Shown here in pieces: positions 1 to 64,000 of a stretch of 64,000 bases of DNA. How positions within the stretch are numbered: the first letter of the stretch is position 1; each line of letters opens with the position of its first letter. The notes under the pieces are model-generated. The model saw only the letters and a list, made by a program, of their open reading frames with translations. It was not told where the DNA came from and ran no database searches. The position numbers and the translations under genes were made by a program. Origin of the DNA: Methanoregula sp. (GTDB taxonomy: Archaea; Halobacteriota; Methanomicrobia; Methanomicrobiales; Methanospirillaceae); contig NZ_JAJRCG010000007.1 in NCBI RefSeq assembly GCF_028679125.1, positions 1 through 64,000 of the forward strand. Reading direction: 5' to 3'.

Positions 1-1161
1 GAAGGGTACCGCAAGGAGGCTGAATCCAAGGGTAAGGCCACCTTTGAATTTGCATGGGTTATGGATAACCTGAAAGAGGAACGTGAGAGAGGTATCACCA
101 TCGATATCGCCCACAAGCGGTTCGACACACCCAAGTTCTATTTCACGGTCGTAGATTGCCCAGGGCACAGAGACTTCGTCAAGAACATGATCACCGGTGC
201 ATCCCAGGCCGATGCAGCGATCCTTGTTGTTGCAGCACCCGATGGTGCGATGGAACAGACTAAGGAGCACGTCTTCCTTGCAAGGACCCTTGGCATTTCA
301 CAGATCATCATTGCCATCAACAAGATGGACGCAGTAAAGTATGATGAGAAGCGCTTTAACGAAGTCAAGGCTGACATGTCGAATCTCATTAAGATGGTCG
401 GCTACAAGCCCGAAGAGACTCTTTTCATCCCCATCAGCTCCCTGCAGGGAGTCAACATCAAGGCCAACAGCCCTGAAACCCCCTGGTACAAAGGAATTGC
501 ACTCATCCCGGCACTCGACACATTCAAGGAACCGGCAAAACCGACCGACAAGCCCATGCGCCTGCCTATTCAGGATGTATACAGCATCAGCGGTATCGGC
601 ACTGTGCCAGTCGGCCGTGTAGAAACCGGTATCGTGAAGAAGGGAATGAAAGTATCCTTCATGCCCGCCAACAAGGCTGGGGAAATCAAGTCCATTGAAA
701 TGCACCACGAAGAAATCCCTCAGGCAGTCCCCGGGGACAATGTTGGTTTCAACGTCCGTGGTATCGGAAAGGGCGACATCCGCCGCGGCGATGTAATGGG
801 CCCCGCAGAAGCACCACCGACTGTTGCTGATGAATTCACCGCACAGATCGTCGTGCTCCAGCACCCGAGCGCACTGACCGTTGGATATACGCCGGTCTTC
901 CACTGCCACACAACCCAGACCGCCTGCACGTTCATCGAGCTCAAGAAGAAACTCGATCCCCGCTCCGGCCAGACCAAGGAAGAGAACCCGACCTTCCTCA
1001 AGTCAGGGGATGCAGCCATTGTTGTCATCAAGCCGACAAAGCCGATGGTCATCGAAAACGTCAAGGAGCTCCCGCAGCTCGGAAGGTTTGCCGTCCGGGA
1101 TATGGGTCAAACAATTGCCGCCGGCATGTGTATCGCCGTCCAGCCAAAACAGATGCTATAA
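1..1161 (+). CDS. tuf: Elongation factor 1-alpha (EF-1A), 5' truncated
   Basis: This GTPase delivers aminoacyl-tRNA to the ribosomal A site in the cytoplasm. The reading frame is open from base 1, so the gene starts upstream of the window; 386 codons are present and roughly 40 residues are missing compared with the usual archaeal length of about 425. The G domain shows RGITID (switch I), DCPGH (G3), NKMD (G4) and ISSLQG (G5 region), followed by the two beta-barrel domains ending in PKQML. The P-loop lies outside the window. The rps10 gene follows 15 bases downstream, the usual archaeal arrangement, so the two are probably co-transcribed. Confidence 0.97.
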
Positions 1162-1176
1162 TTTTTTGGTGTTACC

Positions 1177-1485
1177 ATGCAAAAAGCCAGAATTCGCCTG
1201 ACAGGAACCGACTTTCAGAAAGTAGAGATGGTCTGTGACAGGATAAGAGAGATCGCAGAGCGAACAGGTGTTAATCTGGCCGGTCCAATACCGCTCCCGA
1301 CCAAACGGCTGGTCGTACCAATCCGCAAGAGTCCTGATGGAGAAGGGACCGCAACCTGGGACCGCTGGCAGCTGCGCGTTCACAAGCGTCTCATTGACAT
1401 TGATGCAGATGAGCGTGCACTTCGCCAGTTGATGCGCATTCAGGTGCCAAAAGATATCGGCATTGAGATTGTTTTAGAGAGTTGA
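1177..1485 (+). CDS. rps10: 30S ribosomal protein S10
   Basis: This is a small-subunit ribosomal protein (S10/S20e family) of 102 residues, the normal archaeal length. The start [14 protein letters not shown] and the conserved core [20 protein letters not shown] are typical. The gene follows EF-1A directly, with a short T-rich spacer that includes GGTG as a weak ribosome binding site. The stop TGA at 1483-1485 lies 9 bases before the GTG start of the membrane glycosyltransferase gene, so readthrough transcription into that gene is likely. Confidence 0.97.
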
Positions 1486-1494
1486 AGGTGCGGC

Positions 1495-3156
1495 GTGCAG
1501 CAAGCCGCTCATTTTTCCCATAAAATCCGACAAATTTTTACTTTCGAAAGAATTTTTCTTCTTATACTCATCGCTGCATTTATCCTGAGATTCTGGCAGC
1601 TTGATCTTAAACTGCTCCATCACGATGAAGCCATCCATTCGTGGTTCTCGTACCAGTTACTGACAAAAAGTACCTGGGCATACGATCCCAGTTATCACGG
1701 ACCGTTCCTCTATTTCGTCACCGCCGGGATGTTCTCAATATTTGGTGCATCGGATCTTGTCGCACGGCTGCTGCCTGCACTCTTCGGATTCCTGCTGATT
1801 CCCCTGGTCTATTGCATCTACCGGCTCAGGTATATTGACAAGACACAGACTCTGTTGGTGAGCCTGTTCATTGCCATATCTCCCGATATGATCTATTTCT
1901 CCCGATTCCTCAGGCACGATATTTTCATGCTCTTCTTCACGTTTCTGCTGATCGTTGCCCTCTTCTACTATTTCGAACGGGGACAGGCACGGTTCGCGGT
2001 TATCGCTGCCATTGCCGCGGCAGGAGCACTCAGCTGTAAAGAAGAGATGCCGGTTCTTTTGATTATTATCGGATCCTTTTTCCTGATCTCGATCTGGTGG
2101 AAACGATTCACCCTGCCCCCTCACTGGAAACGCGATCTCATTGTCAGTATACTTCTGGTTACCGCCCTCTGTATGATCCTGTACACTGGATTCGGCGGCC
2201 ATACCGAGACAATTATCGGGGAGAATTTCGGTATAAAGGGTGCAGATGGGGCCATCCAATTCAATTATACCACTACCGGGTGGTACCAGGCCATTGATCA
2301 CTGGATGGCAATGCATAACCAGCAGCGGTTGGGAGGTCCATTGTACTATTATCTCCCACTTAACCTGCTCTATGAACTGCCTATATTCATCCTGGCTCTA
2401 TTCGGGGCGATCCAGATACTCTTTTCAAGTCCTGGTACCTCAACGTATTACCGACGCCTGAAGAACTGGATCCATAACCATCATTTTCAACTCACCGTAG
2501 GCGATCTTGCTGCCGTGAGTGTCAGCCAGCTGAAAAAATCGCAACAGGAGAATTCAAAATCCGAACTGTTCTTCAGGTTCTGTCTCTATTGGATGATCCT
2601 CACGATGGCATTTTATGCATACGTTGGAGAGAAAGTCCCGTGGCTTATTATCCCCCAGTTGCTCCCGATGTGTTTTGTTGCCGTGTATAAACTCAACTGG
2701 CAGAAACTCATTATTGCACTTGCCGGCTGCATCTTCCTCCTTGTCATGACCTGGCACGTAGCCTTCGTTCCCGTGGATATTAACGAACCAATTGTGCAGG
2801 TCCAGAATTCAGAAGAGATGCGCGAAGTAATGCAATTAATGGACGAGTCAGATGCTCTAGTGATTGCATCGAAGGATTATTGGCCGCTCCCATGGTATTT
2901 CCGGGGAGACCGTTGGGATAAAATTACACTATACAGTTCAGTACCTGAGGAAAAAGAGCTTATATCGAATGAACCGGGGGTTATTATCCTTCACGACACC
3001 GAGAGCCTGCCCTCCATTGATGGATATACAAAAAAGACGTACAAGTTGTCCTACTGGTTCTCATTTTATGACAACAATAATCGTCTTGCGGATTATTATC
3101 TCCACCGTGACGGCAAGATGGGCAGTATCAATATTGATGTGTTCACCAGAGGCTGA
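1495..3156 (+). CDS. TIGR03663-type (Agl23-like) membrane glycosyltransferase-fold protein
   Basis: A 553-residue polytopic membrane protein with about 12 hydrophobic segments and a soluble C-terminal tail. The first transmembrane helix (about 18-34) is followed by LLHHDEAIHSWFSY at 40-53, an acidic first-loop motif typical of GT-C / family 39 glycosyltransferases and of the TIGR03663 family, described as flippase-associated protein Agl23. Such enzymes use polyprenyl-phosphate sugars on the outer face of the membrane. The start is GTG at 1495, chosen because GAAGGTG lies 4 bases upstream. Which sugar it transfers cannot be read from sequence. A probable terminator hairpin follows the stop. 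Confidence 0.85.
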   Translation: MQQAAHFSHKIRQIFTFERIFLLILIAAFILRFWQLDLKLLHHDEAIHSWFSYQLLTKSTWAYDPSYHGPFLYFVTAGMFSIFGASDLVARLLPALFGFLLIPLVYCIYRLRYIDKTQTLLVSLFIAISPDMIYFSRFLRHDIFMLFFTFLLIVALFYYFERGQARFAVIAAIAAAGALSCKEEMPVLLIIIGSFFLISIWWKRFTLPPHWKRDLIVSILLVTALCMILYTGFGGHTETIIGENFGIKGADGAIQFNYTTTGWYQAIDHWMAMHNQQRLGGPLYYYLPLNLLYELPIFILALFGAIQILFSSPGTSTYYRRLKNWIHNHHFQLTVGDLAAVSVSQLKKSQQENSKSELFFRFCLYWMILTMAFYAYVGEKVPWLIIPQLLPMCFVAVYKLNWQKLIIALAGCIFLLVMTWHVAFVPVDINEPIVQVQNSEEMREVMQLMDESDALVIASKDYWPLPWYFRGDRWDKITLYSSVPEEKELISNEPGVIILHDTESLPSIDGYTKKTYKLSYWFSFYDNNNRLADYYLHRDGKMGSINIDVFTRG

Positions 3157-3161
3157 ATACT

Positions 3162-3184
3162 GAGGGATATCTATCTCATCCCTC
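3162..3184 (+). terminator. Stem-loop after the glycosyltransferase gene
   Basis: GAGGGAT at 3162-3168 pairs with ATCCCTC at 3178-3184 (7-bp perfect stem, 9-base loop), followed by ATTTTAAT. It sits just after the stop of the gene ending at 3156. A terminator or RNA 3' end stabiliser is inferred. Confidence 0.45.
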
Positions 3185-3560
3185 ATTTTAATATCATCCA
3201 ACTACTTGGTTTTTTATTCGAATTCCAAAGATCGGGATGTCTGCATCCCAGTCCCTACGATAATCTGGCATAATGGGATAAACCCCAGAATGAATGGATG
3301 AAAATAAAAAAGCACGAGAATCCAATTTGCTGATATAATCACTCTCCACTTAAACCATCACTCAACAAAAGGTGACCGGCATAATGTGATCCACAAAATT
3401 ACCATTACAGGTAATCGCTCTTTTTTACAATACCATAATCACATGTTCAGCCGGGAGAATCACCCTGGCATTCGTTAGAACGTATTAAGGAGTGCCAAAT
3501 CTACAACAAAAACAGGAATTTAAAGGTAGGGTAAACAAAAAGAGTGTTCTGGTGATGTGA
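3185..3560. other. AT-rich convergent intergenic stretch
   Basis: About 375 bases between the convergent ends of the glycosyltransferase gene (plus) and the CetZ-linked surface protein gene (minus). I see no open frame with a ribosome binding site, no RNA gene and no long repeat. The nine-base word GGCATAATG occurs twice (3267-3275 and 3378-3386), which may be chance. Confidence 0.5.
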
Positions 3561-4706
3561 TCAACCAAGTTCATCCCAGCGTGAACGTTTACGGTAGATG
3601 ATTATCCCCACAACAACAAGAACAACAACAATCACACCAATAATCAGGAATATTCCCCCGGGGATTTTAGGAAGTGTGATGTTCGGCAGAAACCCGGATT
3701 TCATCAGTTCTTTCTGGCGTACAAGTGCATCCGTGTACGATTCATTGCCTTTGGTAAATGCTTCGGCGGCCTTGGAACGGGCTTGCTCATAATTTTCTGA
3801 AGTAACTGCATCTTGCGCATTTGAGATATAGTTCACTGCCACTTCCCGTTTTGCAACAATAGCTGACAATTGAGAATCGCTGGAGGTACTTGAGTTCCCT
3901 TTAAACCAGGCAATAATGCCATCGACATTATTAATCGGAACCTGTGCATTTGCAATTTCATTCTCAGCCCATGCCAGTTCAAGTGCTTTTTCACCTGCAT
4001 CGATTGCAGTCTGTGCAGAAGTCAGATCATTCAGGGCATCAGTATATTGCGTTGCGGGTCGGGATGATGCCGTAGATATTTTTGATTTAGCATCATTATA
4101 ATAGGATTCGGCGTCGGAGGTATCGATACCCATGGCACTCTTTTCATCAATATGAGACTGAAGGGACTGGAGATTGGTATTTTCTTCTGATACAACCTTT
4201 GTTACATCACCAGTATTGATCACCAAAGCGGTTTTATTAACCATGGAACTGGCAACCGTATTCCCATTGGAATCAATCTCCTTGATGTTCACCATGATCT
4301 TGTTGGTTGTTGTATCAACCGACGGAGCAGTTCCTTCAAGAGTAACACTGACTTCCTCATCAACGCTTGACGGGTACGAGAGTTCAAATCCGCTCAAATC
4401 CAGTGTTTTCCCTCCAGTAGGATTGCGGGGATTTTCAACATCATCAAGAATAATTGTATATGTCCATTTCGGGTCGGTCAGATCGGTTGTCATGACCAAG
4501 TCGCTTTCGGAGGGAAACGTCAAATCTGACGATGCAGAAAATGTGACCTTGAATTTGACCGTAACCGCAGTATTTGGCGTGAGTGACCCGGAGGGGTCAA
4601 TCGACATCTCTCCAACAGAAAATGCAGATACTAATGGTATGCATAAAATAGACACAACCACTGCAAGAATAACCAGTCTTGTTAATCCCTTCATCATCAA
4701 CCTCAC
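3561..4706 (-). CDS. Secreted surface protein with C-terminal membrane anchor, coupled to CetZ
   Basis: Function unknown. The 381-residue product has an N-terminal signal peptide (hydrophobic to about residue 27, ending LVSA), a beta-rich Ig-like region (about 30-165), a long Ala/Ser/Asp/Glu-rich helical, probably coiled-coil region (about 170-335), then a transmembrane helix (about 348-370) and the basic end YRKRSRWDELG. It would sit outside the cell with a very short cytoplasmic tail. Its ATG overlaps the stop of the upstream cetZ gene (ATGA at 4703-4706), implying translational coupling. In-frame ATGs at 4697 and 4694 lie better spaced after GAGGT, so the true start may be there. Confidence 0.75.
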   Translation of the reverse strand: MRLMMKGLTRLVILAVVVSILCIPLVSAFSVGEMSIDPSGSLTPNTAVTVKFKVTFSASSDLTFPSESDLVMTTDLTDPKWTYTIILDDVENPRNPTGGKTLDLSGFELSYPSSVDEEVSVTLEGTAPSVDTTTNKIMVNIKEIDSNGNTVASSMVNKTALVINTGDVTKVVSEENTNLQSLQSHIDEKSAMGIDTSDAESYYNDAKSKISTASSRPATQYTDALNDLTSAQTAIDAGEKALELAWAENEIANAQVPINNVDGIIAWFKGNSSTSSDSQLSAIVAKREVAVNYISNAQDAVTSENYEQARSKAAEAFTKGNESYTDALVRQKELMKSGFLPNITLPKIPGGIFLIIGVIVVVLVVVGIIIYRKRSRWDELG

Positions 4707-5884
4707 TCAAACAAGGGATCTATCCCTTCTTCAAACATACTCGTTTTTTTCTCCTTTGACTTTATAACATCTTCTTTTGTTTCTTTTGCAATATCAAGGA
4801 GTTCTTTGATTCGAGGGGCATTCCCGACAGTTGCCAGCATCACAACAGCCGCAACATACTCACTGTTGACCGGGTAATCACCGCCACGCACTTCCACACC
4901 GGCGATGTTCTCTTCCACCCAGCTCTTTGCCTTCTCTACACCTTTTCGGTCCATCTCATCTGGTGGCCCTGCAAGAAGAACCAGTGCACGCTCCGCCGTT
5001 GAGTAATCGCAGGGGAGAGTCAGTCGCCCGAGCATTGCCCTGCGCACAAGGGCAACGATCTTGGCCGAACGATCCTCACCCATCAGGACCTCGACGTTAG
5101 CATCCTTCTTGCCTCCGAATTTATCCTTTAATCCACCTAAAAGGCCACGCTTGTCTCTTGTTTGTTTGCTTACTACTTCACTGACCGCATACCCCACAGA
5201 GGTGATGCCGCCACCACGGAGCGTATTGATGATCTCACTTGAGTCGACCACCATCTCACCGACTCCCATACCCTTATTCACTTCACCGGCACGGAAGAGA
5301 ACTGCAAACCGTCTCACAACCTCATTATTCAAGCGTGTGAATGCGGTTTTTACACTCTCCCCTTCGTTCTTCCAGGCACTGTTATCGAAAATAAAAGTAT
5401 TATCGGCTTCATTAACAAGGGTGGTCAGGCTGCGGGCGGCATTATAGGAATAGAGCCTCCCTTCTTCCGGAGCGGGAATAATTCCGAGAGCATATACCGG
5501 CTCCCGGTAGATACGCTTGAGATGGCGGCAAAGAACCGGTGAACCCCCGGAACCTGTACCCCCCCCAAGCCCTGCTACCACGACAAATGCATCAACATCA
5601 TGAGTGCCACGCATATCAATCGCACTGATGATGCTGTCAATTTCTTCAGCGGTAACCCGGGCACCGGTCACGTTGTCGGTGCCTACACCGTGACCCTTGA
5701 CCATCGTCTGGCCGATAAGAATCCTATCCTTCATCTCAATATTTTGCAATCCCATCAGGTCCGTTCGCGCGGTATTGACGGCAATGCCTCTAAAACTGTG
5801 TGTTCCGAGCTTCTTATCCTGCTCAATGAACATATCAACAATTTTGCCGCCCGCCTGGCCAAATCCTATAAAAAATACCCGCAT
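4703..5884 (-). CDS. cetZ: Tubulin/FtsZ-family GTPase, CetZ type
   Basis: This is a cytoskeletal GTPase of the tubulin superfamily; CetZ proteins in haloarchaea control cell shape and motility. The 393-residue product begins MRVFFIGFGQAGGKI (nucleotide-binding N-terminus) and has the tubulin signature GGGTGSG at 107-113, with LRGGGITSVGYA in the C-terminal half. The Lys/Glu-rich tail after about residue 365 resembles the flexible FtsZ/CetZ C-terminal peptide. CetZ rather than FtsZ is favoured because of the short N-terminus and the extended AGLGGGTGSGGSP motif. The downstream surface-protein gene overlaps it by 4 bases. A role in this organism is inferred from the family. Confidence 0.88.
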   Translation of the reverse strand: MRVFFIGFGQAGGKIVDMFIEQDKKLGTHSFRGIAVNTARTDLMGLQNIEMKDRILIGQTMVKGHGVGTDNVTGARVTAEEIDSIISAIDMRGTHDVDAFVVVAGLGGGTGSGGSPVLCRHLKRIYREPVYALGIIPAPEEGRLYSYNAARSLTTLVNEADNTFIFDNSAWKNEGESVKTAFTRLNNEVVRRFAVLFRAGEVNKGMGVGEMVVDSSEIINTLRGGGITSVGYAVSEVVSKQTRDKRGLLGGLKDKFGGKKDANVEVLMGEDRSAKIVALVRRAMLGRLTLPCDYSTAERALVLLAGPPDEMDRKGVEKAKSWVEENIAGVEVRGGDYPVNSEYVAAVVMLATVGNAPRIKELLDIAKETKEDVIKSKEKKTSMFEEGIDPLFE

Positions 5885-5909
5885 CCGGTGACACCATCCA
5901 ATGGGCTAA

Positions 5910-5919
5910 CAGATATGTA
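5910..5919 (-). promoter_or_regulatory. Candidate TATA element for cetZ
   Basis: On the minus strand the sequence reads TTACATATCT about 30 bases before the cetZ ATG (5884), preceded by A-rich sequence. If it is the TATA box, the transcript would be leaderless or nearly so. Assigned by eye only. Confidence 0.3.
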
Positions 5920-6077
5920 ATTTCTTTTAATTCTTTTAAGTCCTTTTGCTGATATGAACCTTTATTTCAGCAGTACAAAAACCTTCTTATGAGATCTTCG
6001 AGGTAACATAGAAAATTCCAGCGTTTTTTCCGGAGCCTTTTTCATTTCGCCCCCAAAAGTACTATAGATTAACTGCC

Positions 6078-7319
6078 ATGAAGATCGGGATTATCGGGGG
6101 TGGATTGACCGGGCTTGTTGCCGCCCATACCCTTGCGGGAGAACATGAGATTCAGCTCTTTGAAAAAATGCCCTATCTCGGGGGTTGCCTCTCCTCATAT
6201 AACATGCATGATTACTGGATTGAGCGGTACTATCACCACTGTTTTTCATCGGATACATCCCTGTTTGCACTCTTGAAAGAGACCGGTCTTTTTGAAAAAC
6301 TGGAATGGATTAACGGGACAACGGGATATTTCGCGAGAAATCATATCTATCCGCTGAATACCCCCAGAGAGATCCTTTCCTACCCGGAACTGACCCTTAT
6401 CGACAAAGCAAAACTGGCATGGCTTACCCTGCGTGCAAACAAAATTGATCTCAAAGCGCTCGATGGTATCCCAGCGGACCAGTATATTATCGAGAAACTC
6501 GGGACCAATGTTTATTCATCGTTCTTTGAGCCTCTCTTAAAAAGCAAATTCGGCGAGCGGAGAAATGAGGTCTCCGCAGCATGGCTCATCAGCCGCATCG
6601 CTATTCGGTCCAATCGCGGCGTATCCGGGGAACGATTGGGATACCTGAATGGCGGGTTCCACCAGATTATCGGGTCACTTGAAACTGCGGTTGCCAGAAA
6701 AGGGGGATGTATTGAGAAACAGACCCCAGTCTCATCACTTTCACGCGAGGGAAATGCATGGATGCTCAACGGCACCCGGTTCGATGCCGTAATCTCCACC
6801 ATCCCACCCCAGGAACTGGAACGGATCGGAGGCCCCGCCCAGCCACATATACCCTACCAGGGTGCTGCCTGCATGACTCTTGCACTGGACCGCCAGGTTA
6901 CTGATGGGATTTACTGGCTGAACATGAAAGACTCTGCACCGTACGGTGCTGTTGTTTCCCATACGAATTTTATCCCCCAGGAGAGATATGGGGAGCATAT
7001 CGTCTATCTTGCATCATATTTCTCCGGTACCATCCCCTGCCAGCTTGATGAGCGGATGATATTGGATTTCTGCCGTAGATTCAACGTATCCGAGCGGGAG
7101 ATCCACTGGCACCGGATGGCAGTTGATCCGTGGGCAGGACCTGTCTATACAACGGGATACCGTTCCCTTATCCCGGGTTACGGACATGCCGGCCTTTTTA
7201 TGGCAGGGATGTTTACATCAACGAATTATCCCGAGCGCAGTATGGAGGGATCCATCCGGGCAGGACACGAGGTAGCAGAATGTGTCAGAACTGTAGCAAA
7301 GGCTGCGGGGGATACATGA
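6078..7319 (+). CDS. FAD/NAD(P)-binding amine-oxidase-like oxidoreductase
   Basis: A 413-residue flavoprotein of the protoporphyrinogen-oxidase/phytoene-desaturase-like superfamily. The N-terminal dinucleotide-binding motif GIIGGGLTGLVAAHTL covers residues 4-19, followed by a conserved E (LFEKMPYLGGCLSSY), and a C-terminal FAD-contact region around GHAGLFMAGMFTSTNYPERSMEGSI. Related proteins often sit in surface-polysaccharide clusters, and here it is the first gene of a glycan operon: its stop overlaps the ATG of the GT2 gene (ATGA at 7316-7319). The substrate is unknown; it may act on a sugar nucleotide or a polyprenoid. Confidence 0.8.
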   Translation: MKIGIIGGGLTGLVAAHTLAGEHEIQLFEKMPYLGGCLSSYNMHDYWIERYYHHCFSSDTSLFALLKETGLFEKLEWINGTTGYFARNHIYPLNTPREILSYPELTLIDKAKLAWLTLRANKIDLKALDGIPADQYIIEKLGTNVYSSFFEPLLKSKFGERRNEVSAAWLISRIAIRSNRGVSGERLGYLNGGFHQIIGSLETAVARKGGCIEKQTPVSSLSREGNAWMLNGTRFDAVISTIPPQELERIGGPAQPHIPYQGAACMTLALDRQVTDGIYWLNMKDSAPYGAVVSHTNFIPQERYGEHIVYLASYFSGTIPCQLDERMILDFCRRFNVSEREIHWHRMAVDPWAGPVYTTGYRSLIPGYGHAGLFMAGMFTSTNYPERSMEGSIRAGHEVAECVRTVAKAAGDT

Positions 7320-8032
7320 TAAAAGCCGAAGTTACCGCAATTATTCCGGTGTATAACGATCGACCCTCCCTGGAGACCGCACTCCCCATTTCGGTGGACT
7401 CTCTGTCCGCGATCACACCAGATTTTGAGATACTCATAGCCGAGGATGGGAGTACCGACGGGAGTGCTGAATTTGTGCGGGAATATACCATAAAAGATCC
7501 ACGGGTACGTCTCCTTCATAGTGATGCACGCCAGGGAAGAGGACGGGCACTGAACCGGGCAATAGGGGAGGCACAAGGGTCAATCGTCTGCTACTATGAC
7601 GTTGATCTGGCAACAAATATGCAGCACCTCCCGACATTGATAGGTGCCATCCGCGAGGGATATGATATTGCCACCGGTTCACGACTCCTTCCCGACAGTG
7701 ACATCATCAGGACCGGCGGACGCGAGTTCGCCAGCCGGTCCTACAATTTTCTGGTGAGGCTCTTCCTTGGAAGCAGGATCTTCGATCATCAGTGCGGCTT
7801 CAAGGCATTCAACCGAGGACGTATTGAGACTATCCTGCCTTCCATCCGGGATAACCACTGGTTCTGGGATACCGAGATCCTTGTCCGTGCCCAGAGACAG
7901 GGATTCCGGGTCAGCGAATTTGCCGTGCACTGGCGTGCGGGAAAAGGGACAACGGTCAAAGTAAAGGATATATTCTCCATGGGCGAGGCAATCCTGCGGT
8001 TATGGTGGCAGATTCATGTATCGAAAGATTAG
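7316..8032 (+). CDS. Family 2 glycosyltransferase, dolichyl-phosphate hexose synthase-like
   Basis: A cytoplasmic GT-A enzyme of 238 residues that probably loads a sugar from a nucleotide donor onto polyprenyl phosphate. Motifs include IIPVYND (9-15), EDGSTDGS (43-50), the metal-binding DVD (95-97), and the FDHQCGFKAFNR stretch typical of DPM1/dolichyl-phosphate glucose synthases. The open frame extends upstream, but the start at 7316 is chosen because it forms an ATGA overlap with the preceding stop and gives a normal N-terminus. There is no C-terminal membrane domain. It overlaps the next gene by 17 bases. Confidence 0.88.
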   Translation: MIKAEVTAIIPVYNDRPSLETALPISVDSLSAITPDFEILIAEDGSTDGSAEFVREYTIKDPRVRLLHSDARQGRGRALNRAIGEAQGSIVCYYDVDLATNMQHLPTLIGAIREGYDIATGSRLLPDSDIIRTGGREFASRSYNFLVRLFLGSRIFDHQCGFKAFNRGRIETILPSIRDNHWFWDTEILVRAQRQGFRVSEFAVHWRAGKGTTVKVKDIFSMGEAILRLWWQIHVSKD

Positions 8033-8990
8033 CGCTATTGTCATACCAACGATCATTGCCTTTGGCATCATCGGCTATATGCTCTATAGTGTTTGGGATG
8101 AACTCCTTGTCGCGCTCCAGCATATTATACCGGCATACCTTCTCCTCGGAGTTCTCATCTGCCTTTTTGCGTGGTGGCTTCGCGGGTGGAGGTATCATTC
8201 GATTCTTAAAAGCCTGCATTATAACGTCGGGGTCACCGTCTCAACAGCATGCATCTTCGTCAGCCAGACCGTCAATCTCATTGTCCCGGCCCGGCTCGGC
8301 GATTTTGTCCGGGTCTTCATCCTGAAGCACGAATATAATACGACCTATTCTGAGGGTGTTTCTTCAATCGTTGTCGAGCGTGTCTTTGACATCTTCACAG
8401 TAGCCCTGCTGGGTGCTGTATCGATCTTTTTTGTCATCAACGCACCCGCGTGGTTCACCACCCTCATTATAATCCCGCTTGTTGCGGGCGTACTCTTCTT
8501 TGCTTTCCTTCTCTTTGTCGGGAAATTCTCTTCGAAGAATAAGTATATCGTCATCATCCTGAACATGCTTCACGAGATCAAGCGGGCCTCACTCTCCCTT
8601 CGTTCAATTATTGTCCTTGGTGCATCATCCATTGTTATCTGGTTACTGGACATCCTGGTCTGCCTTGCCGTTGTCCTGATGTTCGAACAACAGATCCCGG
8701 TTGCCATTATCGTGCTGGCAGTCGTTATTGGTAATCTCGTGAAGGCGGTCCCGCTGACTCCCGGGGGGATGGGAACCTACGAGCTCGCCCTTGCTCTCAC
8801 TTTCGGGCTGGCTGGCGTTGATCCCGCGGTTGCAACCTTGATTGCGGTGATCGACCACCTTATCAAGAACCTTGTTACCCTTGGAGGGGGTATCGTCTCG
8901 ATCTACTACTTTGGCGACTGGGTAATCCCAAGTATCAAAGAAGCATTCAATACCAAATTTGGCGGAGGGAAGAAACCTGACAGCACCTGA
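8016..8990 (+). CDS. Lysylphosphatidylglycerol synthase TM-domain/flippase-like membrane protein
   Basis: A 324-residue integral membrane protein with about eight transmembrane helices, of the UPF0104/LPG_synthase_TM family. Recognisable elements are the basic WWLRGWRYHSILK loop, VPARLGDFVRVFILK and TPGGMGTYELAL. Family members are implicated in lipid or polyprenyl-glycan flipping, but function in archaea is unproven. It overlaps the GT2 gene upstream and the DUF2298 gene downstream, so it belongs to the same operon. A flippase for the lipid-linked sugar made by the neighbour is the natural inference. Confidence 0.82.
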   Translation: MYRKISAIVIPTIIAFGIIGYMLYSVWDELLVALQHIIPAYLLLGVLICLFAWWLRGWRYHSILKSLHYNVGVTVSTACIFVSQTVNLIVPARLGDFVRVFILKHEYNTTYSEGVSSIVVERVFDIFTVALLGAVSIFFVINAPAWFTTLIIIPLVAGVLFFAFLLFVGKFSSKNKYIVIILNMLHEIKRASLSLRSIIVLGASSIVIWLLDILVCLAVVLMFEQQIPVAIIVLAVVIGNLVKAVPLTPGGMGTYELALALTFGLAGVDPAVATLIAVIDHLIKNLVTLGGGIVSIYYFGDWVIPSIKEAFNTKFGGGKKPDST

Positions 8991-10992
8991 ATCGCAGATT
9001 ATTGCCGTACTCAGCTGGCTCGTTATCCTGACCCTTCTCCAGCTTTCAGTATATCCCTCACTGAAAAAGACCTTCGGCAGGTTTGCCTTTCCGGTTGCTT
9101 TTCCCGCGTCATTACTCTTGTTTACTCTCATAACCTGGTACTGCGGCCTTGCCCGGATCCCCATCCAGCTGGCACTCATTCCATTCATAGGTCTGGCTGT
9201 ATGGCACGTGTACCATCAGGATTACCGTATCGATGAACTGAAAGATGAGTGGCGCTGGGAGGCGCTCTTCCTTGCAGCGTTCCTCATCATGCTGGATATC
9301 CGGTTTGTCAATCCGACGATATCCTATGCAGAGAAATTCATGGACCATGGGTTTCTCGCATCGGTGATCCTGAATCCTGTCGTTCCTCCGCTTGACCCAT
9401 GGTTTGCAGGAGGTACACTGAATGTCTATTACTATCTGGGATACTGGATGCTCGGGTGCCTTGCCATTGTCAGCGGAGTCTCCTCAAACATAGCGTTCAA
9501 CCTCTCCCTGCCCACAGTCTTTGCACTCTCGGCAGTCAGCCTTTACGCTATCGGGACACTGGTTCTCGACCGTTTCCGGTGGCTGCCCCTCATCATCCTG
9601 ATCCTGCCGAATCCGTCGCTCATATACCAACTGATTACCGGGACCACGGTGAACCCGGCGTATGATGCATCGCTGTCCTGGCTGGGTACACGGACAATCA
9701 CCAACACCATCAACGAGTTTCCGCTCTTCTCATTTGTCTGGGGAGATGTCCATCCCCACGTTATTTCAATCTTCAACCAGATCTTCCTCATCTTCCTCCT
9801 CCTCTTTGCCTACAAGCGCTGGGAGACCCTGGACAGGACTGCAAAAGTCATCGTCATGGCCCTTATCGCCGTCAGCCTTGGCTCGATGCCGGCCTTCAAC
9901 ACGTGGGATGTACTCATCTATGCCCCCATTGTCCTGATCATCGCGTTCCTGATCCTCTGGAGAAAACGCATGGCATTGGACCGGTCCGCGTGGGCATTCC
10001 TGCTTGCCGTTCCACCTGTATCGATCCTCTGTTACCTGCCATTCTACCTGCAACTGCAGACGCAGACCGGGGCAATTGCCCTTGTCAGGACACCGTCGGA
10101 CCCCCTTGAATTCCTCTGGGTGAACGGGATCTTCATTGCCATCTTCTTTGCCCTGCTTGTCCCGGAGTTCAGGAAACGGCCGTGGCTCCTTCTGGCATGC
10201 TTGCCATTCGTCCTTGCAGGATATGCTGCAGCAGCGATCGCCATTATCCCGCTGGTCTATTTCGCTGCAAAAGCCAACCGTAATTTCCCCGATCTCCTCG
10301 CAGTATTCGGCCTTGCAATCCTCGTTGTCTGTGAACTCGTCTACATGAAGGACAATATGGGGGAGACGTACTTCCGGATGAACACGATCTTCAAATGCTA
10401 CCTCCCCGCATGGCTGATGCTGAGCACTGCCGCCATGATCATGGTGGGGCAGTGGCTCACAACGTGGGGTCGGATCCCGGTCCTCTCATCCCGGCATGCC
10501 GCAGTTGTATCCGTGGGACTGCTCTGCCTGCTTCTTGCAGTCCCGTTCTTCGCAGGATATAACATGGGATACGGAACCGGCACCCTTGACGGCCTGGCCT
10601 ATCTTTCCACCACCCACAAAGGTGATGCAGGTGCAGTCGCGTACCTCCGGACACTCCCCACCGGGGAGATCCTTGTTGAAGCCGAGAACGGGGATTACTC
10701 CTACTATTCCCGCGTTGCATCGTTCACGGGCATTCCCGCCATCATTGGCCAGCCCTTCCACGAGTTCATGTGGCGAGGAGATCCAGACGGCTGGTTCTCA
10801 ACAAGAAAAGCGGATATTCGGGACATTTACGAAACGCCGGATAAGACCATCGAGCTCATAAAAAAATATAACGCCACCCTATTGTATGTCGGCGATTCAG
10901 AGCGTGATCGGTATAATGTCTCCCTCCCGAATGCCGGTCTCACGAAAGTATATTCCGCGGATAACACGGATATTTATCGCCTTTCAGGGTAA
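8959..10992 (+). CDS. DUF2298 (Chlor_Arch_YYY) multi-spanning membrane protein
   Basis: A 677-residue polytopic protein with at least 14 hydrophobic helices. The signature NVYYYLGYW near residue 155 and SYAEKFMDHGFLAS upstream of it identify the Chlor_Arch_YYY/DUF2298 family, suspected GT-C-type glycosyltransferases of archaea and Chloroflexi. No ATG is available: TTG at 8959 or CTG at 8977 are the candidate starts, and GGAGG at 8964-8968 would suit the latter. It is the last gene of the operon; the C-terminal 120 residues form a soluble outer domain. Function is inferred from context as surface glycan assembly. Confidence 0.8.
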   Translation: MAEGRNLTAPESQIIAVLSWLVILTLLQLSVYPSLKKTFGRFAFPVAFPASLLLFTLITWYCGLARIPIQLALIPFIGLAVWHVYHQDYRIDELKDEWRWEALFLAAFLIMLDIRFVNPTISYAEKFMDHGFLASVILNPVVPPLDPWFAGGTLNVYYYLGYWMLGCLAIVSGVSSNIAFNLSLPTVFALSAVSLYAIGTLVLDRFRWLPLIILILPNPSLIYQLITGTTVNPAYDASLSWLGTRTITNTINEFPLFSFVWGDVHPHVISIFNQIFLIFLLLFAYKRWETLDRTAKVIVMALIAVSLGSMPAFNTWDVLIYAPIVLIIAFLILWRKRMALDRSAWAFLLAVPPVSILCYLPFYLQLQTQTGAIALVRTPSDPLEFLWVNGIFIAIFFALLVPEFRKRPWLLLACLPFVLAGYAAAAIAIIPLVYFAAKANRNFPDLLAVFGLAILVVCELVYMKDNMGETYFRMNTIFKCYLPAWLMLSTAAMIMVGQWLTTWGRIPVLSSRHAAVVSVGLLCLLLAVPFFAGYNMGYGTGTLDGLAYLSTTHKGDAGAVAYLRTLPTGEILVEAENGDYSYYSRVASFTGIPAIIGQPFHEFMWRGDPDGWFSTRKADIRDIYETPDKTIELIKKYNATLLYVGDSERDRYNVSLPNAGLTKVYSADNTDIYRLSG

Positions 10993-11045
10993 CCTTTCCC
11001 CATTACACAGGGGGTATTTACCCCTGTCAATCACGTCGTGGCACA

Positions 11046-11056
11046 AACCTTTATTT
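11046..11056 (+). promoter_or_regulatory. Candidate TATA element for the L7Ae operon
   Basis: AACCTTTATTT lies about 90 bases before the L7Ae start, in the only non-coding stretch between the glycan operon and the ribosomal operon. Identification is by resemblance to archaeal BRE/TATA elements; the start site is unknown. Confidence 0.3.
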
Positions 11057-11138
11057 CCATTCCTGACGAACTGGTATGGCTACATCATTATTTACTGATG
11101 AGTAATGAAGGAGCAGATTCTCCTGAATGAGGTGAGTT

Positions 11139-11507
11139 ATGGCAAAAGGCTACGTTAAGACAGAAGCTCCCGAAGAGCTCCAGAACAAGGCGCTTGAAGC
11201 CCTTGAAGTTGCAAGAGATACCGGTAAGATCAAGAAAGGATCCAACGAGGCAACAAAAGCCATTGAACGCGGTATTGCCGCACTTGTTGTTATTGGTGCC
11301 GATGTCGAGCCCGCAGAGATCGTCATGCACCTTGCCCCGCTCTGTGATGAGAAGAAGGTTCCCTATATCTTCATCAACAAGCAGAATGACATCGGAGCCG
11401 CAAGCGGCCTTGATGTCGGCTCAGCCGCGGCAGCAATCGTCAAGCCCGGTAAGGCAAAAGAGACGATCGATGACCTTGCCAAGCAGCTTGCCGCGCTGAA
11501 GGCGTGA
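11139..11507 (+). CDS. rpl7ae: 50S ribosomal protein L7Ae
   Basis: A 122-residue kink-turn binding protein that is part of the large subunit and also of box C/D, H/ACA and RNase P particles in archaea. Typical stretches are [14 protein letters not shown] (RNA-binding loop), [18 protein letters not shown] and [29 protein letters not shown] 3 bases before the ATG is a good ribosome binding site. It opens the classic archaeal order L7Ae-S28e-L24e-Ndk. Confidence 0.97.
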
Positions 11508-11517
11508 GGAGTCCAGC

Positions 11518-11727
11518 ATGGCAGATGATGCAACGCCAGCCGAAGTTATCGAGGTCGTCGGTTCGACCGGCATGCACGGTGAGGCAATGCAGGTCAAGTG
11601 CCGAATTCTCGACGGCAGCAACAAGGGACGGATCATCACCCGCAACACCGTGGGTCCGATCCGGGAAGGGGATGTCATCATGCTCCTTGAAACCGAGCGT
11701 GAAGCAAAGAAACTTTCGAGGCGGTAA
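11518..11727 (+). CDS. rps28e: 30S ribosomal protein S28e
   Basis: A 69-residue small-subunit protein with the family motifs GRTG-like [34 protein letters not shown] and the end [14 protein letters not shown]. Length is normal. It starts 10 bases after the L7Ae stop with a GAGGAG Shine-Dalgarno and is followed by L24e after 3 bases, so all are on one transcript. Confidence 0.97.
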
Positions 11728-11730
11728 ACC

Positions 11731-11922
11731 ATGGTAGAACAGCATGTCTGTAATTTCTGTGGCCACCAGCTCGAACCCGGTACCGGCAAGATGTTCGTGA
11801 AGAAGGACGGTACCATCTTCTACTTCTGCAGCTCTAAGTGCGAGAACAACCAGAAACTCGGCCGCGTACCGCGCCGTGTCGAATGGACGAACGCCGGCAG
11901 GAAAGCAGCAAACAAGGAGTGA
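11731..11922 (+). CDS. rpl24e: 50S ribosomal protein L24e
   Basis: A 63-residue zinc-binding ribosomal protein. The four zinc ligands are Cys7, Cys10, Cys33 and Cys37 (CNFC ... FCSSKC). The basic C-terminus [19 protein letters not shown] contacts rRNA in the family. It lies between S28e and ndk with spacers of 3 and 6 bases. Confidence 0.97.
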
Positions 11923-11928
11923 TCCCTC

Positions 11929-12381
11929 ATGGAGCGCTCCTTTGTAATGGTCAAGCCTGACGGGGTCCAGCGTGGCCTTGTGGGTGAGATTGTCTCCCGG
12001 CTTGAAGCAAAAGGGCTCAAACTCGTTGCAGCACGGTTCGAAAAATTACCGGAAGCCCGGGTGACAGAACAGTACAAGGAACACCTTTCAAAACCATTCT
12101 TCCCGTCACTGAAGAAGTATATCATGGGAGACCCGTGTTTCCTCATGGTCTGGGAGGGCAGGAACGTGGTCGCAATCGTCCGTAAGGTGATTGGCTCCAC
12201 CAACCCCCAGGAAGCAGCACCCGGCACAATCCGGGGCGACTTCGGGATTGACATTGGCAGGAATGTGATCCATGCTTCCGATTCACCGGAGAGTGCAGCC
12301 CGGGAGATCGGTATCCACTTCAAAAACAACGAAGTATTCGCTTATACTCGGATCGATGAATCCGTGATATACGAATACTGA
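11929..12381 (+). CDS. ndk: Nucleoside diphosphate kinase
   Basis: A 150-residue enzyme that transfers phosphate between nucleoside triphosphates and diphosphates through a phospho-histidine. The active-site histidine is His115 in NVIHASDS, and the N-terminus [20 protein letters not shown] is standard. It closes the ribosomal operon. In many archaea infB (IF2) comes next; here it does not, and a T-rich stretch after the stop (12383-12394) suggests the transcript ends. Confidence 0.97.
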
Positions 12382-12486
12382 TCTTTCTTTTTTTGAATGG
12401 TATTGTCTCCAGTCAGAGCAGTGCTGATTTTCCTATGACCTGAGGTCATCTCTGCGGCCATCACCGGCATAATTTTAGTTGGATAA

Positions 12487-12789
12487 ATGTCCCGAAAAAT
12501 ACAGAACAATTCTGTATACGATCGGAACCACAGACTATATGATGCTGCATTCAGAACATATCATGAGACACAGAGTCGGGAGATCGTGATGGGAGACTGG
12601 GATTTTACATCGGTCGGTCTGGTGCTGATCGGCAGCAGTATCACCGTGGCAGGCATCATCATTGCAGCGCTTCTTATGGGCATCACCATTACGCTGGCCC
12701 CGTTCCTCCTCCTGACGACAGCAGTGCTTATTGTGATAAGCGCGGTACTCATCGTATACCATACACCGCGAAGCCTGCCCCCGATCTGA
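12487..12789 (+). CDS. Small two-helix membrane protein, unknown function
   Basis: Not recognised. The frame encodes 100 residues from the first ATG, but a better start is the ATG at 12589: it is preceded by CGGGAGA at a 6-base spacing and gives a 66-residue protein beginning MGDWDFTSVG. The product has two strongly hydrophobic helices separated by a short turn and ends YHTPRSLPPI. It lies 11 bases before the nitrilase-family gene. No role can be assigned. Confidence 0.55.
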   Translation: MSRKIQNNSVYDRNHRLYDAAFRTYHETQSREIVMGDWDFTSVGLVLIGSSITVAGIIIAALLMGITITLAPFLLLTTAVLIVISAVLIVYHTPRSLPPI

Positions 12790-12800
12790 ACGGATAAAAC

Positions 12801-13613
12801 ATGGATAATTCGCATATAGTCAGGATATGCAGTGCCCAGATCACCAGTGTCTGGGACGATCCGGATAAAACACTCCAGAAAGCCGGACTTTTTGTTCATC
12901 ATGCCGCTGTTTCTGGGGCAGCACTGATCTGCTTTCCCGAACAGTTCGCTACCGGGTGGGATCCCTGTTCGGATTCCCATGCTGAAGAGCGTGACGGGAC
13001 AATTGTATCCACCCTCCGCAACCTTGCAACAGAGAACAATATCGGTATCCTCGGCTCATTCCGGGAGAAGGCCGGTTCTCATCCAAAAAATACCGCGGTT
13101 GCTGTTGGCAGTGACGGCAGTATCCATGCAACCTACGCAAAGATGCATCTCTTCAGTCCCGGTGGAGAGGACACGATATTTGCACCGGGTTCGGACCTGG
13201 GAATCTTCACGCTGGGTCCGCTTACCTGTGGGATCGCCCTATGCTACGATCTGAGGTTCCCGGAACTCTTCCGGCTTTATGCAAAAAAAGGGGTGCAGGC
13301 AGTATTCGTTCCTGCGGCCTGGCCTGAAAGCCGCATGAAACACTGGGAACTTTTCATCACCGCACGGGCCTGTGAGAACCAGATGTATGTATGCGGCATA
13401 AACACCACCGGGAGGACACCGGTTGATACCTATGTCGGAGGTTCGATGACGGTTGACCCGCAGGGATCGATCGTATGCCGGGCAAACGATGCTGAACAAC
13501 TGCTCTTCTGCGATCTTGACCCGGAGATCGTGACCACTGCACGGGAAACATTCCCAGTAGCACGCGATCGCCGGGAGGAACTCTACCATACACTCGCGGG
13601 CAGACGTATCTGA
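12801..13613 (+). CDS. Carbon-nitrogen hydrolase (nitrilase superfamily)
   Basis: A 270-residue cytoplasmic amidohydrolase. The catalytic triad is visible as Glu47 (CFPEQF), Lys114 (YAKMHLF) and Cys148 (ALCYDLRFPELFR). The overall pattern resembles omega-amidase/NIT2-like and predicted amidohydrolase branches that hydrolyse small linear amides. The substrate is not determinable. It follows the small membrane protein closely; threonine synthase begins 75 bases downstream with its own promoter, so a metabolic link is not implied. Confidence 0.88.
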   Translation: MDNSHIVRICSAQITSVWDDPDKTLQKAGLFVHHAAVSGAALICFPEQFATGWDPCSDSHAEERDGTIVSTLRNLATENNIGILGSFREKAGSHPKNTAVAVGSDGSIHATYAKMHLFSPGGEDTIFAPGSDLGIFTLGPLTCGIALCYDLRFPELFRLYAKKGVQAVFVPAAWPESRMKHWELFITARACENQMYVCGINTTGRTPVDTYVGGSMTVDPQGSIVCRANDAEQLLFCDLDPEIVTTARETFPVARDRREELYHTLAGRRI

Positions 13614-13657
13614 TACCGGGCATGCATATCATCGGACACCTCCGGAAAACCGCACGC

Positions 13658-13664
13658 CTATATG
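13658..13664 (+). promoter_or_regulatory. TATA box of threonine synthase gene
   Basis: CTATATG at 13658-13664 is centred 28 bases before the ATG at 13689, the expected TATA-to-start-site distance in archaea. No Shine-Dalgarno precedes the ATG, so a leaderless transcript is likely. Confidence 0.5.
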
Positions 13665-13688
13665 TAATCAGAAATCCTATACTATGCC

Positions 13689-14894
13689 ATGTACCATCTC
13701 GCTTGCGTCAACTGTGGAGCCACCTATCCCGCTGACGAGATCCTGTATAACTGCAAAAAATGCGGTCACCTTCTTACCGTCAAATATCCGCTTGATGAGA
13801 TACACGTTACCCGCGCTGCATGGGACAAGCGGCCTATCTCCGTCTGGAGATACAAGGAACTCCTGCCGGTGCATGGAGATCCGGTCACCCTGCAGGAAGG
13901 CGGAACCCCCCTCTACCACCTGAAGAGACTTGGCGAGGAGATGGGCATTCCCCACCTCTATGCAAAACACGAGGGCATGAATCCCTCCGGTTCATTCAAG
14001 GACCGGGGCATGACCGTCGGGGTCTCGATGGCACTCCAGCTCGGGAAGAAGAGTGTTGCCTGTGCAAGCACCGGAAACACGTCCGCCAGCCTTGCGGTCT
14101 ATGCAGCAAAGGCGGGAATCCCCGCAGTCGTCCTGTTACCGGCCGGCAAAGTTGCAGTCGGGAAGATCGCCCAGGCGCTGATGCACGGGGCAAAGGTCAT
14201 CTCCATCCGGGGGAACTTCGATAAGGCCCTTGAGATGGTCCACGACCTCTGCCTCACCCATGGGCTGTACCTGCTCAATTCCATCAACCCCTACCGGCTT
14301 GAAGGACAGAAAACAATCGGCTTTGAGGCGATCGATCAGTTGGGCGATGTTCCCGACCGCATCGTTCTCCCGGTGGGAAATGCCGGCAATATCTCCGCAG
14401 TGTATAAAGGGCTGCTGGAATGGCAGGAACTGGGATTCATCGACAGGCTCCCGATGATGACCGGTATCCAGGCTCAGGGATCAAGCCCCATCGTCCGTGC
14501 AATGCGTGAGAACCTTCCGGTGGTAGTACCGGAACAGCAACCCGAGACCATTGCAACAGCAATCCGTATCGGGGCACCGGTCAATGCGGAGAAAGCCCTG
14601 ATCGCAATCCGGAAGACCGGAGGCCTTGCTGAATCGGTGACCGACGATGAAATTCTCCGGATGCAGCGCGATCTGGCGCGAAAAGAGGGTATCGGTGTTG
14701 AACCGGCATCCGCTGCTTCAGTTGCCGGCATCCGCAAACTGGCGGAGAGCGGCATGATCGACCGGAACGAACGGATTGTCTGTGTTGTCACCGGCCATCT
14801 CCTGAAAGACCCGGAAACGGTGATCAAACAATGCGAACCCCCAACCGAGATCGACGCGGACCTGCCTTCGCTGCTCTCTGCGCTGCACTTGTAA
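13689..14894 (+). CDS. thrC: Threonine synthase
   Basis: A 401-residue PLP enzyme converting O-phosphohomoserine to threonine. An N-terminal zinc ribbon (Cys6, Cys9, Cys22, Cys25) precedes the fold-type II catalytic domain; the PLP lysine is Lys104 in SGSFKDRGM, and the phosphate-binding loop is VGNAGNISA. The zinc-ribbon form is typical of archaeal threonine synthases. A TATA box 28 bases upstream suggests a leaderless mRNA. The 3' end overlaps the next gene by 64 bases. Confidence 0.95.
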   Translation: MYHLACVNCGATYPADEILYNCKKCGHLLTVKYPLDEIHVTRAAWDKRPISVWRYKELLPVHGDPVTLQEGGTPLYHLKRLGEEMGIPHLYAKHEGMNPSGSFKDRGMTVGVSMALQLGKKSVACASTGNTSASLAVYAAKAGIPAVVLLPAGKVAVGKIAQALMHGAKVISIRGNFDKALEMVHDLCLTHGLYLLNSINPYRLEGQKTIGFEAIDQLGDVPDRIVLPVGNAGNISAVYKGLLEWQELGFIDRLPMMTGIQAQGSSPIVRAMRENLPVVVPEQQPETIATAIRIGAPVNAEKALIAIRKTGGLAESVTDDEILRMQRDLARKEGIGVEPASAASVAGIRKLAESGMIDRNERIVCVVTGHLLKDPETVIKQCEPPTEIDADLPSLLSALHL

Positions 14895-15469
14895 TCCTGC
14901 TCGCGGCCATCCCCGCAGCGGCAGCGCTCTCGGCAGAGTATGTTGTGCTACCGAATGGTACAACATACCGGGCTGCAATCGATGTAACGGATGTCTCCCG
15001 ATATGAATTTGCTGAAATCGGCATCATGGGAGAGAATGTCCCGCTCCAGGTTGCGGATGTGCAGCTGACCGTTAACGGTTCCGCGTATCAGTACAACTGG
15101 AGCCGCCCGTGGGGAGCTCCATCATCAATTGAATTCCCCAAAGGAAATTATACCATCTCCTATCTCGCTCCGCTCCGGAACAACAACCTTCAGGCGACAT
15201 TCACCCGCCCCTACCAGGTGAACGTGACCCTCCCGCAGGAGTTCGCTGTAAGTAATCCGCTTCTTGCTGGCATCAGCCAGGGTGCAAATATCACCAGGCA
15301 GACGGATAATACGACCATAGTCCAGTGGAACAAGACTGCTGGGTTCAATGTCCGGTTCTATGATCCCTGGCATGAGGAACTTCTCTGGTTCTTCCTGCAG
15401 TTCATGGGTATCCTTGTCCTGATCCTGGTAATCATCCCCTATATGCTCTCGTTCAAAAAAGCGGAATGA
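14831..15469 (+). CDS. Secreted/membrane-anchored protein, DUF5803-like
   Basis: A 212-residue protein with an N-terminal signal peptide (RRGPAFAALCAALVILLAAIPAAAA, about residues 9-33), a beta-rich outer domain with several N-glycosylation sequons (NGS, NWS, NYT, NVT, NIT, NTT) and a C-terminal transmembrane helix (about 187-206) ending FKKAE. I believe it matches DUF5803 of methanogenic archaea, but this rests on memory of the family. It starts inside thrC (64-base overlap, different frame); the signal peptide supports that start. Confidence 0.72.
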   Translation: MRTPNRDRRGPAFAALCAALVILLAAIPAAAALSAEYVVLPNGTTYRAAIDVTDVSRYEFAEIGIMGENVPLQVADVQLTVNGSAYQYNWSRPWGAPSSIEFPKGNYTISYLAPLRNNNLQATFTRPYQVNVTLPQEFAVSNPLLAGISQGANITRQTDNTTIVQWNKTAGFNVRFYDPWHEELLWFFLQFMGILVLILVIIPYMLSFKKAE

Positions 15470-15550
15470 GTCCCGAACCCTCCCTACTTTTAATTAAACC
15501 GACAGCATTTTTCAAAGGTTTTTTCAGGTTCCCACTTGGATAAAAGAAAC

Positions 15551-15558
15551 GTATATAC
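15551..15558 (+). promoter_or_regulatory. TATA box of the DUF350 gene
   Basis: GTATATAC at 15551-15558 lies 41 bases before the ATG at 15599, leaving room for a short leader containing the GAGG ribosome binding site at 15587-15590. Confidence 0.45.
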
Positions 15559-15598
15559 GGCACTATAGCCAAGAAATGAGAGGAAAAGAGGTTTATTC

Positions 15599-16099
15599 AT
15601 GCTTCTTGAAAATGCAGCAGTTGGACTTATTCAGTTGGTCGTTGCGATTATTTTTGCCGTCGTTGCCCTCTATATCGGCTTCGCGGTACTCGGCAAGATC
15701 ACCAAGGGTATTGATGAGGAAAAAGAACTTGCAAAGGGGAATGCAGCGGTCGGTATCATTGTCGCAGCAGTCTTTGTTGCTATCGCTCTCGTAGTCGAAT
15801 CCGGTGTCAGCGGACTCTCCGCCGGTATCAGCAAAGCACTCGCAGTCGGGATCTTTTCAACCGATGGTCTGATTGCAGTGGGTCTCTCGTTCTTCCAGCT
15901 TCTCGCGGGCATTGTCCTTGCAGTTGGAGCAATCTATCTTGCACTCAACATCCTTGACAAGTTAACCTCAGGGGTTGAGGAATTCGAGGAACTTAAGAAG
16001 GGCAACGTTGCCGTTGCGCTCGAGATGGGCGGTGTGATCATTGCCGTCGCCTGGATCATCCAGTCCGGTGTAATCGGCATCACCGCTGCCCTCGTATAA
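15599..16099 (+). CDS. DUF350 domain membrane protein
   Basis: A 166-residue protein with four predicted transmembrane helices arranged as two similar halves: LVVAIIFAVVALYIGFAVLGKIT...EEKELAKGNAAVG and LLAGIVLAVGAIYLALNILDKLT...EEFEELKKGNVAVAL. The repeated acidic/basic E-x-x-K-G-N motif after each first helix is the DUF350 hallmark. The function of the family is not established. It is expressed as a single gene with its own TATA box and a T-tract directly after the stop. Confidence 0.88.
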   Translation: MLLENAAVGLIQLVVAIIFAVVALYIGFAVLGKITKGIDEEKELAKGNAAVGIIVAAVFVAIALVVESGVSGLSAGISKALAVGIFSTDGLIAVGLSFFQLLAGIVLAVGAIYLALNILDKLTSGVEEFEELKKGNVAVALEMGGVIIAVAWIIQSGVIGITAALV

Positions 16100-16453
16100 T
16101 TCTTTTTTTGATCAAATTATCCGTTCATGATCCCTGCGGTTTACAACAAATCCGTCAGGTACTCCATGAATCCCGGCAGGATAGATCGTATCAGTCGGTA
16201 ATGCAGTGTTTCCGCGCCCTGCCGCATACGGACCCGTTCCTTTTGCTTAATTCCCAAAGAAAATCGCAGATTGTAAAACGTTCAAATCACACCCTGATTT
16301 GAAATTTGAACGATCCTGAACCGTTCCTTGCCATTTCATACGAACCTGAACAACCGGAATCCACCCGAACACTCGCGACCCTTAATGCAACGCATTTCCA
16401 ACAGGCATTACGGCAAAACAGAGCCGACCATGAAAATACGATACGGAGAACCG
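16100..16453. other. Intergenic region with an inverted repeat
   Basis: About 350 bases after the DUF350 gene. A T-tract at 16100-16110 probably terminates that transcript. A perfect 9-bp inverted repeat lies at 16279-16312. No convincing coding frame is seen; an open stretch starting with TTG at 16108 has no ribosome binding site and unnatural composition. Confidence 0.5.
16279..16312. promoter_or_regulatory. Perfect 9-bp inverted repeat (operator or hairpin)
   Basis: CGTTCAAAT at 16279-16287 is repeated in inverted form as ATTTGAACG at 16304-16312 with a 16-base spacer; the centres are about 25 bases apart. Another ATTTGAA lies at 16297-16303, so alternative pairing is possible. It sits about 140 bases upstream of the DUF5667-type gene and could be an operator. 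Confidence 0.4.
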
Positions 16454-17482
16454 ATGATGAAGACAAGATTCAACATTCTATTCAGCCTGGTGGCGCTGGC
16501 CATGCTTGGCGGGGTGGGTATCGCCGCAGCAGCACCGGCCGTTTCAACTGGAACACAGGACGGAGATAACAGCTCATACTCCTACGGACCCCTGGGTCCG
16601 GGCAATGCACTGTACGGCATCAGGATCGCTTTTGAAAACCTTGATGAGTCGTTCACGTTCAACCAGAGCGAGAAACTGGAGAAACAGGTCAGCCATGCAG
16701 GCATCAGGCTTGCTGAAGTCCAAAACGGACTCAGAGATAATGTAATGGGTGCCGCGGATATTGCACTTGAGCAGTACTGGTTGAAGATGAACCAGACTGA
16801 AGCGGCTCTTGAACCCATGTCGCTCAACGGTACCGGAGATCTACAGGGTGTGAACGATACCGGCCTGCGGCATGCGCAGGAAATGATCGCCAGACACCAG
16901 CAGGTGCTTGAGGATCTTCTCCAATCCCATCCGGACAACAAGGGACTTGAACGGGCATACAACAATAGTGTAGAACTGGAACAGAAGTTTGCAAACAAAA
17001 TAGAGAACCACCAGAAGGTCCGTCAACAGGAACGAGAGAACCTCACAGACGTATCTTCCGGCAATATGACAACGGTCATGGACAAAAACCAGTCATGGAA
17101 CAGGGGCCCCGGAAACAATAGCTGGGAACTCCCGTCCGACATGAACCAGACCCAGGGGTTGGGAACTATGAACAGGAACGGGCATGATACAAACCTTACT
17201 GTCCAGGACCAGCGCCAGAAGCAGGGTAACAGTACGCAGGAGAATCTCATTCCCGGCCAGAGTGAGAAACAGCAGGGTAGTAACGGGAAGAATACAGGGA
17301 ATGCAGGCACTACCCAGAACGGGAATACCAACAACAATCAGAATAGCATTACCAACAATGCAAACCGGAACAATACCATCGTGAACCAACCCGGCAATAC
17401 CAATAACCAGAATGCCGGGAAGGGAACCAGCGGCGCCAGTAACAAGGTGAACACTGGGGATACGAGGTCGTCTGGCAGGTAA
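16454..17482 (+). CDS. Secreted DUF5667-like protein with Asn-rich tail
   Basis: Function unknown. The frame is open from 16328, but the ATG at 16454 (or 16457), preceded by GGAGA, gives a clean signal peptide: MMKTRFNILFSLVALAMLGG, ending near AAAAPA. The mature protein has a helical domain with PGNALYGIRIAFENLDE (matching the DUF5667 pattern), then a charged helix-rich region to about residue 200, then about 140 residues very rich in Asn, Gly, Gln and Thr, with many NxS/T sequons. No C-terminal anchor is visible, so the tail may be a disordered, heavily glycosylated stalk or adhesive segment. Confidence 0.7.
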   Translation: MMKTRFNILFSLVALAMLGGVGIAAAAPAVSTGTQDGDNSSYSYGPLGPGNALYGIRIAFENLDESFTFNQSEKLEKQVSHAGIRLAEVQNGLRDNVMGAADIALEQYWLKMNQTEAALEPMSLNGTGDLQGVNDTGLRHAQEMIARHQQVLEDLLQSHPDNKGLERAYNNSVELEQKFANKIENHQKVRQQERENLTDVSSGNMTTVMDKNQSWNRGPGNNSWELPSDMNQTQGLGTMNRNGHDTNLTVQDQRQKQGNSTQENLIPGQSEKQQGSNGKNTGNAGTTQNGNTNNNQNSITNNANRNNTIVNQPGNTNNQNAGKGTSGASNKVNTGDTRSSGR

Positions 17483-17578
17483 TCCCTGCCATTCTACATG
17501 AAGCGGAGATACCGGGAAGATCCAAGCCGGTAACATTTTTTTGTACCAGACATGATACTGATCAGCAACAGGTGTGTC

Positions 17579-18547
17579 ATGAAGCGCCCGTCAGGAATTA
17601 GGATATCTGTTATTGTAGCACTCATTCTGCTCTGCCTCCTGCCAACCGCACAGGCAGCGTCCGACACGGACTATTCAACAACCTATACAATCGCCGTAAC
17701 AGGCGACGGCACGGCACTCTGGAAGATAGAGTACCGCACGCCACTCCTGACAGAAGCTGATATGACTGCTTTTGAGAACTACTCTTCTGGCATGAACAGC
17801 GTTTACCTGCCGGAACTTGAGGACCTGATGCAGCACTCCGTTGCACAGGCCGCCCTTGGGACGTCCCGTGAGATGACGACAAAGGACTTCACCGGCAATG
17901 CCCTTGTCCAGACCTCCCCCACCGGCAGGTTCGGGGTTGTGACCTACACGTTCTCCTGGACGAACTTCGCCGGGGTTAACGGGGAAGAACTCACCATCGG
18001 CGACGCATTTGTCGGCGGAATGTACCTTGCACGGGACACTACCCTCATCATCCGGTACCCGACGGGATTCGCGATAACCTCGGTCACCCCGGCACCCGAC
18101 CGGACAGGCAGCGATGGCCTGACCTGGTATGGCCTGCGTTCCCTGGGGCCCGGGCAGCCGTCGGTCACCCTGAACAGATCCTCCTTCCCGATCCTGCCTT
18201 GTATAGGTGTCGGATTGCTCATCCTGATCTTCGCCATTGTCGGGATCGTGCTTCTCCGGAGGAGAAAGGCAGATCCCGCAGAGGATACTGCACCGGGGGA
18301 ACCGGATGCCCCCGAAGGGCCTGCAGCCCCGCTTTCGAAGGCCGACCTCGAGAGCCTTGAGGAGAAGATCCTCCAGGTGCTTGTTGCCCATAACGGCGAA
18401 CAGTTCCAGTCGGAGATTGTCAGGGAACTGGGCATGCCCAAATCATCCGTGAGCACCACCCTCAACGAACTCCACCACCGGGGAATCATCCAGAAAGTGA
18501 AGAAGGGCCGGGAGAACCTGATCCGGCTCGTTAAAAATCAGCAATAA
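17579..18547 (+). CDS. Membrane-tethered winged-helix regulator with outer sensor domain
   Basis: A 322-residue protein with a signal sequence (about residues 8-28, ending AQAA), an extracytoplasmic beta-rich domain of about 170 residues, a transmembrane helix (IGVGLLILIFAIVGIVLL), a Pro/Glu/Ala-rich linker and a C-terminal winged helix with FQSEIVRELGMPKSSVSTTLNELHHRGIIQKVKKG. This layout matches the archaeal DUF7345 (outer) plus DUF7343 (wHTH) proteins. It is likely a one-component membrane regulator that reads an external cue. The frame also has an ATG at 17552; 17579 is preferred because GGTGTG precedes it and the basic MKRPSG start suits a signal peptide. Confidence 0.75.
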   Translation: MKRPSGIRISVIVALILLCLLPTAQAASDTDYSTTYTIAVTGDGTALWKIEYRTPLLTEADMTAFENYSSGMNSVYLPELEDLMQHSVAQAALGTSREMTTKDFTGNALVQTSPTGRFGVVTYTFSWTNFAGVNGEELTIGDAFVGGMYLARDTTLIIRYPTGFAITSVTPAPDRTGSDGLTWYGLRSLGPGQPSVTLNRSSFPILPCIGVGLLILIFAIVGIVLLRRRKADPAEDTAPGEPDAPEGPAAPLSKADLESLEEKILQVLVAHNGEQFQSEIVRELGMPKSSVSTTLNELHHRGIIQKVKKGRENLIRLVKNQQ

Positions 18548-18688
18548 CACTCCTTTTTACAGATCGTTCAGCCCCCGGGATTCTCACTGCTCCCGTTCAA
18601 CCAGATGGCAGGGAATATCGAAACAATACACTCACAGCGTACTATCTGCAGGAATCAGTGCCTGTAAAAAAAGAACCACAACTTCGGG

Positions 18689-18708
18689 AAAGAAAAAATA
18701 TAAAAAAA
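18689..18708 (-). terminator. T-rich terminator of mch
   Basis: Immediately after the mch stop, the minus strand reads a run of T-tracts (AATTTTTTTATATTTTTTCT), the usual archaeal termination signal. It also separates mch from the convergent regulator gene. Confidence 0.5.
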
Positions 18709-19653
18709 TTACTGGTATCCGAATGACTTCATGACAACATCGGGATTGACCGCACCAACGTGATAGACAGCACCGTCGGTAAGCTCGTTGATGGTAACTT
18801 CCGCGGGGGAGAAGAGCGACGTGTCGATCTTGTAGAAATCATAACCGGCTTCCTTGAAGATATCGTTGAATGGTTTCCCATAGCCCTTGGACTTGTTGCT
18901 CGGGATCTTGTCAAGGTAGTCCTTGATCTCGGGTGCCTTCATGGTCAGGGAGATCCTGCCATAATAGATGGTGGCGTCATTTGTGACACCCATTGCAAGC
19001 TTGGCTCCGCGAACCGGTGGAACGGGTGCGCTTCCCATCGCGGCAATGATCTTCCGGGTATCGAACCCGAGCTCGTTGAGCTTGTAGATTGCCGTCTCAA
19101 CGCAGCGTCCCGAGACCTGGATTGAACCAACCATGGAGGACGTCGGTGCAACAACAGCACAGACATTTGCCACATCGATATGGCACTCCTCGGCGATCTT
19201 ATTCATGACTTCTGCATTGGGGAGGTGGTCGCTCTCAAGACAGATGACGGCACAGTCATAGTCATCCTCGTACTCGATGACCTCGAAGGTGTGCTTCGGC
19301 TTGAGCGAGAGAGCCCGGGCCGGGCCGCTGCCCATTGCAAAATAGTTGCCGACCTTCACGGTCCAGCCTGCCTTCTGTGAGCCAAGGCAGGAGATGGACG
19401 GGAAATCCGTGTTGACGTCGATGAACGGCATCGGGACGCCCTTGATCTCTCCATTCCGGAAGTTAACTTCCCCAAGTCCGCCCATGCAGATCTCGGTGAA
19501 TGCCCTGCCGGCAGCATAACCGCCGCGTACACTCACACCACAATCAACAATACGTGCGCCATTATCCAGTTCGTGGTATGCGCAGTTGAATTCCTCGGCA
19601 AGATCTGCCAGATTGTCAAAAATTTCCAGTGCCAGTTCGTTAACACTCAGCAT
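18709..19653 (-). CDS. mch: N5,N10-methenyltetrahydromethanopterin cyclohydrolase
   Basis: A cytoplasmic enzyme of the CO2-reduction branch of methanogenesis, interconverting formyl-H4MPT and methenyl-H4MPT. The 314-residue product has the family stretches MLSVNELALEIFDNL, MGSGPARALSLKPKHTFE and VPPVRGAKLAMGVTNDATIYYG, and the normal length. The start at 19653 is preferred to an in-frame upstream codon at 19680 because MLSVNE is the conserved N-terminus. An A/T-rich element at about 19695-19706 (AATATTATCT on the minus strand) is the candidate TATA box. It is a strong marker of methanogenic metabolism. Confidence 0.97.
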   Translation of the reverse strand: MLSVNELALEIFDNLADLAEEFNCAYHELDNGARIVDCGVSVRGGYAAGRAFTEICMGGLGEVNFRNGEIKGVPMPFIDVNTDFPSISCLGSQKAGWTVKVGNYFAMGSGPARALSLKPKHTFEVIEYEDDYDCAVICLESDHLPNAEVMNKIAEECHIDVANVCAVVAPTSSMVGSIQVSGRCVETAIYKLNELGFDTRKIIAAMGSAPVPPVRGAKLAMGVTNDATIYYGRISLTMKAPEIKDYLDKIPSNKSKGYGKPFNDIFKEAGYDFYKIDTSLFSPAEVTINELTDGAVYHVGAVNPDVVMKSFGYQ

Positions 19654-19735
19654 TAGAGAAAACCCCTGTATTATTACCAAGGGTCTGGGAATAGATAATA
19701 TTTTTCAAACCCGTTACCGTCACCGGCAAAAAATT

Positions 19736-20860
19736 TCAGGTGAGATATTCGAGCACCCTGGCCGGGTCGTAACGGAGGGTGATGATCCGCGTCCGTCCCT
19801 TGCCTTCGCGGTACTGTAAATTGATGAGGCGCATGGCATCCAGTTTTTTGACGATCTCGTAGAACCGGGTGTAGCCGATGGAGAGCGATGGGGGGAGTGC
19901 CTTATGCACGTCCCCGGCGTTCATCTCCTGCTCCTTTGTGCTCTGCTCCGCGATCGATTTGAGGATCTGCCGCTCCTCACCCTTGAGGGTCTTGACCGTA
20001 TAAGACAGATGGAGATACCGGGAGATCTCGTAGGCACCGCAGATATCCTCCCGGTCGATACTGCGCCGGGCCGCCCGCTCTGCCGAGAGCGTGGCACGCT
20101 TGAGAAGGTCGATACCCACCCGGAGGTCTCCGCTTGCCAGCGTCTGTTCCACGACGAGGTCCAGTAATTCATCAGACAGGACGCCGGAGAACAAGCCCTG
20201 CATCACGCGGGCCTGCATGATCTCCCGCACCTCTGCAGTCCCATAGGGGGGGAAGTAAATGTCGGTCGGGCGGAAGACCGATGCAACCCTGGCGTCAACC
20301 GCACGGGAGAGATCCACGTCCATGTCACTGATGATGACGATCACGCCGATCCGGGTGCCCTCGTACGTCTCGTGCGAGCGGAGCAGCGTGTAGAGCACCT
20401 TGTTGATCTCGTTCTCATAGAGAAGGTAGTTTGCATCGTCGAGTGCAACAAGGAGGACAATCTCCTCCTTCACCAGATGCCGGGCAACTGCGTCGAAAAC
20501 CTGTTTGAACGAAGTGCCAGAGGACGGGGGGAGGTGCCCGACAAGTTTCTTGTAGATCTGGGAGATGATGGCAAATTTCGTGTTGTCGATCTGGCAGTTG
20601 ATGTACACCGGCACGAGTTTCTTGGTCGTCTCTTCGATCTCCTGGAAGAGCTTCCGGATGCTCGTGGTCTTTCCCGTACCGGGGAGACCCTTGCAGACAC
20701 TGTTCATGGGCCTGCCGCCACGGATCCCGGGTTTGATCTGGAACGCCAGTTCCCGCATCTGGTCGTCGCGGAACTCGAACTGCTCGGGAACGTAATCGAT
20801 CTCCAGGACCTCGGGGTCCCGGAACAGCGTCTCGTCCCACATCAGCAGGTTCTTTTTCAT
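19736..20860 (-). CDS. cdc6: Orc1/Cdc6-type replication initiator
   Basis: An AAA+ ATPase that binds replication origins and loads MCM. In the 374-residue product the Walker A motif is GLPGTGKTT at 58-66, Walker B is VLLVALDDANYL at about 134-145, and the C-terminal winged-helix region includes GDVHKALPPSLSIGYTRFYEIVKKLDAM. Length is normal. It is preceded by about 200 non-coding bases. I searched this spacer by eye for origin recognition boxes (TGGAAAC-type cores) and saw none, so an origin here cannot be claimed. Confidence 0.93.
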   Translation of the reverse strand: MKKNLLMWDETLFRDPEVLEIDYVPEQFEFRDDQMRELAFQIKPGIRGGRPMNSVCKGLPGTGKTTSIRKLFQEIEETTKKLVPVYINCQIDNTKFAIISQIYKKLVGHLPPSSGTSFKQVFDAVARHLVKEEIVLLVALDDANYLLYENEINKVLYTLLRSHETYEGTRIGVIVIISDMDVDLSRAVDARVASVFRPTDIYFPPYGTAEVREIMQARVMQGLFSGVLSDELLDLVVEQTLASGDLRVGIDLLKRATLSAERAARRSIDREDICGAYEISRYLHLSYTVKTLKGEERQILKSIAEQSTKEQEMNAGDVHKALPPSLSIGYTRFYEIVKKLDAMRLINLQYREGKGRTRIITLRYDPARVLEYLT

Positions 20861-21061
20861 CTTACTACACCTCTACGCGGGGGGTATTAACTGCATTGAT
20901 TATTGTCCCCGTGAAGTTGGGTTTTTTACAAAAAGTGTTTTGTGGTGCGGACAAACCTATATCGCCCTGCACACGAAACAAAAAACGAGCCTTGTGCCGG
21001 CAGATGATGAAAGTTACCCCCACTGATTCATGATGACGCACGGGATCTGATGCCGCACTGC

Positions 21062-22213
21062 TCATGAAAAGAGGAAGTCGAGGAAATCCACCGCGTTTTT
21101 CATCCCGAGACCTCCTGTGCGTGCAGCCTTCTCTGAAAATACCTGCGTATTATCCGTTCCTTTGCCACGGACAACGAACGGTACCGGGTCGCGGGTATGG
21201 GTCTTGGCGCGGATCGGCGTCGGGTGGTCTGGTAACACAGCAACAACACCATCGAATCCGTTGAGGATCGTGCCCACGACTTCATCGACCTTCTCGATCG
21301 CCTTCACCTTCTCCTCAATACTCCCCATGTGGCCTGCCTCGTCCGGCGCCTCGATGTGGACATAGACAAAGTCCAGCCGCTTGATAGCATCCAGCGCGTA
21401 CCGTGCCTTTGCCGCATAGTCCGTATCGAGATAGCCGGTAGCACCCGGTACCGTGATGACCTCCATGCCGGCACAGCGGGCAATGCCGTTGAGGAGGTCC
21501 ACTGCCGAGATCATCCCGCCCTTCTTCCCGTACTTATCCGCAAACAGGGGAAACGCCGGCTTCTTCCCCCCGCTCCACGGCCATATCTGGGTTGCCGGAC
21601 GTTTACCGGCAGCGGCACGGGCCTTGTTCACCGGGTGGTGGGCGAACACACTCCTGCTCTTCTCCATGCACCGCAGGAGCAGCTCCGCATCCTTCCCTTT
21701 CGGAAGGTACCCGGCAATTCCCTGCCCGACAATATCGTGCGGGGGCGTGGAGGTGGACCCGTGGCCGCCATGGACAACCAGCAGGTTACGGTAGCTGACA
21801 CCTGCCTGGACCATCACTTCAGGGATCGCTGGCTGGAGCGCGGCAAAGAGATCCTTTCCCTCCCCGCTTGAGATGTGGCCGGCGGAGAAATCGGCCATCG
21901 TCTCATTTTCCACATCCACAAGATTGCAGCGGTAGGCGACATCCCCGGGGGAAAGATCTATACCCATGCTCAATGCTTCGAGCGGGCCGCGACCGGTATA
22001 ATACTTCTCCGGGGCATACCCGAGAACCGACATGTTGGCAATATCGCTGCCGGCCTCAAAACCGTCAGGGACCGTCCGCAGCCTCCCGCAGGCACCCTCG
22101 CGGGCCATCCGGTCCAGGTTGGGGGTCTTTGCGTATTCGAGGGGCGTCTTTCCCTCAAGTGATGCGATCGGCTCGTCCGCCATCCCATCACCAAGGACAA
22201 TGATATACTTCAT
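21062..22213 (-). CDS. apgM: Cofactor-independent phosphoglycerate mutase, archaeal type
   Basis: This enzyme interconverts 2- and 3-phosphoglycerate, linking Por-made pyruvate to gluconeogenesis. The 383-residue protein of the alkaline phosphatase superfamily starts MKYIIVLGDGMADEP (metal-binding Asp) and has HGGHGSTSTPPHD and the metal-binding region VLPDHPTPIRAKTHT. The open frame extends further upstream, but the conserved N-terminus begins at 22213, one base after the stop of the epimerase gene, indicating co-transcription with it. Confidence 0.94.
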   Translation of the reverse strand: MKYIIVLGDGMADEPIASLEGKTPLEYAKTPNLDRMAREGACGRLRTVPDGFEAGSDIANMSVLGYAPEKYYTGRGPLEALSMGIDLSPGDVAYRCNLVDVENETMADFSAGHISSGEGKDLFAALQPAIPEVMVQAGVSYRNLLVVHGGHGSTSTPPHDIVGQGIAGYLPKGKDAELLLRCMEKSRSVFAHHPVNKARAAAGKRPATQIWPWSGGKKPAFPLFADKYGKKGGMISAVDLLNGIARCAGMEVITVPGATGYLDTDYAAKARYALDAIKRLDFVYVHIEAPDEAGHMGSIEEKVKAIEKVDEVVGTILNGFDGVVAVLPDHPTPIRAKTHTRDPVPFVVRGKGTDNTQVFSEKAARTGGLGMKNAVDFLDFLFS

Positions 22214-22214
22214 G

Positions 22215-23153
22215 TTATTGCCCCTGGACAGCAGCCTGTGCCGCGATCCTGACACTCTCGCGGGAACCCCGCTCCGGGTTCCAGCCCAGCCCCTTGAGTT
22301 TCCCGATCGAGAGCTGCATCTTCGGCACATCGCCAACCCAGCCCAGTTCCCCGCCGGTGAACCGGTAGGTTACCTTCTTCAGGCCCATTGCTTCCGTTAC
22401 GATATCCGCAATGGCCACCACATCGATCCAGTCCTCGGAGCCGATATTGAAGGTGTTCACCGGCTGCTTTGTGTGGGCAATGACAAACTCCACGGCCCGG
22501 ATACATTCATGGACCTCGAGGTACGACTTGGTCTGCTTCCCGTTGCCAAGGATCTCCAGTTCCCCGGGGTTTTCCTTGAGTTTCCTGATAAAATCCGTGA
22601 TAACGCCGTGGCCGCTGCGCGAGCCGATGATATTGGCGAACCGGAACTGCCAGGACCGCATCTCAAACGAGTGACAGTATGCCGAGATGAGCGCCTCGCA
22701 GGCAAGCTTGCTGGCGCCGTAGACCGAGACCGGCTCGAACGGCGCATAGGTCTCGGGGGTCGGGATAACCGTGGCATTCCCGTATACTGTCGAGGTTGAC
22801 GTGAAGACCAGTTCCGGCACGGCATGCGCCCGCATGGCCTTGAGCACACGATACGTGGCAACGATATTGTTCCGGAATGTCGGGTCCGGCGTCATCGCGC
22901 TCTGGCGGACATCCGGGTCAGCGGCAAGGTGGTACACCCGGTCTGCTCCTTTGAGGGAGTCCTGCCAGCCGTCACCAAGGAGGTCTGCCTTTACGAGCCG
23001 CGCCTTTCCGGACCTGATATGGCCGGCAATCGTCTCCTCGTGCCCTGCAACAAGGGAGTCAATAACAACAACGCTGTCGCCCCGCGCCACGAGGGCATCC
23101 ACCACGTGCGAGCCGATGAACCCGGCACCGCCTGTCACGACATCAAACATCAA
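22215..23153 (-). CDS. NAD-dependent epimerase/dehydratase, UDP-glucose 4-epimerase-like
   Basis: An extended short-chain dehydrogenase of 312 residues acting on a nucleotide sugar. The NAD-binding motif GGAGFIGSHV is at about 8-17, with STSTVYGNA carrying the catalytic Thr/Ser and SVYGASKLACE carrying YxxxK. GalE-like activity is plausible, but the exact epimer specificity cannot be read. It lies one base upstream of apgM and divergently from the marker-12 gene, 36 bases away, so the promoters are very close together. A second in-frame ATG at 23150 may be the true start. Confidence 0.88.
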   Translation of the reverse strand: MMFDVVTGGAGFIGSHVVDALVARGDSVVVIDSLVAGHEETIAGHIRSGKARLVKADLLGDGWQDSLKGADRVYHLAADPDVRQSAMTPDPTFRNNIVATYRVLKAMRAHAVPELVFTSTSTVYGNATVIPTPETYAPFEPVSVYGASKLACEALISAYCHSFEMRSWQFRFANIIGSRSGHGVITDFIRKLKENPGELEILGNGKQTKSYLEVHECIRAVEFVIAHTKQPVNTFNIGSEDWIDVVAIADIVTEAMGLKKVTYRFTGGELGWVGDVPKMQLSIGKLKGLGWNPERGSRESVRIAAQAAVQGQ

Positions 23154-23189
23154 TACCTATTATGTCATCCATGCTATAGGATTACTGCT

Positions 23190-24062
23190 ATGTTCATAGG
23201 GATTGATCACGGCACAAGCGCCATGCGGTTCGCCGGTGAGGGCCGCGAATTCAAGCTCTCGCGCGAGGCCGCAAAGGACTTCCATATTGCCGACCTTTCC
23301 CATATCTGTCCCGTTGACGAGATCGAGGGTATCGCGGTCTGTTACTCGATGGGCGACAACTTCTCGAAGATCACCCGTACCGGAAAAATCCGGAACCGGG
23401 GGCTTGTCAGCCGCGAAGGTGCCGGCAAGCATATCGGTGGCGGAACCCGGGTCTTTGATGAGGTAGCTGCAAGCGGCATTCCCGCGATCGCTATTCCGGG
23501 ACTCCACCGGGGATCCCCCACCGATCCCCGGTTCAAGGCTTACTCCCACCAGACAAGCCCCGAGAAGATCGGTATTGCCTACGAGGTCTGCCATGATCTC
23601 GGGAACGATGCGATCATTTCCGATATCAGCTCCAACACCGTCACCCTGCTTGTCACGGGGGGGAAACTGGTCGGCGCATTCGATGCCTGCATCTTTGCCC
23701 CGGGCACGCTCCACGGCGCCCTTGACGTTGACGCGATCCGGAGGGTAGACGAAGGGACATGCACTGCCAACGATGCATTCCAGCATGCGGGCGTGAACTT
23801 CTCCGTGCCCGAACCCGAGCGCATGCGCACGGTTGCCATGTTCGCTGCCATGGAATGCGCAGCAATGCGTCTCCTGAATCCTCATGCTCCGGTAGCCCTG
23901 GCCGGCAGCCTTGCACCCATTGTTGCACCGGAAGTCGAATCGCTCCTGGGCTCAAAAGCAGCAGTATACGATGAATGGTGCGCCTCCCGCGGCTGTGCAC
24001 GGATTGCAAAGGATGTATTTTCAGGTCGTCGCGAGATCCTGGGGATCGAAACGGATCTTTAA
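23190..24062 (+). CDS. Methanogenesis marker protein 12
   Basis: A 290-residue protein that I recognise as the TIGR03281 family, conserved in methanogens and without a proven function. The N-terminus MFIGIDHGTSAMRFA has the phosphate-1 loop of the ASKHA (sugar kinase/Hsp70/actin) superfamily, and SDISSNTVTLLVTGG resembles the second phosphate loop, so ATP-dependent phosphotransfer is a reasonable guess. The open frame continues upstream, but the ATG at 23190 matches the family start. The epimerase gene is divergent. It is followed by a long repeat-rich intergenic stretch. Confidence 0.85.
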   Translation: MFIGIDHGTSAMRFAGEGREFKLSREAAKDFHIADLSHICPVDEIEGIAVCYSMGDNFSKITRTGKIRNRGLVSREGAGKHIGGGTRVFDEVAASGIPAIAIPGLHRGSPTDPRFKAYSHQTSPEKIGIAYEVCHDLGNDAIISDISSNTVTLLVTGGKLVGAFDACIFAPGTLHGALDVDAIRRVDEGTCTANDAFQHAGVNFSVPEPERMRTVAMFAAMECAAMRLLNPHAPVALAGSLAPIVAPEVESLLGSKAAVYDEWCASRGCARIAKDVFSGRREILGIETDL

Positions 24063-24151
24063 TCCTGTTTTCGTTTTAACATCATCGACATCGTCCATAA
24101 TTCACGAAAACCGGTAACCGGGGGGTTTCTGCGTTTTGAAATCCAATTGAA

Positions 24152-24604
24152 GGGGGGGTATGCCGGATACCCCCCTCCCATGCAGTCCCCATCACAGTCC
24201 CCCCCCACGCACCCAATTCCCGACGTAAAACCCCATCCTGACAAATGTCCGGCACGTTCTTTTTTCACGCAGGTTCCGGCCCGACAGGGGGTATACCGGA
24301 CACCCCCCCTGCCCCATGGTGGGGGGGTATGATCGATTTGAAACGCAATGGGGTGGGGGGGTCTCATGGATACCCCCCTCCTCAAAACTGGGATGTACGC
24401 ATTATTGCACGCGTTTTTGCATCACTACCCAGGGCAGGGTTCCGGCGGAATGGCCGTTATTGTGACTTACTCAAAACTGATCAGGGGGGTATGATCCGGC
24501 CAAAAGGGGGGAGGGGTATACCGGATACCCCCCCACCCCCATGCAGGGGGGGTATGATCGATTTGAAACGCAAAAGGGGGAGGGGGTATGGCACAGACCC
24601 CCCC
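24152..24604. repeat. Cluster of five G-tract/C-tract hairpins
   Basis: Five stem-loops have a 5' G-run and a matching 3' C-run: 24152-24175 (stem GGGGGGTAT/ATACCCCCC), 24285-24311, 24355-24378, 24513-24534 (GGGGTAT/ATACCCC) and 24582-24604. Three share a CCGG loop core (GCCGG or ACCGG). A 28-base segment is repeated exactly at 24321-24348 and 24546-24573, and CTCAAAACTG occurs at 24382-24391 and 24470-24479. The array thus looks built by duplication of a unit. Confidence 0.7.
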
Positions 24605-24679
24605 TCAATGTAATTTGCCAGTTCACGGCTCACGCGAAAACCTGATTGCACTGCGGATAGGGATTATTATTTTTTAGGT

Positions 24680-24718
24680 ATCATTAATCGACGTGAAAAT
24701 AAGATCAACATCATTAAT
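24680..24718. promoter_or_regulatory. Direct repeat ATCATTAAT upstream of por
   Basis: ATCATTAAT occurs at 24680-24688 and 24710-24718, a 30-base period (about three helical turns), just upstream of the candidate TATA element. Tandem regulator binding sites are a reasonable inference. Confidence 0.35.
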
Positions 24719-24733
24719 AGTGTTAAATTCCCA

Positions 24734-24740
24734 CTATAAT
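24734..24740 (+). promoter_or_regulatory. Candidate TATA box of porGDAB
   Basis: CTATAAT at 24734-24740 is the best TATA-like element in the AT-rich half of the region and would place transcription start near 24765, leaving a leader of about 75 bases. Confidence 0.4.
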
Positions 24741-24776
24741 GCGCAATAATTGCGGGTAGAGCCAGATGACTGCCGC

Positions 24777-24800
24777 GTGTAAAGTCATGATAATTTACAC
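24777..24800. promoter_or_regulatory. Inverted repeat in the por leader
   Basis: GTGTAAA at 24777-24783 and TTTACAC at 24794-24800 form a perfect 7-bp inverted repeat with a 10-base spacer, just downstream of the predicted start site. It could be an operator or an RNA hairpin in the 5' leader of porG. Confidence 0.4.
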
Positions 24801-24842
24801 TGCCGGTTGTTCCTTATCATGTAAAACAAAAAAGGGATTTCC

Positions 24843-25385
24843 TTGAGAGAACTTCGCATCCACGGCAGGGGTGGCCAGGGGTCGGTCACTGCTGCTGAAC
24901 TCATTGCTGTCGCCGCGTTCGAAGGCGGCGTTTACTCCCAGGCCTTTCCGGCATTCGGTGTCGAGCGGCGGGGGGCCCCGGTACAGGCCTTTGTTCGGTT
25001 CAATGATAAAAAGATCCGGCTCCGCGGCCAGATCTACGAACCCGATTACATCATCGTGCAGGACAGCACCCTGATCCATGACGTTAACGTCTTTTTAGGG
25101 GTCAAGAAGGGCGGCATCGTCATTGTCAATACGGAGAAGAAGCCGGACTTCAAGGTACCCGAAGGCGTTAAGCTGATCACGATCGATGCAACATCCATTG
25201 CTCTCAAGACACTCGGGCTCCCGATCACCAACACAACCCTCATGGGAGCCTTTGCGGCAGCAACCGGGGAGATCCAGTTTGGCGCACTCGAGAATGCGCT
25301 GAAACACCGGTTCCCCGGAGAAATGGCAACCAAGAACATTGCCGCGGCAAAGACCGCGTTCGACTTCGTGAAGGGGGCAGCATAA
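24843..25385 (+). CDS. porG: Pyruvate:ferredoxin oxidoreductase, gamma subunit
   Basis: One of four subunits of the enzyme that interconverts acetyl-CoA, CO2 and reduced ferredoxin with pyruvate, the main anabolic CO2 fixation step in methanogens. The 180-residue protein has the gamma-domain motifs RIHGRGGQGSVTAAELIA and FPAFGVERRGAPVQAFVR. The start is TTG at 24843. Its stop TAA shares one base with the ATG of porD, implying coupled translation. Confidence 0.95.
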   Translation: MRELRIHGRGGQGSVTAAELIAVAAFEGGVYSQAFPAFGVERRGAPVQAFVRFNDKKIRLRGQIYEPDYIIVQDSTLIHDVNVFLGVKKGGIVIVNTEKKPDFKVPEGVKLITIDATSIALKTLGLPITNTTLMGAFAAATGEIQFGALENALKHRFPGEMATKNIAAAKTAFDFVKGAA

Positions 25386-25645
25386 TGGCGCTTGCCGTAG
25401 GCTGCCGGGCACGACCCGGAAATTCACGGGACAACAAGACCGGTTCATGGCGTGTCTTCAAGCCCGTCTTCGACCATGAGAAATGCTCGAAGTGCGGGAT
25501 GTGCCAGACCCTCTGTCCCGAGGGCTGTATCAACGAGGATGCAGAAGGCACGTTCATTCCCGATTATGACTACTGCAAGGGATGCGGGATCTGCGCAGCG
25601 GAATGCCCGAAAGAGGCAATTGCCATGAAAAAGGAGGAGAAGTAG
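25385..25645 (+). CDS. porD: Pyruvate:ferredoxin oxidoreductase, delta subunit
   Basis: An 86-residue ferredoxin-like subunit carrying two [4Fe-4S] clusters: CSKCGMCQTLCPEGC and CKGCGICAAECPKEA each follow CxxCxxCxxxCP. It passes electrons from the TPP site to free ferredoxin. It overlaps porG by one base, and its TAG stop is directly followed by the porA ATG, with AAGGAGGAG inside its last codons serving as the porA ribosome binding site. Use of TAG as a genuine stop here matters for interpreting porA. Confidence 0.95.
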   Translation: MALAVGCRARPGNSRDNKTGSWRVFKPVFDHEKCSKCGMCQTLCPEGCINEDAEGTFIPDYDYCKGCGICAAECPKEAIAMKKEEK

Positions 25646-26809
25646 ATGATGGAAATTACCGAGGGCTCACACGCGGTCGCAGAGGCAGTCCGGCTCTGCC
25701 GCCCGCAGGTGGTCTCTGCCTACCCGATCACCCCCCAGACCCATATCGTCGAGGCGCTGGCGGATTTTGTCGCCAACGGCAAACTTGATGCCGATTACAT
25801 CAATGTGGAGAACGAATTCTCCGCACTATCTGCCTGTGTCGGTGCCAGTGCAGCGGGCTCACGAACCTACTCCGCCACAACCTCGCAGGGGCTTGCCCTC
25901 ATGTTCGAGGTCTGCTTCAACGCGGCCGGTATGCGCCTGCCGATCGTCATGTCCATCGCGAACCGTGCGCTGGGTGCGCCTCTCTCGATCTGGAACGACA
26001 TGCAGGACTCCATCTCGCTCCGTGATGCAGGCTGGCTCCAGTTCTATGCTGAAGACAACCAGGAAGCAACCGACCTCCACTACATCGCTTACCGCGTTGC
26101 CTAGGATAACAAGGTTCTCCTCCCCGCGTTCGTCTGCTTCGACGGGTTCATCCTCTCCCACACCTACGAACCGGTCGAGATGCTGACCCAGGCAGATGTT
26201 GACAAATACCTGCCAGCGTTCCATCCCCTCGAACGGCTGGATGCGGCCGACCCGATCAGTTTCGGCATGTATGCAACCCCCGAATACTATCTTGAGTTCC
26301 GGTACGAGCACGACAAGGCTCTCAAGGATGCAAAAAATGTCATCGCAAAGGCGGGCAAGGAGTTCGCAGCGCTCTTCGGCAGGGACTACAGTGCAATGGT
26401 CGAAGGGTATAAACTGGAAGATGCCGAGACCGTCATCGTCGGGATGGGATCGATCTGCGGCACGGTCAAGGATGCAATCGACGATATGCGGGCCGACGGG
26501 AAGAAAGTCGGGCTCCTGAGGATCCGTGTCTTCCGCCCGTTCCCCTCGGATGATGTAGCGAAGTTCATCAAGGGGGCAGCACAGGTAAAACGCATCGTTG
26601 TGCTGGACAAGAACATCTCGCTCGGGGCAAAAGGCGCAACTGCCCTTGAAGTGAAGGATGCCCTCTACGGCTCCACCATTCCCGTATGGAACTATATCCT
26701 CGGCCTTGGGGGAAGGGATGTGAGAAAGAAGGACATCAGGGAGATCGTTGCACTGGCCGAGAAGGGGAAGGGCGACCAGTTCTATGGCCTGCGAAAGGAG
26801 GTGCTCTGA
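25646..26809 (+). pseudogene. porA: Pyruvate:ferredoxin oxidoreductase alpha subunit, interrupted by in-frame TAG
   Basis: The alpha subunit binds pyruvate/CoA and contributes the N-terminal TPP-enzyme domain. The frame runs 388 codons, the normal full length, but codon 153 (26102-26104) is TAG. Before it the product reads [16 protein letters not shown] ... [10 protein letters not shown]; after it, in the same frame, DNKVLLPAFVCFDGFILSHTYE continues without loss of homology. Family members have an acidic residue at this point, so a single G-to-T change of GAG is the simplest origin. Nonsense mutation, sequencing error or readthrough are all possible. An internal ATG at 26180 could restart translation of a C-terminal piece. 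porB follows after 2 bases. Confidence 0.85.
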
Positions 26810-26811
26810 TC

Positions 26812-27720
26812 ATGGCAGAGAAATGCAAGGCCTGCGAGCTCTTCGATGCCGGCCACCGCGCCTGCGGGGGCTGCGGTGCGTCACTCGCAGCACGCCTCGT
26901 AACAAAGGCTGCCGGTCCGAATACCATCGTCGTCTCCGCGACCGGGTGCATGGAAGTCTTCTCCACGCCCTACCCGGAGACTGCGTGGAAGGTCCCGTGG
27001 ATCCACTCGCTCTTCGAGAACGCCTCTGCGGTGGCCTCGGGTATCGAGGCATCGCTGAAACGGCAGGGGCGCAAGGAGAAGATCGTCATCATGGCCGGTG
27101 ACGGGGCAACGTTCGATATCGGTATGATCTGTATCAGCGGCGCGTTCGAGCGCGGCCACGATTTCACCTATATCTGCTACGACAACGAGGCCTACATGAA
27201 CACCGGCATCCAGCGGTCCGGTGCAACGCCCTACGATGCGAGCACGACAACGAGCCCCGCGGGTTCACAGTCGTTTGGCAACAACCGGCCCAAGAAGGAC
27301 ATGCCCACGATCCTTGCCGCACACGGTGCCCCGTATGTGGCAACTGCATCCATTGCCTATCCGACGGACTTCATGCAGAAAGTCGAGAAAGCCATCAACA
27401 CCCCCGGGCCGTGCTATATCCAGGTCCATACACCCTGCTGCACAGGATGGGGATTCGAGGGCGAGCAGACCATTGCCATAGCAAAACTCGCCATAGAGAC
27501 CGGCCTCTGGCCGAACTTCGAGATGGTCGACGGCAAGGTGACCAAGGTCAAGAAGGTTGTCAGGAAACCGGTCACGGAATACTTAAAGACCCAGAAGCGG
27601 TTCCGCCACCTCTTCAAACCCAAACTGCAGGAAGCCGAGCTCGCCCACATCCAGGCAATAGCCGACCGGAACGCGGAAAAATACGGGCTCGATATCAAGC
27701 TCCCGCCCAAGAAGGAATAA
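26812..27720 (+). CDS. porB: Pyruvate:ferredoxin oxidoreductase, beta subunit
   Basis: The 302-residue catalytic subunit binds TPP and one [4Fe-4S] cluster. N-terminal CKAC ... CGGCGAS and a later CCTGWG supply cluster cysteines. The TPP-binding motif begins [10 protein letters not shown] and ends near DNEAYMNTG. The open frame extends upstream into porA, but [20 protein letters not shown] at 26812 is the conserved start, two bases after the porA stop. T-rich sequence at 27730-27740 likely ends the por transcript. The intact beta subunit argues that the operon is under selection. Confidence 0.95.
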
Positions 27721-27846
27721 GGTCATTCCCTCTTTTTTTAGTTTTTCAGATTAAACGGCCATGGAACCATTCAGGTCCGTTTCGGCAGATCTGACATGAG
27801 GCAATGAACAGGAATAGTTATTCTTGCTGCTTCGTCACTGCAATTC

Positions 27847-28581
27847 TCATGAAGGAGAACCTGCCCCGTATGCCAGTACAACCGTGATATTATCCTCGCT
27901 TCCGGCAGACAATGCCTCTGCTGCCAGGTCCCTGCATGACTTCTCAATGTTCTCTCCATTCGCCCGAACGATCTCGCAGATCCGTTCTTTCCGGACATAG
28001 TCATGCATACCATCGGACGATAACAAAAGGAACGTATCCCGGAGATTCACTTCGTAAAAATCGGGTTTGACATCGCCATCCGGATCGCCGAGCGCCTGAC
28101 TGAGGACATGCGATAAGGGATGCTGCCAGGCCTCGTCCGGAGTAATCTTCCCCAGTTCCACGAGGTCATTCACTACCGAATGGTCTTTTGTGGTGATTAC
28201 CTCATCCTGCGAAATGATGTGGGCCCGGCTGTCGCCGACGTTTATGATCGTGCAATGCAGGTCATCGCCAACACACGCGGCGATCAGGGTGGTTGCCATC
28301 CCCTGTTTTTCGGGAGATTTTTCAGCCTGCGCGAGGATTTGTTCATCCGCGTCGGAAACCGCATCCCGTAATATCGTTGTGAAATCGCCATCATAAAATT
28401 TCACGGCGTTTTTCAGACATGCGATAGCGATGCTGCTTGCAACCTCCCCACAGGCATTACCTCCCAGTCCGTCTGCTACAGCGAAAACAAAGCAATCACC
28501 GATCCTTTCGGCGCAACACGAGTCTTCGTTATTGTCACGTAATCCTTTTTCCGATACGGTAAAGAAAGACACGCGGGACAT
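27847..28581 (-). CDS. PP2C-family serine/threonine protein phosphatase
   Basis: A 244-residue metal-dependent phosphatase. All core PP2C motifs are present: RDNNEDSC (metal Asp), VADGLGGN (second metal Asp), INVGDSRAHI, LLSSDGMHDYV and SEDNITVVLA. No membrane or sensory domain is attached. The ATG at 28581 (MSRVSFFTVSEKG) is preferred over the longer frame from 28662, because conserved sequence begins there. No kinase gene is adjacent, so its substrate is unknown. It is transcribed divergently from the tRNA gene. Confidence 0.9.
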   Translation of the reverse strand: MSRVSFFTVSEKGLRDNNEDSCCAERIGDCFVFAVADGLGGNACGEVASSIAIACLKNAVKFYDGDFTTILRDAVSDADEQILAQAEKSPEKQGMATTLIAACVGDDLHCTIINVGDSRAHIISQDEVITTKDHSVVNDLVELGKITPDEAWQHPLSHVLSQALGDPDGDVKPDFYEVNLRDTFLLLSSDGMHDYVRKERICEIVRANGENIEKSCRDLAAEALSAGSEDNITVVLAYGAGSPS

Positions 28582-28699
28582 GGTATGAAAGGGAGATACG
28601 TGATTTGACAATTTATAGACCGCCCCGAGATGATGGGGCAGGGTCATTGTCAGGGAGGGCATGGAATGATCGCCCGTTTTTTTTAGACAAGGGCGACAA

Positions 28700-28709
28700 T
28701 GTTAATAAT
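28700..28709 (+). promoter_or_regulatory. Candidate TATA element for tRNA-Val
   Basis: TGTTAATAAT-like sequence at 28700-28709 is centred about 33 bases before the mature tRNA 5' end, the right distance for an archaeal tRNA promoter. Confidence 0.35.
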
Positions 28710-28737
28710 CCCAAAGGTCGACATTAGTAAGTTACCG

Positions 28738-28811
28738 GGGCCCGTGGTCTAGTCGGTTATGACGTCGCCCTTACACGGCGAAGATCGCCGGTTCGAATCC
28801 GGCCGAGCCCA
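28738..28811 (+). tRNA. tRNA-Val, anticodon TAC
   Basis: A complete 74-base cloverleaf without an intron and without encoded CCA. The acceptor arm is GGGCCCG / CGAGCCC with discriminator A, the anticodon stem TCGCC/GGCGA, the loop CTTACAC with anticodon TAC at 28772-28774, and the T arm GCCGG TTCGAAT CCGGC. One acceptor pair is a C-A mismatch (28742 with 28806). The D arm contains AGTCGG. It stands alone between the PP2C and FKBP genes. Confidence 0.95.
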
Positions 28812-28813
28812 TC

Positions 28814-28829
28814 TTCTTTTTAAAAAAGA
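28814..28829. terminator. Bidirectional T/A terminator between tRNA-Val and FKBP gene
   Basis: CTTTTTAAAAAAG is an inverted repeat placed between the convergent tRNA and FKBP genes, giving a T-tract on both strands. Confidence 0.4.
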
Positions 28830-28837
28830 GTTGTTGA

Positions 28838-29404
28838 TCAGGAGTTCACGATCCCAACAAGGGTGATCGTGTAGGTCAGGTCTTTTCCCGCAAGCTCGTG
28901 ATTCTCGTCCCAGGTCACATTTGTCGCAGTGATATTGAGGATCTTCACGTGAGCAACCGCATTGTCGGTGGTCCGCGTGATCGAGTACCGCTCTCCGACA
29001 ACAGGATTAATATCGGCCGGCAGGGTCGAGCGGTTCACCGTGTGCACCAGCGAGGCATCGTACGAACCAAACGCTTTGGCCATGGGAATCTTCACGGTCT
29101 TTGTCGTGTTGACTGCCATACCGGTCACGGCATCATCCAGACCCTGGATCACGGCGCCCTTCCCAAGGGTGAAGACCATGGGCGTCTCATTGAGATTGGT
29201 GTAAAAAACCGTCCCGTCATCCAGTGAACCCGTGCAATAAATGGATACCGTTTGCCCGGTTCTGGCATAATACGGGTTGAAAAAATAAAATGCAATACCT
29301 GCTGCAACCACCATGACAGCGATGATGGCAATGGCGTACTGCTTTATCTTCTTCTGGTGGGCAGCAACCGCCTCTTTCCCCTTCACTTTCTCAGATTTCT
29401 TCAT
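28838..29404 (-). CDS. Membrane-anchored FKBP-type peptidyl-prolyl isomerase
   Basis: A 188-residue protein with a basic N-terminus (MKKSEKVKGKEA), one transmembrane helix (about 22-43) and an extracytoplasmic FKBP domain: GQTVSIYCTGSLDDGTVFYTN, FTLGKGAVIQGLDDAVTGM and a SlyD-like insert with KAFGSYD ... INPVVGERY. It would assist folding of secreted proteins on the outer face of the membrane, where many surface proteins encoded in this window end up. Lys-rich topology favours an N-in anchor over a cleaved signal. Confidence 0.88.
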   Translation of the reverse strand: MKKSEKVKGKEAVAAHQKKIKQYAIAIIAVMVVAAGIAFYFFNPYYARTGQTVSIYCTGSLDDGTVFYTNLNETPMVFTLGKGAVIQGLDDAVTGMAVNTTKTVKIPMAKAFGSYDASLVHTVNRSTLPADINPVVGERYSITRTTDNAVAHVKILNITATNVTWDENHELAGKDLTYTITLVGIVNS

Positions 29405-29571
29405 GATGTCGTCAGTACTTTGATCTCACAACCATTATACAATTGTCTCTCGCCTGCCCGGGACCCTCAGCATTCCCCGCCACTGAACCTGCATCAGACG
29501 ATATATCCCCGTCGCAGGTATCACAATTGCACGGTATTTATACCCGAAGAACGAATGTAGTGGTGTTCAAT

Positions 29572-30465
29572 ATGCCGGACGAAGTGAGAGTTGCAGAGGT
29601 TCAGGGAAGGAAGGTCCAGTGGGACCCGGCACAGATGCGCAAGATCCAGGAGCATCCCTGTTTTTCCGAGAAGGCATGCCACAATTTCGGGCGCTGTCAC
29701 ATCCCGGTTGCGCCGAAGTGCAACATCCAGTGCAACTACTGTATCCGTGACTTCGACTGCGTCAACGAGAGCCGGCCCGGTGTTACAACCCGTGTGCTCA
29801 ATCCCGACGAATCCATGGATATGGTCAAGAAAGTCGTGGAGAAGTACAATTACATCAAGGTCGTCGGCATTGCAGGCCCCGGCGACCCGCTGGCAAACGA
29901 GGAGACGTTCGAGACCCTGAAGCGGCTTCACGAACAGTATCCGAATGTCATCAAGTGCATCAGTACCAACGGCCTCCTGCTTCCCGATAAGATCGACCTC
30001 CTGCAGAAATACGATGTCGGGAACATCACCGTAACCCTTAACGCCATCGACCCGGCGATCGGCGCGAAGATCTACCAGTTCGTCGATTACAAAGGCAAGC
30101 GCTACGAAGGGCTTGAAGCGGCAAAACTCCTCCTCTCCCAGCAGATGAAAGGCATCGAAGAAGCGGTGAAGCGCAACATGATCGTCAAGATCAACACCGT
30201 TTATATCCCCGGCATCAATGAGGATCACATCCCGGCCATTGCAAAGAAGGTCGGCGAGATGGGTGTCTATACCTTCAACCTGATCCCGCTCATTGCCCAG
30301 TACAAGTTTGCCAATATTACCCCGCCCACTCCCGAGATGAAGCGAAAGATGCAGGACGAATGCGGGAAATACGTCAAGCAGATGCGGCACTGCCAGCGCT
30401 GCCGGGCCGATGCCATTGGTAAACTCGGCCACGATGTCCAGTCGTGCATGTATAACGAGAAATAA
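29572..30465 (+). CDS. nifB: Radical SAM protein NifB-like (nitrogenase cofactor biosynthesis)
   Basis: NifB builds the [8Fe-9S-C] precursor of the nitrogenase cofactor. The 297-residue product has the SAM cluster CNIQCNYC (Cys50, 54, 57), the preceding HPCFSEKACHNFGRCHIPV with extra cluster cysteines, DCVNESRPGV and the C-terminal CQRCRADAIGKLG typical of NifB. It is the short form without a NifX domain, as in methanogens. The frame is open upstream; MPDEVRVAEV at 29572 is chosen as start. No nifH, nifD or nifK lies nearby, so a nitrogenase elsewhere or another role is possible. Confidence 0.88.
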   Translation: MPDEVRVAEVQGRKVQWDPAQMRKIQEHPCFSEKACHNFGRCHIPVAPKCNIQCNYCIRDFDCVNESRPGVTTRVLNPDESMDMVKKVVEKYNYIKVVGIAGPGDPLANEETFETLKRLHEQYPNVIKCISTNGLLLPDKIDLLQKYDVGNITVTLNAIDPAIGAKIYQFVDYKGKRYEGLEAAKLLLSQQMKGIEEAVKRNMIVKINTVYIPGINEDHIPAIAKKVGEMGVYTFNLIPLIAQYKFANITPPTPEMKRKMQDECGKYVKQMRHCQRCRADAIGKLGHDVQSCMYNEK

Positions 30466-30579
30466 CAGTATTCACTCATTCTCCTTTTCAGAGAGGGTGC
30501 TTTTCTTCAATCATGGTTCCTGTACGTCCCGATCCGAAAAAAAGCCAAAAAGGAAAATGAGTGCCCAATTTCAAAAGGT

Positions 30580-31065
30580 TCAGCTCTTTATTATGGGGAG
30601 CACCCCGGATACCGGGTCTTGTGAGAGGCCTTGCGTGACAATCGCATTGAGCTCCCGGACAACCGGCTGGAGGGAATAGGGGATGACCGTATCTTCTGTC
30701 ATCACGGTCTTGTTCTGGTAGGAGATGCTGTACTGCAGAAAATCCGCGCCATTATAGGGGGAGGTGTAGTTCTCTTCCAGTGATGCAAATTCAGCCTGGC
30801 TGAAGATCCGGTGAATTCGTTCGATCTCCGACTGGTTTATCTGGAACTCACGGTTAACGGATTTCGTTGAGATGAGCGCAGCCCCGTTATCAAAGATCAC
30901 CAGCCGGTCGTCAACACCAGCGATGCCCCCGGTGCGCTGGTAGTCCAGCACCAGTGTCGGGGGTGGAGTTGTAACTACCACCGGTGTCTTTGTTCCAAGA
31001 CACCCTGAGGTGAGCACAACAATGACGATGGTGATAAGAACGCAGAGGATTATCCGGTTCCTTAT
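30580..31065 (-). CDS. Small lipoprotein, unknown function, apparent ATA start
   Basis: Function unknown. With a conventional start the frame begins at GTG 31017 (145 residues), but that would place the lipobox at the extreme N-terminus. Continuing upstream in frame adds RNRIILCVLITIVIVVL before TSGC, giving a perfect lipoprotein signal with Cys22 when the codon ATA at 31063-31065 is taken as the start; GGAGGGA lies at 31071-31077, five bases upstream. No ATG, GTG or TTG occurs between that site and GTG 31017. The mature protein begins CLGTKTPVVVTTPPP and has a compact alpha/beta domain of about 125 residues. It follows the next upstream gene closely (stop at 31101-31103). Confidence 0.65.
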   Translation of the reverse strand: MRNRIILCVLITIVIVVLTSGCLGTKTPVVVTTPPPTLVLDYQRTGGIAGVDDRLVIFDNGAALISTKSVNREFQINQSEIERIHRIFSQAEFASLEENYTSPYNGADFLQYSISYQNKTVMTEDTVIPYSLQPVVRELNAIVTQGLSQDPVSGVLPIIKS

Positions 31066-31100
31066 AGATATCCCTCCTTCACGGGAGATTCCGATGCGTC

Positions 31101-31430
31101 TCAGAGCTGGAGAACGTCCGACTTTGCCGTCTTCCCCGCGGTCTTCCGGTCGGGAAGGACGTCCTCAAGCGCGGCGATGAGACCGTCGACTTTCTCGTTG
31201 TTGAACGTTGTCCTGAACGCTGCCATCTCGGCGGCGTTCATGATCATGATGCCCTTCTTCTTCATGGGCAGGCCGTTTACACCGACCGGGTTGATATCGA
31301 TGGCAAGGGAGGGGGCGCGGTTTTTGGTTGCCGGAAGCCGGATGATGGAGACGCCTTTAACCGAGGTCTGCCTGCGTTCCCAGTCTGCCCCTTCTTCAAT
31401 AAATGTCCTGAGAGTATCTGTCAGTTCCAT
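31101..31430 (-). CDS. Conserved-looking small protein, unknown function
   Basis: Not recognised. The 109-residue soluble protein starts MELTDTLRTFIEEGADW and contains GVSIIRLPATKNRAPSLAID and KKKGIMIMNAAEMAAFRTTF; there is no signal peptide, cysteine cluster or membrane helix. The C-terminal helix (VDGLIAALEDVLPDRK) and Lys-rich end suggest a nucleic-acid or protein contact. The open frame continues far upstream, but ATG 31430 is the natural start. It is the first gene of a likely two-gene unit with the lipoprotein. Confidence 0.65.
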   Translation of the reverse strand: MELTDTLRTFIEEGADWERRQTSVKGVSIIRLPATKNRAPSLAIDINPVGVNGLPMKKKGIMIMNAAEMAAFRTTFNNEKVDGLIAALEDVLPDRKTAGKTAKSDVLQL

Positions 31431-31610
31431 ATGAAGAACTATTAATTTATATATTAAAATGCTATTCGTTCTTTCGCTGGCAGTCCTGCTCTTTTCCTGT
31501 GAGAATATTTGTGGACACGTAATCCATATCATCCGCTGTGCCGCAATCGGTGCATTAAAACACGACACATCCCAACATCTCTGTGCACAGTGCCAGACAG
31601 GAGTCACCAG

Positions 31611-32459
31611 ATGCCGGTCATTACTCTTCCATTGAGCCAGCCATTCTCTCTTGACCAGACGCTCGGGTGCGGACAGGTTTTCAGGTGGGACCGGGCTCCT
31701 GACGGGACATGGATGGGCATCGTGGACAGCCACATAATCCGGATTCGGCAGGAGGGGCAAAAACTCCGGTTCAGCGGCGCCCCCACGGACTTCATCCGCC
31801 ACTACTTCTCCCTTGATGTGGACCTGGCTCCCATCCTTGCCTCGATTGATAACGATCCCGTAATCCATACGGCAATCGCGCAGTGCCAAGGTCTCCGCCT
31901 CGTTCGGCAGCCGCCGTGGGAGTGCACAATCTCCTACATCTGCTCAACAAACTCCAACATCCCGACCATCCGACGCAGGATTGCATCCCTTGCGGAACAA
32001 TTCGGGCAGCCGGTTGAATCGGCAGGAGGGACCTTTTACACATTCCCCGAACCGTCATGTATCACCTGCAAAGGGCATGACGGGCTCACGGTCTGCCGGC
32101 TCGGGTACCGCCAGCCCTATGTCTACGGCACTTCCTGCACCGTCACCGATGTGGAGTGCTGGGAGGATACGATCCGCCGGCTCCCGCATGAGGATGCACG
32201 AAAGGAACTCATGAAACTTCACGGTATCGGCCCGAAAGCCGCTGACTGCATCCTCCTCTTCGCGTTCCAGAAGTATGAAGCGTTCCCCGTGGATGTCTGG
32301 ATCCGGCGAATCATGCAGGAGCACTACCTGCCGGAACTTGCCACCGGGGCACCGCTGACCACCCGGGAGTATGATACGATCCGTACCTTCGCACGCGAAC
32401 ACTTCGGAGGATACTGCGGGTGGGCGCAGGAGTACCTCTACGCAGGAAGACTGGTCTAA
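31611..32459 (+). CDS. ogg: 8-oxoguanine DNA glycosylase/AP lyase, OGG1 type
   Basis: A base-excision repair enzyme of 282 residues that removes oxidised guanine. The N-terminal OGG domain (FSLDQTLGCGQVFRWDR) is followed by the helix-hairpin-helix LMKLHGIGPKAADCILLF with catalytic Lys209 and the conserved Asp228 in FPVDVWIRR. The full three-domain OGG1 layout distinguishes it from the short archaeal AGOG. ATG 31611 is preferred because GGAG lies 8 bases upstream. The gene is monocistronic and convergent with the AdoHcy hydrolase gene. Confidence 0.9.
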   Translation: MPVITLPLSQPFSLDQTLGCGQVFRWDRAPDGTWMGIVDSHIIRIRQEGQKLRFSGAPTDFIRHYFSLDVDLAPILASIDNDPVIHTAIAQCQGLRLVRQPPWECTISYICSTNSNIPTIRRRIASLAEQFGQPVESAGGTFYTFPEPSCITCKGHDGLTVCRLGYRQPYVYGTSCTVTDVECWEDTIRRLPHEDARKELMKLHGIGPKAADCILLFAFQKYEAFPVDVWIRRIMQEHYLPELATGAPLTTREYDTIRTFAREHFGGYCGWAQEYLYAGRLV

Positions 32460-32476
32460 AAAAGTGAGCCGGGGAT

Positions 32477-33703
32477 TTACGTCCCGATATCCCAGCTGCA
32501 ACTGTATTTTTTCTGCTCTTTGCTCATCGAATCGATCGAGAGCCCGAGCGAACTGAGCTTCAGGTTCGCCACCTGCTCATCGATCTCGTTGGGCACGTCA
32601 TATACGCCGCCCTTCATCTTCTTCCCGTTCTTTGCGATATGAAGGGTGCAGAGCGCCTGGAGGCCGAAGCTTAAGTCCATGACTTCTATGGGGTGACCCA
32701 TGCCCTTGGGGGTAGCGAGGTTCACGAGCCGGCCTTCTGCAAGCACGTGGACGGCTTTTCCCTTGAGCATGAAGGTCTCGATGCCGTCACGCTGGATCAC
32801 TTTGTCGGCATTCTTCCGAAGCCAGTCGATGTCGATCTCGACATTGAAGTGACCTGCATTGGCAAGGATGGCACCGTTCTTCAGTTTCCTGAAGTGCTTT
32901 GCCGCAATGACACCAAGGTTACCGGTCGTGGTGACGAAGATGTCACCGATGGCTGCTGCATCCTCCATGGACATGACCATGAACCCGTCCATGTGCGCTT
33001 CAAGGGCACGGCGGGGATCGATCTCAGTGACTACGACTTTTGCACCAAGCCCGTGAGCCTTCCGTGCAAGCCCGCGGCCGCAGTAGCCGTAGCCGGCAAC
33101 GACGAAGTATTTCCCGGCGATGAGCGTGTTGGTCGTGATCATGAGGGACGAGAGAACACTCTCCCCGGTTCCATGGACATTATCGAAGAAGTGCTTCATG
33201 GGCGTGTCGTTGACAGCGACTACGGGGAACTCCAGCTTGCCCTCGGCAGCCATTGCCCTGAGGCGGTGGATACCGGTCGTGGTCTCCTCGCACCCGCCGA
33301 TGACCTTCTTGATCAGGTTGCGGCGCTTGGTGTGGATATAGTGAATCAGGTCCATCCCGTCATCGATGGTGATGACCGGCTTCGCATCCAGCACCTGGTC
33401 GATGGCCGCATAGTACTCGTCGACCGTGCAGGCACGTTTCGCATAGCAGTGAACGTTCTTCACCCGGCCAAGCGCCTCGGCAACATCATCCTGCGTGGAG
33501 AGCGGGTTGCAGCCGGTGATGTGCACCTCTGCGCCGCCCGCCGCGAGGGTTGAGACAAGGTTCGCGGTCTTGGCCTCGACATGGAGTGCCATACCGATGG
33601 TCATGCCTTCGAACGGTTTTTCCTTGACGAACTGTTTCTTTATGGCAGCCAGTACTGGCATGTACTGACCTGCCCATTCAATCTTCAGCTTTCCTGAGCT
33701 CAT
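32477..33703 (-). CDS. ahcY: Adenosylhomocysteinase family protein (S-adenosyl- or S-inosylhomocysteine hydrolase)
   Basis: This enzyme splits the product of SAM-dependent methylation into homocysteine and a nucleoside. The 408-residue protein shows ALHVEAKTANLVSTLAAGGAEV, DDGMDLIHYIHTKR, the active-site region GIHRLRAMAAEG/NDTPMKHFFDNVHGTGESV and the NAD-binding loop VVAGYGYCGRGLA. The C-terminus lacks the usual KxxxYR ending and reads KKYSCSWDIGT. In some methanogens the homologue prefers S-inosylhomocysteine; this cannot be decided here. The second ATG (33703) is chosen because GAGG lies 6 bases before it. Confidence 0.9.
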   Translation of the reverse strand: MSSGKLKIEWAGQYMPVLAAIKKQFVKEKPFEGMTIGMALHVEAKTANLVSTLAAGGAEVHITGCNPLSTQDDVAEALGRVKNVHCYAKRACTVDEYYAAIDQVLDAKPVITIDDGMDLIHYIHTKRRNLIKKVIGGCEETTTGIHRLRAMAAEGKLEFPVVAVNDTPMKHFFDNVHGTGESVLSSLMITTNTLIAGKYFVVAGYGYCGRGLARKAHGLGAKVVVTEIDPRRALEAHMDGFMVMSMEDAAAIGDIFVTTTGNLGVIAAKHFRKLKNGAILANAGHFNVEIDIDWLRKNADKVIQRDGIETFMLKGKAVHVLAEGRLVNLATPKGMGHPIEVMDLSFGLQALCTLHIAKNGKKMKGGVYDVPNEIDEQVANLKLSSLGLSIDSMSKEQKKYSCSWDIGT

Positions 33704-33760
33704 GGACATCCTCGAACGGGGGATAGCCGCTAAAATGCAGGCCTGCCCGGATTCTGACTA

Positions 33761-33774
33761 CCCTATAAATAGGG
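33761..33774. promoter_or_regulatory. Symmetric TATA element between ahcY and hisF
   Basis: CCCTATAAATAGGG is an almost perfect palindrome (6-bp arms around AA) in the 151-base divergent spacer, about 60 bases from the ahcY start and 80 bases from the hisF start. It could serve either or both directions. Confidence 0.5.
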
Positions 33775-33854
33775 TTGGCAGGGCTCATAAATCCGCGCTG
33801 CTGCCCGGGCACTTTGGAAATGTAGATAGTATCCGCCGACCAAGTCTGTAACCA

Positions 33855-34661
33855 ATGGTGCTGACGCGACGGATCATCCCCTGCCTTGACCTGAAAGACG
33901 GCAGGGTCGTGAAAGGGACAAACTTCGTAGGACTCCGCGATGCCGGTGACCCGGTCGAGCTGGCCAACCGCTACAACGAACAGGGTGCAGATGAGGTTGT
34001 CTTCCTCGATATCACGGCTTCCAAGGAGAAACGGGGGATCATCATTGAGGTAATCAAGCGTGCCGCTGACCAGCTCTTCCTCCCGCTCACGGTCGGGGGC
34101 GGCCTCAAGTCCCTTGACGACATCCAGCAGATCCTCAGGGCCGGTGCTGACAAGGTGAGCCTCAACACAAGCGCTGTCCACGATCCGACGCTGCTCACCC
34201 AGGGCGCCGAGGCGTTCGGCACCCAGTGCATTGTCTGTGCCATGGACGTGCGCCGGAACTATACGCTCAACGAGAAGGCGATCCCGGTCCAGCTCGATGA
34301 CGGGCGTACCTGCTGGTACGAGGTGGTCATCTACGGCGGGAGCAAGCCAACCGGCGTCGACGCTGTTGCCTGGGCAAGGGAGGCAGAGGAGCGGGGCGCT
34401 GGCGAGATCCTCTTGACGAGCATGGAGACCGATGGCACCAAGAACGGCTTTGACCTTGCCGTCACCGCCGCGATCTCTGATGCTGCAGGAATCCCGGTCA
34501 TCGCAAGCGGCGGCGTAGGTACGCTCGAGCATTTCTATGACGGGTTCACGAGAGGAAAGGCGGACGCCTGTCTTGCCGCAAGCGTCTTCCACTATGGCGA
34601 GTTCACCGTAAAAGAAGTAAAAGAGTATCTCAGAGGACGGGGAATCCCGGTACGGCTCTGA
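33855..34661 (+). CDS. hisF: Imidazole glycerol phosphate synthase, subunit HisF
   Basis: The cyclase subunit in histidine biosynthesis; with HisH it makes imidazole glycerol phosphate and AICAR. The 268-residue (beta/alpha)8 barrel has catalytic Asp12 ([15 protein letters not shown]) and Asp131 (CAMDVRRN), and phosphate-binding loops VGGGLKS and [11 protein letters not shown]. No other his gene is nearby. Its 3' end overlaps the convergent pheT gene by 32 bases. Confidence 0.96.
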
Positions 34662-36258
34662 GGTCGAACTCGAACGCAGCAACAGAGTGCTCGAGCTCGA
34701 ACGCAACCAGCACGGCGGGATGGATCTCGCCAAAGACACCCACTTTTTTCCCGTTTACCATGATGTCGGCACGGCGCCCGTCAATGAATGCCAGGTCGCT
34801 GGATTCCTTCACGGTATAATCGATGGAGAGCTCGTGCAGCACGGCATCGGCCGCTGCATAGGCTTCCGAGAAGTCCGCATCGGGATGCGTGCTGACACCC
34901 GCTGCCTGCTGATGCGTTTTGCAGTCCAGCACCACATCGCCCACGGTGAAGAGGCGCTGGGGCAGTTCGCGGTGCCGGTTTAACGTCAGAAATTCGAGGA
35001 GAAGGGGGAGGAGCTCGGTCCTGACCACCGTGTTTTCGATGCTGATCGGGTGCATCACGTGGAGGACGCCTGTTGTCTCCTCCCGCTGCATCCGCCTGTA
35101 CAGCACATCCTCGTTTGTCAGGGTGAAGGGCATCACTTCAAGGTAGCCAAGGCCCGTGAACACCCCGCGGGCAAGAGCCATATTGACCTGCACCGGGTGG
35201 GGTTTTCCCACGGTGAAGGTTTTGGGGGGCAGGGATTCGAGCTTGTCATAGCCATAGGCAATCGCCACATCCTCGAAGAGATCCCAGTCATGCATGATAT
35301 CGGCCCGGTAGCAGGGCACCTGTACCTTCACGTTATCCGCACCCACCGGTTCAGCGCCAAAGCGCATCTGCCGGAGGTACCCGGCCATGGATGCCGGCGT
35401 CAGTTCGACACCGAGAATCCGTGAACACTCAGAAACGCTGACAATCCGCTCAGCAGGGGCGAGTGTCGGGGTCTGCACACCACCGATCTCTACGCTCTCG
35501 ATAGTAGCTCCGGCTTCAGCCATCGCCGTGCAGATAATGTTCACCGCAACGCTGACTGCCCGCTTGTCGGTGCCGGTCGTGTCAAGGAGGATGTTCTTCG
35601 TGTCGATGGTCACCCGGGTCCGCTCGCCGTTGATGATCGGAGGGAACGAGAGGACATGATCGTCGTCGTCCACGATGAGCGGGTAGAGCGGGAAGCCTTT
35701 GACAAGCTTCGCGTAGTCCCTGCCCTTCGGGTGTTTCTCGAGGATCTCGTCCATCGTCATCTTCTCCTTGAAATCTAGGGGGATGAATCCCCGGCTCGGC
35801 CGGGATGCGATGTAGTGGAACGGGGGCTTGACCGTATCCATGTCGTGGATACCGATCGCGACCTTGCTCCGGCCCCTGCCGACCGCCCAGTGGAGCGATT
35901 CCTGGAGGGACATGATGGCCTGGATCGACTCGTCATCGAAACTGACACCACGGATGACTGCCGCTCCCAGAATAGGGCGTATCTCCGCAAGAGCCGGATC
36001 GACCGTGAACTTTATTCCCGACGGCTTTACCGGGTAGGACGGCAGGCCGGTCTCGATCCCGAGATAGCCCCGCATAGCCCGCGCAACACCCTCAGGGCTG
36101 AAGAGGTCCGGCCGATCAGGAAAGAACTCTACGTCCACGTGATCTTCCTCTATCCGCTCCACATCCGAGCCGATGAGGGGGACTTTCTCGATGATTGTCT
36201 TCCGGTCGGTGCGGGTGAGCCGTTCAAGATACTTGTAGGGGAGCGTGATGACTGCCAT
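34630..36258 (-). CDS. pheT: Phenylalanyl-tRNA synthetase, beta subunit
   Basis: The non-catalytic but essential subunit of the heterotetrameric synthetase, with editing (B3/B4) and tRNA-binding modules. The 542-residue archaeal-length protein starts [16 protein letters not shown] and contains [40 protein letters not shown] and the B5/core region [17 protein letters not shown] ... [15 protein letters not shown]. It is joined to pheS by a 1-base gap, ensuring stoichiometric production. Composition is uniformly GC-rich, unlike the start of pheS. Confidence 0.95.
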
Positions 36259-36259
36259 T

Positions 36260-38155
36260 TCAGATCCCTCCCTTTATCTCGCGCAGCGAGGGAGTCTCGC
36301 GCAGGAACGCGACATCGCTCTTGTGCAGAAGGCGAAGATCCTTGAGCCCCAGCCGGAGCATCGCGATCCGGCTCACGCCAAGTCCCCATGCAAGGACGGG
36401 ATATTTGACGCCGAGCGGGGCGGTGACCTCCTCGCGGAAGACACCGGCGCCACCCATCTCGATCCAGCCAATCCCGTCAACATATACCTCTGCATCGAGG
36501 CTTGGCTCAGTGTAAGGATAGAAGGAGGGTTTGAACCGTACACTCTCGAAACCCATGCGGTTGTAGAACTCGCGGAGGATCCCCAGCAGGTTCCCGAACG
36601 TGACGTTCTCGTCCATCACGATCCCCTCAAGCTGCTCGAACTCCGCAAGGTGCGTGGTGTCAATGGTCTCGCGCCGGTATACCCTGCCGACAGCGAATGC
36701 CTTGACGGGGGGATTGGGGTTCCGGGCAAGGTACTGGATGGACAGGCTCGTGGTGTGGGTGCGCAGCACGCACTGCTCGGCCTTCTCCTCTTTCCATACG
36801 CCACCCCAGCCGGTGGACGAAGTGTCCCCGCCTGAGATGTGCATGGCCTTGACCTTCTCGTACCCTTTCGGGAGCGGGAGGGTCTCTTTGAGGTAGAAGG
36901 TGTCCTGCATCTCGCGGGCCGGGTGATCCTGCGGCTGGAAGAGGGCGTCGAAGTTCCAGAAGGACTGCTGGACGATGCCGCCGTAGAGTTCGGTGAAGCC
37001 CATCTCAAGCAGGATCTCGCGCATCTCGCCGATGATCCGCTGGTAGGGGTGGATCTTGCCGGCGTACGCCTTCTTCGGGAGCTTGGTGACATCGTACCGT
37101 CGGAGGTTGGCATTCTTCCATGCACCCGAGATGATCTGCTTGCGGGTGAGCGTGCCGATTTTATTTTGAGACTCTATATCGAGTTCCTCAAAAGTTTCAT
37201 TCTGATAGTGATCTTGTAATGAAAGAACATTTTTTACGGTCGGTTCATCTTTTACTAAACCACGTTTTATTAATCCAATAACTGTATCTTTATCAAATAT
37301 TGAATCCCCATCGTTGATTTGCTTAAGAACCGTTTCATCAGTTCCCACGGGAGGATTTTCGTTTAATTTATAAATAATTCCATCTTTTACAGTTACCCAT
37401 CCTTTTTTTCGCAGCCATCCGATACCAACATTTGATAGGTCAAATTTTTTCAGTTGTTTTATGTCAATCTTTTCATCAAAGCGATTCAAGAGTTGACGTT
37501 CTGGAAGACCATTATTTAGGTACTCTTTTCCTTCGTCTGTAAGTGTGTAATGTGAAGTCTGGATTCGCTCAACCTTCGCTATTTTTTTTTCTTCAAGTAA
37601 ATGTGCTTGTTGAACCCAAAAATCTGTTATCATTTTTTGACTGACAGATAAATCATTCAATGTCTTTGTAAGTTCTTGAGTATCTACTGTGGAAATAATA
37701 TTCTCCAAATCGAGTTTTATATCAGGAATTGATGATTTTAAATGATTTTTTCGGATATTTTCCATTGCTTTTAGTATCGGAGCATTCAGTTTTTGAAAAT
37801 TTTCCATTGCTTTTAGTGTCGGAGCATTCAGTTTTTGTAAATTCTCAATTGCTTTTAGTGTCGGAGCATTCAGTTTTTGTAAATTCTCAATTGCTTTTAG
37901 TGTCGGAGCATTCAGTTTTTGTAAATTCTCAAATATTTTTTGATTTGATTCATTTAAAACCGAGAAATCGGATAGAATTGCAGTTGTTTTATCTTTTGGT
38001 AAAGGATTTTCACATGCTTTGCGTGTAGGATTATGACTAATCGCAAGATTTGTCGTTAATCCCGCAAGTGTTTCTGCATCGATTTTTTTATTTTCTCCAA
38101 GAATTTTTAATAATTTTTTTTCCTTATTTGACAATTCATCAATTTTTTCTGCCAT
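36260..38155 (-). CDS. pheS: Phenylalanyl-tRNA synthetase, alpha subunit, with AT-rich N-terminal insert
   Basis: The catalytic class II subunit. The C-terminal core (about residues 334-631) is normal: [12 protein letters not shown] (motif 2), [18 protein letters not shown] and [13 protein letters not shown] (motif 3). The protein is 631 residues, against about 480-500 in archaeal relatives. Residues 1-333 are encoded by strikingly AT-rich DNA (about 30 percent GC in sampled lines, about 60 percent in the core). They contain a winged-helix start ([21 protein letters not shown]), then about 140 inserted residues including four 14-residue repeats (76-131), then the rest of the domain ([20 protein letters not shown]). 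The frame stays intact throughout. A longer frame from 38350 overlaps trp[13 protein letters not shown] at 38155 is the start. Confidence 0.92.
37763..37930 (-). repeat. Four tandem 42-base repeats inside pheS
   Basis: Four direct repeats of 42 bases encode [14 protein letters not shown] (twice), [14 protein letters not shown] and [14 protein letters not shown]. The first two copies in the protein (37847-37930 in DNA) are nearly identical at base level and the last has diverged, as expected for recent slippage or unequal exchange. The unit is a multiple of three so the frame is kept. A helix-breaking Pro in each unit suggests a chain of short amphipathic helices. Confidence 0.9.
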
Positions 38156-38157
38156 CG

Positions 38158-39414
38158 TCACACCGTAATCCTGTCCTGTACCGCGTCCATCTTCTCCCGG
38201 AAATCTTTCAGGAACGCGACAACCCGCTCGGCCGTATCCTTCTTGCACTGCCCGCAGGTGATCTCCCCTGCCGTGCACTTCCGCTTGATCTCCGCGAGTT
38301 CTGCATCGTCTGTCACCATGTGGAAGAGGTTGAGGAGGAAGAGCGAGCACTTGTCCGGCTCGCCGCCAAGCCGTTTCTGCTCTTCGAGGGTCATCCTCCC
38401 GCCGGTGATCCCGCTCATCACCTTCTTTCTTACCGTAGCCTCGGGCTCGTAGAAGGAGATGAAACTCTCCGGCACACTTGACGACATCTTCCCGCCGGTC
38501 AACCCGGGCATGAAGATATGGTACGTGGAGGAGGGGGTGAAGAAGGCAAATCCTCCGTTAGCCCGCTCGATCTCCCGGACTTTCCCTTTCACATCGGCGC
38601 ATACAGCACCTTTGATGTCAACGTGCCCCTCGTACTTCTTTGCATGCGGGAAGGCTTTCTTCACTGCTTCCAGCGCCACCTCGGGTGCATTCTTGGACCG
38701 TACACTGATGTACCCGTCACGTTCCTCCACCGTGAACATCCGCATTTTGTGAGCAATTCCGCGGGTGAGGCGGATGTGCGGGTCCTGGTCAACCCCGACC
38801 GGAACGACCGTTGGTGCCGGTTCGCGATCGATCTGGGGGTAGAGGATGTCAGCCACCTGCGTGATCACACTGTCTGCGTGTGCAAGGTCGGTGTCAGGAC
38901 CAAAACCGTAAATTGCCGAGAGCTCCGAGAAATTAACCTTGGTCGCCGCCTCGAACGCAAGATCCTTGAGCCGGTTGTTCCTGCTCTGGAAGAATGTCTC
39001 TCCTTCAAACCCAAGGGCATACAGGCACGAGAGGTACTCTTTTCCGTACTCGTTACACTTCTCCCAGGACAGACCGCGAACCGCGTGCGCCTCGCGATCG
39101 GCGATGGTAATGTACCCGTTACCGCCCTGCTGCACGTGCCAGACCACCTCTTTCATCACCATCAGGTGGCCGAGATGCGGGTGGCCGCTCGGCATGAACC
39201 CGGTGAGAATATGAAACGGAGTCTTGTTCCGGATTGCCTGCGCAATAGGGTGGTAGTCCCGGTGACCTACCACAATACCCCGACGCATGAAATAGGGGAT
39301 CTCCGGCAGTTCGGCCATGACCGGTGCACTGGGGTCGATGCCGAACTCGGCAAATGTCTTCTCGATGTCAAGGGACGGTGTGCTTGACCAGGGGTTGATC
39401 TGCGGTTCCTGCAT
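38158..39414 (-). CDS. trpS: Tryptophanyl-tRNA synthetase
   Basis: A class I synthetase of 418 residues charging tRNA-Trp. The HIGH-type motif is PSGHPHLGH (75-83) and the KMSKS-type motif is KMSSS in GGKMSSSVPESF (about 315). The archaeal/eukaryotic-type N-terminus and GVDQDPHIRLTRGIAHKM support TrpRS over TyrRS. It lies 2 bases before pheS and 9 bases after endA, forming an endA-trpS-pheS-pheT operon of tRNA functions. Confidence 0.95.
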   Translation of the reverse strand: MQEPQINPWSSTPSLDIEKTFAEFGIDPSAPVMAELPEIPYFMRRGIVVGHRDYHPIAQAIRNKTPFHILTGFMPSGHPHLGHLMVMKEVVWHVQQGGNGYITIADREAHAVRGLSWEKCNEYGKEYLSCLYALGFEGETFFQSRNNRLKDLAFEAATKVNFSELSAIYGFGPDTDLAHADSVITQVADILYPQIDREPAPTVVPVGVDQDPHIRLTRGIAHKMRMFTVEERDGYISVRSKNAPEVALEAVKKAFPHAKKYEGHVDIKGAVCADVKGKVREIERANGGFAFFTPSSTYHIFMPGLTGGKMSSSVPESFISFYEPEATVRKKVMSGITGGRMTLEEQKRLGGEPDKCSLFLLNLFHMVTDDAELAEIKRKCTAGEITCGQCKKDTAERVVAFLKDFREKMDAVQDRITV

Positions 39415-39423
39415 GATAAAAGC

Positions 39424-40434
39424 TCACAGTTTGATTCGTGCGAATTCGACGAACTGGATTCCGGAGGAGTGTACGGCGCCAAACAACATCTTCTTTTTGA
39501 CGCTGTGGGCCATGCGGACAGAGCGCGAGATGACGCTCATGGCAAGCGATGCCTCCTTCTCGACGGCGTGGACCAGGAGGTCTGAGTGAGCGGACGTGCC
39601 GCAGTACACCCGGAAGTGGTGGCCGAACTTGTATCCGGTGCGGGGTGTGAACCCGTGACCACGAAGATCGGTGTAGACCGTATGCTTCAGGGTGAGTTCG
39701 GTATCCACATCGCATGCAAGGGCAAGGTATTCGGAGGCGCTTATTGTCTTATTACCCCGCGAAAGCCGGATTGTCCCCTGGTTCATGAGATAGAGGAGCT
39801 CAACCGGAGAGATCATGAGGCGCTCGGAATCAAGCCGCTTGCCATAGCCGGCCTGCTCAAGGGGGGAACCAGCCTGCACCCGCACCATCGCAGACTTCCC
39901 GGTCAGAATTGCATCGGTGGGAGAGAGGGCTGTGATGGCACATGCTGAATCCACCAGTTTCTGGAGTTTGATCTCGTAATAGGTGAGCTCCTGCTCGTCG
40001 TCGACAACTGCAAGGATGTACTGCTTGCGCATGTTGCGCGAGGCCATCACTTCCTCGATCAGCTTGTCGAACCGGATGGGGTCGCGCTCCGAGAGGACCC
40101 GCACAAGATAGAGCGACTCGCCCTTGCCGGGTTTCTCGCCGCGCCGGAAGACCCGGAAGTCGTGCGGTCCGGTCTGGACCACGTAGCCGCGTTCCCGCAG
40201 GTCGCGGTACACGAGGAAACTGCGCATCACATTGGGCTGGTCGGCAAACTCGGCAAAGAGTGTGTCAAACGAGTGCCCCGGCACCTCAATCTTCTGCCGG
40301 TGGAGCAGATAGAGGGCTTCCTGCGGCGAGAGCCGGAGACCGTCGCTCTCGGGCCTGCCGTACCCGCTCTGATCGTACAGGGATCGCCCGTCATTCCCAA
40401 CGCGGATGGTCGTACCATCAAATGTAGCCTTCAC
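39424..40434 (-). CDS. endA: tRNA-splicing endonuclease, double-domain form
   Basis: This enzyme cuts introns from tRNA precursors at bulge-helix-bulge sites. The 336-residue protein contains two tandem copies of the endonuclease fold. The N-terminal copy (RSFLVYRDLRERGYVVQTG) lacks the catalytic set; the C-terminal copy has Tyr268 (TGYKFG), His283 (AHSDLLVHAV) and a Lys in HSVKKKMLF (313-315). This matches the dimeric (alpha2) architecture of some euryarchaea. It opens the operon with trpS, pheS and pheT. Confidence 0.93.
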   Translation of the reverse strand: MKATFDGTTIRVGNDGRSLYDQSGYGRPESDGLRLSPQEALYLLHRQKIEVPGHSFDTLFAEFADQPNVMRSFLVYRDLRERGYVVQTGPHDFRVFRRGEKPGKGESLYLVRVLSERDPIRFDKLIEEVMASRNMRKQYILAVVDDEQELTYYEIKLQKLVDSACAITALSPTDAILTGKSAMVRVQAGSPLEQAGYGKRLDSERLMISPVELLYLMNQGTIRLSRGNKTISASEYLALACDVDTELTLKHTVYTDLRGHGFTPRTGYKFGHHFRVYCGTSAHSDLLVHAVEKEASLAMSVISRSVRMAHSVKKKMLFGAVHSSGIQFVEFARIKL

Positions 40435-40728
40435 TGCCGGATCTATTTCTCACAGAGGATTATAAGGTCGCCTGACGCGCGGGATCCGGTGCCGCGGGAA
40501 CCCGGCAGCCAAACTGTTTGAAATCCTTATGAATTACAATATCTGCATCAATGCTTATAAAAAGGGGAAAAACGAACTTTGTTAGTCCAAACGTATCTCA
40601 TAAGTATGCTTATTTGCACGTCCCCGCGGATGAACACCATTCCGGGAAAACCTGGGTAATACTATAGGATACACTGGTCCCCACACCGGAAATTTTTTCT
40701 CGAAGCCATAAGAAGCGGCGGAAAAAAG
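40435..40728. other. Divergent promoter region between endA and the six-gene accessory operon
   Basis: About 290 non-coding bases. Two TATA-like elements point rightwards: CTTATAAAAA at 40554-40563 and ACTATAGGAT at 40661-40670; the second is 60 bases before the radical SAM start and is the better candidate. No repeat or RNA gene is seen. Confidence 0.4.
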
Positions 40729-41364
40729 ATGGTGCACAAATACAACGACCCCGGATGCCGACGCATGTGCAGACTCAACCTCTCAGGTTTTCTCCTGCGT
40801 TCAGCCGTAAATGGCCCCGGCATCCGGACCGTTGTCTGGGTACAGGGGTGCCCGATCCGGTGCAGGGGTTGCTTCAACACAGCGACCTGGTCCTTTTCTT
40901 CCCAGCATATCGTTTCCACACGCAAGCTTACGGCACGCATCCTCGGCATTGAGGGAACCGACGGCGTCACCTTCTCCGGAGGCGAGCCATTTGAGCAGGC
41001 CGGGCCGCTCGCAGAGGTGGCAGAGCAGGTATGTGAGGCGGGGCTCACCGTTGTCACCTATTCCGGGTATACGTACGAACAACTGACCGCGCGCAATAAC
41101 CCTGCGTGGGACCGGCTCCTTGCAACAACAGATCTCCTCATCGCCGGACCATATAAGGAAGATATGGCCTGCACAACCCCATTCGTGGGATCGGCAAACC
41201 AGCGGGTAATCCCCCTGACCGGAAGGGTCGTTCCGGAGCCTGCGTCTCCACAGCAGGGAGAGACCGTCGAGTTCACCATTGCACCAGACGGCACGGTCAC
41301 GACCACAGGGTTCCCGGATGCAACCATGGTCCGGCAGATCGCTGCACGGTGCCGGGGAGAGTGA
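40729..41364 (+). CDS. Radical SAM/4Fe-4S protein, NrdG-like activase family
   Basis: A 211-residue protein with the SAM-cluster motif CPIRCRGC (Cys41, Cys45, Cys48), GVTFSGGEPFEQ (SAM-binding GGE) and LIAGPYKEDM, as in activating enzymes of glycyl-radical enzymes. No glycyl-radical enzyme or ribonucleotide reductase is adjacent. Instead it begins an operon with DUF1257 and AAA+ genes, where similar '4Fe-4S single cluster' proteins are often found. It may modify or activate a protein of this system. An in-frame ATG at 40765 (MCRLNLSGFLLRS) could be the true start. The next gene starts 5 bases after its stop. Confidence 0.82.
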   Translation: MVHKYNDPGCRRMCRLNLSGFLLRSAVNGPGIRTVVWVQGCPIRCRGCFNTATWSFSSQHIVSTRKLTARILGIEGTDGVTFSGGEPFEQAGPLAEVAEQVCEAGLTVVTYSGYTYEQLTARNNPAWDRLLATTDLLIAGPYKEDMACTTPFVGSANQRVIPLTGRVVPEPASPQQGETVEFTIAPDGTVTTTGFPDATMVRQIAARCRGE

Positions 41365-41368
41365 AAAC

Positions 41369-41767
41369 ATGTCGCATTTCAGCCGCATCAAAACCACGTT
41401 CCGACACCGCGAGGCGCTGGTGCAGTGCATGCAGGAACTCGGTTACACGGTAGAAACCAACACCACTATCAAGGGATACCATGGCCTGCACAATGTGGAC
41501 ATTGCCGCCAGGAAGTCCAACGGGTACGCGCTGGGTTTTGTAAAGAATGCCGACGGGTCGTATGACCTGGTGGCAGACTGGTGGGGTGTTTCCGGCAAGG
41601 GTGAGCAGAAGATAGCCGATGAACTGAAGCGGCAGGCCGAATCCATCCAGCAGGAGTATGCGAAGAAGATGGTGCTCGAACAGGTAAAGAAGGACGGGTT
41701 TGAACTGGTTTCCGAGAAGAACGAACAGAACGGTACGGTTCGGCTGGTTGTCCGGAGATGGAGATAG
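41369..41767 (+). CDS. DUF1257 (Ycf35-like) protein
   Basis: A 132-residue soluble protein of the DUF1257 family, named Ycf35 in plastids and cyanobacteria; no biochemical function is established. It begins MSHFSRIKTTFRHREALVQC and has the typical DIAARKSNGYALGFVKNADGSYDLVADWWG centre (positions about 48-76). The frame is open from 41279, but ATG 41369 follows GGGGAGA and matches the family start. It ends in TAG. It is 4 bases before the AAA+ ATPase gene, so translation is probably coupled. Confidence 0.85.
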   Translation: MSHFSRIKTTFRHREALVQCMQELGYTVETNTTIKGYHGLHNVDIAARKSNGYALGFVKNADGSYDLVADWWGVSGKGEQKIADELKRQAESIQQEYAKKMVLEQVKKDGFELVSEKNEQNGTVRLVVRRWR

Positions 41768-41771
41768 GACC

Positions 41772-43334
41772 ATGCAACTGATCGAACCCGATTTCTCCCG
41801 TCGGCTCAACATCTCCCTCCGTGCCCGTGTCACCCTGATCGTCGTCATCACGCCCGAAGAAGAAAGAGCAGTCTCGCAGATCCGGGAGGTGTGCGAGACC
41901 TGGGACCCTCCCCGCCAGTGTATTGCCTGGGACAGTGTTGACGGTTTCTCTGTGATTGCCGGCACCAAGAACTTTCCCAGCCAGTCGCGGGACCCTCTTA
42001 CTGCGCTCGATGACATTGTCAAGACCAGCGATGACGCAGTTATCATCCTCAAGGATTTCCATGAGTACTGGAACAACCCGCAGGTCAAGCGCCGGATCCG
42101 GAACTTCTCGCAGGCGTTCCGGTACAACCGCCGGACTATCATGATCGTAACCCCGACTCCCCGGGTCCCGGACGAGATCCGCGACGAGGCCGTGATCATC
42201 CACTTCCCCCCTCCGAATGCAACCGAACTCTCAGACGACCTCGACACACTCATTGCCACAAGCGGCATCCCCTGCTCTCTCTCTCCCGGAGGGAGAGAGA
42301 AGATTATCCAGGCAGCCCTTGGAATGACCCTGAACCAGGCACGACGGGCATTTTCCAAGGCAATTGTCACAAGGGGCACGCTCGATGACCAGGATATCGA
42401 TGCCATCATTGCCGACAAGAAGGACATCCTGAATGCATCGGATGCGCTGGAGTTCTACAGTTACACCGAGACTCCCGAGAATGTGGGCGGCCTTCTCGTC
42501 CTCAAGGAGTGGCTTGGCCTGCGCGAGCGGGCGTTCACGCAGGAGGCCCGGGACTTTGGCCTTCCTGCCCCCAAAGGTATCGCCCTCATCGGCATCCCGG
42601 GGACCGGCAAGAGCCTGACAGCCAAGATGATCGCCGATATCTGGCACCTGCCGCTCCTTCGCCTCGATGTGGGAGCGCTCTTCGGGAGCCTGGTGGGTGA
42701 GTCCGAGGAACGGACACGCCGGGCCCTTGCACTTGCCGAGACGATCAGTCCGTGCATCCTCTGGGTGGACGAAATCGAGAAGGCGTTTGCGTTTGGCAGT
42801 GGTGATGCCGGCACCAGCCAGCGGGTCTTTGCCCACCTCCTTACGTGGATGCAGGATAAGACCTCCCCCTGTTTTGTCGTAGCAACCGCCAACAACATCG
42901 CGGCACTCCCACCGGAACTCTTAAGGAAAGGGCGCTTTGACGAGATCTTCTTCCTTGACCTGCCGACAAGAGAGGAGCGGCGCGAGATCTTCACCGTACA
43001 CCTCCGGAAACGCAAGTGTATCCCCGCGGAGTTCGACCTCGATACCCTTGCCCGGGAGAGCGAGGGGTACGTGGGCGCCGAGATCGAACAGACCATTATC
43101 GACGCCATGTACCGGGCGTTCAATGAGAAGATGCGCCGGGTCACGACAGACGACATCCTCTCCTGCATGCAGGCACAGGTACCCCTCTCGGTATCGCAGA
43201 GGGAAACCGTTGCAGCACTCCGGGCATGGCTTGCCGAGGGGAGAGCACAGTCGGCATCGCGGACCGCCCCGGCCCGGGCTCCGATTAACGGCAAGACGAT
43301 CGCGCTGGAGACATTTGCAAACGGGCACCCGTGA
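41772..43334 (+). CDS. Ycf46-like AAA+ ATPase
   Basis: A 520-residue ATPase. The N-terminal domain (1-230) resembles the degenerate P-loop-like region of Ycf46 (LTALDDIVKTSDDAVIILKDFHEYW), and the C-terminal AAA+ module has Walker A GIPGTGKS (274-281), pore loop FGSLVGESE (304-312), Walker B ILWVDEIEKA (329-338), sensor-1 Asn374-375 and arginine fingers in LLRKGRFDE (Arg385, Arg388). All catalytic elements are intact, so it should hydrolyse ATP and probably form a ring that threads or remodels a partner. It is flanked by DUF1257 and WD40 genes. ATG 41772 is chosen over the longer frame. Confidence 0.88.
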   Translation: MQLIEPDFSRRLNISLRARVTLIVVITPEEERAVSQIREVCETWDPPRQCIAWDSVDGFSVIAGTKNFPSQSRDPLTALDDIVKTSDDAVIILKDFHEYWNNPQVKRRIRNFSQAFRYNRRTIMIVTPTPRVPDEIRDEAVIIHFPPPNATELSDDLDTLIATSGIPCSLSPGGREKIIQAALGMTLNQARRAFSKAIVTRGTLDDQDIDAIIADKKDILNASDALEFYSYTETPENVGGLLVLKEWLGLRERAFTQEARDFGLPAPKGIALIGIPGTGKSLTAKMIADIWHLPLLRLDVGALFGSLVGESEERTRRALALAETISPCILWVDEIEKAFAFGSGDAGTSQRVFAHLLTWMQDKTSPCFVVATANNIAALPPELLRKGRFDEIFFLDLPTREERREIFTVHLRKRKCIPAEFDLDTLARESEGYVGAEIEQTIIDAMYRAFNEKMRRVTTDDILSCMQAQVPLSVSQRETVAALRAWLAEGRAQSASRTAPARAPINGKTIALETFANGHP

Positions 43335-43347
43335 GGCATGAGAACAC

Positions 43348-46146
43348 ATGAGGAACGCCTTTATCCTCCCTCTCATCGGCTCCCTGCTTCTGCGGCGTGA
43401 TGTATGGAGACTGGCCGGTGCGGTAAAGAGCGGAGATATTACTGCTGTCTGCGACCTTGCTGCCATTGCTGCAACATCACCCGATACAGTTGCACGGGCG
43501 ATTGCACGGGAAGGCCTTTCCGCCATCCCTTCCCAGGAGGCTGTCGATGCCTTGTGCAGGGAAGTGCTGATGCGGGAAGACCCTGCCCTCCGGGAACTGG
43601 CCATGAAGCAGGGGTACGCTCCCAGCGAACCGGGGGCGCGTGCGATCTTTCTATACCTGACCGGGCAGGATGATGCACTCTTCAAACTCGATCCCGAACC
43701 CCATCACCCGATCCTTGCACAGGGATATGCAGAGGCACCGGGCCGAATACAGGCAATGGCTCTCCGCAGTGCCAGAGATCACGGCAGGGCTCTTGCACAT
43801 GCTCTCCTGGAAACCGACCCGAACCATGCTGCCCGGGCATGGTCGTATGACGAATGGGAGGTTGTTCTTGAAACACTTGCAGGAGAGAAATCATGGGATA
43901 CGCTCTGGATGCTCATCGGCCAGGCACCTCCGGCTCTTTCCGTTTCTGCCCTGCACCGGATGAACAATGCAGGCTGGTACCCGGGTGGCGATGCCCGACA
44001 GGTCTTCGAAGAAATGATCCGCAACCTTCCGAAGATATGGACTGCCCCGGTACCAGAGAGACCACTTGTTACCCGGGAGATACAGGAGAAACGGAGCCTG
44101 CGGATTTCCTTCTCGAGAGATGGTTCGCTCCTTGCTTCCGGTACCTGTGATGGCCAGGTCACGGTCTGGCAGGTTGCTTCCTCCCGGCTTGTGGCGTCCT
44201 GCTCAACCGGCACCGGTTCCGTCCGTTTCCTTGCCTTAACTCCTGACAACACTATCCTGATCACCGGGGGGGACCGTGGGACCCTGCACGCCACCAGTAT
44301 CTCCAATAGTGAAACGATCTGGACATGGGATGATCCCTGCCACCCTATTACAACCGCAATCCTGTCCGCCAATGGCGATGAGATATTAGCCGGGGATACA
44401 AACGGCGTGTGCCTCCGCATCGGGTGCGCAACCGGAACAGTCCACCATATTGATCCCGGCTGTACATCTCCGGTCACCGCCATTGCCACAACACCGGACG
44501 GACTGTCAATTGCAACCGGTCATGCAGACGGTGCGGTATGCAGCCGTGATACACTCACTGGGGCCGTGAAGTGGATGGTTCCGGGTACCGGCGATCCGGT
44601 CAGGGCGCTTGCATTCCCGACCCCGACCGAAACCGATACTCGTTGCCTGATAGTTATTCGTGGACAGACCCCACCGGTACTTCTTTCGGCAGAGAATGGC
44701 GAACCGGTGCGGATATACACGGGATATACCGGCCATATCTCCTGCCACGCGATATCACCCGATGGCAGGTCGATTGGTATTGGAGGTGACGACAACGTGC
44801 TCCTCATCTGGCAGGATCGCGAGTATCCGGCAGCGGAGATCCCGCTTTACAACCGCTCGGCAACCTGCTGCGCCTTTGTGCCCGAAGGCACGTACCTCGC
44901 AACCTGCTGCAATGACGGTACCATCTATTACCTGAACGTTCCCGACGGCGGGAAAGTAAAGGAATTTCGGGCATACCGTCGCCCGGTCACTACCTGTGCC
45001 ATCTCCCCGGATGGCAGGTTCCTTGCTACTACAGGATGGGACGGAATGATCGCACTGCGGAGTATTCCTTCGGGTGAACTTCTCCGCACCCTCAAACGCC
45101 CCACCGGTGCCGTCACTGCTCTTGCTCTTGTGGGTGATGGGGGGATTCTTGCCGGTACCGCGGACGGGACCGCATGGATCTTTCCCCACGGAGATGCCTC
45201 CGCGGGTCGGTCCATCGATATGTACACACCATCAATCCGGGCCCTTGCAGCCAGCCCTGACGGAGCGTTCCTTGCCTGTGCCGGGAAAGAACCGAATCTT
45301 CGCATCTGGGATATGATGACCGGCAGTCTTGTTGCTTCCTGCGAGGGCCTGAAGACCACTGTGCGGTGTCTTGCCTTCCTGCCGAATGGGAAAACCTGCA
45401 TTTCCGGTGGCTGGGACGGTGTTGTGCGGCTCTGGGACGTACCGTCAGGCACTGCTGTAGGAACCCGTACCGGACACACGAGCATCATCAACTGCTGTGC
45501 GGTGGATCCGTCTGGAGTACTGTTTGTTACAGGCAGTAATGACACGACCGTGCGGATCTGGAACCACGCCAGCGGGAAGGAACCGGTTATACTCCGGGAT
45601 GCAGCAAAAGAGGTGAACTGCTGTACGATCTCCCCGGATAGTATGCTCCTTGCGGCAGCCGGGCTGGAGCCGGTCATCTGGTTGTATTCCCTTCCTGAAG
45701 GGATGTTAATCGGAACCATCCCATCGGTCCCGGGGAAACTCACAGCCTTATCCTTCACAACCGACGGCCTTGCCCTTGCAGCAGGCTACGCGAGTGGGAC
45801 GCTGGCATTCTACTCAATTCATGACCGCTCCCTGATCCGTACCCTGTACGCCCATGCCGGGACAGTAACCGGGATCGTGCCCGTGTCAGGGAAAGACTAC
45901 ATTGTTACCAGCGGGGAGGATGGCAGGATCCACACATTCGGGGTCCCTTACCAACATTCCCTCTCGCTTGCCACACTCGACGATCTCATGAGAGCACAGG
46001 AGCAAGAGAAGACGTGCGGCAACAGTGGGATGGCGGAGCAATGGCGGTTTCTCTGCGAACTGCTTGCCCTCCGGTTCCAGAACGAGATAGAACTCTGCCC
46101 GGTCTTCCGCGATGCCGGGGTCTATGATATCCAGATTGTCGGGTGA
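43348..46146 (+). CDS. Large WD40 double-propeller protein
   Basis: A 932-residue cytoplasmic protein, function unknown. Residues 1-240 are helical with HEAT-like pairs. From about 249 to 875 there are about 15 WD40 blades (for example VRLAF-like starts, SPDGRFLATTGWDG, GGWDGVVRLWDV, TGSNDTTVRIWN), enough for two seven- or eight-bladed propellers. A helical tail (LSLATLDDLMRAQEQEK onward) ends the chain. Several blades carry paired cysteines (NCCAV, TCCAF, NCCTI), which is unusual. As the fourth gene, between the AAA+ ATPase and the Hsp70-like protein, it is likely the scaffold of the system. Confidence 0.85.
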   Translation: MRNAFILPLIGSLLLRRDVWRLAGAVKSGDITAVCDLAAIAATSPDTVARAIAREGLSAIPSQEAVDALCREVLMREDPALRELAMKQGYAPSEPGARAIFLYLTGQDDALFKLDPEPHHPILAQGYAEAPGRIQAMALRSARDHGRALAHALLETDPNHAARAWSYDEWEVVLETLAGEKSWDTLWMLIGQAPPALSVSALHRMNNAGWYPGGDARQVFEEMIRNLPKIWTAPVPERPLVTREIQEKRSLRISFSRDGSLLASGTCDGQVTVWQVASSRLVASCSTGTGSVRFLALTPDNTILITGGDRGTLHATSISNSETIWTWDDPCHPITTAILSANGDEILAGDTNGVCLRIGCATGTVHHIDPGCTSPVTAIATTPDGLSIATGHADGAVCSRDTLTGAVKWMVPGTGDPVRALAFPTPTETDTRCLIVIRGQTPPVLLSAENGEPVRIYTGYTGHISCHAISPDGRSIGIGGDDNVLLIWQDREYPAAEIPLYNRSATCCAFVPEGTYLATCCNDGTIYYLNVPDGGKVKEFRAYRRPVTTCAISPDGRFLATTGWDGMIALRSIPSGELLRTLKRPTGAVTALALVGDGGILAGTADGTAWIFPHGDASAGRSIDMYTPSIRALAASPDGAFLACAGKEPNLRIWDMMTGSLVASCEGLKTTVRCLAFLPNGKTCISGGWDGVVRLWDVPSGTAVGTRTGHTSIINCCAVDPSGVLFVTGSNDTTVRIWNHASGKEPVILRDAAKEVNCCTISPDSMLLAAAGLEPVIWLYSLPEGMLIGTIPSVPGKLTALSFTTDGLALAAGYASGTLAFYSIHDRSLIRTLYAHAGTVTGIVPVSGKDYIVTSGEDGRIHTFGVPYQHSLSLATLDDLMRAQEQEKTCGNSGMAEQWRFLCELLALRFQNEIELCPVFRDAGVYDIQIVG

Positions 46147-46147
46147 T

Positions 46148-47752
46148 ATGATGGACCGGTATGCACAAGATTCTAAACCAGCCACCTGCATCGGGATAGA
46201 CTTTGGGACGGGATCACTTGTCTGCGGCTGTGCACTGCAAGACGGTGATTATAAGACGCTCTCGTTCCCCGGATGGTCGCAGGAGATCCCTGACCTGAAT
46301 GGTTCCGGGCCGGTCCACCGCATACCGGTCCTGGTCCATTACCCGGACAGCGGAGACCATGCCATTGGTGACGAGGTGTTACGCGCCGGCTGTAGGGATC
46401 ACCCCGCAACGGCCCGGTGGATCCGTAATTACCTGCTCAAGGAGAGTACAGCACAGATATCCACCGGCACAGGTCGCCGGATCACCTTCCGCGATGCTGC
46501 TGCCGATCTCCTCGGAACTGTGTTTGCACGGGCTGTACAGGAATGCCCGGATACGGGATACGTTGTCTTCGCCATCCCTGACGATGCACCATCCTGGTAT
46601 GCAGTCTGGCTCAGCAGTATCGCTCATACCGCCGGGATTGAGTCATGCCATACAATAGATGAGTGTGCTGCGGTACCTGCCGGGTACGGCCTTACGGTGG
46701 AGGAGGGGCAGTCGTGTATACTCGTCAGTATCGATGAGAACGACCTTGCCATCTCCCTTGTCCGGAACAATGGCTCCCGGGGGCTTGGGGTTGCCGGAAC
46801 TTCCCGAGAAGATACGGGGTGCCGGGCACTGGACGGCTGGATTGCACAGGAGATTGTGGCAAAGAGCCGGGTGAGGTATACCGGCACCCGGGCGCAGAAG
46901 CTGTACGATGCGGCCCTCGCGAGCGTCGGCGATGTATATTATCAACTTGCTCGCGGCGATGAAGTATCGATCGACTTCACGGACCCGGTTACCTCACTAA
47001 TCATCTCCGTCCGGCTGACCACGGATGATATCACCCATTGTATCGCAGAATGCGGCCTGCCGTTCATCCTTGATCAGGCTCTCGGGCATGCACGGGCAGT
47101 TGCACGGACACAGGGGTACCCGAATGATCCCCCGATCGCGGTCCTGATGACCGGACGGGGCTCGGTTATCCCAGCGGTTCAGGCGCTGGTGCAACAACAG
47201 TTCCCGGGTATTCCTGTCCGGTGCGACCACCCATTCGATGCCATTGCACGGGGAGCAGCCACATCCTCTCCCAGGACACCCAGAGCAGACCGCATCAAAA
47301 ACCACTACGCGCTCCAGTACTGGGACCCGACTGAAAGAGAGCACCGGTACCGTTTCCTTGTGCGGAGCGGGGCACGTTACCCGAGCGCCGGACAGGTTGC
47401 CCGGATCACCATCAGCGCGGCGTATGATGGCCAGACCCGGCTTGGAATCCCGTTGTACGAGCTCCGCACCGCACCGGAGGCAACCGCACCAGATCTTGAA
47501 CTGGTCTCGGATCCTGCCGGGGGTATCCGGCTTGCCGGGCCACCGGAGGATACAAACGGGGGGAGCAGGCCGGTGCTGATGAACGGCAGAACACCAACAC
47601 TGCTCACTGCCGACCCACCTGCCCTGAAAGGCGAGCCGAGGTTTGAGCTGACCTTTGTCCTTGACCGGGAGCGGCGCCTCTGCGTCACGGCCCGCGATCT
47701 TATGACGGGGCTGCTGGTAAAACGGGAAGCGCCGGTGCACCAGCTGACGTGA
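46148..47752 (+). CDS. Hsp70/actin-like ATPase
   Basis: A 534-residue ASKHA-fold protein. Phosphate-1 is CIGIDFGTG (14-22), and the phosphate-2/adenosine loop near 334 is LMTGRGSVIPAVQALVQQ, followed by DHPFDAIARGAA, as in DnaK-family proteins. The C-terminal part (about 390-534) is beta-rich and resembles a reduced substrate-binding domain, but the helical lid and EEVD-type end are absent. No dnaJ or grpE is adjacent. The start is ATG 46148 or 46151, directly after the WD40 stop, with GGTGA as the binding site. It is likely a dedicated chaperone-like or cytoskeleton-like ATPase of this operon. Confidence 0.82.
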   Translation: MMDRYAQDSKPATCIGIDFGTGSLVCGCALQDGDYKTLSFPGWSQEIPDLNGSGPVHRIPVLVHYPDSGDHAIGDEVLRAGCRDHPATARWIRNYLLKESTAQISTGTGRRITFRDAAADLLGTVFARAVQECPDTGYVVFAIPDDAPSWYAVWLSSIAHTAGIESCHTIDECAAVPAGYGLTVEEGQSCILVSIDENDLAISLVRNNGSRGLGVAGTSREDTGCRALDGWIAQEIVAKSRVRYTGTRAQKLYDAALASVGDVYYQLARGDEVSIDFTDPVTSLIISVRLTTDDITHCIAECGLPFILDQALGHARAVARTQGYPNDPPIAVLMTGRGSVIPAVQALVQQQFPGIPVRCDHPFDAIARGAATSSPRTPRADRIKNHYALQYWDPTEREHRYRFLVRSGARYPSAGQVARITISAAYDGQTRLGIPLYELRTAPEATAPDLELVSDPAGGIRLAGPPEDTNGGSRPVLMNGRTPTLLTADPPALKGEPRFELTFVLDRERRLCVTARDLMTGLLVKREAPVHQLT

Positions 47753-47802
47753 GAACCGAATGCGCGCGATTGCGTGAGAACTAAAAAACAAGGAGGATTA
47801 TC

Positions 47803-48006
47803 ATGGAGATGCAGGAACTGGAAATCACGATCGATCACGAAGGAAAGATACAGGTAAAGGTGAACGGTGCGCACGGGGCAGACTGCCTAGCGCTCACGAA
47901 GAATATCGAGGATGTCGTGGGGGTTGTCGAGGACCGGGTCTACTCACCGGAGTACTACGAGCAACCGGTGACCACCAGCGAACACCAGCGGCTCGCCTTC
48001 CGATAA
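47803..48006 (+). CDS. DUF2997 small protein
   Basis: A 67-residue protein of the DUF2997 family: an N-terminal beta-hairpin (ELEITIDHEGKIQVKVNGAHGADC) followed by a helix (LTKNIEDVVGVVEDRVYSPEYYEQ) and a short tail ending LAFR. DUF2997 genes are commonly near DUF1257 genes in other genomes; function is unknown. AGGAGGAT immediately upstream is the strongest ribosome binding site of the operon, so this small protein is probably made in excess over the large ones, as expected for a substrate or adaptor. Confidence 0.85.
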   Translation: MEMQELEITIDHEGKIQVKVNGAHGADCLALTKNIEDVVGVVEDRVYSPEYYEQPVTTSEHQRLAFR

Positions 48007-48048
48007 CCTTACCCGCGAATAATATCCTGATAACTCGTCTCGGTGAGG

Positions 48049-49071
48049 TCAGCAGAAATTCTCGGTCACGTAGATCTTGTCATCGGACGAGAAGGCAACC
48101 CCGATCCCTTCCTGCTGCAATTTCTCATTGAGGATATTCTCGCGGTGTCCTTCGCTGTTCATCCACCCGATCACTGCCTGCTTCGCAATAAAATCGAGGG
48201 AACTCCAGTTATAGGAGACAATTGTCCCGTTTGGTGCCGTCAGGTAGGTCTGATACCTGTAGCCCTGATACAGGTTCTCGGATATGCCCTCGGTATAGTA
48301 TGTCCCGTAGTATCGGATACACGGATACCCGGCCCAATTCCCCCGGGCATGGGCATCCCTTCCATCAGGGGTTGTGTGATCAAAGAAGTTCCGAAGCGAC
48401 ATGTCGTAACTGTGCCCCCTGGCGATATCGGCGAGGAACGAATCATACGACAGGGGAGAGAGTCCATTGTACTGCCGCTCGATGTTGATCAGTTCATGGA
48501 TCCGTGTCTCCAGGGCAGAGGGGTCGATGTAGGGCGCATCGGGATGGGAGCTGGTATACGAGCTCGAGTCTGGCTGGGAAGGTACCTGGGTGACGGCAAG
48601 CGTGATCTGCGAGGTTCCTGTTGCCACGGGAGATTGTGTGGTCACGGTGTATGTCGGGCTTGGGGTACCCGTCACCTGCGTCTGCTTCGTAGTAACCGTA
48701 GTGGCGGCAGTTGTCGGCACCGTTGTGGGAACCATTGTTTTTGTGGTGACCGGTATTTCCGGCGTGGTGGGGAGGGGGGTTGTCGTGGGCAGGGAGGGCA
48801 AAGAAGTCGTGGCCTCAACCTGTGCCTGGCCGGTTGTAGCAGAACCTGCAGATGGTGAGCTGAAAAACACTGTGAGGAGACCCGAAGCGGCGACTACAGC
48901 AATAACGATGATGACAACAAGAACTAAGGCTCCGACAAGAGCCCGGACCGGGATGCCCCCGATCTTCGTTACAGGAAGCAGGTCCGGCAGTTTTACGCCG
49001 CACCGGGTACAGAACTTCTGGGTGGAGTCATCCGTTATCGCTCCGCAGTGCGTACAGGTCTTGCGCGCCAT
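48049..49071 (-). CDS. CAP/SCP-domain protein with zinc ribbon and membrane anchor
   Basis: A 340-residue protein with a cytoplasmic zinc ribbon (Cys6, Cys9, Cys21, Cys24), a transmembrane helix (about 43-66), a Thr/Ser/Pro-rich outer linker (about 75-175) and a CAP domain (about 195-340) with HSYDMSLRNFFDHTTPDGRD, ENLYQGYRY and VIGWMNSEGHRENIL. CAP domains outside the cell bind lipids or act on surface polymers. The ATG at 49071 (MARKTCTHCG) is preferred to an upstream one. The gene is convergent with the accessory operon, 42 bases away. Confidence 0.85.
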   Translation of the reverse strand: MARKTCTHCGAITDDSTQKFCTRCGVKLPDLLPVTKIGGIPVRALVGALVLVVIIVIAVVAASGLLTVFFSSPSAGSATTGQAQVEATTSLPSLPTTTPLPTTPEIPVTTKTMVPTTVPTTAATTVTTKQTQVTGTPSPTYTVTTQSPVATGTSQITLAVTQVPSQPDSSSYTSSHPDAPYIDPSALETRIHELINIERQYNGLSPLSYDSFLADIARGHSYDMSLRNFFDHTTPDGRDAHARGNWAGYPCIRYYGTYYTEGISENLYQGYRYQTYLTAPNGTIVSYNWSSLDFIAKQAVIGWMNSEGHRENILNEKLQQEGIGVAFSSDDKIYVTENFC

Positions 49072-49118
49072 GGTTGATGTGCATGGCACCTGCAAGGGAA
49101 AAAACGTATCTTTGGATG

Positions 49119-49958
49119 TTACCGTGCAAGATCCCGCACGGCCTGGATATTGCCCCGGTCATCCCGCCGGTCGTCCATGGGAGTCTCGCAGATAAGGGGG
49201 AGGGAGGAGAATACGGTGTTGTGGAGGATACTTCGGAAGCCGCTTTCGCCAATGAACCCGAGACCGATATGTTCGTGCCGGTCAAGACCGCTGCCCCGGT
49301 CACCCTTGGTATCATTGAGGTGGATGACCCGGAGGTTTCTTTTACCCACCGATTCATCGAGCTGTCCCAGCGTCTCTGCAATCGCGTCTTCTGTCCGAAG
49401 ATCGTACCCGGCCGCAAACGCGTGACAGGTGTCAAAGCAGATCCCCACCCGGTTCTTCGCTTCGATCCCGTCCAAGATCCCCCGGATATGCTCGAAACGG
49501 GAACCAACGCTGTTCTTCTCCCCCGCGGTGTTCTCAAGGAGAAGCATCGTGGGGCTCCCCGATGCCGCAAGGGCATGATTGATGGCATCGATCACGCGGA
49601 CACGCCCGCCCGCAATCCCGTCGCCGAGGTGGTGACCGAGATGAGTGACAAGATACGGGATACCAAGCGTCCCGCACCGGTCGATCTCGGCGGTGAGGGT
49701 TGCTACAGACTTCTCGTAAACATCCGGTTTCGGTGAGGCAAGGTTTGGCAGGTATGGCATATGATCGACCGGGAGGAGACCGGTTGTTTTGATCTTTGAC
49801 CGGAATGTTTCGGCTGTTTCCGGGCTGACGGGCTGGTAGCCCCATCCCCGGGGATTGCGCGAGAACATCTGGAACACGTCGCACCCGGCATCCCTTGCAC
49901 GGTCCACTGCAAGGTCGAGGGACCCGGCGATCGATACATGGACCCCAACCTTCACCAT
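49119..49958 (-). CDS. nfo: Endonuclease IV (AP endonuclease)
   Basis: A zinc-dependent base-excision repair nuclease of 279 residues that cuts at abasic sites. Typical elements are VGVHVSIAGSLDLAVDRARDAG, QMFSRNPRGW, LVTHLGHHLG, LLENTAGEKNSVG, GICFDTCHAFAAGYD, HLNDTKGDRGSGLDRHEHIG and the final LICETPMDDR, which together supply the three-zinc site. It complements the OGG1-type glycosylase found at 31611. It appears to be a single gene. Confidence 0.95.
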   Translation of the reverse strand: MVKVGVHVSIAGSLDLAVDRARDAGCDVFQMFSRNPRGWGYQPVSPETAETFRSKIKTTGLLPVDHMPYLPNLASPKPDVYEKSVATLTAEIDRCGTLGIPYLVTHLGHHLGDGIAGGRVRVIDAINHALAASGSPTMLLLENTAGEKNSVGSRFEHIRGILDGIEAKNRVGICFDTCHAFAAGYDLRTEDAIAETLGQLDESVGKRNLRVIHLNDTKGDRGSGLDRHEHIGLGFIGESGFRSILHNTVFSSLPLICETPMDDRRDDRGNIQAVRDLAR

Positions 49959-50054
49959 GCCGATCTCTGCTCCTGCTGCTGTGTCATCGTAACAGGGATC
50001 GGATGCAGGGGTATTTGGGGATTGTGATTGGGGCAGATGAAAAAAGATGACTGC

Positions 50055-50828
50055 TTACGCCTGTCCGATGGCCCGGGAATAATCCTGAGGGCCTGTGGGG
50101 GCCGGGGGCCGGATCTGCTGGTTGAGGTAGCCTGCCACCGGCCCTGGGATCTCGTACGCGGTCAATCGTCCTTCACGCCGGGAAAGGACGATATGATCCT
50201 CTTCGAGCCGTTTCATGTGCCACGAGACGGATGGGCCCGAGACGCCGACCGCGTCCGCAATATCCTGTCGGGTTACCATCGGCCGGTCGAGCAACACCCC
50301 AAGGATCTTCTTCGTGGTCTCGTTCCGCAAGTGTTTCAGGATCTGCTGCTCCTCAGTCGAGTACGTACCGCTGTTCTCGTAGAAGCGGATCGAGGCATTA
50401 TCACCGCTGACGGCGATCTTGTGGGTGTGCTGCAGCACCGAAAGGTGGTAGCGCAGGGTCCCGAGCTTCACCTGCATCTCGGTCGAGAGCCCCCGCAGGT
50501 GGATGCCCGGGTTCTGGCAGATATACCCGTAGATCCGGGCCCGGACATCCTGATCGAGCACGTTGCCCCCAGAAACGCGCCGGATCCCCATGTATGCCCA
50601 GAGCTTGATCGCAACAAGGATCTCTGGCGGGACCAGCACCAGCTGGGCGAGCATCAGCCAGAGGGGCAGGGACCAGAACGGGACGGGCACCGGAACCCGG
50701 GCATCGGCCCCGGCCGGTACCGGGCTGTCGTAGCCTGAGGTCACGGTGTATTCCTGTGCTGCCACAGCACTCACGGCACCAAGACAGGAGATGACCACCA
50801 GAACGAACAGGAATCGGGAGTACTTCAT
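50055..50828 (-). CDS. Membrane-anchored protein with two winged-helix domains
   Basis: A 257-residue protein with an N-terminal hydrophobic signal (about 5-24), a short outer loop, a transmembrane helix (SLPLWLMLAQLVLVPPEILVAI, about 53-74) and two cytoplasmic winged helices: ARIYGYICQNPGIHLRGLSTEMQVKLGTLRYHLSVLQ (about 97-133) and ILGVLLDRPMVTRQDIADAVGVSGPSVSWHMKRLEED (about 175-211), ArsR/MarR-like. It lies 8 bases after a gene for a secreted protein, so the pair may form a sensing unit. The ligand and targets are unknown. Confidence 0.8.
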   Translation of the reverse strand: MKYSRFLFVLVVISCLGAVSAVAAQEYTVTSGYDSPVPAGADARVPVPVPFWSLPLWLMLAQLVLVPPEILVAIKLWAYMGIRRVSGGNVLDQDVRARIYGYICQNPGIHLRGLSTEMQVKLGTLRYHLSVLQHTHKIAVSGDNASIRFYENSGTYSTEEQQILKHLRNETTKKILGVLLDRPMVTRQDIADAVGVSGPSVSWHMKRLEEDHIVLSRREGRLTAYEIPGPVAGYLNQQIRPPAPTGPQDYSRAIGQA

Positions 50829-50836
50829 TTAGGGCC

Positions 50837-51508
50837 TCAGGCAGAGTAGGTGTTCAGGAGATAGTTCGCAGGATCCGGGTATTCGTTCTGGACCCGGAAG
50901 AACCAGTGGCCGGCGGTCACGTTCAGCCGGCTTGCGATATCGAGGAAGATCCGACCATCCTTTTTGCCATCAGCGATATCGGAGTACGGACCGAGGGTGG
51001 CATCCGGGGTATAGATCATCAGTTTCAGATCTTTTGAGGGATTTTTCCAGTCAAGGTCCACCCACTCGTGCTGCTTTCCATTGGGAACAACATCATTGTA
51101 ATAATTGGCAACCGAAGAGGGGGCGACAAAGGAATAATTATTGACCAGCAGGGCCGGGCTTCCCTCCATCACCGTGACGCTATTGATCGCATAGGTGCTT
51201 CCTCCGGTGGGGGACTCACTAAGGGTAAATTCATGAGGGACACCTCCCTCCATGGACGTGATCACAACCATTCCGGTCATGTCCTCCGATACGTATTGAG
51301 TCGGGATTTCGCTGACCTCCCCTATTATGTACGACACTGCGACCGGTCCGGTCGTATCCGTACTGTTGGTACTGGCGAACGTTATCCAGGCGGTGCCGGT
51401 TTTAGTAGTAGTGGTGAGACATCCCACCTCCGGCAGGGCGGCTGATGCGGGCAGCAGGATGAGGAGCGAGAGGATGAGTCCCATCCCCAGAATGACCCGG
51501 ATATTCAT
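50837..51508 (-). CDS. Secreted protein of unknown function paired with the membrane regulator
   Basis: A 223-residue protein with a clear signal peptide (MNIRVILGMGLILSLLILLPASA) and a beta-rich mature domain containing TTTTKTGTAWITFASTNSTD, HEWVDLDWKNPSKDLKLMIYTPD and GRIFLDIASRLNVTAGHWFFRVQNEY, and no membrane anchor. It is not recognised as a named family. The C-terminal part resembles small jelly-roll or pre-peptidase-like domains, but this is only an impression. It is the first gene of a two-gene unit with the membrane winged-helix protein. Confidence 0.7.
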   Translation of the reverse strand: MNIRVILGMGLILSLLILLPASAALPEVGCLTTTTKTGTAWITFASTNSTDTTGPVAVSYIIGEVSEIPTQYVSEDMTGMVVITSMEGGVPHEFTLSESPTGGSTYAINSVTVMEGSPALLVNNYSFVAPSSVANYYNDVVPNGKQHEWVDLDWKNPSKDLKLMIYTPDATLGPYSDIADGKKDGRIFLDIASRLNVTAGHWFFRVQNEYPDPANYLLNTYSA

Positions 51509-51771
51509 GAGTAATTATCCGGTCCGGGCGGTAAATAAGATATCTGGCACAAGTGTCTACACATCGCAGTGCGGCGGGTGAGGATCAGGGCCTGAAAAAT
51601 CCACGGGCAGTCCGGGCGCGGGCGGTCATGGGTATTTGAATGATTCGGCACATCCCTTTTCCGGTTGCCGGACCGGTAGAGAACTGTGCGACAACTCCTT
51701 TTTAAGCGGGCATTGATTTCACGTGCATCATCCAATGGCCGGGCCCGCAATGGTCCGGCCCGGAGCAGACC

Positions 51772-52689
51772 ATGATACTACTCGAACACCTCACAAAGGA
51801 ATACAACGGCGTCCGGGCCGTCAACGACCTGACAGCGGAGGTCCCCGACGGGGAGATCTTCGGCCTGCTGGGCCCAAACGGTTCCGGGAAGAGTACCACC
51901 ATCCTGATGCTGGTGGGCCTGATCGAACCAACCGACGGCCGCTGCCTGATCAACGGGCTTGACGTGGCCCGAAACCCGATCACGGTCAGGAACCGGATCG
52001 GGTACATGCCCGAGGATGTCGGATTCTATCCGACCCTTACCGCAGGGGAGAACCTCACCTACTTCGGGCAACTCTACGGGATGGACGCTAAAATTCTTAC
52101 CCCAAAAATTGCCGGCCTGCTCGAGCGTGTCGGACTCGATGGCGTGACCAAACCGGTTGGCGGGTACTCAAAAGGCATGCGCCAGCGCCTTGGCCTGGCA
52201 AAGGCGCTCTTGAACGACCCGTCCGTGATTATTTTAGACGAACCGACCGCAAACCTCGACCCACAGGGAGTGGCCGATTACCGCCGGATCATCCGGGAGG
52301 TGGCCACAAGCGGCACCACAGTGGTCGTCTCTTCGCATATCCTCGAAGAGATCAGCCGGGTCAGCACCTCGGTCGGGATCCTCTCGGCCGGCCGGCTCGT
52401 TGCACAGGGCTCGTGGAGGGATCTCGCCAGCAGCGTGGGGAACCGGTCCGCAGCGCACATCACGATCCGGGTGGAGACTCTCGATCCGATGCCGGCATTC
52501 TCGCATCCCGATCTTATCAGCGCAGAGTACGAACAGGACCGACGCGAAGCCGTGATCGTTGCCCGCTCCGATATCCGGGACGATCTCGCCGCCACACTAT
52601 CAGAACAGGGCATCCGGCTCCGGGGCCTCTCCCGCGAAGGGCTCTCGCTTGAAGAGACGTTCCTTTCGTATTACCAGGTGGCGGGGTGA
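51772..52689 (+). CDS. ABC transporter ATP-binding protein
   Basis: A 305-residue nucleotide-binding subunit of an ABC-2 type exporter. Walker A is LGPNGSGKST (about 37-46), the signature GGYSKGMRQRLGLAKAL, Walker B VIILDEPTANLDP, and the switch histidine VVVSSHILEE. The C-terminal 80 residues are the usual regulatory domain of this subgroup. Its TGA overlaps the GTG start of the permease gene. A TATA-like CTTTTTAAG lies about 70 bases upstream. Confidence 0.93.
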   Translation: MILLEHLTKEYNGVRAVNDLTAEVPDGEIFGLLGPNGSGKSTTILMLVGLIEPTDGRCLINGLDVARNPITVRNRIGYMPEDVGFYPTLTAGENLTYFGQLYGMDAKILTPKIAGLLERVGLDGVTKPVGGYSKGMRQRLGLAKALLNDPSVIILDEPTANLDPQGVADYRRIIREVATSGTTVVVSSHILEEISRVSTSVGILSAGRLVAQGSWRDLASSVGNRSAAHITIRVETLDPMPAFSHPDLISAEYEQDRREAVIVARSDIRDDLAATLSEQGIRLRGLSREGLSLEETFLSYYQVAG

Positions 52690-53798
52690 AGACGATGGCT
52701 GCATCACGACTCATGATCATTGCAAAAAAAGAGTTCTTCGATCATATCCGGAGCCGCAAGTTCCTTTTAATCTTCGGCATCCTGCTCGTTGTCGCTATCG
52801 TTGGCATGATTGGCGGGCTTTCTGACTACAACAAGAACCTGGACGACTACAACAAGCACTTAAGCACCATCCAGTCGCCGCTTTCCAGTTACATGGCGGA
52901 GAAACCCTCCATCCTCTCGGTCTTCTCCGCGGTCGCCACCTACCTCGTCTTCGTGGGAGGGATACTCGGAATAGCGATGGGATTCGATCTCGTTTCAAAA
53001 GAGAAGGAGAGCAAGTCTCTCAAGATCCTGCTCTCGCACCCGGTGTACCGCGACGAGGTGATCAACGGCAAGGCGCTGGGCGGGATTGCCGCACTCGGCT
53101 GCGCCCTTTTGGTGGTACTCATCATCGCACTTGCCACCCTGCTCGTGTACGGGATCGTACCGGACGGCAACGAACTGATCCTTATTATGATCTTCGGGCT
53201 CGTCTCGTTCCTTCTCATCTTCTCGTACTTCGCCGTCGCACTCTTCCTCTCGACCGCACTGGACGAGAGCGGATCGGCCCTGATCTACACGATGATCATC
53301 TTCATCGCACTCTCGGCACTCGTCCCGACGCTGGCCAACAACACCGTGACCGAATTTGTCGTTGGCAGCCAGCCGGAACTCCCGCAGGAGCTCGTTGACC
53401 AGATGCAGCAATCGGTCAACAAGAGCGACGTATCAGGAATCTCCGTCACCTTCTCGAACAAAGGAAACAACGGGGCATGGGATGCGTTCAACGAAAAGAT
53501 GCAGACCTACTGGGAGAAGCGGCAGATGGTACATGACACGCTGGCACTCTTCTCGCCAACCATGAACTACGAGTCGGTCACCGCCGCAGTCACTAAACAG
53601 TATACTAGCAGTGGGATGGTGGTCGGGGCCAGTGGAAGTACCAGCATTGTCTCCTCATTCAACGTTGTCTCGGCGGGTGATGCCGGGATCGACGGAATCA
53701 TCTCGACGATCACCGCGAACTTAATCGCCCTCCTGCTCTTCCCGGCCGTTTTCTTCGGGCTCGCGTACCTCTGGTTCATGCGGCTTGATGTGCGATGA
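52686..53798 (+). CDS. ABC-2 type transporter permease
   Basis: A 370-residue membrane protein with about six transmembrane helices and a large outer loop between the first and second (residues about 40-75) and another late in the chain (about 230-335). Characteristic stretches are KKEFFDHIRSRKFLLIFGILLV, KEKESKSLKILLSHPVYRDEVINGKALGG and SGSALIYTMIIFIALSALV. Start is GTG 52686 or ATG 52695 (MAASRLMIIAKKEF). Its stop overlaps the next ATG by 4 bases, so the third gene is part of the transporter unit. Confidence 0.88.
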   Translation: MKTMAASRLMIIAKKEFFDHIRSRKFLLIFGILLVVAIVGMIGGLSDYNKNLDDYNKHLSTIQSPLSSYMAEKPSILSVFSAVATYLVFVGGILGIAMGFDLVSKEKESKSLKILLSHPVYRDEVINGKALGGIAALGCALLVVLIIALATLLVYGIVPDGNELILIMIFGLVSFLLIFSYFAVALFLSTALDESGSALIYTMIIFIALSALVPTLANNTVTEFVVGSQPELPQELVDQMQQSVNKSDVSGISVTFSNKGNNGAWDAFNEKMQTYWEKRQMVHDTLALFSPTMNYESVTAAVTKQYTSSGMVVGASGSTSIVSSFNVVSAGDAGIDGIISTITANLIALLLFPAVFFGLAYLWFMRLDVR

Positions 53799-55270
53799 CT
53801 TCCCTGTTCCCGCGGGGAAGAACAGGGACAAATCCCCTTTTTATCCTCGCGCTTCTCACCTGCGCTGCGATCCTCATCCTCCTGCCGCAGCCGGCAGCCG
53901 CTGACCTGACGAAATCCCCGGATACGTACGTTGTGATCAGCTGCGATCTGCCGGGCCAGATCATCGAGGCCGGGGAGACTGCGAAGTTCCAGTTGAACGT
54001 GGTCAACTACGGGCAGGAGAACAACAAGAAACTCTGGTACGAATCGTTCGATTCCGCAAAAAACGACTGGGAGATCCGGTTCATGGAGGGGGATATCGAG
54101 ATCAACAAACTCAGTCTGCCCCCGAACGGATCGAAGACCATCATCCTCGAGGTGGAGACGAGTTCCGATACGCCGGTGGGGGAGTACGCGGTCCGTGTCC
54201 ATATCGGCGACGGCTGGTACTGGGCGTACGTGACTATCTCGGATACCCATAAGGGCGAGAAGGGAACCCTGAAACTCAGCATTGTCGACAAGGATGGCGA
54301 GAAGATCAAAGGGGCAAAGGTCGCGTTTGTCCGCGACGCCGATCACGTGACAGTCGACCAGGTGATGAGCTCAGCCGACGGGAAAGTCGCAACCGATGTG
54401 GAGCCCGGGAGGTATACCCTGAAAATCGGGCGCGATGGGTACAAGGAGATCGAGAAGAAGGATATCCGGATCAAGGGTGGGATCACTACCGATGCGGGAA
54501 CGGTGATGCTGGAGAAGTCACTGTTTGCCGCGGAGATCACCATCAACTCGCCGGTCCTTACGACTACGTCCGACAAGAAACCCCGCTTCGACCTGGCCAT
54601 CAAGAACATCGGGAAGAGCGACGATACCTTCCGACTCTCCACCGAAAACCTTCCCCCGGGATGGTACGTCCGGTTCGAGGCAAAGGCCGTACCCGGCACG
54701 GACATCACCGAGATCTACGTAAAGAGCGGCGAAGAGAAGGCGCTCGTGGTGGAAGCCATCCCGCCGCACGATGTGGCCGTGGGCGATTACCGGATCCCGC
54801 TTGTGATCGATTCATCGGCTGAAGCATATCCCGAGAACCTGACGGCCAAGATCAAGGGGACGTACGATCTCAGAGTCTATGCCGAGAAGTACCAGTACCC
54901 GGTGAACAAGGGCGACCCCCTGACCTTCAGCATCAAGCTGACCAATGCCGGCAATGCCGGACCGCTGACCAACGTGAAGACGGTGGTATCGGCACCGGAC
55001 GGCTGGAGCGCAGAGATCACACCCGAGATCATTGCCGGGATCGCTGATGGCGAGTCGGCAACCGTGAACCTGCGGATCGTCCCCCCGGGCAATATCGTGG
55101 CAAGCGAGTACAAGATCTCCGTGAAGGTGACCTCCGACCAGACCGAGAAGAGTGATGATTTCCGGGTAGTGGTAAAAGAGCAATCGATGGTGGCAGTCTT
55201 CGGGGTGCTCCTGCTTGCCCTGATCGCAGGCGGGGTATATTATATGTTCCGGAAGTACAGCCGTCGGTAA
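53795..55270 (+). CDS. Membrane-anchored NEW3/COG1470-type protein of an ABC exporter
   Basis: A 491-residue protein with a signal peptide (about 12-36), several Ig-like beta domains with the NEW3 pattern (FQLNVVNYGQENNKKLWYES, FDLAIKNIGKSDDTFRLS, FSIKLTNAGNAGPLTNV), a carboxypeptidase-regulatory-like segment (TDVEPGRYTLKIGRDGYKEIEKKDI) and a C-terminal transmembrane helix (about 465-484) ending YMFRKYSRR. The 4-base overlap with the permease gene suggests it works with the exporter, perhaps as an outer receptor or stalk. Function is inferred from context. Confidence 0.8.
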   Translation: MTSLFPRGRTGTNPLFILALLTCAAILILLPQPAAADLTKSPDTYVVISCDLPGQIIEAGETAKFQLNVVNYGQENNKKLWYESFDSAKNDWEIRFMEGDIEINKLSLPPNGSKTIILEVETSSDTPVGEYAVRVHIGDGWYWAYVTISDTHKGEKGTLKLSIVDKDGEKIKGAKVAFVRDADHVTVDQVMSSADGKVATDVEPGRYTLKIGRDGYKEIEKKDIRIKGGITTDAGTVMLEKSLFAAEITINSPVLTTTSDKKPRFDLAIKNIGKSDDTFRLSTENLPPGWYVRFEAKAVPGTDITEIYVKSGEEKALVVEAIPPHDVAVGDYRIPLVIDSSAEAYPENLTAKIKGTYDLRVYAEKYQYPVNKGDPLTFSIKLTNAGNAGPLTNVKTVVSAPDGWSAEITPEIIAGIADGESATVNLRIVPPGNIVASEYKISVKVTSDQTEKSDDFRVVVKEQSMVAVFGVLLLALIAGGVYYMFRKYSRR

Positions 55271-55280
55271 ATACCTGAAA

Positions 55281-55293
55281 CTTTTTTAAAAAG
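55281..55293. terminator. Bidirectional terminator between convergent genes
   Basis: CTTTTTTAAAAAG lies between the convergent NEW3-protein gene and the following secreted-protein gene and gives a T-tract on both strands. Confidence 0.4.
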
Positions 55294-55297
55294 GAGA

Positions 55298-56143
55298 TTA
55301 CTGCCTGCGATATGCAAGCAGTGCAGCACCGAGGCCGATTGCCCCGATCACGATAAACGGCAGGCTCGCAGCCTTCGTAGTCGGGACTGTAGTCGGGACC
55401 GCGGTGGAGAGGGCGGTTGGGGTTTCAGCGGGCTGACTGGTGAAGCCGAGAGGTGGCACGACATTGACGATATAGACCGAGATCGGCTGGGGGCCGGTCA
55501 TGCCGGATTCTCCTCCCGCACAGGTCACGGATGGCGCCTCACCCTTGACAAACGTCACCGCAACACTGGATGCGTCATTGCGTTCATTGAACAGGAGTGC
55601 CTGGCGGGGTTCCAGGGTTTTCACGATGACCCGGTTCCCATCAGAGAGCACGTTCACCGTAGCAGTTGCCGCTGTACAGGTGGTCCCAAAACAGGTGTTG
55701 CAGTCGGGTGCGGTGGAGATATCCAGCGCATAGTTACCAACAAGGGGGGTCGGGATGACGGAGGGTTCTCCGACAAGATCGGTCACGTACTGCCCGCTTG
55801 GGAGATCGTTGTACAGTTTCGCAATGGCGATCCATTCCCCACCGGCGCCACCGACACTCGTGGCAACAACGGTATCACCGTTCTTAAAGATCGTGAACGC
55901 ACTGGCGCTGGGTACGCTCCCTGTCAGGGAGGCGATACTCATGGAGGTGTACGAACAGACCGGGTCACCGCTGGCTGGATACGCGCACCCGTACTGGAGC
56001 GGATTTGCGATGGTTACGGTGTTCTTATCCTGACTCATTCCCGATACCGTACCTTTCACCGTGACTTCCTGGATCACTGCCGTAGCCGGCAGCACGCACA
56101 GGAGAAGGACAGCGAGAAATGATATGATTGCAGCGTATTTCAT
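55298..56143 (-). CDS. Secreted protein with C-terminal hydrophobic anchor, unknown function
   Basis: A 281-residue protein with a signal peptide (MKYAAIISFLAVLLLCVLPATA), a beta-rich outer region with a cysteine-rich spot (CNTCFGTTC), a Thr/Pro-rich stalk (TALSTAVPTTVPTTK) and a C-terminal helix followed by YRRQ. The stalk-helix-basic tail layout resembles archaeal surface proteins that are anchored or sorted at the C-terminus, but no PGF or LPXTG motif is present. Not assigned to a family. Confidence 0.7.
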   Translation of the reverse strand: MKYAAIISFLAVLLLCVLPATAVIQEVTVKGTVSGMSQDKNTVTIANPLQYGCAYPASGDPVCSYTSMSIASLTGSVPSASAFTIFKNGDTVVATSVGGAGGEWIAIAKLYNDLPSGQYVTDLVGEPSVIPTPLVGNYALDISTAPDCNTCFGTTCTAATATVNVLSDGNRVIVKTLEPRQALLFNERNDASSVAVTFVKGEAPSVTCAGGESGMTGPQPISVYIVNVVPPLGFTSQPAETPTALSTAVPTTVPTTKAASLPFIVIGAIGLGAALLAYRRQ

Positions 56144-56248
56144 CCTTACATGCCTCTATTTACTCTGGTATAACGAAAATCGCCGCGAGAGCATAAAAGA
56201 CCGTCGCGTGGCACGTACCTTTTTTACCGGCACGCCAACCCACTTAGT

Positions 56249-56992
56249 ATGAAGGTGACCTTCCTTGGGACCAATGGCTGGTACGATACCCCCACCGGCA
56301 ATACGGTCTCTGTCCTGATCCAGTCGGAGGATTATGATATCATACTCGATGGTGGCAATGGTATTGCCAAAGCCGATCGGTACATCACGCAGGAGAAGCC
56401 GGCGTTCCTGTTCCTCAGCCACATGCACATCGACCATATTGCCGGCCTGCATACGCTCTGTAAATTCCGGTTCAAACAGGAACTGAAGATCTTCACGCAA
56501 AAAGGGACCCGGCAGCAGCTGGAGACGTTTGTTAACGAGCCCTACACGGTGCCGTTTGCGATCCTGCCCTTTAAAAACGAGGTGCGGGAACTGTCGGCAG
56601 GGACTCACCACGTACCATTCACCGTCACCTGCCTCCCGCTCGTCCATCCGGCACCATGCTTTGGGTATCGGCTGGAGCTTGACGGGAAGGTGATTACGTA
56701 CTGCACGGATACCGGCGCCTGCGAGAATGCAGTCATGCTCGCCAGGGATGCCGACCTGCTGATCACCGAATGCGGCCTGAAGCCCGGGGAGACAAGCCCC
56801 GACTGGCCACATATGAACCCGGATGATGCGATCGGAATTGCGAAAAAGAGCGGGGCGAAACGGCTCGCCCTCACGCACTTCGGATCTGGGGTGTACCAGA
56901 CGATTAAAGAGCGGAGGGATCTTGTCCCACTGTTCGCAAAAGAGTGGCCGGGACTGATTGCTGCAACCGATGATCTCACAATCATGATCTGA
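56249..56992 (+). CDS. MBL-fold metallo-hydrolase, RNase Z-like
   Basis: A 247-residue metallo-beta-lactamase fold protein. The two-metal site is SHMHIDHIAGLH (His58, His60, Asp62, His63), with TDTGACENAVMLARDADLLITEC (metal Asp) and LALTHFG later. The pattern is closer to RNase Z/ElaC-like phosphodiesterases than to lactamases, but it lacks the exosite arm of tRNase Z, so the substrate is open. Single gene. Confidence 0.85.
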   Translation: MKVTFLGTNGWYDTPTGNTVSVLIQSEDYDIILDGGNGIAKADRYITQEKPAFLFLSHMHIDHIAGLHTLCKFRFKQELKIFTQKGTRQQLETFVNEPYTVPFAILPFKNEVRELSAGTHHVPFTVTCLPLVHPAPCFGYRLELDGKVITYCTDTGACENAVMLARDADLLITECGLKPGETSPDWPHMNPDDAIGIAKKSGAKRLALTHFGSGVYQTIKERRDLVPLFAKEWPGLIAATDDLTIMI

Positions 56993-57156
56993 CATTGTTC
57001 TTTTTGTAATTGCGATGATATAAGGCGAATTTTAATACTATTTTTCTTTTTAATTCCAGCATGTAGCCATATTTCAAAAAGGCAATGTTAATATACTGAA
57101 ATAGGTAAAAAAGTAAATACCCGAGGCGAGAAGGGTTTTAGCACACGGAGCGGAGC

Positions 57157-60100
57157 ATGGGTGTATTTGATCTCTTCAGGCAGGAGGAACCGGACCGAAT
57201 CGGCCGCACGGGCATCGAGAACCTGATCCGTGATCTCCAGTCCAATGACCCTGACCGTGTAAAGGTGGCAACCACCAGTCTCCAGGCATTCGGGAAACCC
57301 GCCCTTGTTCCTCTGCTTGAGAAGATCAGGAATGCTGATGACGCCCTCCGTTTGAGAATCCTTTTTGTCCTCCATGGCCTTGACAACGTTACGCCTTCAG
57401 AGATCTGCACCTGCATAAAGACCAGTTGCCGGATGGAGGATACTGAGATCGAAACGCTGCTCTCCCTGCCGGGCCGCAATGCCCTCCCGTGGCTCCTGAA
57501 GATTATTGCGGATGCCGATAGTCATGTAAGATTAGTTGCTATTGGCGCCCTTGCAGAAATCGGTGAGCCGGGTGTTCCGGTCCTGGTAAAAGCGCTTTCC
57601 CACCGATCACACCGGATCCGGGCTGGTGCAGCCGAAGCGCTTGTCCGCCAGAAGTGGATGCCCAAAAACAATGATGACTACTTTCATTTTCTCCTTGCGC
57701 AGGAGAAGTGGCCCGACATGATCCGGGCAAAAAAAGGTGCTGTCCCCTATCTCACTGAGGCGCTATCAGACCGGTATTACGGGATCCGCATGGGGGCAGC
57801 CAAAGCACTCGGGGCGATCGGGGATCCCCGGGCGATATCCGCCCTGGGCAGCTTGCTCGCAGACGATGAGAACGAGGTCTGCATCAGCGCAATCGAGGCG
57901 CTTGAACAGATCCATGATGAGAAAGCCGTCCGACCTCTTGTCGATGCCCTCTCCCACAAGTCCTATAATGTCCGGCACATGGCAGCAACAGCGCTCTCGT
58001 TCCTTAACTGGACCCCGGACAACTCGGATGAGAAGGCCCGGTTCTGTCTTGCATCCGAACAATGGCACGAACTTACCAGGATGGGTAAGGCAGCAATCCC
58101 GTACCTTGTCGACCTGTTAGGCAACCCGCGGTACACGCTGCGGGCCGGGGCAGCATCTGCATTGAAAGCCATGGGGACACCGGGCCGTGAAGCCCTGGTT
58201 GCTGCTGCCCACAGCCAGGACCCTGTGATCAGCAATGCGGCACTTGAAACATTGAACGAAAGCTCGGGTGTCCGGTCACAGACAACGGCTCCTGCTGTTC
58301 CGGATCAGCATCCAACAGGAGCAGTCTCGCCAAAAAAACCGGTTGCTCCTCTGGATCCGCGGGCACCACACGGGAAATCCCCGCAATTGCCGTCAAACAA
58401 CACCCACCCGGCACCTGAACAGAAAGCCGGGTCACAGCCAGCCGAACCGGTAGTTCACCCGCCACCGGATCCGCAGCCCGAAGAACAACCTGCCAGAAAA
58501 CCACGGGAGTTCGTTCCGCCACCACTTCCCGATAGTGCCGACCTTTCAGCCCGGGAACGCACACCGGATTTCTCCGGCCTTGCAAAAGAGGTTTCTGAAC
58601 CCGAGATCTCTGACGAGGAGATTGCTACTCTTATCAATACCCTGCAGAGCGGGGACGAGAACATCCGCACCCTCGCGGTCGATGCCCTTGGACGCATCGG
58701 ACCCCGGGCGATCGATGCACTGGCAGGGGCGATCCGCGATCCCTCCATGGAAGTCCGGCTTGCGGCAGCCGATGCCCTCGGCCGGATCCCTGACAAACGG
58801 GCAACCACCCCACTCATCGAGGCCCTGCAGGACAGCGATGAGGAGGTCCGGGCAGCGGCCGCCCGATCCCTGGGCAGGATTGGTGATCCTGACGGGTTTA
58901 TTCCGTTGATCTCCGCTCTCACGGATCCGGACGCCAGCGTCCGGACAAGTGCTGAAAAGGCGCTGGGATCATTTGGTCAAATGGCTGCCGGGCCGGTACA
59001 GAAGCTCCTGTCACATACAAACCCGCTCGTCCGGGGCAGCGCCGCAGCAATTCTCGTAACCATTGCCGGTACCGCCGCTATCCAAGACATCGAACAACTC
59101 GTTTCCGACCCCGATACTGAAGTACGGGAGCGGGCGGTGGTAGCTCTCGGATCCCTCGGGGTGCCTGCGATCCCGGCACTTGCTTTCTTTCTTGCAAGCG
59201 CCGACCCGGCCATCCGCCTGCTTGCCGTCATTGGCCTGGGACAGGTCGGCCCGGCTGCAGAAGAATACCTTGTCGCTGCCTGCCGGGATAAGGATGCCGC
59301 CGTGCGGGAGAGGGCTTCGACCCTCCACGCAGTTCTGCGTAAAAAAGCAGAGGCTGAGGCTGCCCTTGCACCCTCGGAATGCGTTATCCCGTCCACTTCT
59401 GTCTCTCTGCCGGGACCTGCAGGAGCGTCAACACCGACAACGGAACACGAGACCTGCCGGCCGGTCAAATCCGATGGGGACACGATCCTCTTCCTGATCG
59501 AGACCCTTGCCCATTACAGCCCACAGATTCAGCGGAGCGCAGCCAAATCACTGATAACAATCGGAGAGCCGGCGATAATTCCGCTGATCAATGCCCTTGC
59601 ATCGGAAAAACCCCAGATCCGGATTCCTGCCGCCCGGGTGCTGGGCTCAATCGGCGATACCCGCGCCATTCCTCCACTTACAGCGCTCCTGGACAGCACG
59701 GATACGGGTATGAGGAGGGCCGTGGCTGAGGCGCTCGGGAAGATTGGCGATCCCGGATCAATCCCTGACCTGATTGAACTCCTGCGTGATCCCTCAGAGG
59801 AGATGCGGATCGCTGGTGCCCGGGCTCTCGGGGCGATCGGGCATTACGAAGCCATCACCGGCCTCATCGAAGCCTTGTGCGACGAGGAATACAGCGTCAG
59901 GGCTGAAGTCTGCGATGTCATGACCCGGAACGGTCTCATCGTCATCCCCTCGCTTGTGGGTGCCCTCTGCCACCCGTCCCGCGAGATCCGCAGGGGTGCG
60001 GTCTCCTGCCTTGACACGCTGGGCTGGGAACCGGATACGATCGAGGAACTCGTCTATTACCAAATTGCCTGCGAGGCCTGGGTCGCACTTTCACAGGCAG

Positions 60101-60396
60101 GAGACTGTGCCCTTGCACCGCTCCACCGGCTGGTGCTCTCCAGCGACGAAGAGGATCTGCGGATGGGTGCGGTCCTGACGCTGGTCAAGATGGAAAGTCC
60201 GGGCGCCATCGATCTGCTGATCGAGGCACTGCGGGACAAGAGCCTCCAGGTGCGGCGCAAGGCGATGAATGCCCTCGTCGACCGCGGTGAATCCGCCCGT
60301 GATCCGCTGATCGCCGCAACCACCTCGTCCGATCCGGATATCCGGTCCGCTTCAGCACACGTGCTGGAGAGGATTAGCCGCAAATCAAGCGCGTGA
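57157..60396 (+). CDS. Giant HEAT-repeat protein
   Basis: A 1079-residue cytoplasmic protein made of PBS-lyase-type HEAT repeats in three blocks (about 15-365, 480-730 and 775-1079) separated by a Pro/Ala/Thr-rich linker (about 368-468) and a shorter one (about 727-772). Repeats such as AVDALGRIGPRAIDALAGAI and AAARSLGRIGDPDGFIPLI recur every 30-31 residues. No catalytic motif is seen. Such solenoids usually act as protein-binding scaffolds. The partner is not identifiable from neighbours. Its promoter is probably GTTAATATACTG near 57090. Confidence 0.88.
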   Translation: MGVFDLFRQEEPDRIGRTGIENLIRDLQSNDPDRVKVATTSLQAFGKPALVPLLEKIRNADDALRLRILFVLHGLDNVTPSEICTCIKTSCRMEDTEIETLLSLPGRNALPWLLKIIADADSHVRLVAIGALAEIGEPGVPVLVKALSHRSHRIRAGAAEALVRQKWMPKNNDDYFHFLLAQEKWPDMIRAKKGAVPYLTEALSDRYYGIRMGAAKALGAIGDPRAISALGSLLADDENEVCISAIEALEQIHDEKAVRPLVDALSHKSYNVRHMAATALSFLNWTPDNSDEKARFCLASEQWHELTRMGKAAIPYLVDLLGNPRYTLRAGAASALKAMGTPGREALVAAAHSQDPVISNAALETLNESSGVRSQTTAPAVPDQHPTGAVSPKKPVAPLDPRAPHGKSPQLPSNNTHPAPEQKAGSQPAEPVVHPPPDPQPEEQPARKPREFVPPPLPDSADLSARERTPDFSGLAKEVSEPEISDEEIATLINTLQSGDENIRTLAVDALGRIGPRAIDALAGAIRDPSMEVRLAAADALGRIPDKRATTPLIEALQDSDEEVRAAAARSLGRIGDPDGFIPLISALTDPDASVRTSAEKALGSFGQMAAGPVQKLLSHTNPLVRGSAAAILVTIAGTAAIQDIEQLVSDPDTEVRERAVVALGSLGVPAIPALAFFLASADPAIRLLAVIGLGQVGPAAEEYLVAACRDKDAAVRERASTLHAVLRKKAEAEAALAPSECVIPSTSVSLPGPAGASTPTTEHETCRPVKSDGDTILFLIETLAHYSPQIQRSAAKSLITIGEPAIIPLINALASEKPQIRIPAARVLGSIGDTRAIPPLTALLDSTDTGMRRAVAEALGKIGDPGSIPDLIELLRDPSEEMRIAGARALGAIGHYEAITGLIEALCDEEYSVRAEVCDVMTRNGLIVIPSLVGALCHPSREIRRGAVSCLDTLGWEPDTIEELVYYQIACEAWVALSQAGDCALAPLHRLVLSSDEEDLRMGAVLTLVKMESPGAIDLLIEALRDKSLQVRRKAMNALVDRGESARDPLIAATTSSDPDIRSASAHVLERISRKSSA

Positions 60397-60496
60397 ACGG
60401 ATTTCTGCGGTGATCGATCACTTCACAGGAACGAATCGGGCAGGAACAGATCCTGCCCGTTCACCTGCCAGAACCCCGTACCAGGCTCTTCCACGT

Positions 60497-62221
60497 TCAC
60501 TCTTCCGGGGTATCCACGGAAGAACGGTATTCCCCGCAGGGTACCGTGATCTCGAACCGTGCACCTTCCCCAGGCGTCCCGTTCTCGCGGATCGTGATAC
60601 CGGTGATCGAGAGGATCTCGCGGGAGAGGAAGAGCCCAAGACCGGTATTCTTCCCGAATCCCTTGGTGAACAGCAAGGGCTTGTCCTTTGCGGCAATACC
60701 CTCGCCGTTATCGGCAAACGTGATGATCATAGATCCATTCTCCTCGCAGGACGTAACCCGGATCATGTTCATCTTCCCGCCGCCATACCGGAGCGCATTG
60801 TCGATTAAGTTGTAGAACACCTTCTCCAGCAGTGGATCAGCATATATTTCAAGACCGACAGGATGGATAGCAATCTCCACGCGGGGGTAGTGCGCCGGAA
60901 AAAACGCCACATTCGGCTGCACAAGAGTATTAACATTCTGCCACGTCGGTGTTTTAACACCGAGATCCTGGTAATCACGGGTGAACTCCAGTTCTTCCTG
61001 GAGTACACGGGAGATCTTCACCATATTCTCGATGTAGGTGTGCAGAGTGGCCTCCTCCTTTTCCTCCTTTGCAAGTTCTAGGTAGGTCGCAAGGCCGGTC
61101 AACTTGTTCAGCATGTCATGTCGCGTGATGCTGGAGAGCAGGTTCAGTTTCCGGTTCGCGGTCTCGATCGCGCGACTGGCCTGCCGCATCTCAGTCACAT
61201 CGCGTATCATCAGGAGACGACCGCAATACTCGCCGGCACCCGCAGAAATTGTCCGGCACGCCACCTCATAATCCCGGGCGGCCCCATTCCTTCCCTGAAG
61301 GGTTACCGGGAAGACCGCATCCCGTCCGGACTCTTCGCTTTGCAAAAACGCGATGATACCGGGAAGCAGGGTATCCGTGACCGGCTGCCCGATCACCGGA
61401 CGGCACGTTTCATTGAAAATCTTCAGGGCAGCGGGATTCAGATCGCTGATCCGGTCGTTCCGGTCAAGGACGATGATGCCGGCATCAATGGCCGTGAAGA
61501 TGACCGGGTAGGCTACCGGCGCCAGAGAGAAGAGCTGGTACCGGATGATCGCGAGCACAAGAATGATACCCGTGATCATGAACATCACCGGTGTGAGATC
61601 AAGGCCTGGCACCGGATCAAAACCCATAACATAGAGTATGTTGACGAGTGTAGGTGCGCCCGCTGCGATGAGCAGGAGAAGGATCTGTTTCCGGTAGATG
61701 ACGGGCGAACTGAAGAACCGGGATGCGATCAGCAGGAGGGCAATCCCTGTCAGCAGATAGGAGTAACCGGCATGGATCCAGAAGAGAGGGCCGTGCACAA
61801 AATTCCAGATCACGATGCCGTTCACAACATCGGGAATGTAAGTCGTATAGTAGAGGTGGTGGTACGGGTTGGTTGCGACAAGGATCAGAACGATGGCCGG
61901 CACAATGAAGAGCAGGAGTGTGTTCTTCAGGGTGACGAGGTGTTCGCGACCCGTATAACAGAGTACGATCAGCAGCCACGCGATCGGAACCGAAACAATA
62001 CCCGGATATTCGAGCGTATTGAACAGGATATTGGAGGCGAGGTCGGCACTCTCCAGCTGGAATACTGACATCACAGTCCAGAGCGTTGTTGCACACATCA
62101 GGAGGATAAACGGTCGGATGATCGGGGCATCCCGGTGTTTCAGGCTGATCACCGCGAGTATGCCGGTAATGGCAGCAGAGATGAGCAGGGGGACAAGAAA
62201 CGGGGTGTTCTGGATGATCAT
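60497..62221 (-). CDS. Sensor histidine kinase with seven-helix membrane domain
   Basis: A 574-residue kinase. The N-terminal third has about seven transmembrane helices (7TM histidine-kinase N-terminal type), followed by a PAS domain (about 235-345, ITAIDAGIIVLDRNDRISDLNP), a dimerisation helix with the phosphorylated His in SITRHDMLNKLTGL, and an ATP-binding domain with NALRYGGGKM (N box), FADNGEGI (G1) and TGLGLFLSREIL (G2). No response regulator gene is adjacent. It senses something at or in the membrane and phosphorylates a distant regulator. Confidence 0.9.
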   Translation of the reverse strand: MIIQNTPFLVPLLISAAITGILAVISLKHRDAPIIRPFILLMCATTLWTVMSVFQLESADLASNILFNTLEYPGIVSVPIAWLLIVLCYTGREHLVTLKNTLLLFIVPAIVLILVATNPYHHLYYTTYIPDVVNGIVIWNFVHGPLFWIHAGYSYLLTGIALLLIASRFFSSPVIYRKQILLLLIAAGAPTLVNILYVMGFDPVPGLDLTPVMFMITGIILVLAIIRYQLFSLAPVAYPVIFTAIDAGIIVLDRNDRISDLNPAALKIFNETCRPVIGQPVTDTLLPGIIAFLQSEESGRDAVFPVTLQGRNGAARDYEVACRTISAGAGEYCGRLLMIRDVTEMRQASRAIETANRKLNLLSSITRHDMLNKLTGLATYLELAKEEKEEATLHTYIENMVKISRVLQEELEFTRDYQDLGVKTPTWQNVNTLVQPNVAFFPAHYPRVEIAIHPVGLEIYADPLLEKVFYNLIDNALRYGGGKMNMIRVTSCEENGSMIITFADNGEGIAAKDKPLLFTKGFGKNTGLGLFLSREILSITGITIRENGTPGEGARFEITVPCGEYRSSVDTPEE

Positions 62222-62317
62222 AGGACGGCGGTCACCGGAATCGTGTTACTGGAGTTGGATATAAAGGATGTTAGACATTTCTGTTTCCAAAACACGAGGG
62301 ATCATCCCGATAAAAAA

Positions 62318-62893
62318 TTATTTATTCAGTTTCTTCAGCACCCACGCCAGGTTTGCGCCCAGCGTTGTCATGGTCGCAAGCCCTTCCTCATCGTCATTCA
62401 CCTCGCCGGCCTCCAGGCCGAGACCCATGTTCCAGTAGGATGAGCCGGGCACCACCATCTGGCTGATGAAGAAGAAGTGATTCATGGTGTCGAATGCATG
62501 GATCGCCCCTCCCCGCCGGACTGCGACGACCGCTGCTCCGACCTTGCGACGGAACATGTCATCATTGGCCTTGGCAACATACCCGGTCCTGTCAATCAGG
62601 GCTTTCATCTCGGTCGAGACATCGGCAAAGTACGTGGGGGATGCCAGGATGATCCCATCCGCTTCGACCATCTTCGCGATACATTCGTTGATGATATCAC
62701 CCTTGATCGCGCACATCCCGTCCTTCTTCTCAAAACACTTCCCGCACGCAATGCAGCCGTGGATCTTCTTTCCGGCCAGCGGCACGAGTTCGGTCTCGAT
62801 CTTTTCCTTCTTGAGCTCCCTGAACACGGCTTCGACAAGGATAGCGGTATTCCCGTCTTTTCTGGCACTGCCGTTGAATGCAACGACCTTCAT
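62318..62893 (-). CDS. Iron-sulfur flavoprotein, NADPH-dependent FMN reductase fold
   Basis: A 191-residue flavodoxin-fold protein. MKVVAFNGSARKDGNTAIL forms the FMN phosphate loop, and the compact motif GCIACGKCFEKKDGMC (CxxCxxCx6C) is that of archaeal iron-sulfur flavoproteins binding a [4Fe-4S] cluster. SPTYFADVSTEMKALIDRTG is the second flavin contact. Family members move electrons from ferredoxin to oxygen or peroxide. ATG 62893 is preferred over the longer frame. A TATA-like ATTTAATATT lies about 32 bases upstream. Confidence 0.88.
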   Translation of the reverse strand: MKVVAFNGSARKDGNTAILVEAVFRELKKEKIETELVPLAGKKIHGCIACGKCFEKKDGMCAIKGDIINECIAKMVEADGIILASPTYFADVSTEMKALIDRTGYVAKANDDMFRRKVGAAVVAVRRGGAIHAFDTMNHFFFISQMVVPGSSYWNMGLGLEAGEVNDDEEGLATMTTLGANLAWVLKKLNK

Positions 62894-63014
62894 GGACATC
62901 ACTATCAGGATCGTCGTTCCCTCCAATATTAAATACGTTGTTTCCCGGGGATAGGGAATACGGGGTAACTCAGTACGCCATCTTAAGACCCCTCACGCTA
63001 AATGGGATAGCGAT

Positions 63015-64000
63015 ATGCCAACACGTATACAGTTTTCCGACCTTCACCTGTCAAGGGAACTCGGAAAAGCAATAGAAGATATGGGATTTGAGGAGCCGTC
63101 GCCCATTCAGGCCCTCGCTATCCCCCTCATCCAGGCCGGCCGCGATGTGACCGCGCAGGCACAGACCGGTACCGGTAAGACCGCTGCATTCGGCATCCCC
63201 ATCATCGAGAAGATCGACCCGTCCAGAAGGACCGTGCAGACCCTCGTGCTCTGCCCCACCCGCGAACTCGCGATCCAGATCGCCGAGGAGTTTTCAAACC
63301 TCCTTGCCCACCTCCCCAAGATCACCGTACTGCCGGTGTATGGGGGGCAACCAATCGAGCGCCAGCTTCGCGCATTGCATGCCGGCGTCCACATTGTCAT
63401 CGGCACACCGGGACGCATCATGGATCACCTGGACCGCCGCACGCTCCGGCTCGACGATGTGACAACCGTTGTCCTCGACGAGGCCGACCAGATGCTCGAT
63501 ATGGGATTCCGTGACGACATCGAACTGATCTTACGGAAAGTCCCGCAGAACCGCCAGACCCTGCTCTTCTCCGCGACCATGCCACAGCCGATCCTCGAGA
63601 TCTCCAAAAAGTTCCAGACAAAACCGGAGTTCGTCAGGGTCGAGTATGCAGAACTGACCGTGCCACTGACCGAGCAGTCATATATCGAGGTGAAGGAGCG
63701 CGAGAAACTCGATGTGCTCTGCCATCTCATCGATCTCATCGACCCCCATCTTGCGATCATCTTCTGTAACACCAAGCGCCGCGCAGAAGAACTCTCGGGA
63801 AAAGTCCGCGCACGCGGGTACCGGGCAGATGAACTCCACGGGGATATGAAACAGTCCCAGCGCGACCGGGTCATGGGCGGGTTCCGTAAGGGTATCATCG
63901 ATATCCTGATCGCAACCGATGTCGCGGCTCGCGGTATTGATGTAGAAGACGTGGATATCGTGATCAATTACGATGTTCCGCAGGACGTGGAGTATTACAT
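63015..64000 (+). CDS. DEAD-box RNA helicase, 3' truncated
   Basis: The frame is open to the window end; 328 complete codons are present. MPTRIQFSDLHLSRELGKAI leads into the Q motif (GFEEPSPIQALAIP), motif I AQAQTGTGKTAAFG, Ia PTRELAIQ, Ib GTPGRI, II LDEAD, III SATMPQ, IV AIIFCNTKRR and V IATDVAARGID, so both RecA domains are represented up to motif V. It is a CsdA/DeaD-type helicase, in archaea often linked to cold response and RNA remodelling. Motif VI and the C-terminal extension lie beyond the window. Confidence 0.95.
   Translation, partial: MPTRIQFSDLHLSRELGKAIEDMGFEEPSPIQALAIPLIQAGRDVTAQAQTGTGKTAAFGIPIIEKIDPSRRTVQTLVLCPTRELAIQIAEEFSNLLAHLPKITVLPVYGGQPIERQLRALHAGVHIVIGTPGRIMDHLDRRTLRLDDVTTVVLDEADQMLDMGFRDDIELILRKVPQNRQTLLFSATMPQPILEISKKFQTKPEFVRVEYAELTVPLTEQSYIEVKEREKLDVLCHLIDLIDPHLAIIFCNTKRRAEELSGKVRARGYRADELHGDMKQSQRDRVMGGFRKGIIDILIATDVAARGIDVEDVDIVINYDVPQDVEYY

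Follow-up and report, generated by a model that had tools for sequence, protein, structure and literature searches.

Six consecutive genes on the forward strand of the window (the whole 64,000-nucleotide stretch of Methanoregula sp. DNA analysed here) are, in Methanoregulaceae, one unit of fixed order that usually lies between endA and nfo, and their six products look like one protein-remodelling machine. Our best explanation, to which we give a probability of roughly 0.45, is that the operon codes for a stress-linked remodelling complex of AAA+ and Hsp70, whose Ycf35 and DUF2997 adaptors are modified by an Fe-S radical enzyme or have it as their sensor of redox state. The ORF list and the junctions place the genes as a preliminary description had them, on one strand with gaps of 1-50 bases. 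In order, they code for an NrdG-like radical SAM protein, DUF1257/Ycf35, a Ycf46-type AAA+ protein, a WD40 scaffold, an Hsp70-like protein and DUF2997, and successive genes are separated by 4, 4, 13, 1 and 50 bases. The operon and its borders comprise:

39424..40434, minus strand: endA, tRNA-splicing endonuclease, left border of the operon slot (NF006796, 4.4e-169)
40554..40563, plus strand: cttataaaaa, candidate archaeal TATA-like element upstream of the operon, read in the sequence
40729..41364, plus strand: radical SAM protein, NrdG/PFL-activase-like, 211 aa (Fer4_12 match, motif, alignment)
41369..41767, plus strand: DUF1257/Ycf35 protein, 132 aa (Pfam, 5.9e-25)
41772..43334, plus strand: Ycf46-type AAA+ ATPase, 520 aa (Pfam AAA, 8.3e-30)
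43348..46146, plus strand: HEAT-like and WD40 scaffold, 932 aa (Pfam WD40, 3.9e-66)
46148..47752, plus strand: lid-less Hsp70-like protein, 534 aa (motifs, AF2 model, PDB match)
47790..47799, plus strand: aaggaggatt, putative ribosome-binding-like site 5' of the DUF2997 gene, inside the 50-base gap, read in the sequence
47803..48006, plus strand: DUF2997 small protein, 67 aa (Pfam, 8.7e-15)
49119..49958, minus strand: nfo-like gene, which we take to encode endonuclease IV, right border of the operon slot (the neighbour of endA in operon-less congeners)

The same gene order was found in 17 of 20 loci of the genus, the remaining three being broken by contig ends, and, elsewhere in the family, in 8 of 9 loci, one being cut; the operon is therefore not a chance arrangement. 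The Methanoregulaceae AAA+ proteins form one clade. DUF1257 is present in 20 of 35 congeners and is missing also from two single-contig genomes (G011 and G016). In eight of the nine operon-less congeners tested endA adjoins nfo (the ninth has no nfo), which indicates that the operon is absent as a whole and thus inherited in an all-or-none manner.

The genomes were queried with the AAA+ alignment, the DUF1257 alignment being too divergent to serve, so that the sample is biased toward AAA+ kin; because only the best 80 AAA+ matches were kept, the counts outside the family are not prevalences. Among these best 80 matches, all six components occur, in other orders, at 8 of 77 loci outside the family, that is, at 7 of the 14 whose AAA+ protein is at least 50% identical and at 1 of the 63 others. 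The other seven high-identity loci are without one or more partners (L085 without all five), some of the contigs being cut. At the 63 lower-identity loci from the same best 80, a WD40 neighbour was seen in two and an Hsp70 neighbour in three. Within that set the lid-less Hsp70 was counted at 8 of 14 high-identity loci (Fisher 2e-5), or at 9 of 14 if L081 is included; the L081 protein was rejected as a member of the lid-less family, being a canonical DnaK with a lid. A GrpE-like gene accompanies four of the eight complete sets outside the family (again among the best 80) and occurs in 7 of 29 annotated loci; of six scanned by Pfam, four were over the cut-off and two under. The archaeal operons showed no GrpE gene. 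The six-gene set is not peculiar to the window genome: the preliminary description had taken the genes for a unit, and the neighbourhood search bears this out, with fixed order in the family and recurrence, in shuffled order, in other phyla.

Smaller forms were also found. A Paenibacillus polymyxa plasmid carries AAA+-DUF1257-DUF2997-radical SAM behind a DsbA gene, and a Rhizobium phage carries AAA+-x-DUF1257-DUF2997. In Sporomusa KB1 the set begins 29 bases behind cydAB. Few loci have FGE, TPR or zinc-ribbon neighbours, which we did not count toward the core. The AAA+ neighbourhoods of a mycobacteriophage and of a Calditerrivibrio plasmid contained no annotated DUF1257 or DUF2997, and the one phage neighbour scanned gave no match.

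The AAA+ protein consists of an N-terminal non-AAA region followed by the AAA domain and lid, with Walker A and B intact. Residues K280, D333, E334, R385 and R388 are invariant in 4 aligned rows, and both Walker patterns occur in 113 of 113 AAA+ rows. Across about residues 8-500, the N-terminal region included, it is about 42-46% identical to cyanobacterial homologues, which are presumably Ycf46. Its score against the anti-phage ATPase IteA/IetA (NF042959), 80.9 versus 510 bits, is under the curated cut-off. Strong threaders have an aromatic residue in the pore loop; the corresponding position here (GSLVGE) has none, which counts against a remodelling function.

In the scaffold, a HEAT-like N-terminal part (about residues 1-240) precedes the WD40 repeats; the preliminary description recognized the repeats and missed the HEAT-like part. 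HEAT_2 matches the window protein at 0.01, under the cut-off, and the homologues at L079 and L066 at 6e-7 and 7.5e-9. Searched with a profile of residues 1-240, 12 loci outside the family yield WD40 proteins (2e-22 to 1e-56).

The radical SAM protein matches Fer4_12 over residues 27-161 (4.5e-33) and Radical_SAM below the cut-off (1.2e-4), and has a C-terminal tail of about 50 residues past the Fer4_12 domain. The motifs CxxxCxxC, NGPGxR and SGGEP, typical of glycyl-radical-activase-like radical SAM proteins, are all present. The cluster motif CxxxCxxC is found in 44 of 46 aligned rows, the two exceptions being L079, with R replacing the first cysteine, and L062, with another spacing.

To our knowledge, Ycf35 and Ycf46, which are kept in many algal plastids and in cyanobacteria, have no known biochemical role, and none was found for DUF2997 in the literature searched. 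The DUF1257 protein scores 87.9 bits against PF06868 (cut-off 22.2). Its N-terminal MSH is invariant in 38 rows, themselves chosen by an MSH-like start. The model (AF2, pLDDT 82, pTM 0.70) has a b-a-b-b-b-b-long helix-b-b fold with no PDB match at E<=0.001, only scattered weak ones; a viral structure library gave one good nameless match and one borderline match. Pairs of DUF2997 and DUF1257 in Prochlorococcus phages, and a Treponema DUF1257 within a tail cluster, carry little weight in the argument. DUF2997 has a conserved GxxGxxC..T..E motif, with C28, T32 and E36 invariant in 9 rows. The cysteine is present in 59 of 59 aligned rows, including an L026 ORF that is out of frame and probably not a real gene; this alignment-column count supersedes the 57 of 58 obtained with a looser pattern. 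The cysteine is also retained in cyanophages and Planktothrix, where no radical SAM gene was seen nearby; it is therefore not specific to the radical SAM association, which speaks against our best explanation.

The Hsp70-like protein has no Hsp70 match in Pfam at E<=0.01, only MreB_Mbl below the cut-off (0.0065) and weak HscA/DnaK matches, and a genome-wide PF00012 search found the ordinary DnaK alone. Its model (AF2, pLDDT 87, pTM 0.72), however, shows a nucleotide-binding fold and SBDbeta, and its best PDB match is lid-less DnaK (5obu, E 1.3e-28, TM 0.52). Because of this structural match, and because the orthologue at L053 matches PF00012 at 3.2e-31, the name Hsp70-like is right. The helical lid is gone, with 12 residues past the DnaK 505 column versus 134 in DnaK. 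The ATP site of DnaK includes the DLGGGT loop, with D194 and T199, and K70. In the window protein the phosphate-2 loop (DnaK 194-201, DLGGGT) is lost, with SIDENDLA instead, and the K70 equivalent is R. The loop is kept in none of 19 congener copies (L028 and L072 being one contig) and in 14 of 15 copies outside the family, or 12 of 13 without L125 and L131, whose long Hsp70 genes lie on the strand opposite to the AAA+ gene and may not belong to the lid-less family. To judge from these residues, the window protein is probably not a working ATPase, and in the window genus it would be a pseudo-Hsp70. The AAA+ protein is therefore the only one in the window operon with intact ATPase motifs. The preliminary description had counted two ATPases, one of them Hsp70/actin-like; the Hsp70 fold stands, and the ATPase assignment does not. 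An Hsp70 ATP site decayed within one archaeal family, in an operon that is whole, would offer a natural experiment on Hsp70 without ATP hydrolysis.

The recurrence of the five partners, the all-or-none inheritance, the GrpE-like gene, the Hsp70 fold with its missing lid, the retention of AAA+, DUF1257 and DUF2997 in the smaller forms and a likeness of the radical SAM tail to DUF2997 lead us to favour a remodelling complex; we infer the remodelling role itself, the substrate of the radical SAM protein and the client of the complex. Pointing the other way are the archaeal operons without GrpE, the high-identity loci that lack partners, the scarcity of WD40 and Hsp70 neighbours at the lower-identity loci and the shortness of the tail match. 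The Ycf46-type AAA+ protein, in which the ATPase motifs are seen, would be the motor, presumably as a ring that remodels its clients. The HEAT/WD40 protein and the lid-less Hsp70 may, to judge from their folds, hold or present client proteins. Bacterial versions of the Hsp70 usually keep the ATP-site motif and in half of the versions seen have an adjacent GrpE-like gene; the pseudo-Hsp70 of the window genus would act solely as a binding or regulatory subunit. The motor would have two small adaptors, Ycf35 and DUF2997. One of these might be modified by the NrdG-like radical SAM protein, the likeliest site being the DUF2997 cysteine or its vicinity, or the 4Fe-4S cluster of that protein might be a redox or iron sensor; remodelling would thereby be switched by Fe-S status. 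In cyanobacteria, Ycf35 and DUF2997 have ferredoxin 7, and not the radical SAM protein, at their side. A more specific version strikes us as unlikely: that the radical SAM protein modifies DUF2997 at or near the cysteine, that DUF2997, once modified, and Ycf35 then couple the Ycf46 motor to a client-holding module of HEAT-WD40 protein and lid-less Hsp70, and that in Methanoregula the Hsp70 is a pure binding subunit because the AAA+ protein is the sole energy source.

The physiological setting would most likely be oxidative or iron stress. According to the parts of the two reports covered, Synechocystis Fed7, encoded with DUF2997 and Ycf35, is required under iron limitation and oxidative stress and interacts with a DnaJ protein in a two-hybrid assay (PMC4284462), and the ycf46 operon reacts to salt, to oxidative stress and to shortage of iron and sulphur (PMC7496141). 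These data, together with cydAB in Sporomusa, lead us to favour a stress setting. Against it, the stress data are cyanobacterial, from organisms in which ycf46 and ycf35 occupy separate operons, and cydAB, DsbA and an Mn pump each occur as neighbours in one case only. The association of Ycf35, Ycf46 and DUF2997 with the radical SAM, Hsp70 and HEAT-WD40 proteins in organisms without photosynthesis suggests that the role of these three families is protein remodelling or repair and not photosynthetic.

An NTP-driven conflict (defence) system, with AAA+ and Hsp70 as threshold switches, HEAT/WD40 as the sensor and DUF2997 as a small effector modified by the radical SAM protein, is improbable in our estimate. 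The patchy presence of the operon (DUF1257 in little more than half of the congeners), relatives on plasmids and phages, an EcoRI restriction-modification pair within the L081 version and the related grammar of conflict systems (Hsp70 with GrpE, radical SAM on a peptide effector; PMC7159879, in the part covered) would all fit defence. The six proteins, however, include no vWA, MoxR, GTPase, protease, nuclease or variable effector, and thus neither core nor effectors of the published NTP-dependent systems as described in that part of PMC7159879. PADLOC gave partial matches only (the AAA domain to IetA, 1.9e-23; the WD40 repeats to HEAT-ARM_XIII; the radical SAM protein weakly to pVip (viperin), 4e-4). 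Moreover, the slot between housekeeping genes is fixed, with one AAA+ clade in Methanoregulaceae, and phages themselves carry small forms.

Rather less probable is an assembly or repair factor for one Fe-S or membrane enzyme, with a client-specific motor and scaffold. Inactivation of ycf46 in Synechocystis lowers the activity of the carbonic anhydrase EcaB (as cited in PMC7496141, in the part covered) and cydAB adjoins the Sporomusa set, but the selection of bacterial flanking genes scanned held no constant neighbour enzyme. More doubtful still is peptide maturation, with DUF2997 as the product modified by the radical SAM protein and the chaperones only presenting or exporting it. One operon does hold one radical SAM protein and one 67-aa protein with an invariant cysteine, and the radical SAM tail resembles the N-terminal hairpin of DUF2997 (hhalign P 5e-5, probability 67%, over 20 columns only); yet the six genes include neither a protease nor a transporter, and elsewhere DUF2997 accompanies AAA+ and DUF1257 with no radical SAM gene seen nearby. 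It is highly improbable that the radical SAM protein simply serves anaerobic ribonucleotide reductase as a displaced NrdG, next to unrelated genes: it is the genome's best NrdG match (104.8 bits) and the genome has NrdD with the glycyl-radical domain encoded separately, but it falls under the NrdG cut-off (TIGR02491, 104.1 versus 126.1 bits), nrdD sits on another contig, the endA-nfo slot is empty in eight congeners, another candidate activase, of lower score (31.7 bits), is found on C9 and the gene accompanies the other five outside the family.

If the more specific version, with DUF2997 modified by the radical SAM protein, is right, the system would be, as far as known, the first remodelling AAA+/Hsp70 system switched by a radical enzyme, and would give Ycf35, Ycf46 and DUF2997 a role. 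What these three do can be tested outside cyanobacteria with few genes, as in the four-gene Paenibacillus form. The literature searched, longer result lists being covered in part, holds no description of the six parts as one system, in agreement with the preliminary description, which knew of no characterised operon of this form.

In the ClpB-DnaK-GrpE bichaperone an AAA+ motor is likewise paired with Hsp70; the likeness, which here is one of gene linkage only, extends to a GrpE-like gene in half of the versions seen in bacteria. The operon differs in its AAA+ family, its lid-less Hsp70 (with the motif lost in the window genus) and the added radical SAM and HEAT-WD40 proteins, and the genes scanned include no J protein. 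Ssz1 of the ribosome-associated complex, whose structure (6sr6) is among the PDB matches of the Hsp70-like model, is likewise an Hsp70 of non-canonical type with the role of a partner subunit, but it is ribosome-bound, with a J protein and without AAA+ or radical SAM proteins. The MoxR-vWA and GTPase-HSP70-GrpE conflict systems share AAA+ or Hsp70 with GrpE, propeller or repeat sensors and sometimes a radical SAM protein beside a peptide, whereas our six proteins have no vWA, MoxR, GTPase or effector module; "ycf" has no match in the part of PMC7159879 covered, and in the literature searched DUF1257 or DUF2997 appears in three papers, of which PMC7159879 is not one. The cyanobacterial cluster duf2997-ycf35-fed7 (fed7 = sll0662) has a ferredoxin for the radical SAM protein, ycf46 and ycf35 lie in separate operons, and no Hsp70 or HEAT-WD40 partner is named in the parts of the reports covered. 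Like the operon, however, it has DUF2997 and DUF1257 adjacent to an Fe-S protein (PMC4284462, in part), a link that the preliminary description had named, and in Synechocystis the Ycf46 AAA+ protein (slr0374) is present in the same cell (PMC7496141, in part).

The six ORFs of the operon are separated by gaps of 4, 4, 13, 1 and 50 bases, and their positions bear out the preliminary description of one-strand genes with gaps of 1-50 bases. The Pfam families found in the products are Fer4_12/radical SAM, DUF1257, AAA with AAA_lid_3, WD40 repeats and DUF2997; for the fifth, Hsp70-like protein, the Pfam scan gave no family above its cut-off. The assembly comprises 2.67 Mb in 33 contigs. The features of the region are:

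40729-48006, + strand: the operon, coding for a radical SAM protein, DUF1257 (Ycf35), Ycf46-type AAA+, HEAT/WD40 scaffold, Hsp70-like protein and DUF2997
39424-40434, - strand: endA
49119-49958, - strand: nfo-like gene (putative endonuclease IV)
48049-49095, convergent to the operon: gene for a CAP-domain protein
36260-38350: ORF for a putative PheS-like protein, in whose N-terminal half a unit of about 14 residues is repeated in tandem

DUF1257 was found in 21 of 60 relatives' genomes, namely the own genome and 20 of 35 congeners (several of them incomplete), and in 0 of 24 from other families of the order; it was missing from two single-contig congeners (G011 and G016). Among 344 genomes drawn from the phylum, all 13 with DUF1257 belong to the Methanoregulaceae. 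All six genes, in one order, were present at 17 of the 20 congener loci, the other three being cut by contig ends, and at 8 of 9 further Methanoregulaceae loci (two from congeners), the ninth being cut; at locus L033 the Hsp70 gene is split into two adjoining ORFs. The operon was bordered by endA and nfo in 25 of 32 loci examined, a count that includes L028 and L072, which represent one contig; five exceptions were cut or lacked one border, and two (L037 and L053) are located elsewhere. Nine of the 15 congeners lacking DUF1257 were checked for the border genes: endA was detected in 9/9 and nfo in 8/9, and the two were adjacent in all eight genomes having both, with 124-449 bases between matches. 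At this slot the operon is present whole or absent whole. The endA-nfo distance in operon-less congeners is also too short to fit the CAP-domain gene.

A genome scan with the AAA+ alignment matched at least 80 loci. Once three Methanoregulaceae were left out of the best 80, 14 loci had an AAA+ sharing 50% or more identity with that of the window and 63 fell below. Partners within 8 kb and on the same strand as the AAA+ were concentrated in the former: radical SAM 11/14 versus 2/63, DUF1257 12/14 versus 12/63, DUF2997 10/14 versus 10/63, WD40 11/14 versus 2/63 and Hsp70 9/14 versus 3/63 (Fisher p from 4e-9 to 9e-5, values that ignore the common ancestry of the 14 loci). Without the Hsp70 of the Anaerolineaceae locus L081, rejected as a member of the lid-less family because it is a canonical DnaK with a lid, the Hsp70 count is 8/14 (p 2e-5). 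All five partners occurred together at 7/14 high-identity loci (Sporomusa, three Chloroflexota, two Planctomycetota and Actinomadura) and at 1/63 lower-identity loci, a nanoarchaeon. Thus, the neighbourhood search proposed in the preliminary description finds the six-gene set outside the family, at 8 of the 77 best-match loci, in shuffled orders such as these (small uncertain ORFs omitted):

Sporomusa: WD40-Hsp70-DUF1257-AAA-DUF2997-rSAM
L076: AAA-WD40-WD40-Hsp70-DUF1257-DUF2997-rSAM
L078: DUF1257-DUF2997-rSAM-AAA-DUF1257-WD40-GrpE-Hsp70

That the partners stay linked despite this reshuffling argues for a joint function of the six components. The incomplete high-identity loci, several on cut contigs, had no partner (L085), two (L082, L083), three (L081, L086) or four (L074, L075); in L086 a radical SAM gene lies on the opposite strand. 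In L081, EcoRI endonuclease and methylase genes (11618-13435) lie between AAA+ and DUF1257. The set of Sporomusa sp. KB1 (L073:3768-8283) starts 29 bases after cydAB (cytochrome bd oxidase), a hint of an oxygen-stress connection.

A quick tree built from 96 AAA+ sequences (midpoint root, with open forks and long branches) unites the 16 Methanoregulaceae rows in a single group (support 100); Sporomusa sp. KB1 is placed next to this group (support 98), amid other bacteria. This grouping fits a single transfer from bacteria into the ancestor of the Methanoregulaceae. A profile of residues 1-240 of the window WD40 protein matched WD40 proteins at 12 non-family loci among the 29 annotated, with values from 2e-22 to 1e-56, so these are relatives rather than arbitrary WD40 proteins; the nanoarchaeal WD40 protein gave no match. 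HEAT_2 is weak in the window scaffold (0.01) and above cut-off in loci L079 (6e-7) and L066.

The AlphaFold2 model of the Hsp70-like protein (pLDDT 87) best matched the lid-less DnaK 5obu (E 1.3e-28, TM 0.52), and 22 of 23 rows aligned to E. coli DnaK stop after SBDbeta, the lid occurring in L081 alone. The phosphate-2 loop pattern is kept in 14/15 long copies outside the family, Sporomusa being the exception (12/13 without L125 and L131, which may be other Hsp70s), in 5/8 sister-genus copies and in 0/19 congener copies (L028 and L072 being one contig). It is also absent from the window protein, where SIDENDLA replaces DLGGGTFD and R replaces K70. Of the Hsp70-like ATPase first proposed, the predicted fold stands; the ATP site, judged by these residues, is decayed. 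The own genome has an ordinary DnaK adjoining GrpE on a different contig. A GrpE-like gene occurs at 7/29 annotated loci (of six scanned with Pfam, four scored above and two below cut-off) and at six of the 12 bacterial or plasmid loci whose Hsp70 lacks the lid (L066, L073, L076-L080, L084, L086, L116, L119 and L145); none was seen in the archaeal operons. Presumably, the GrpE linkage was lost first and the ATP site afterwards. Two of these loci, from Chlorobiaceae (L119:8336-12328, by Pfam; L145:175-3924, by similarity), combine genes for three proteins: a lid-less Hsp70, a Ycf46-type AAA+ and one with an FGE-sulfatase domain.

The DUF2997 alignment has a conserved cysteine, C28, in 59/59 rows, one being an out-of-frame ORF that is probably no gene. 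The radical SAM CxxxCxxC motif is kept in 44/46 rows (exceptions L079 and L062). Past the catalytic domain, the tail of this protein resembles the DUF2997 hairpin over 20 columns (P 5e-5, probability 67%; 0.2% for the one control, DUF1257). The DUF1257 model was fairly confident (pLDDT 82) and had no PDB match at E<=0.001. Elsewhere in the genome, NrdD (contig C1:259949-261682) ends without a glycyl-radical domain. On another contig, a 120-aa ORF with a Cys-rich, zinc-site-like part and RVTGY (L156:1300-1662; C16, about 50348-50710) overlaps the start of a putative cbiZ-like gene and represents a separately encoded glycyl-radical domain.

Smaller forms also occur. A Paenibacillus polymyxa plasmid carries DsbA, AAA, DUF1257, DUF2997 and radical SAM (the last by Pfam), a P. 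urinalis plasmid rSAM-x-AAA-x-DUF1257-DUF2997, and a Rhizobium phage AAA-x-DUF1257-DUF2997. The core set is AAA, DUF1257 and DUF2997, often plus an Fe-S protein; the extended set adds Hsp70, HEAT-WD40 and GrpE. A Pseudanabaena plasmid has GrpE-Hsp70-DUF1257-(AAA_21)-x-DUF2997-AAA-HEAT/WD40, with no radical SAM gene among annotated neighbours. AAA+ relatives in a mycobacteriophage and a Calditerrivibrio plasmid have no annotated DUF1257 or DUF2997 nearby. In Prochlorococcus phages P-SSM7 (L069:5832-6384) and P-SSM2 (L070:5802-6381), DUF2997 overlaps DUF1257, both annotated as hypothetical; the P-SSM7 pair lies near psbA, hli and ferredoxin genes. On plasmid pTRESU01 of Treponema succinifaciens, a DUF1257 gene lies within a phage-tail-type cluster (L063:7001-7408), and about 54 kb from it there is an AAA+ relative.

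Among the matches listed by our literature searches, which covered mainly open-access journal papers, we saw no account of the six-part system; three papers in that collection mention DUF1257 or DUF2997. We infer a protein-remodelling role, probably in a stress setting; the radical SAM protein would either modify one of the two small proteins or act in a redox switch. In the papers cited here, the ycf46 operon is termed stress-responsive, and EcaB activity is cited as lowered without Ycf46 (PMC7496141); in red algae, loss of ycf35 and ycf46 correlates with freshwater habitat (PMC5940233). Conflict systems with a related grammar (PMC7159879) and DnaJ-ferredoxin proteins (PMC3564930) are also covered. 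Cyanobacterial fed7, coding for ferredoxin 7, adjoins duf2997 and ycf35; its mutant is sensitive to iron limitation and to oxidative and metal stress, and two-hybrid testing showed Fed7 binding to Sll1384, a DnaJ protein (PMC4284462).
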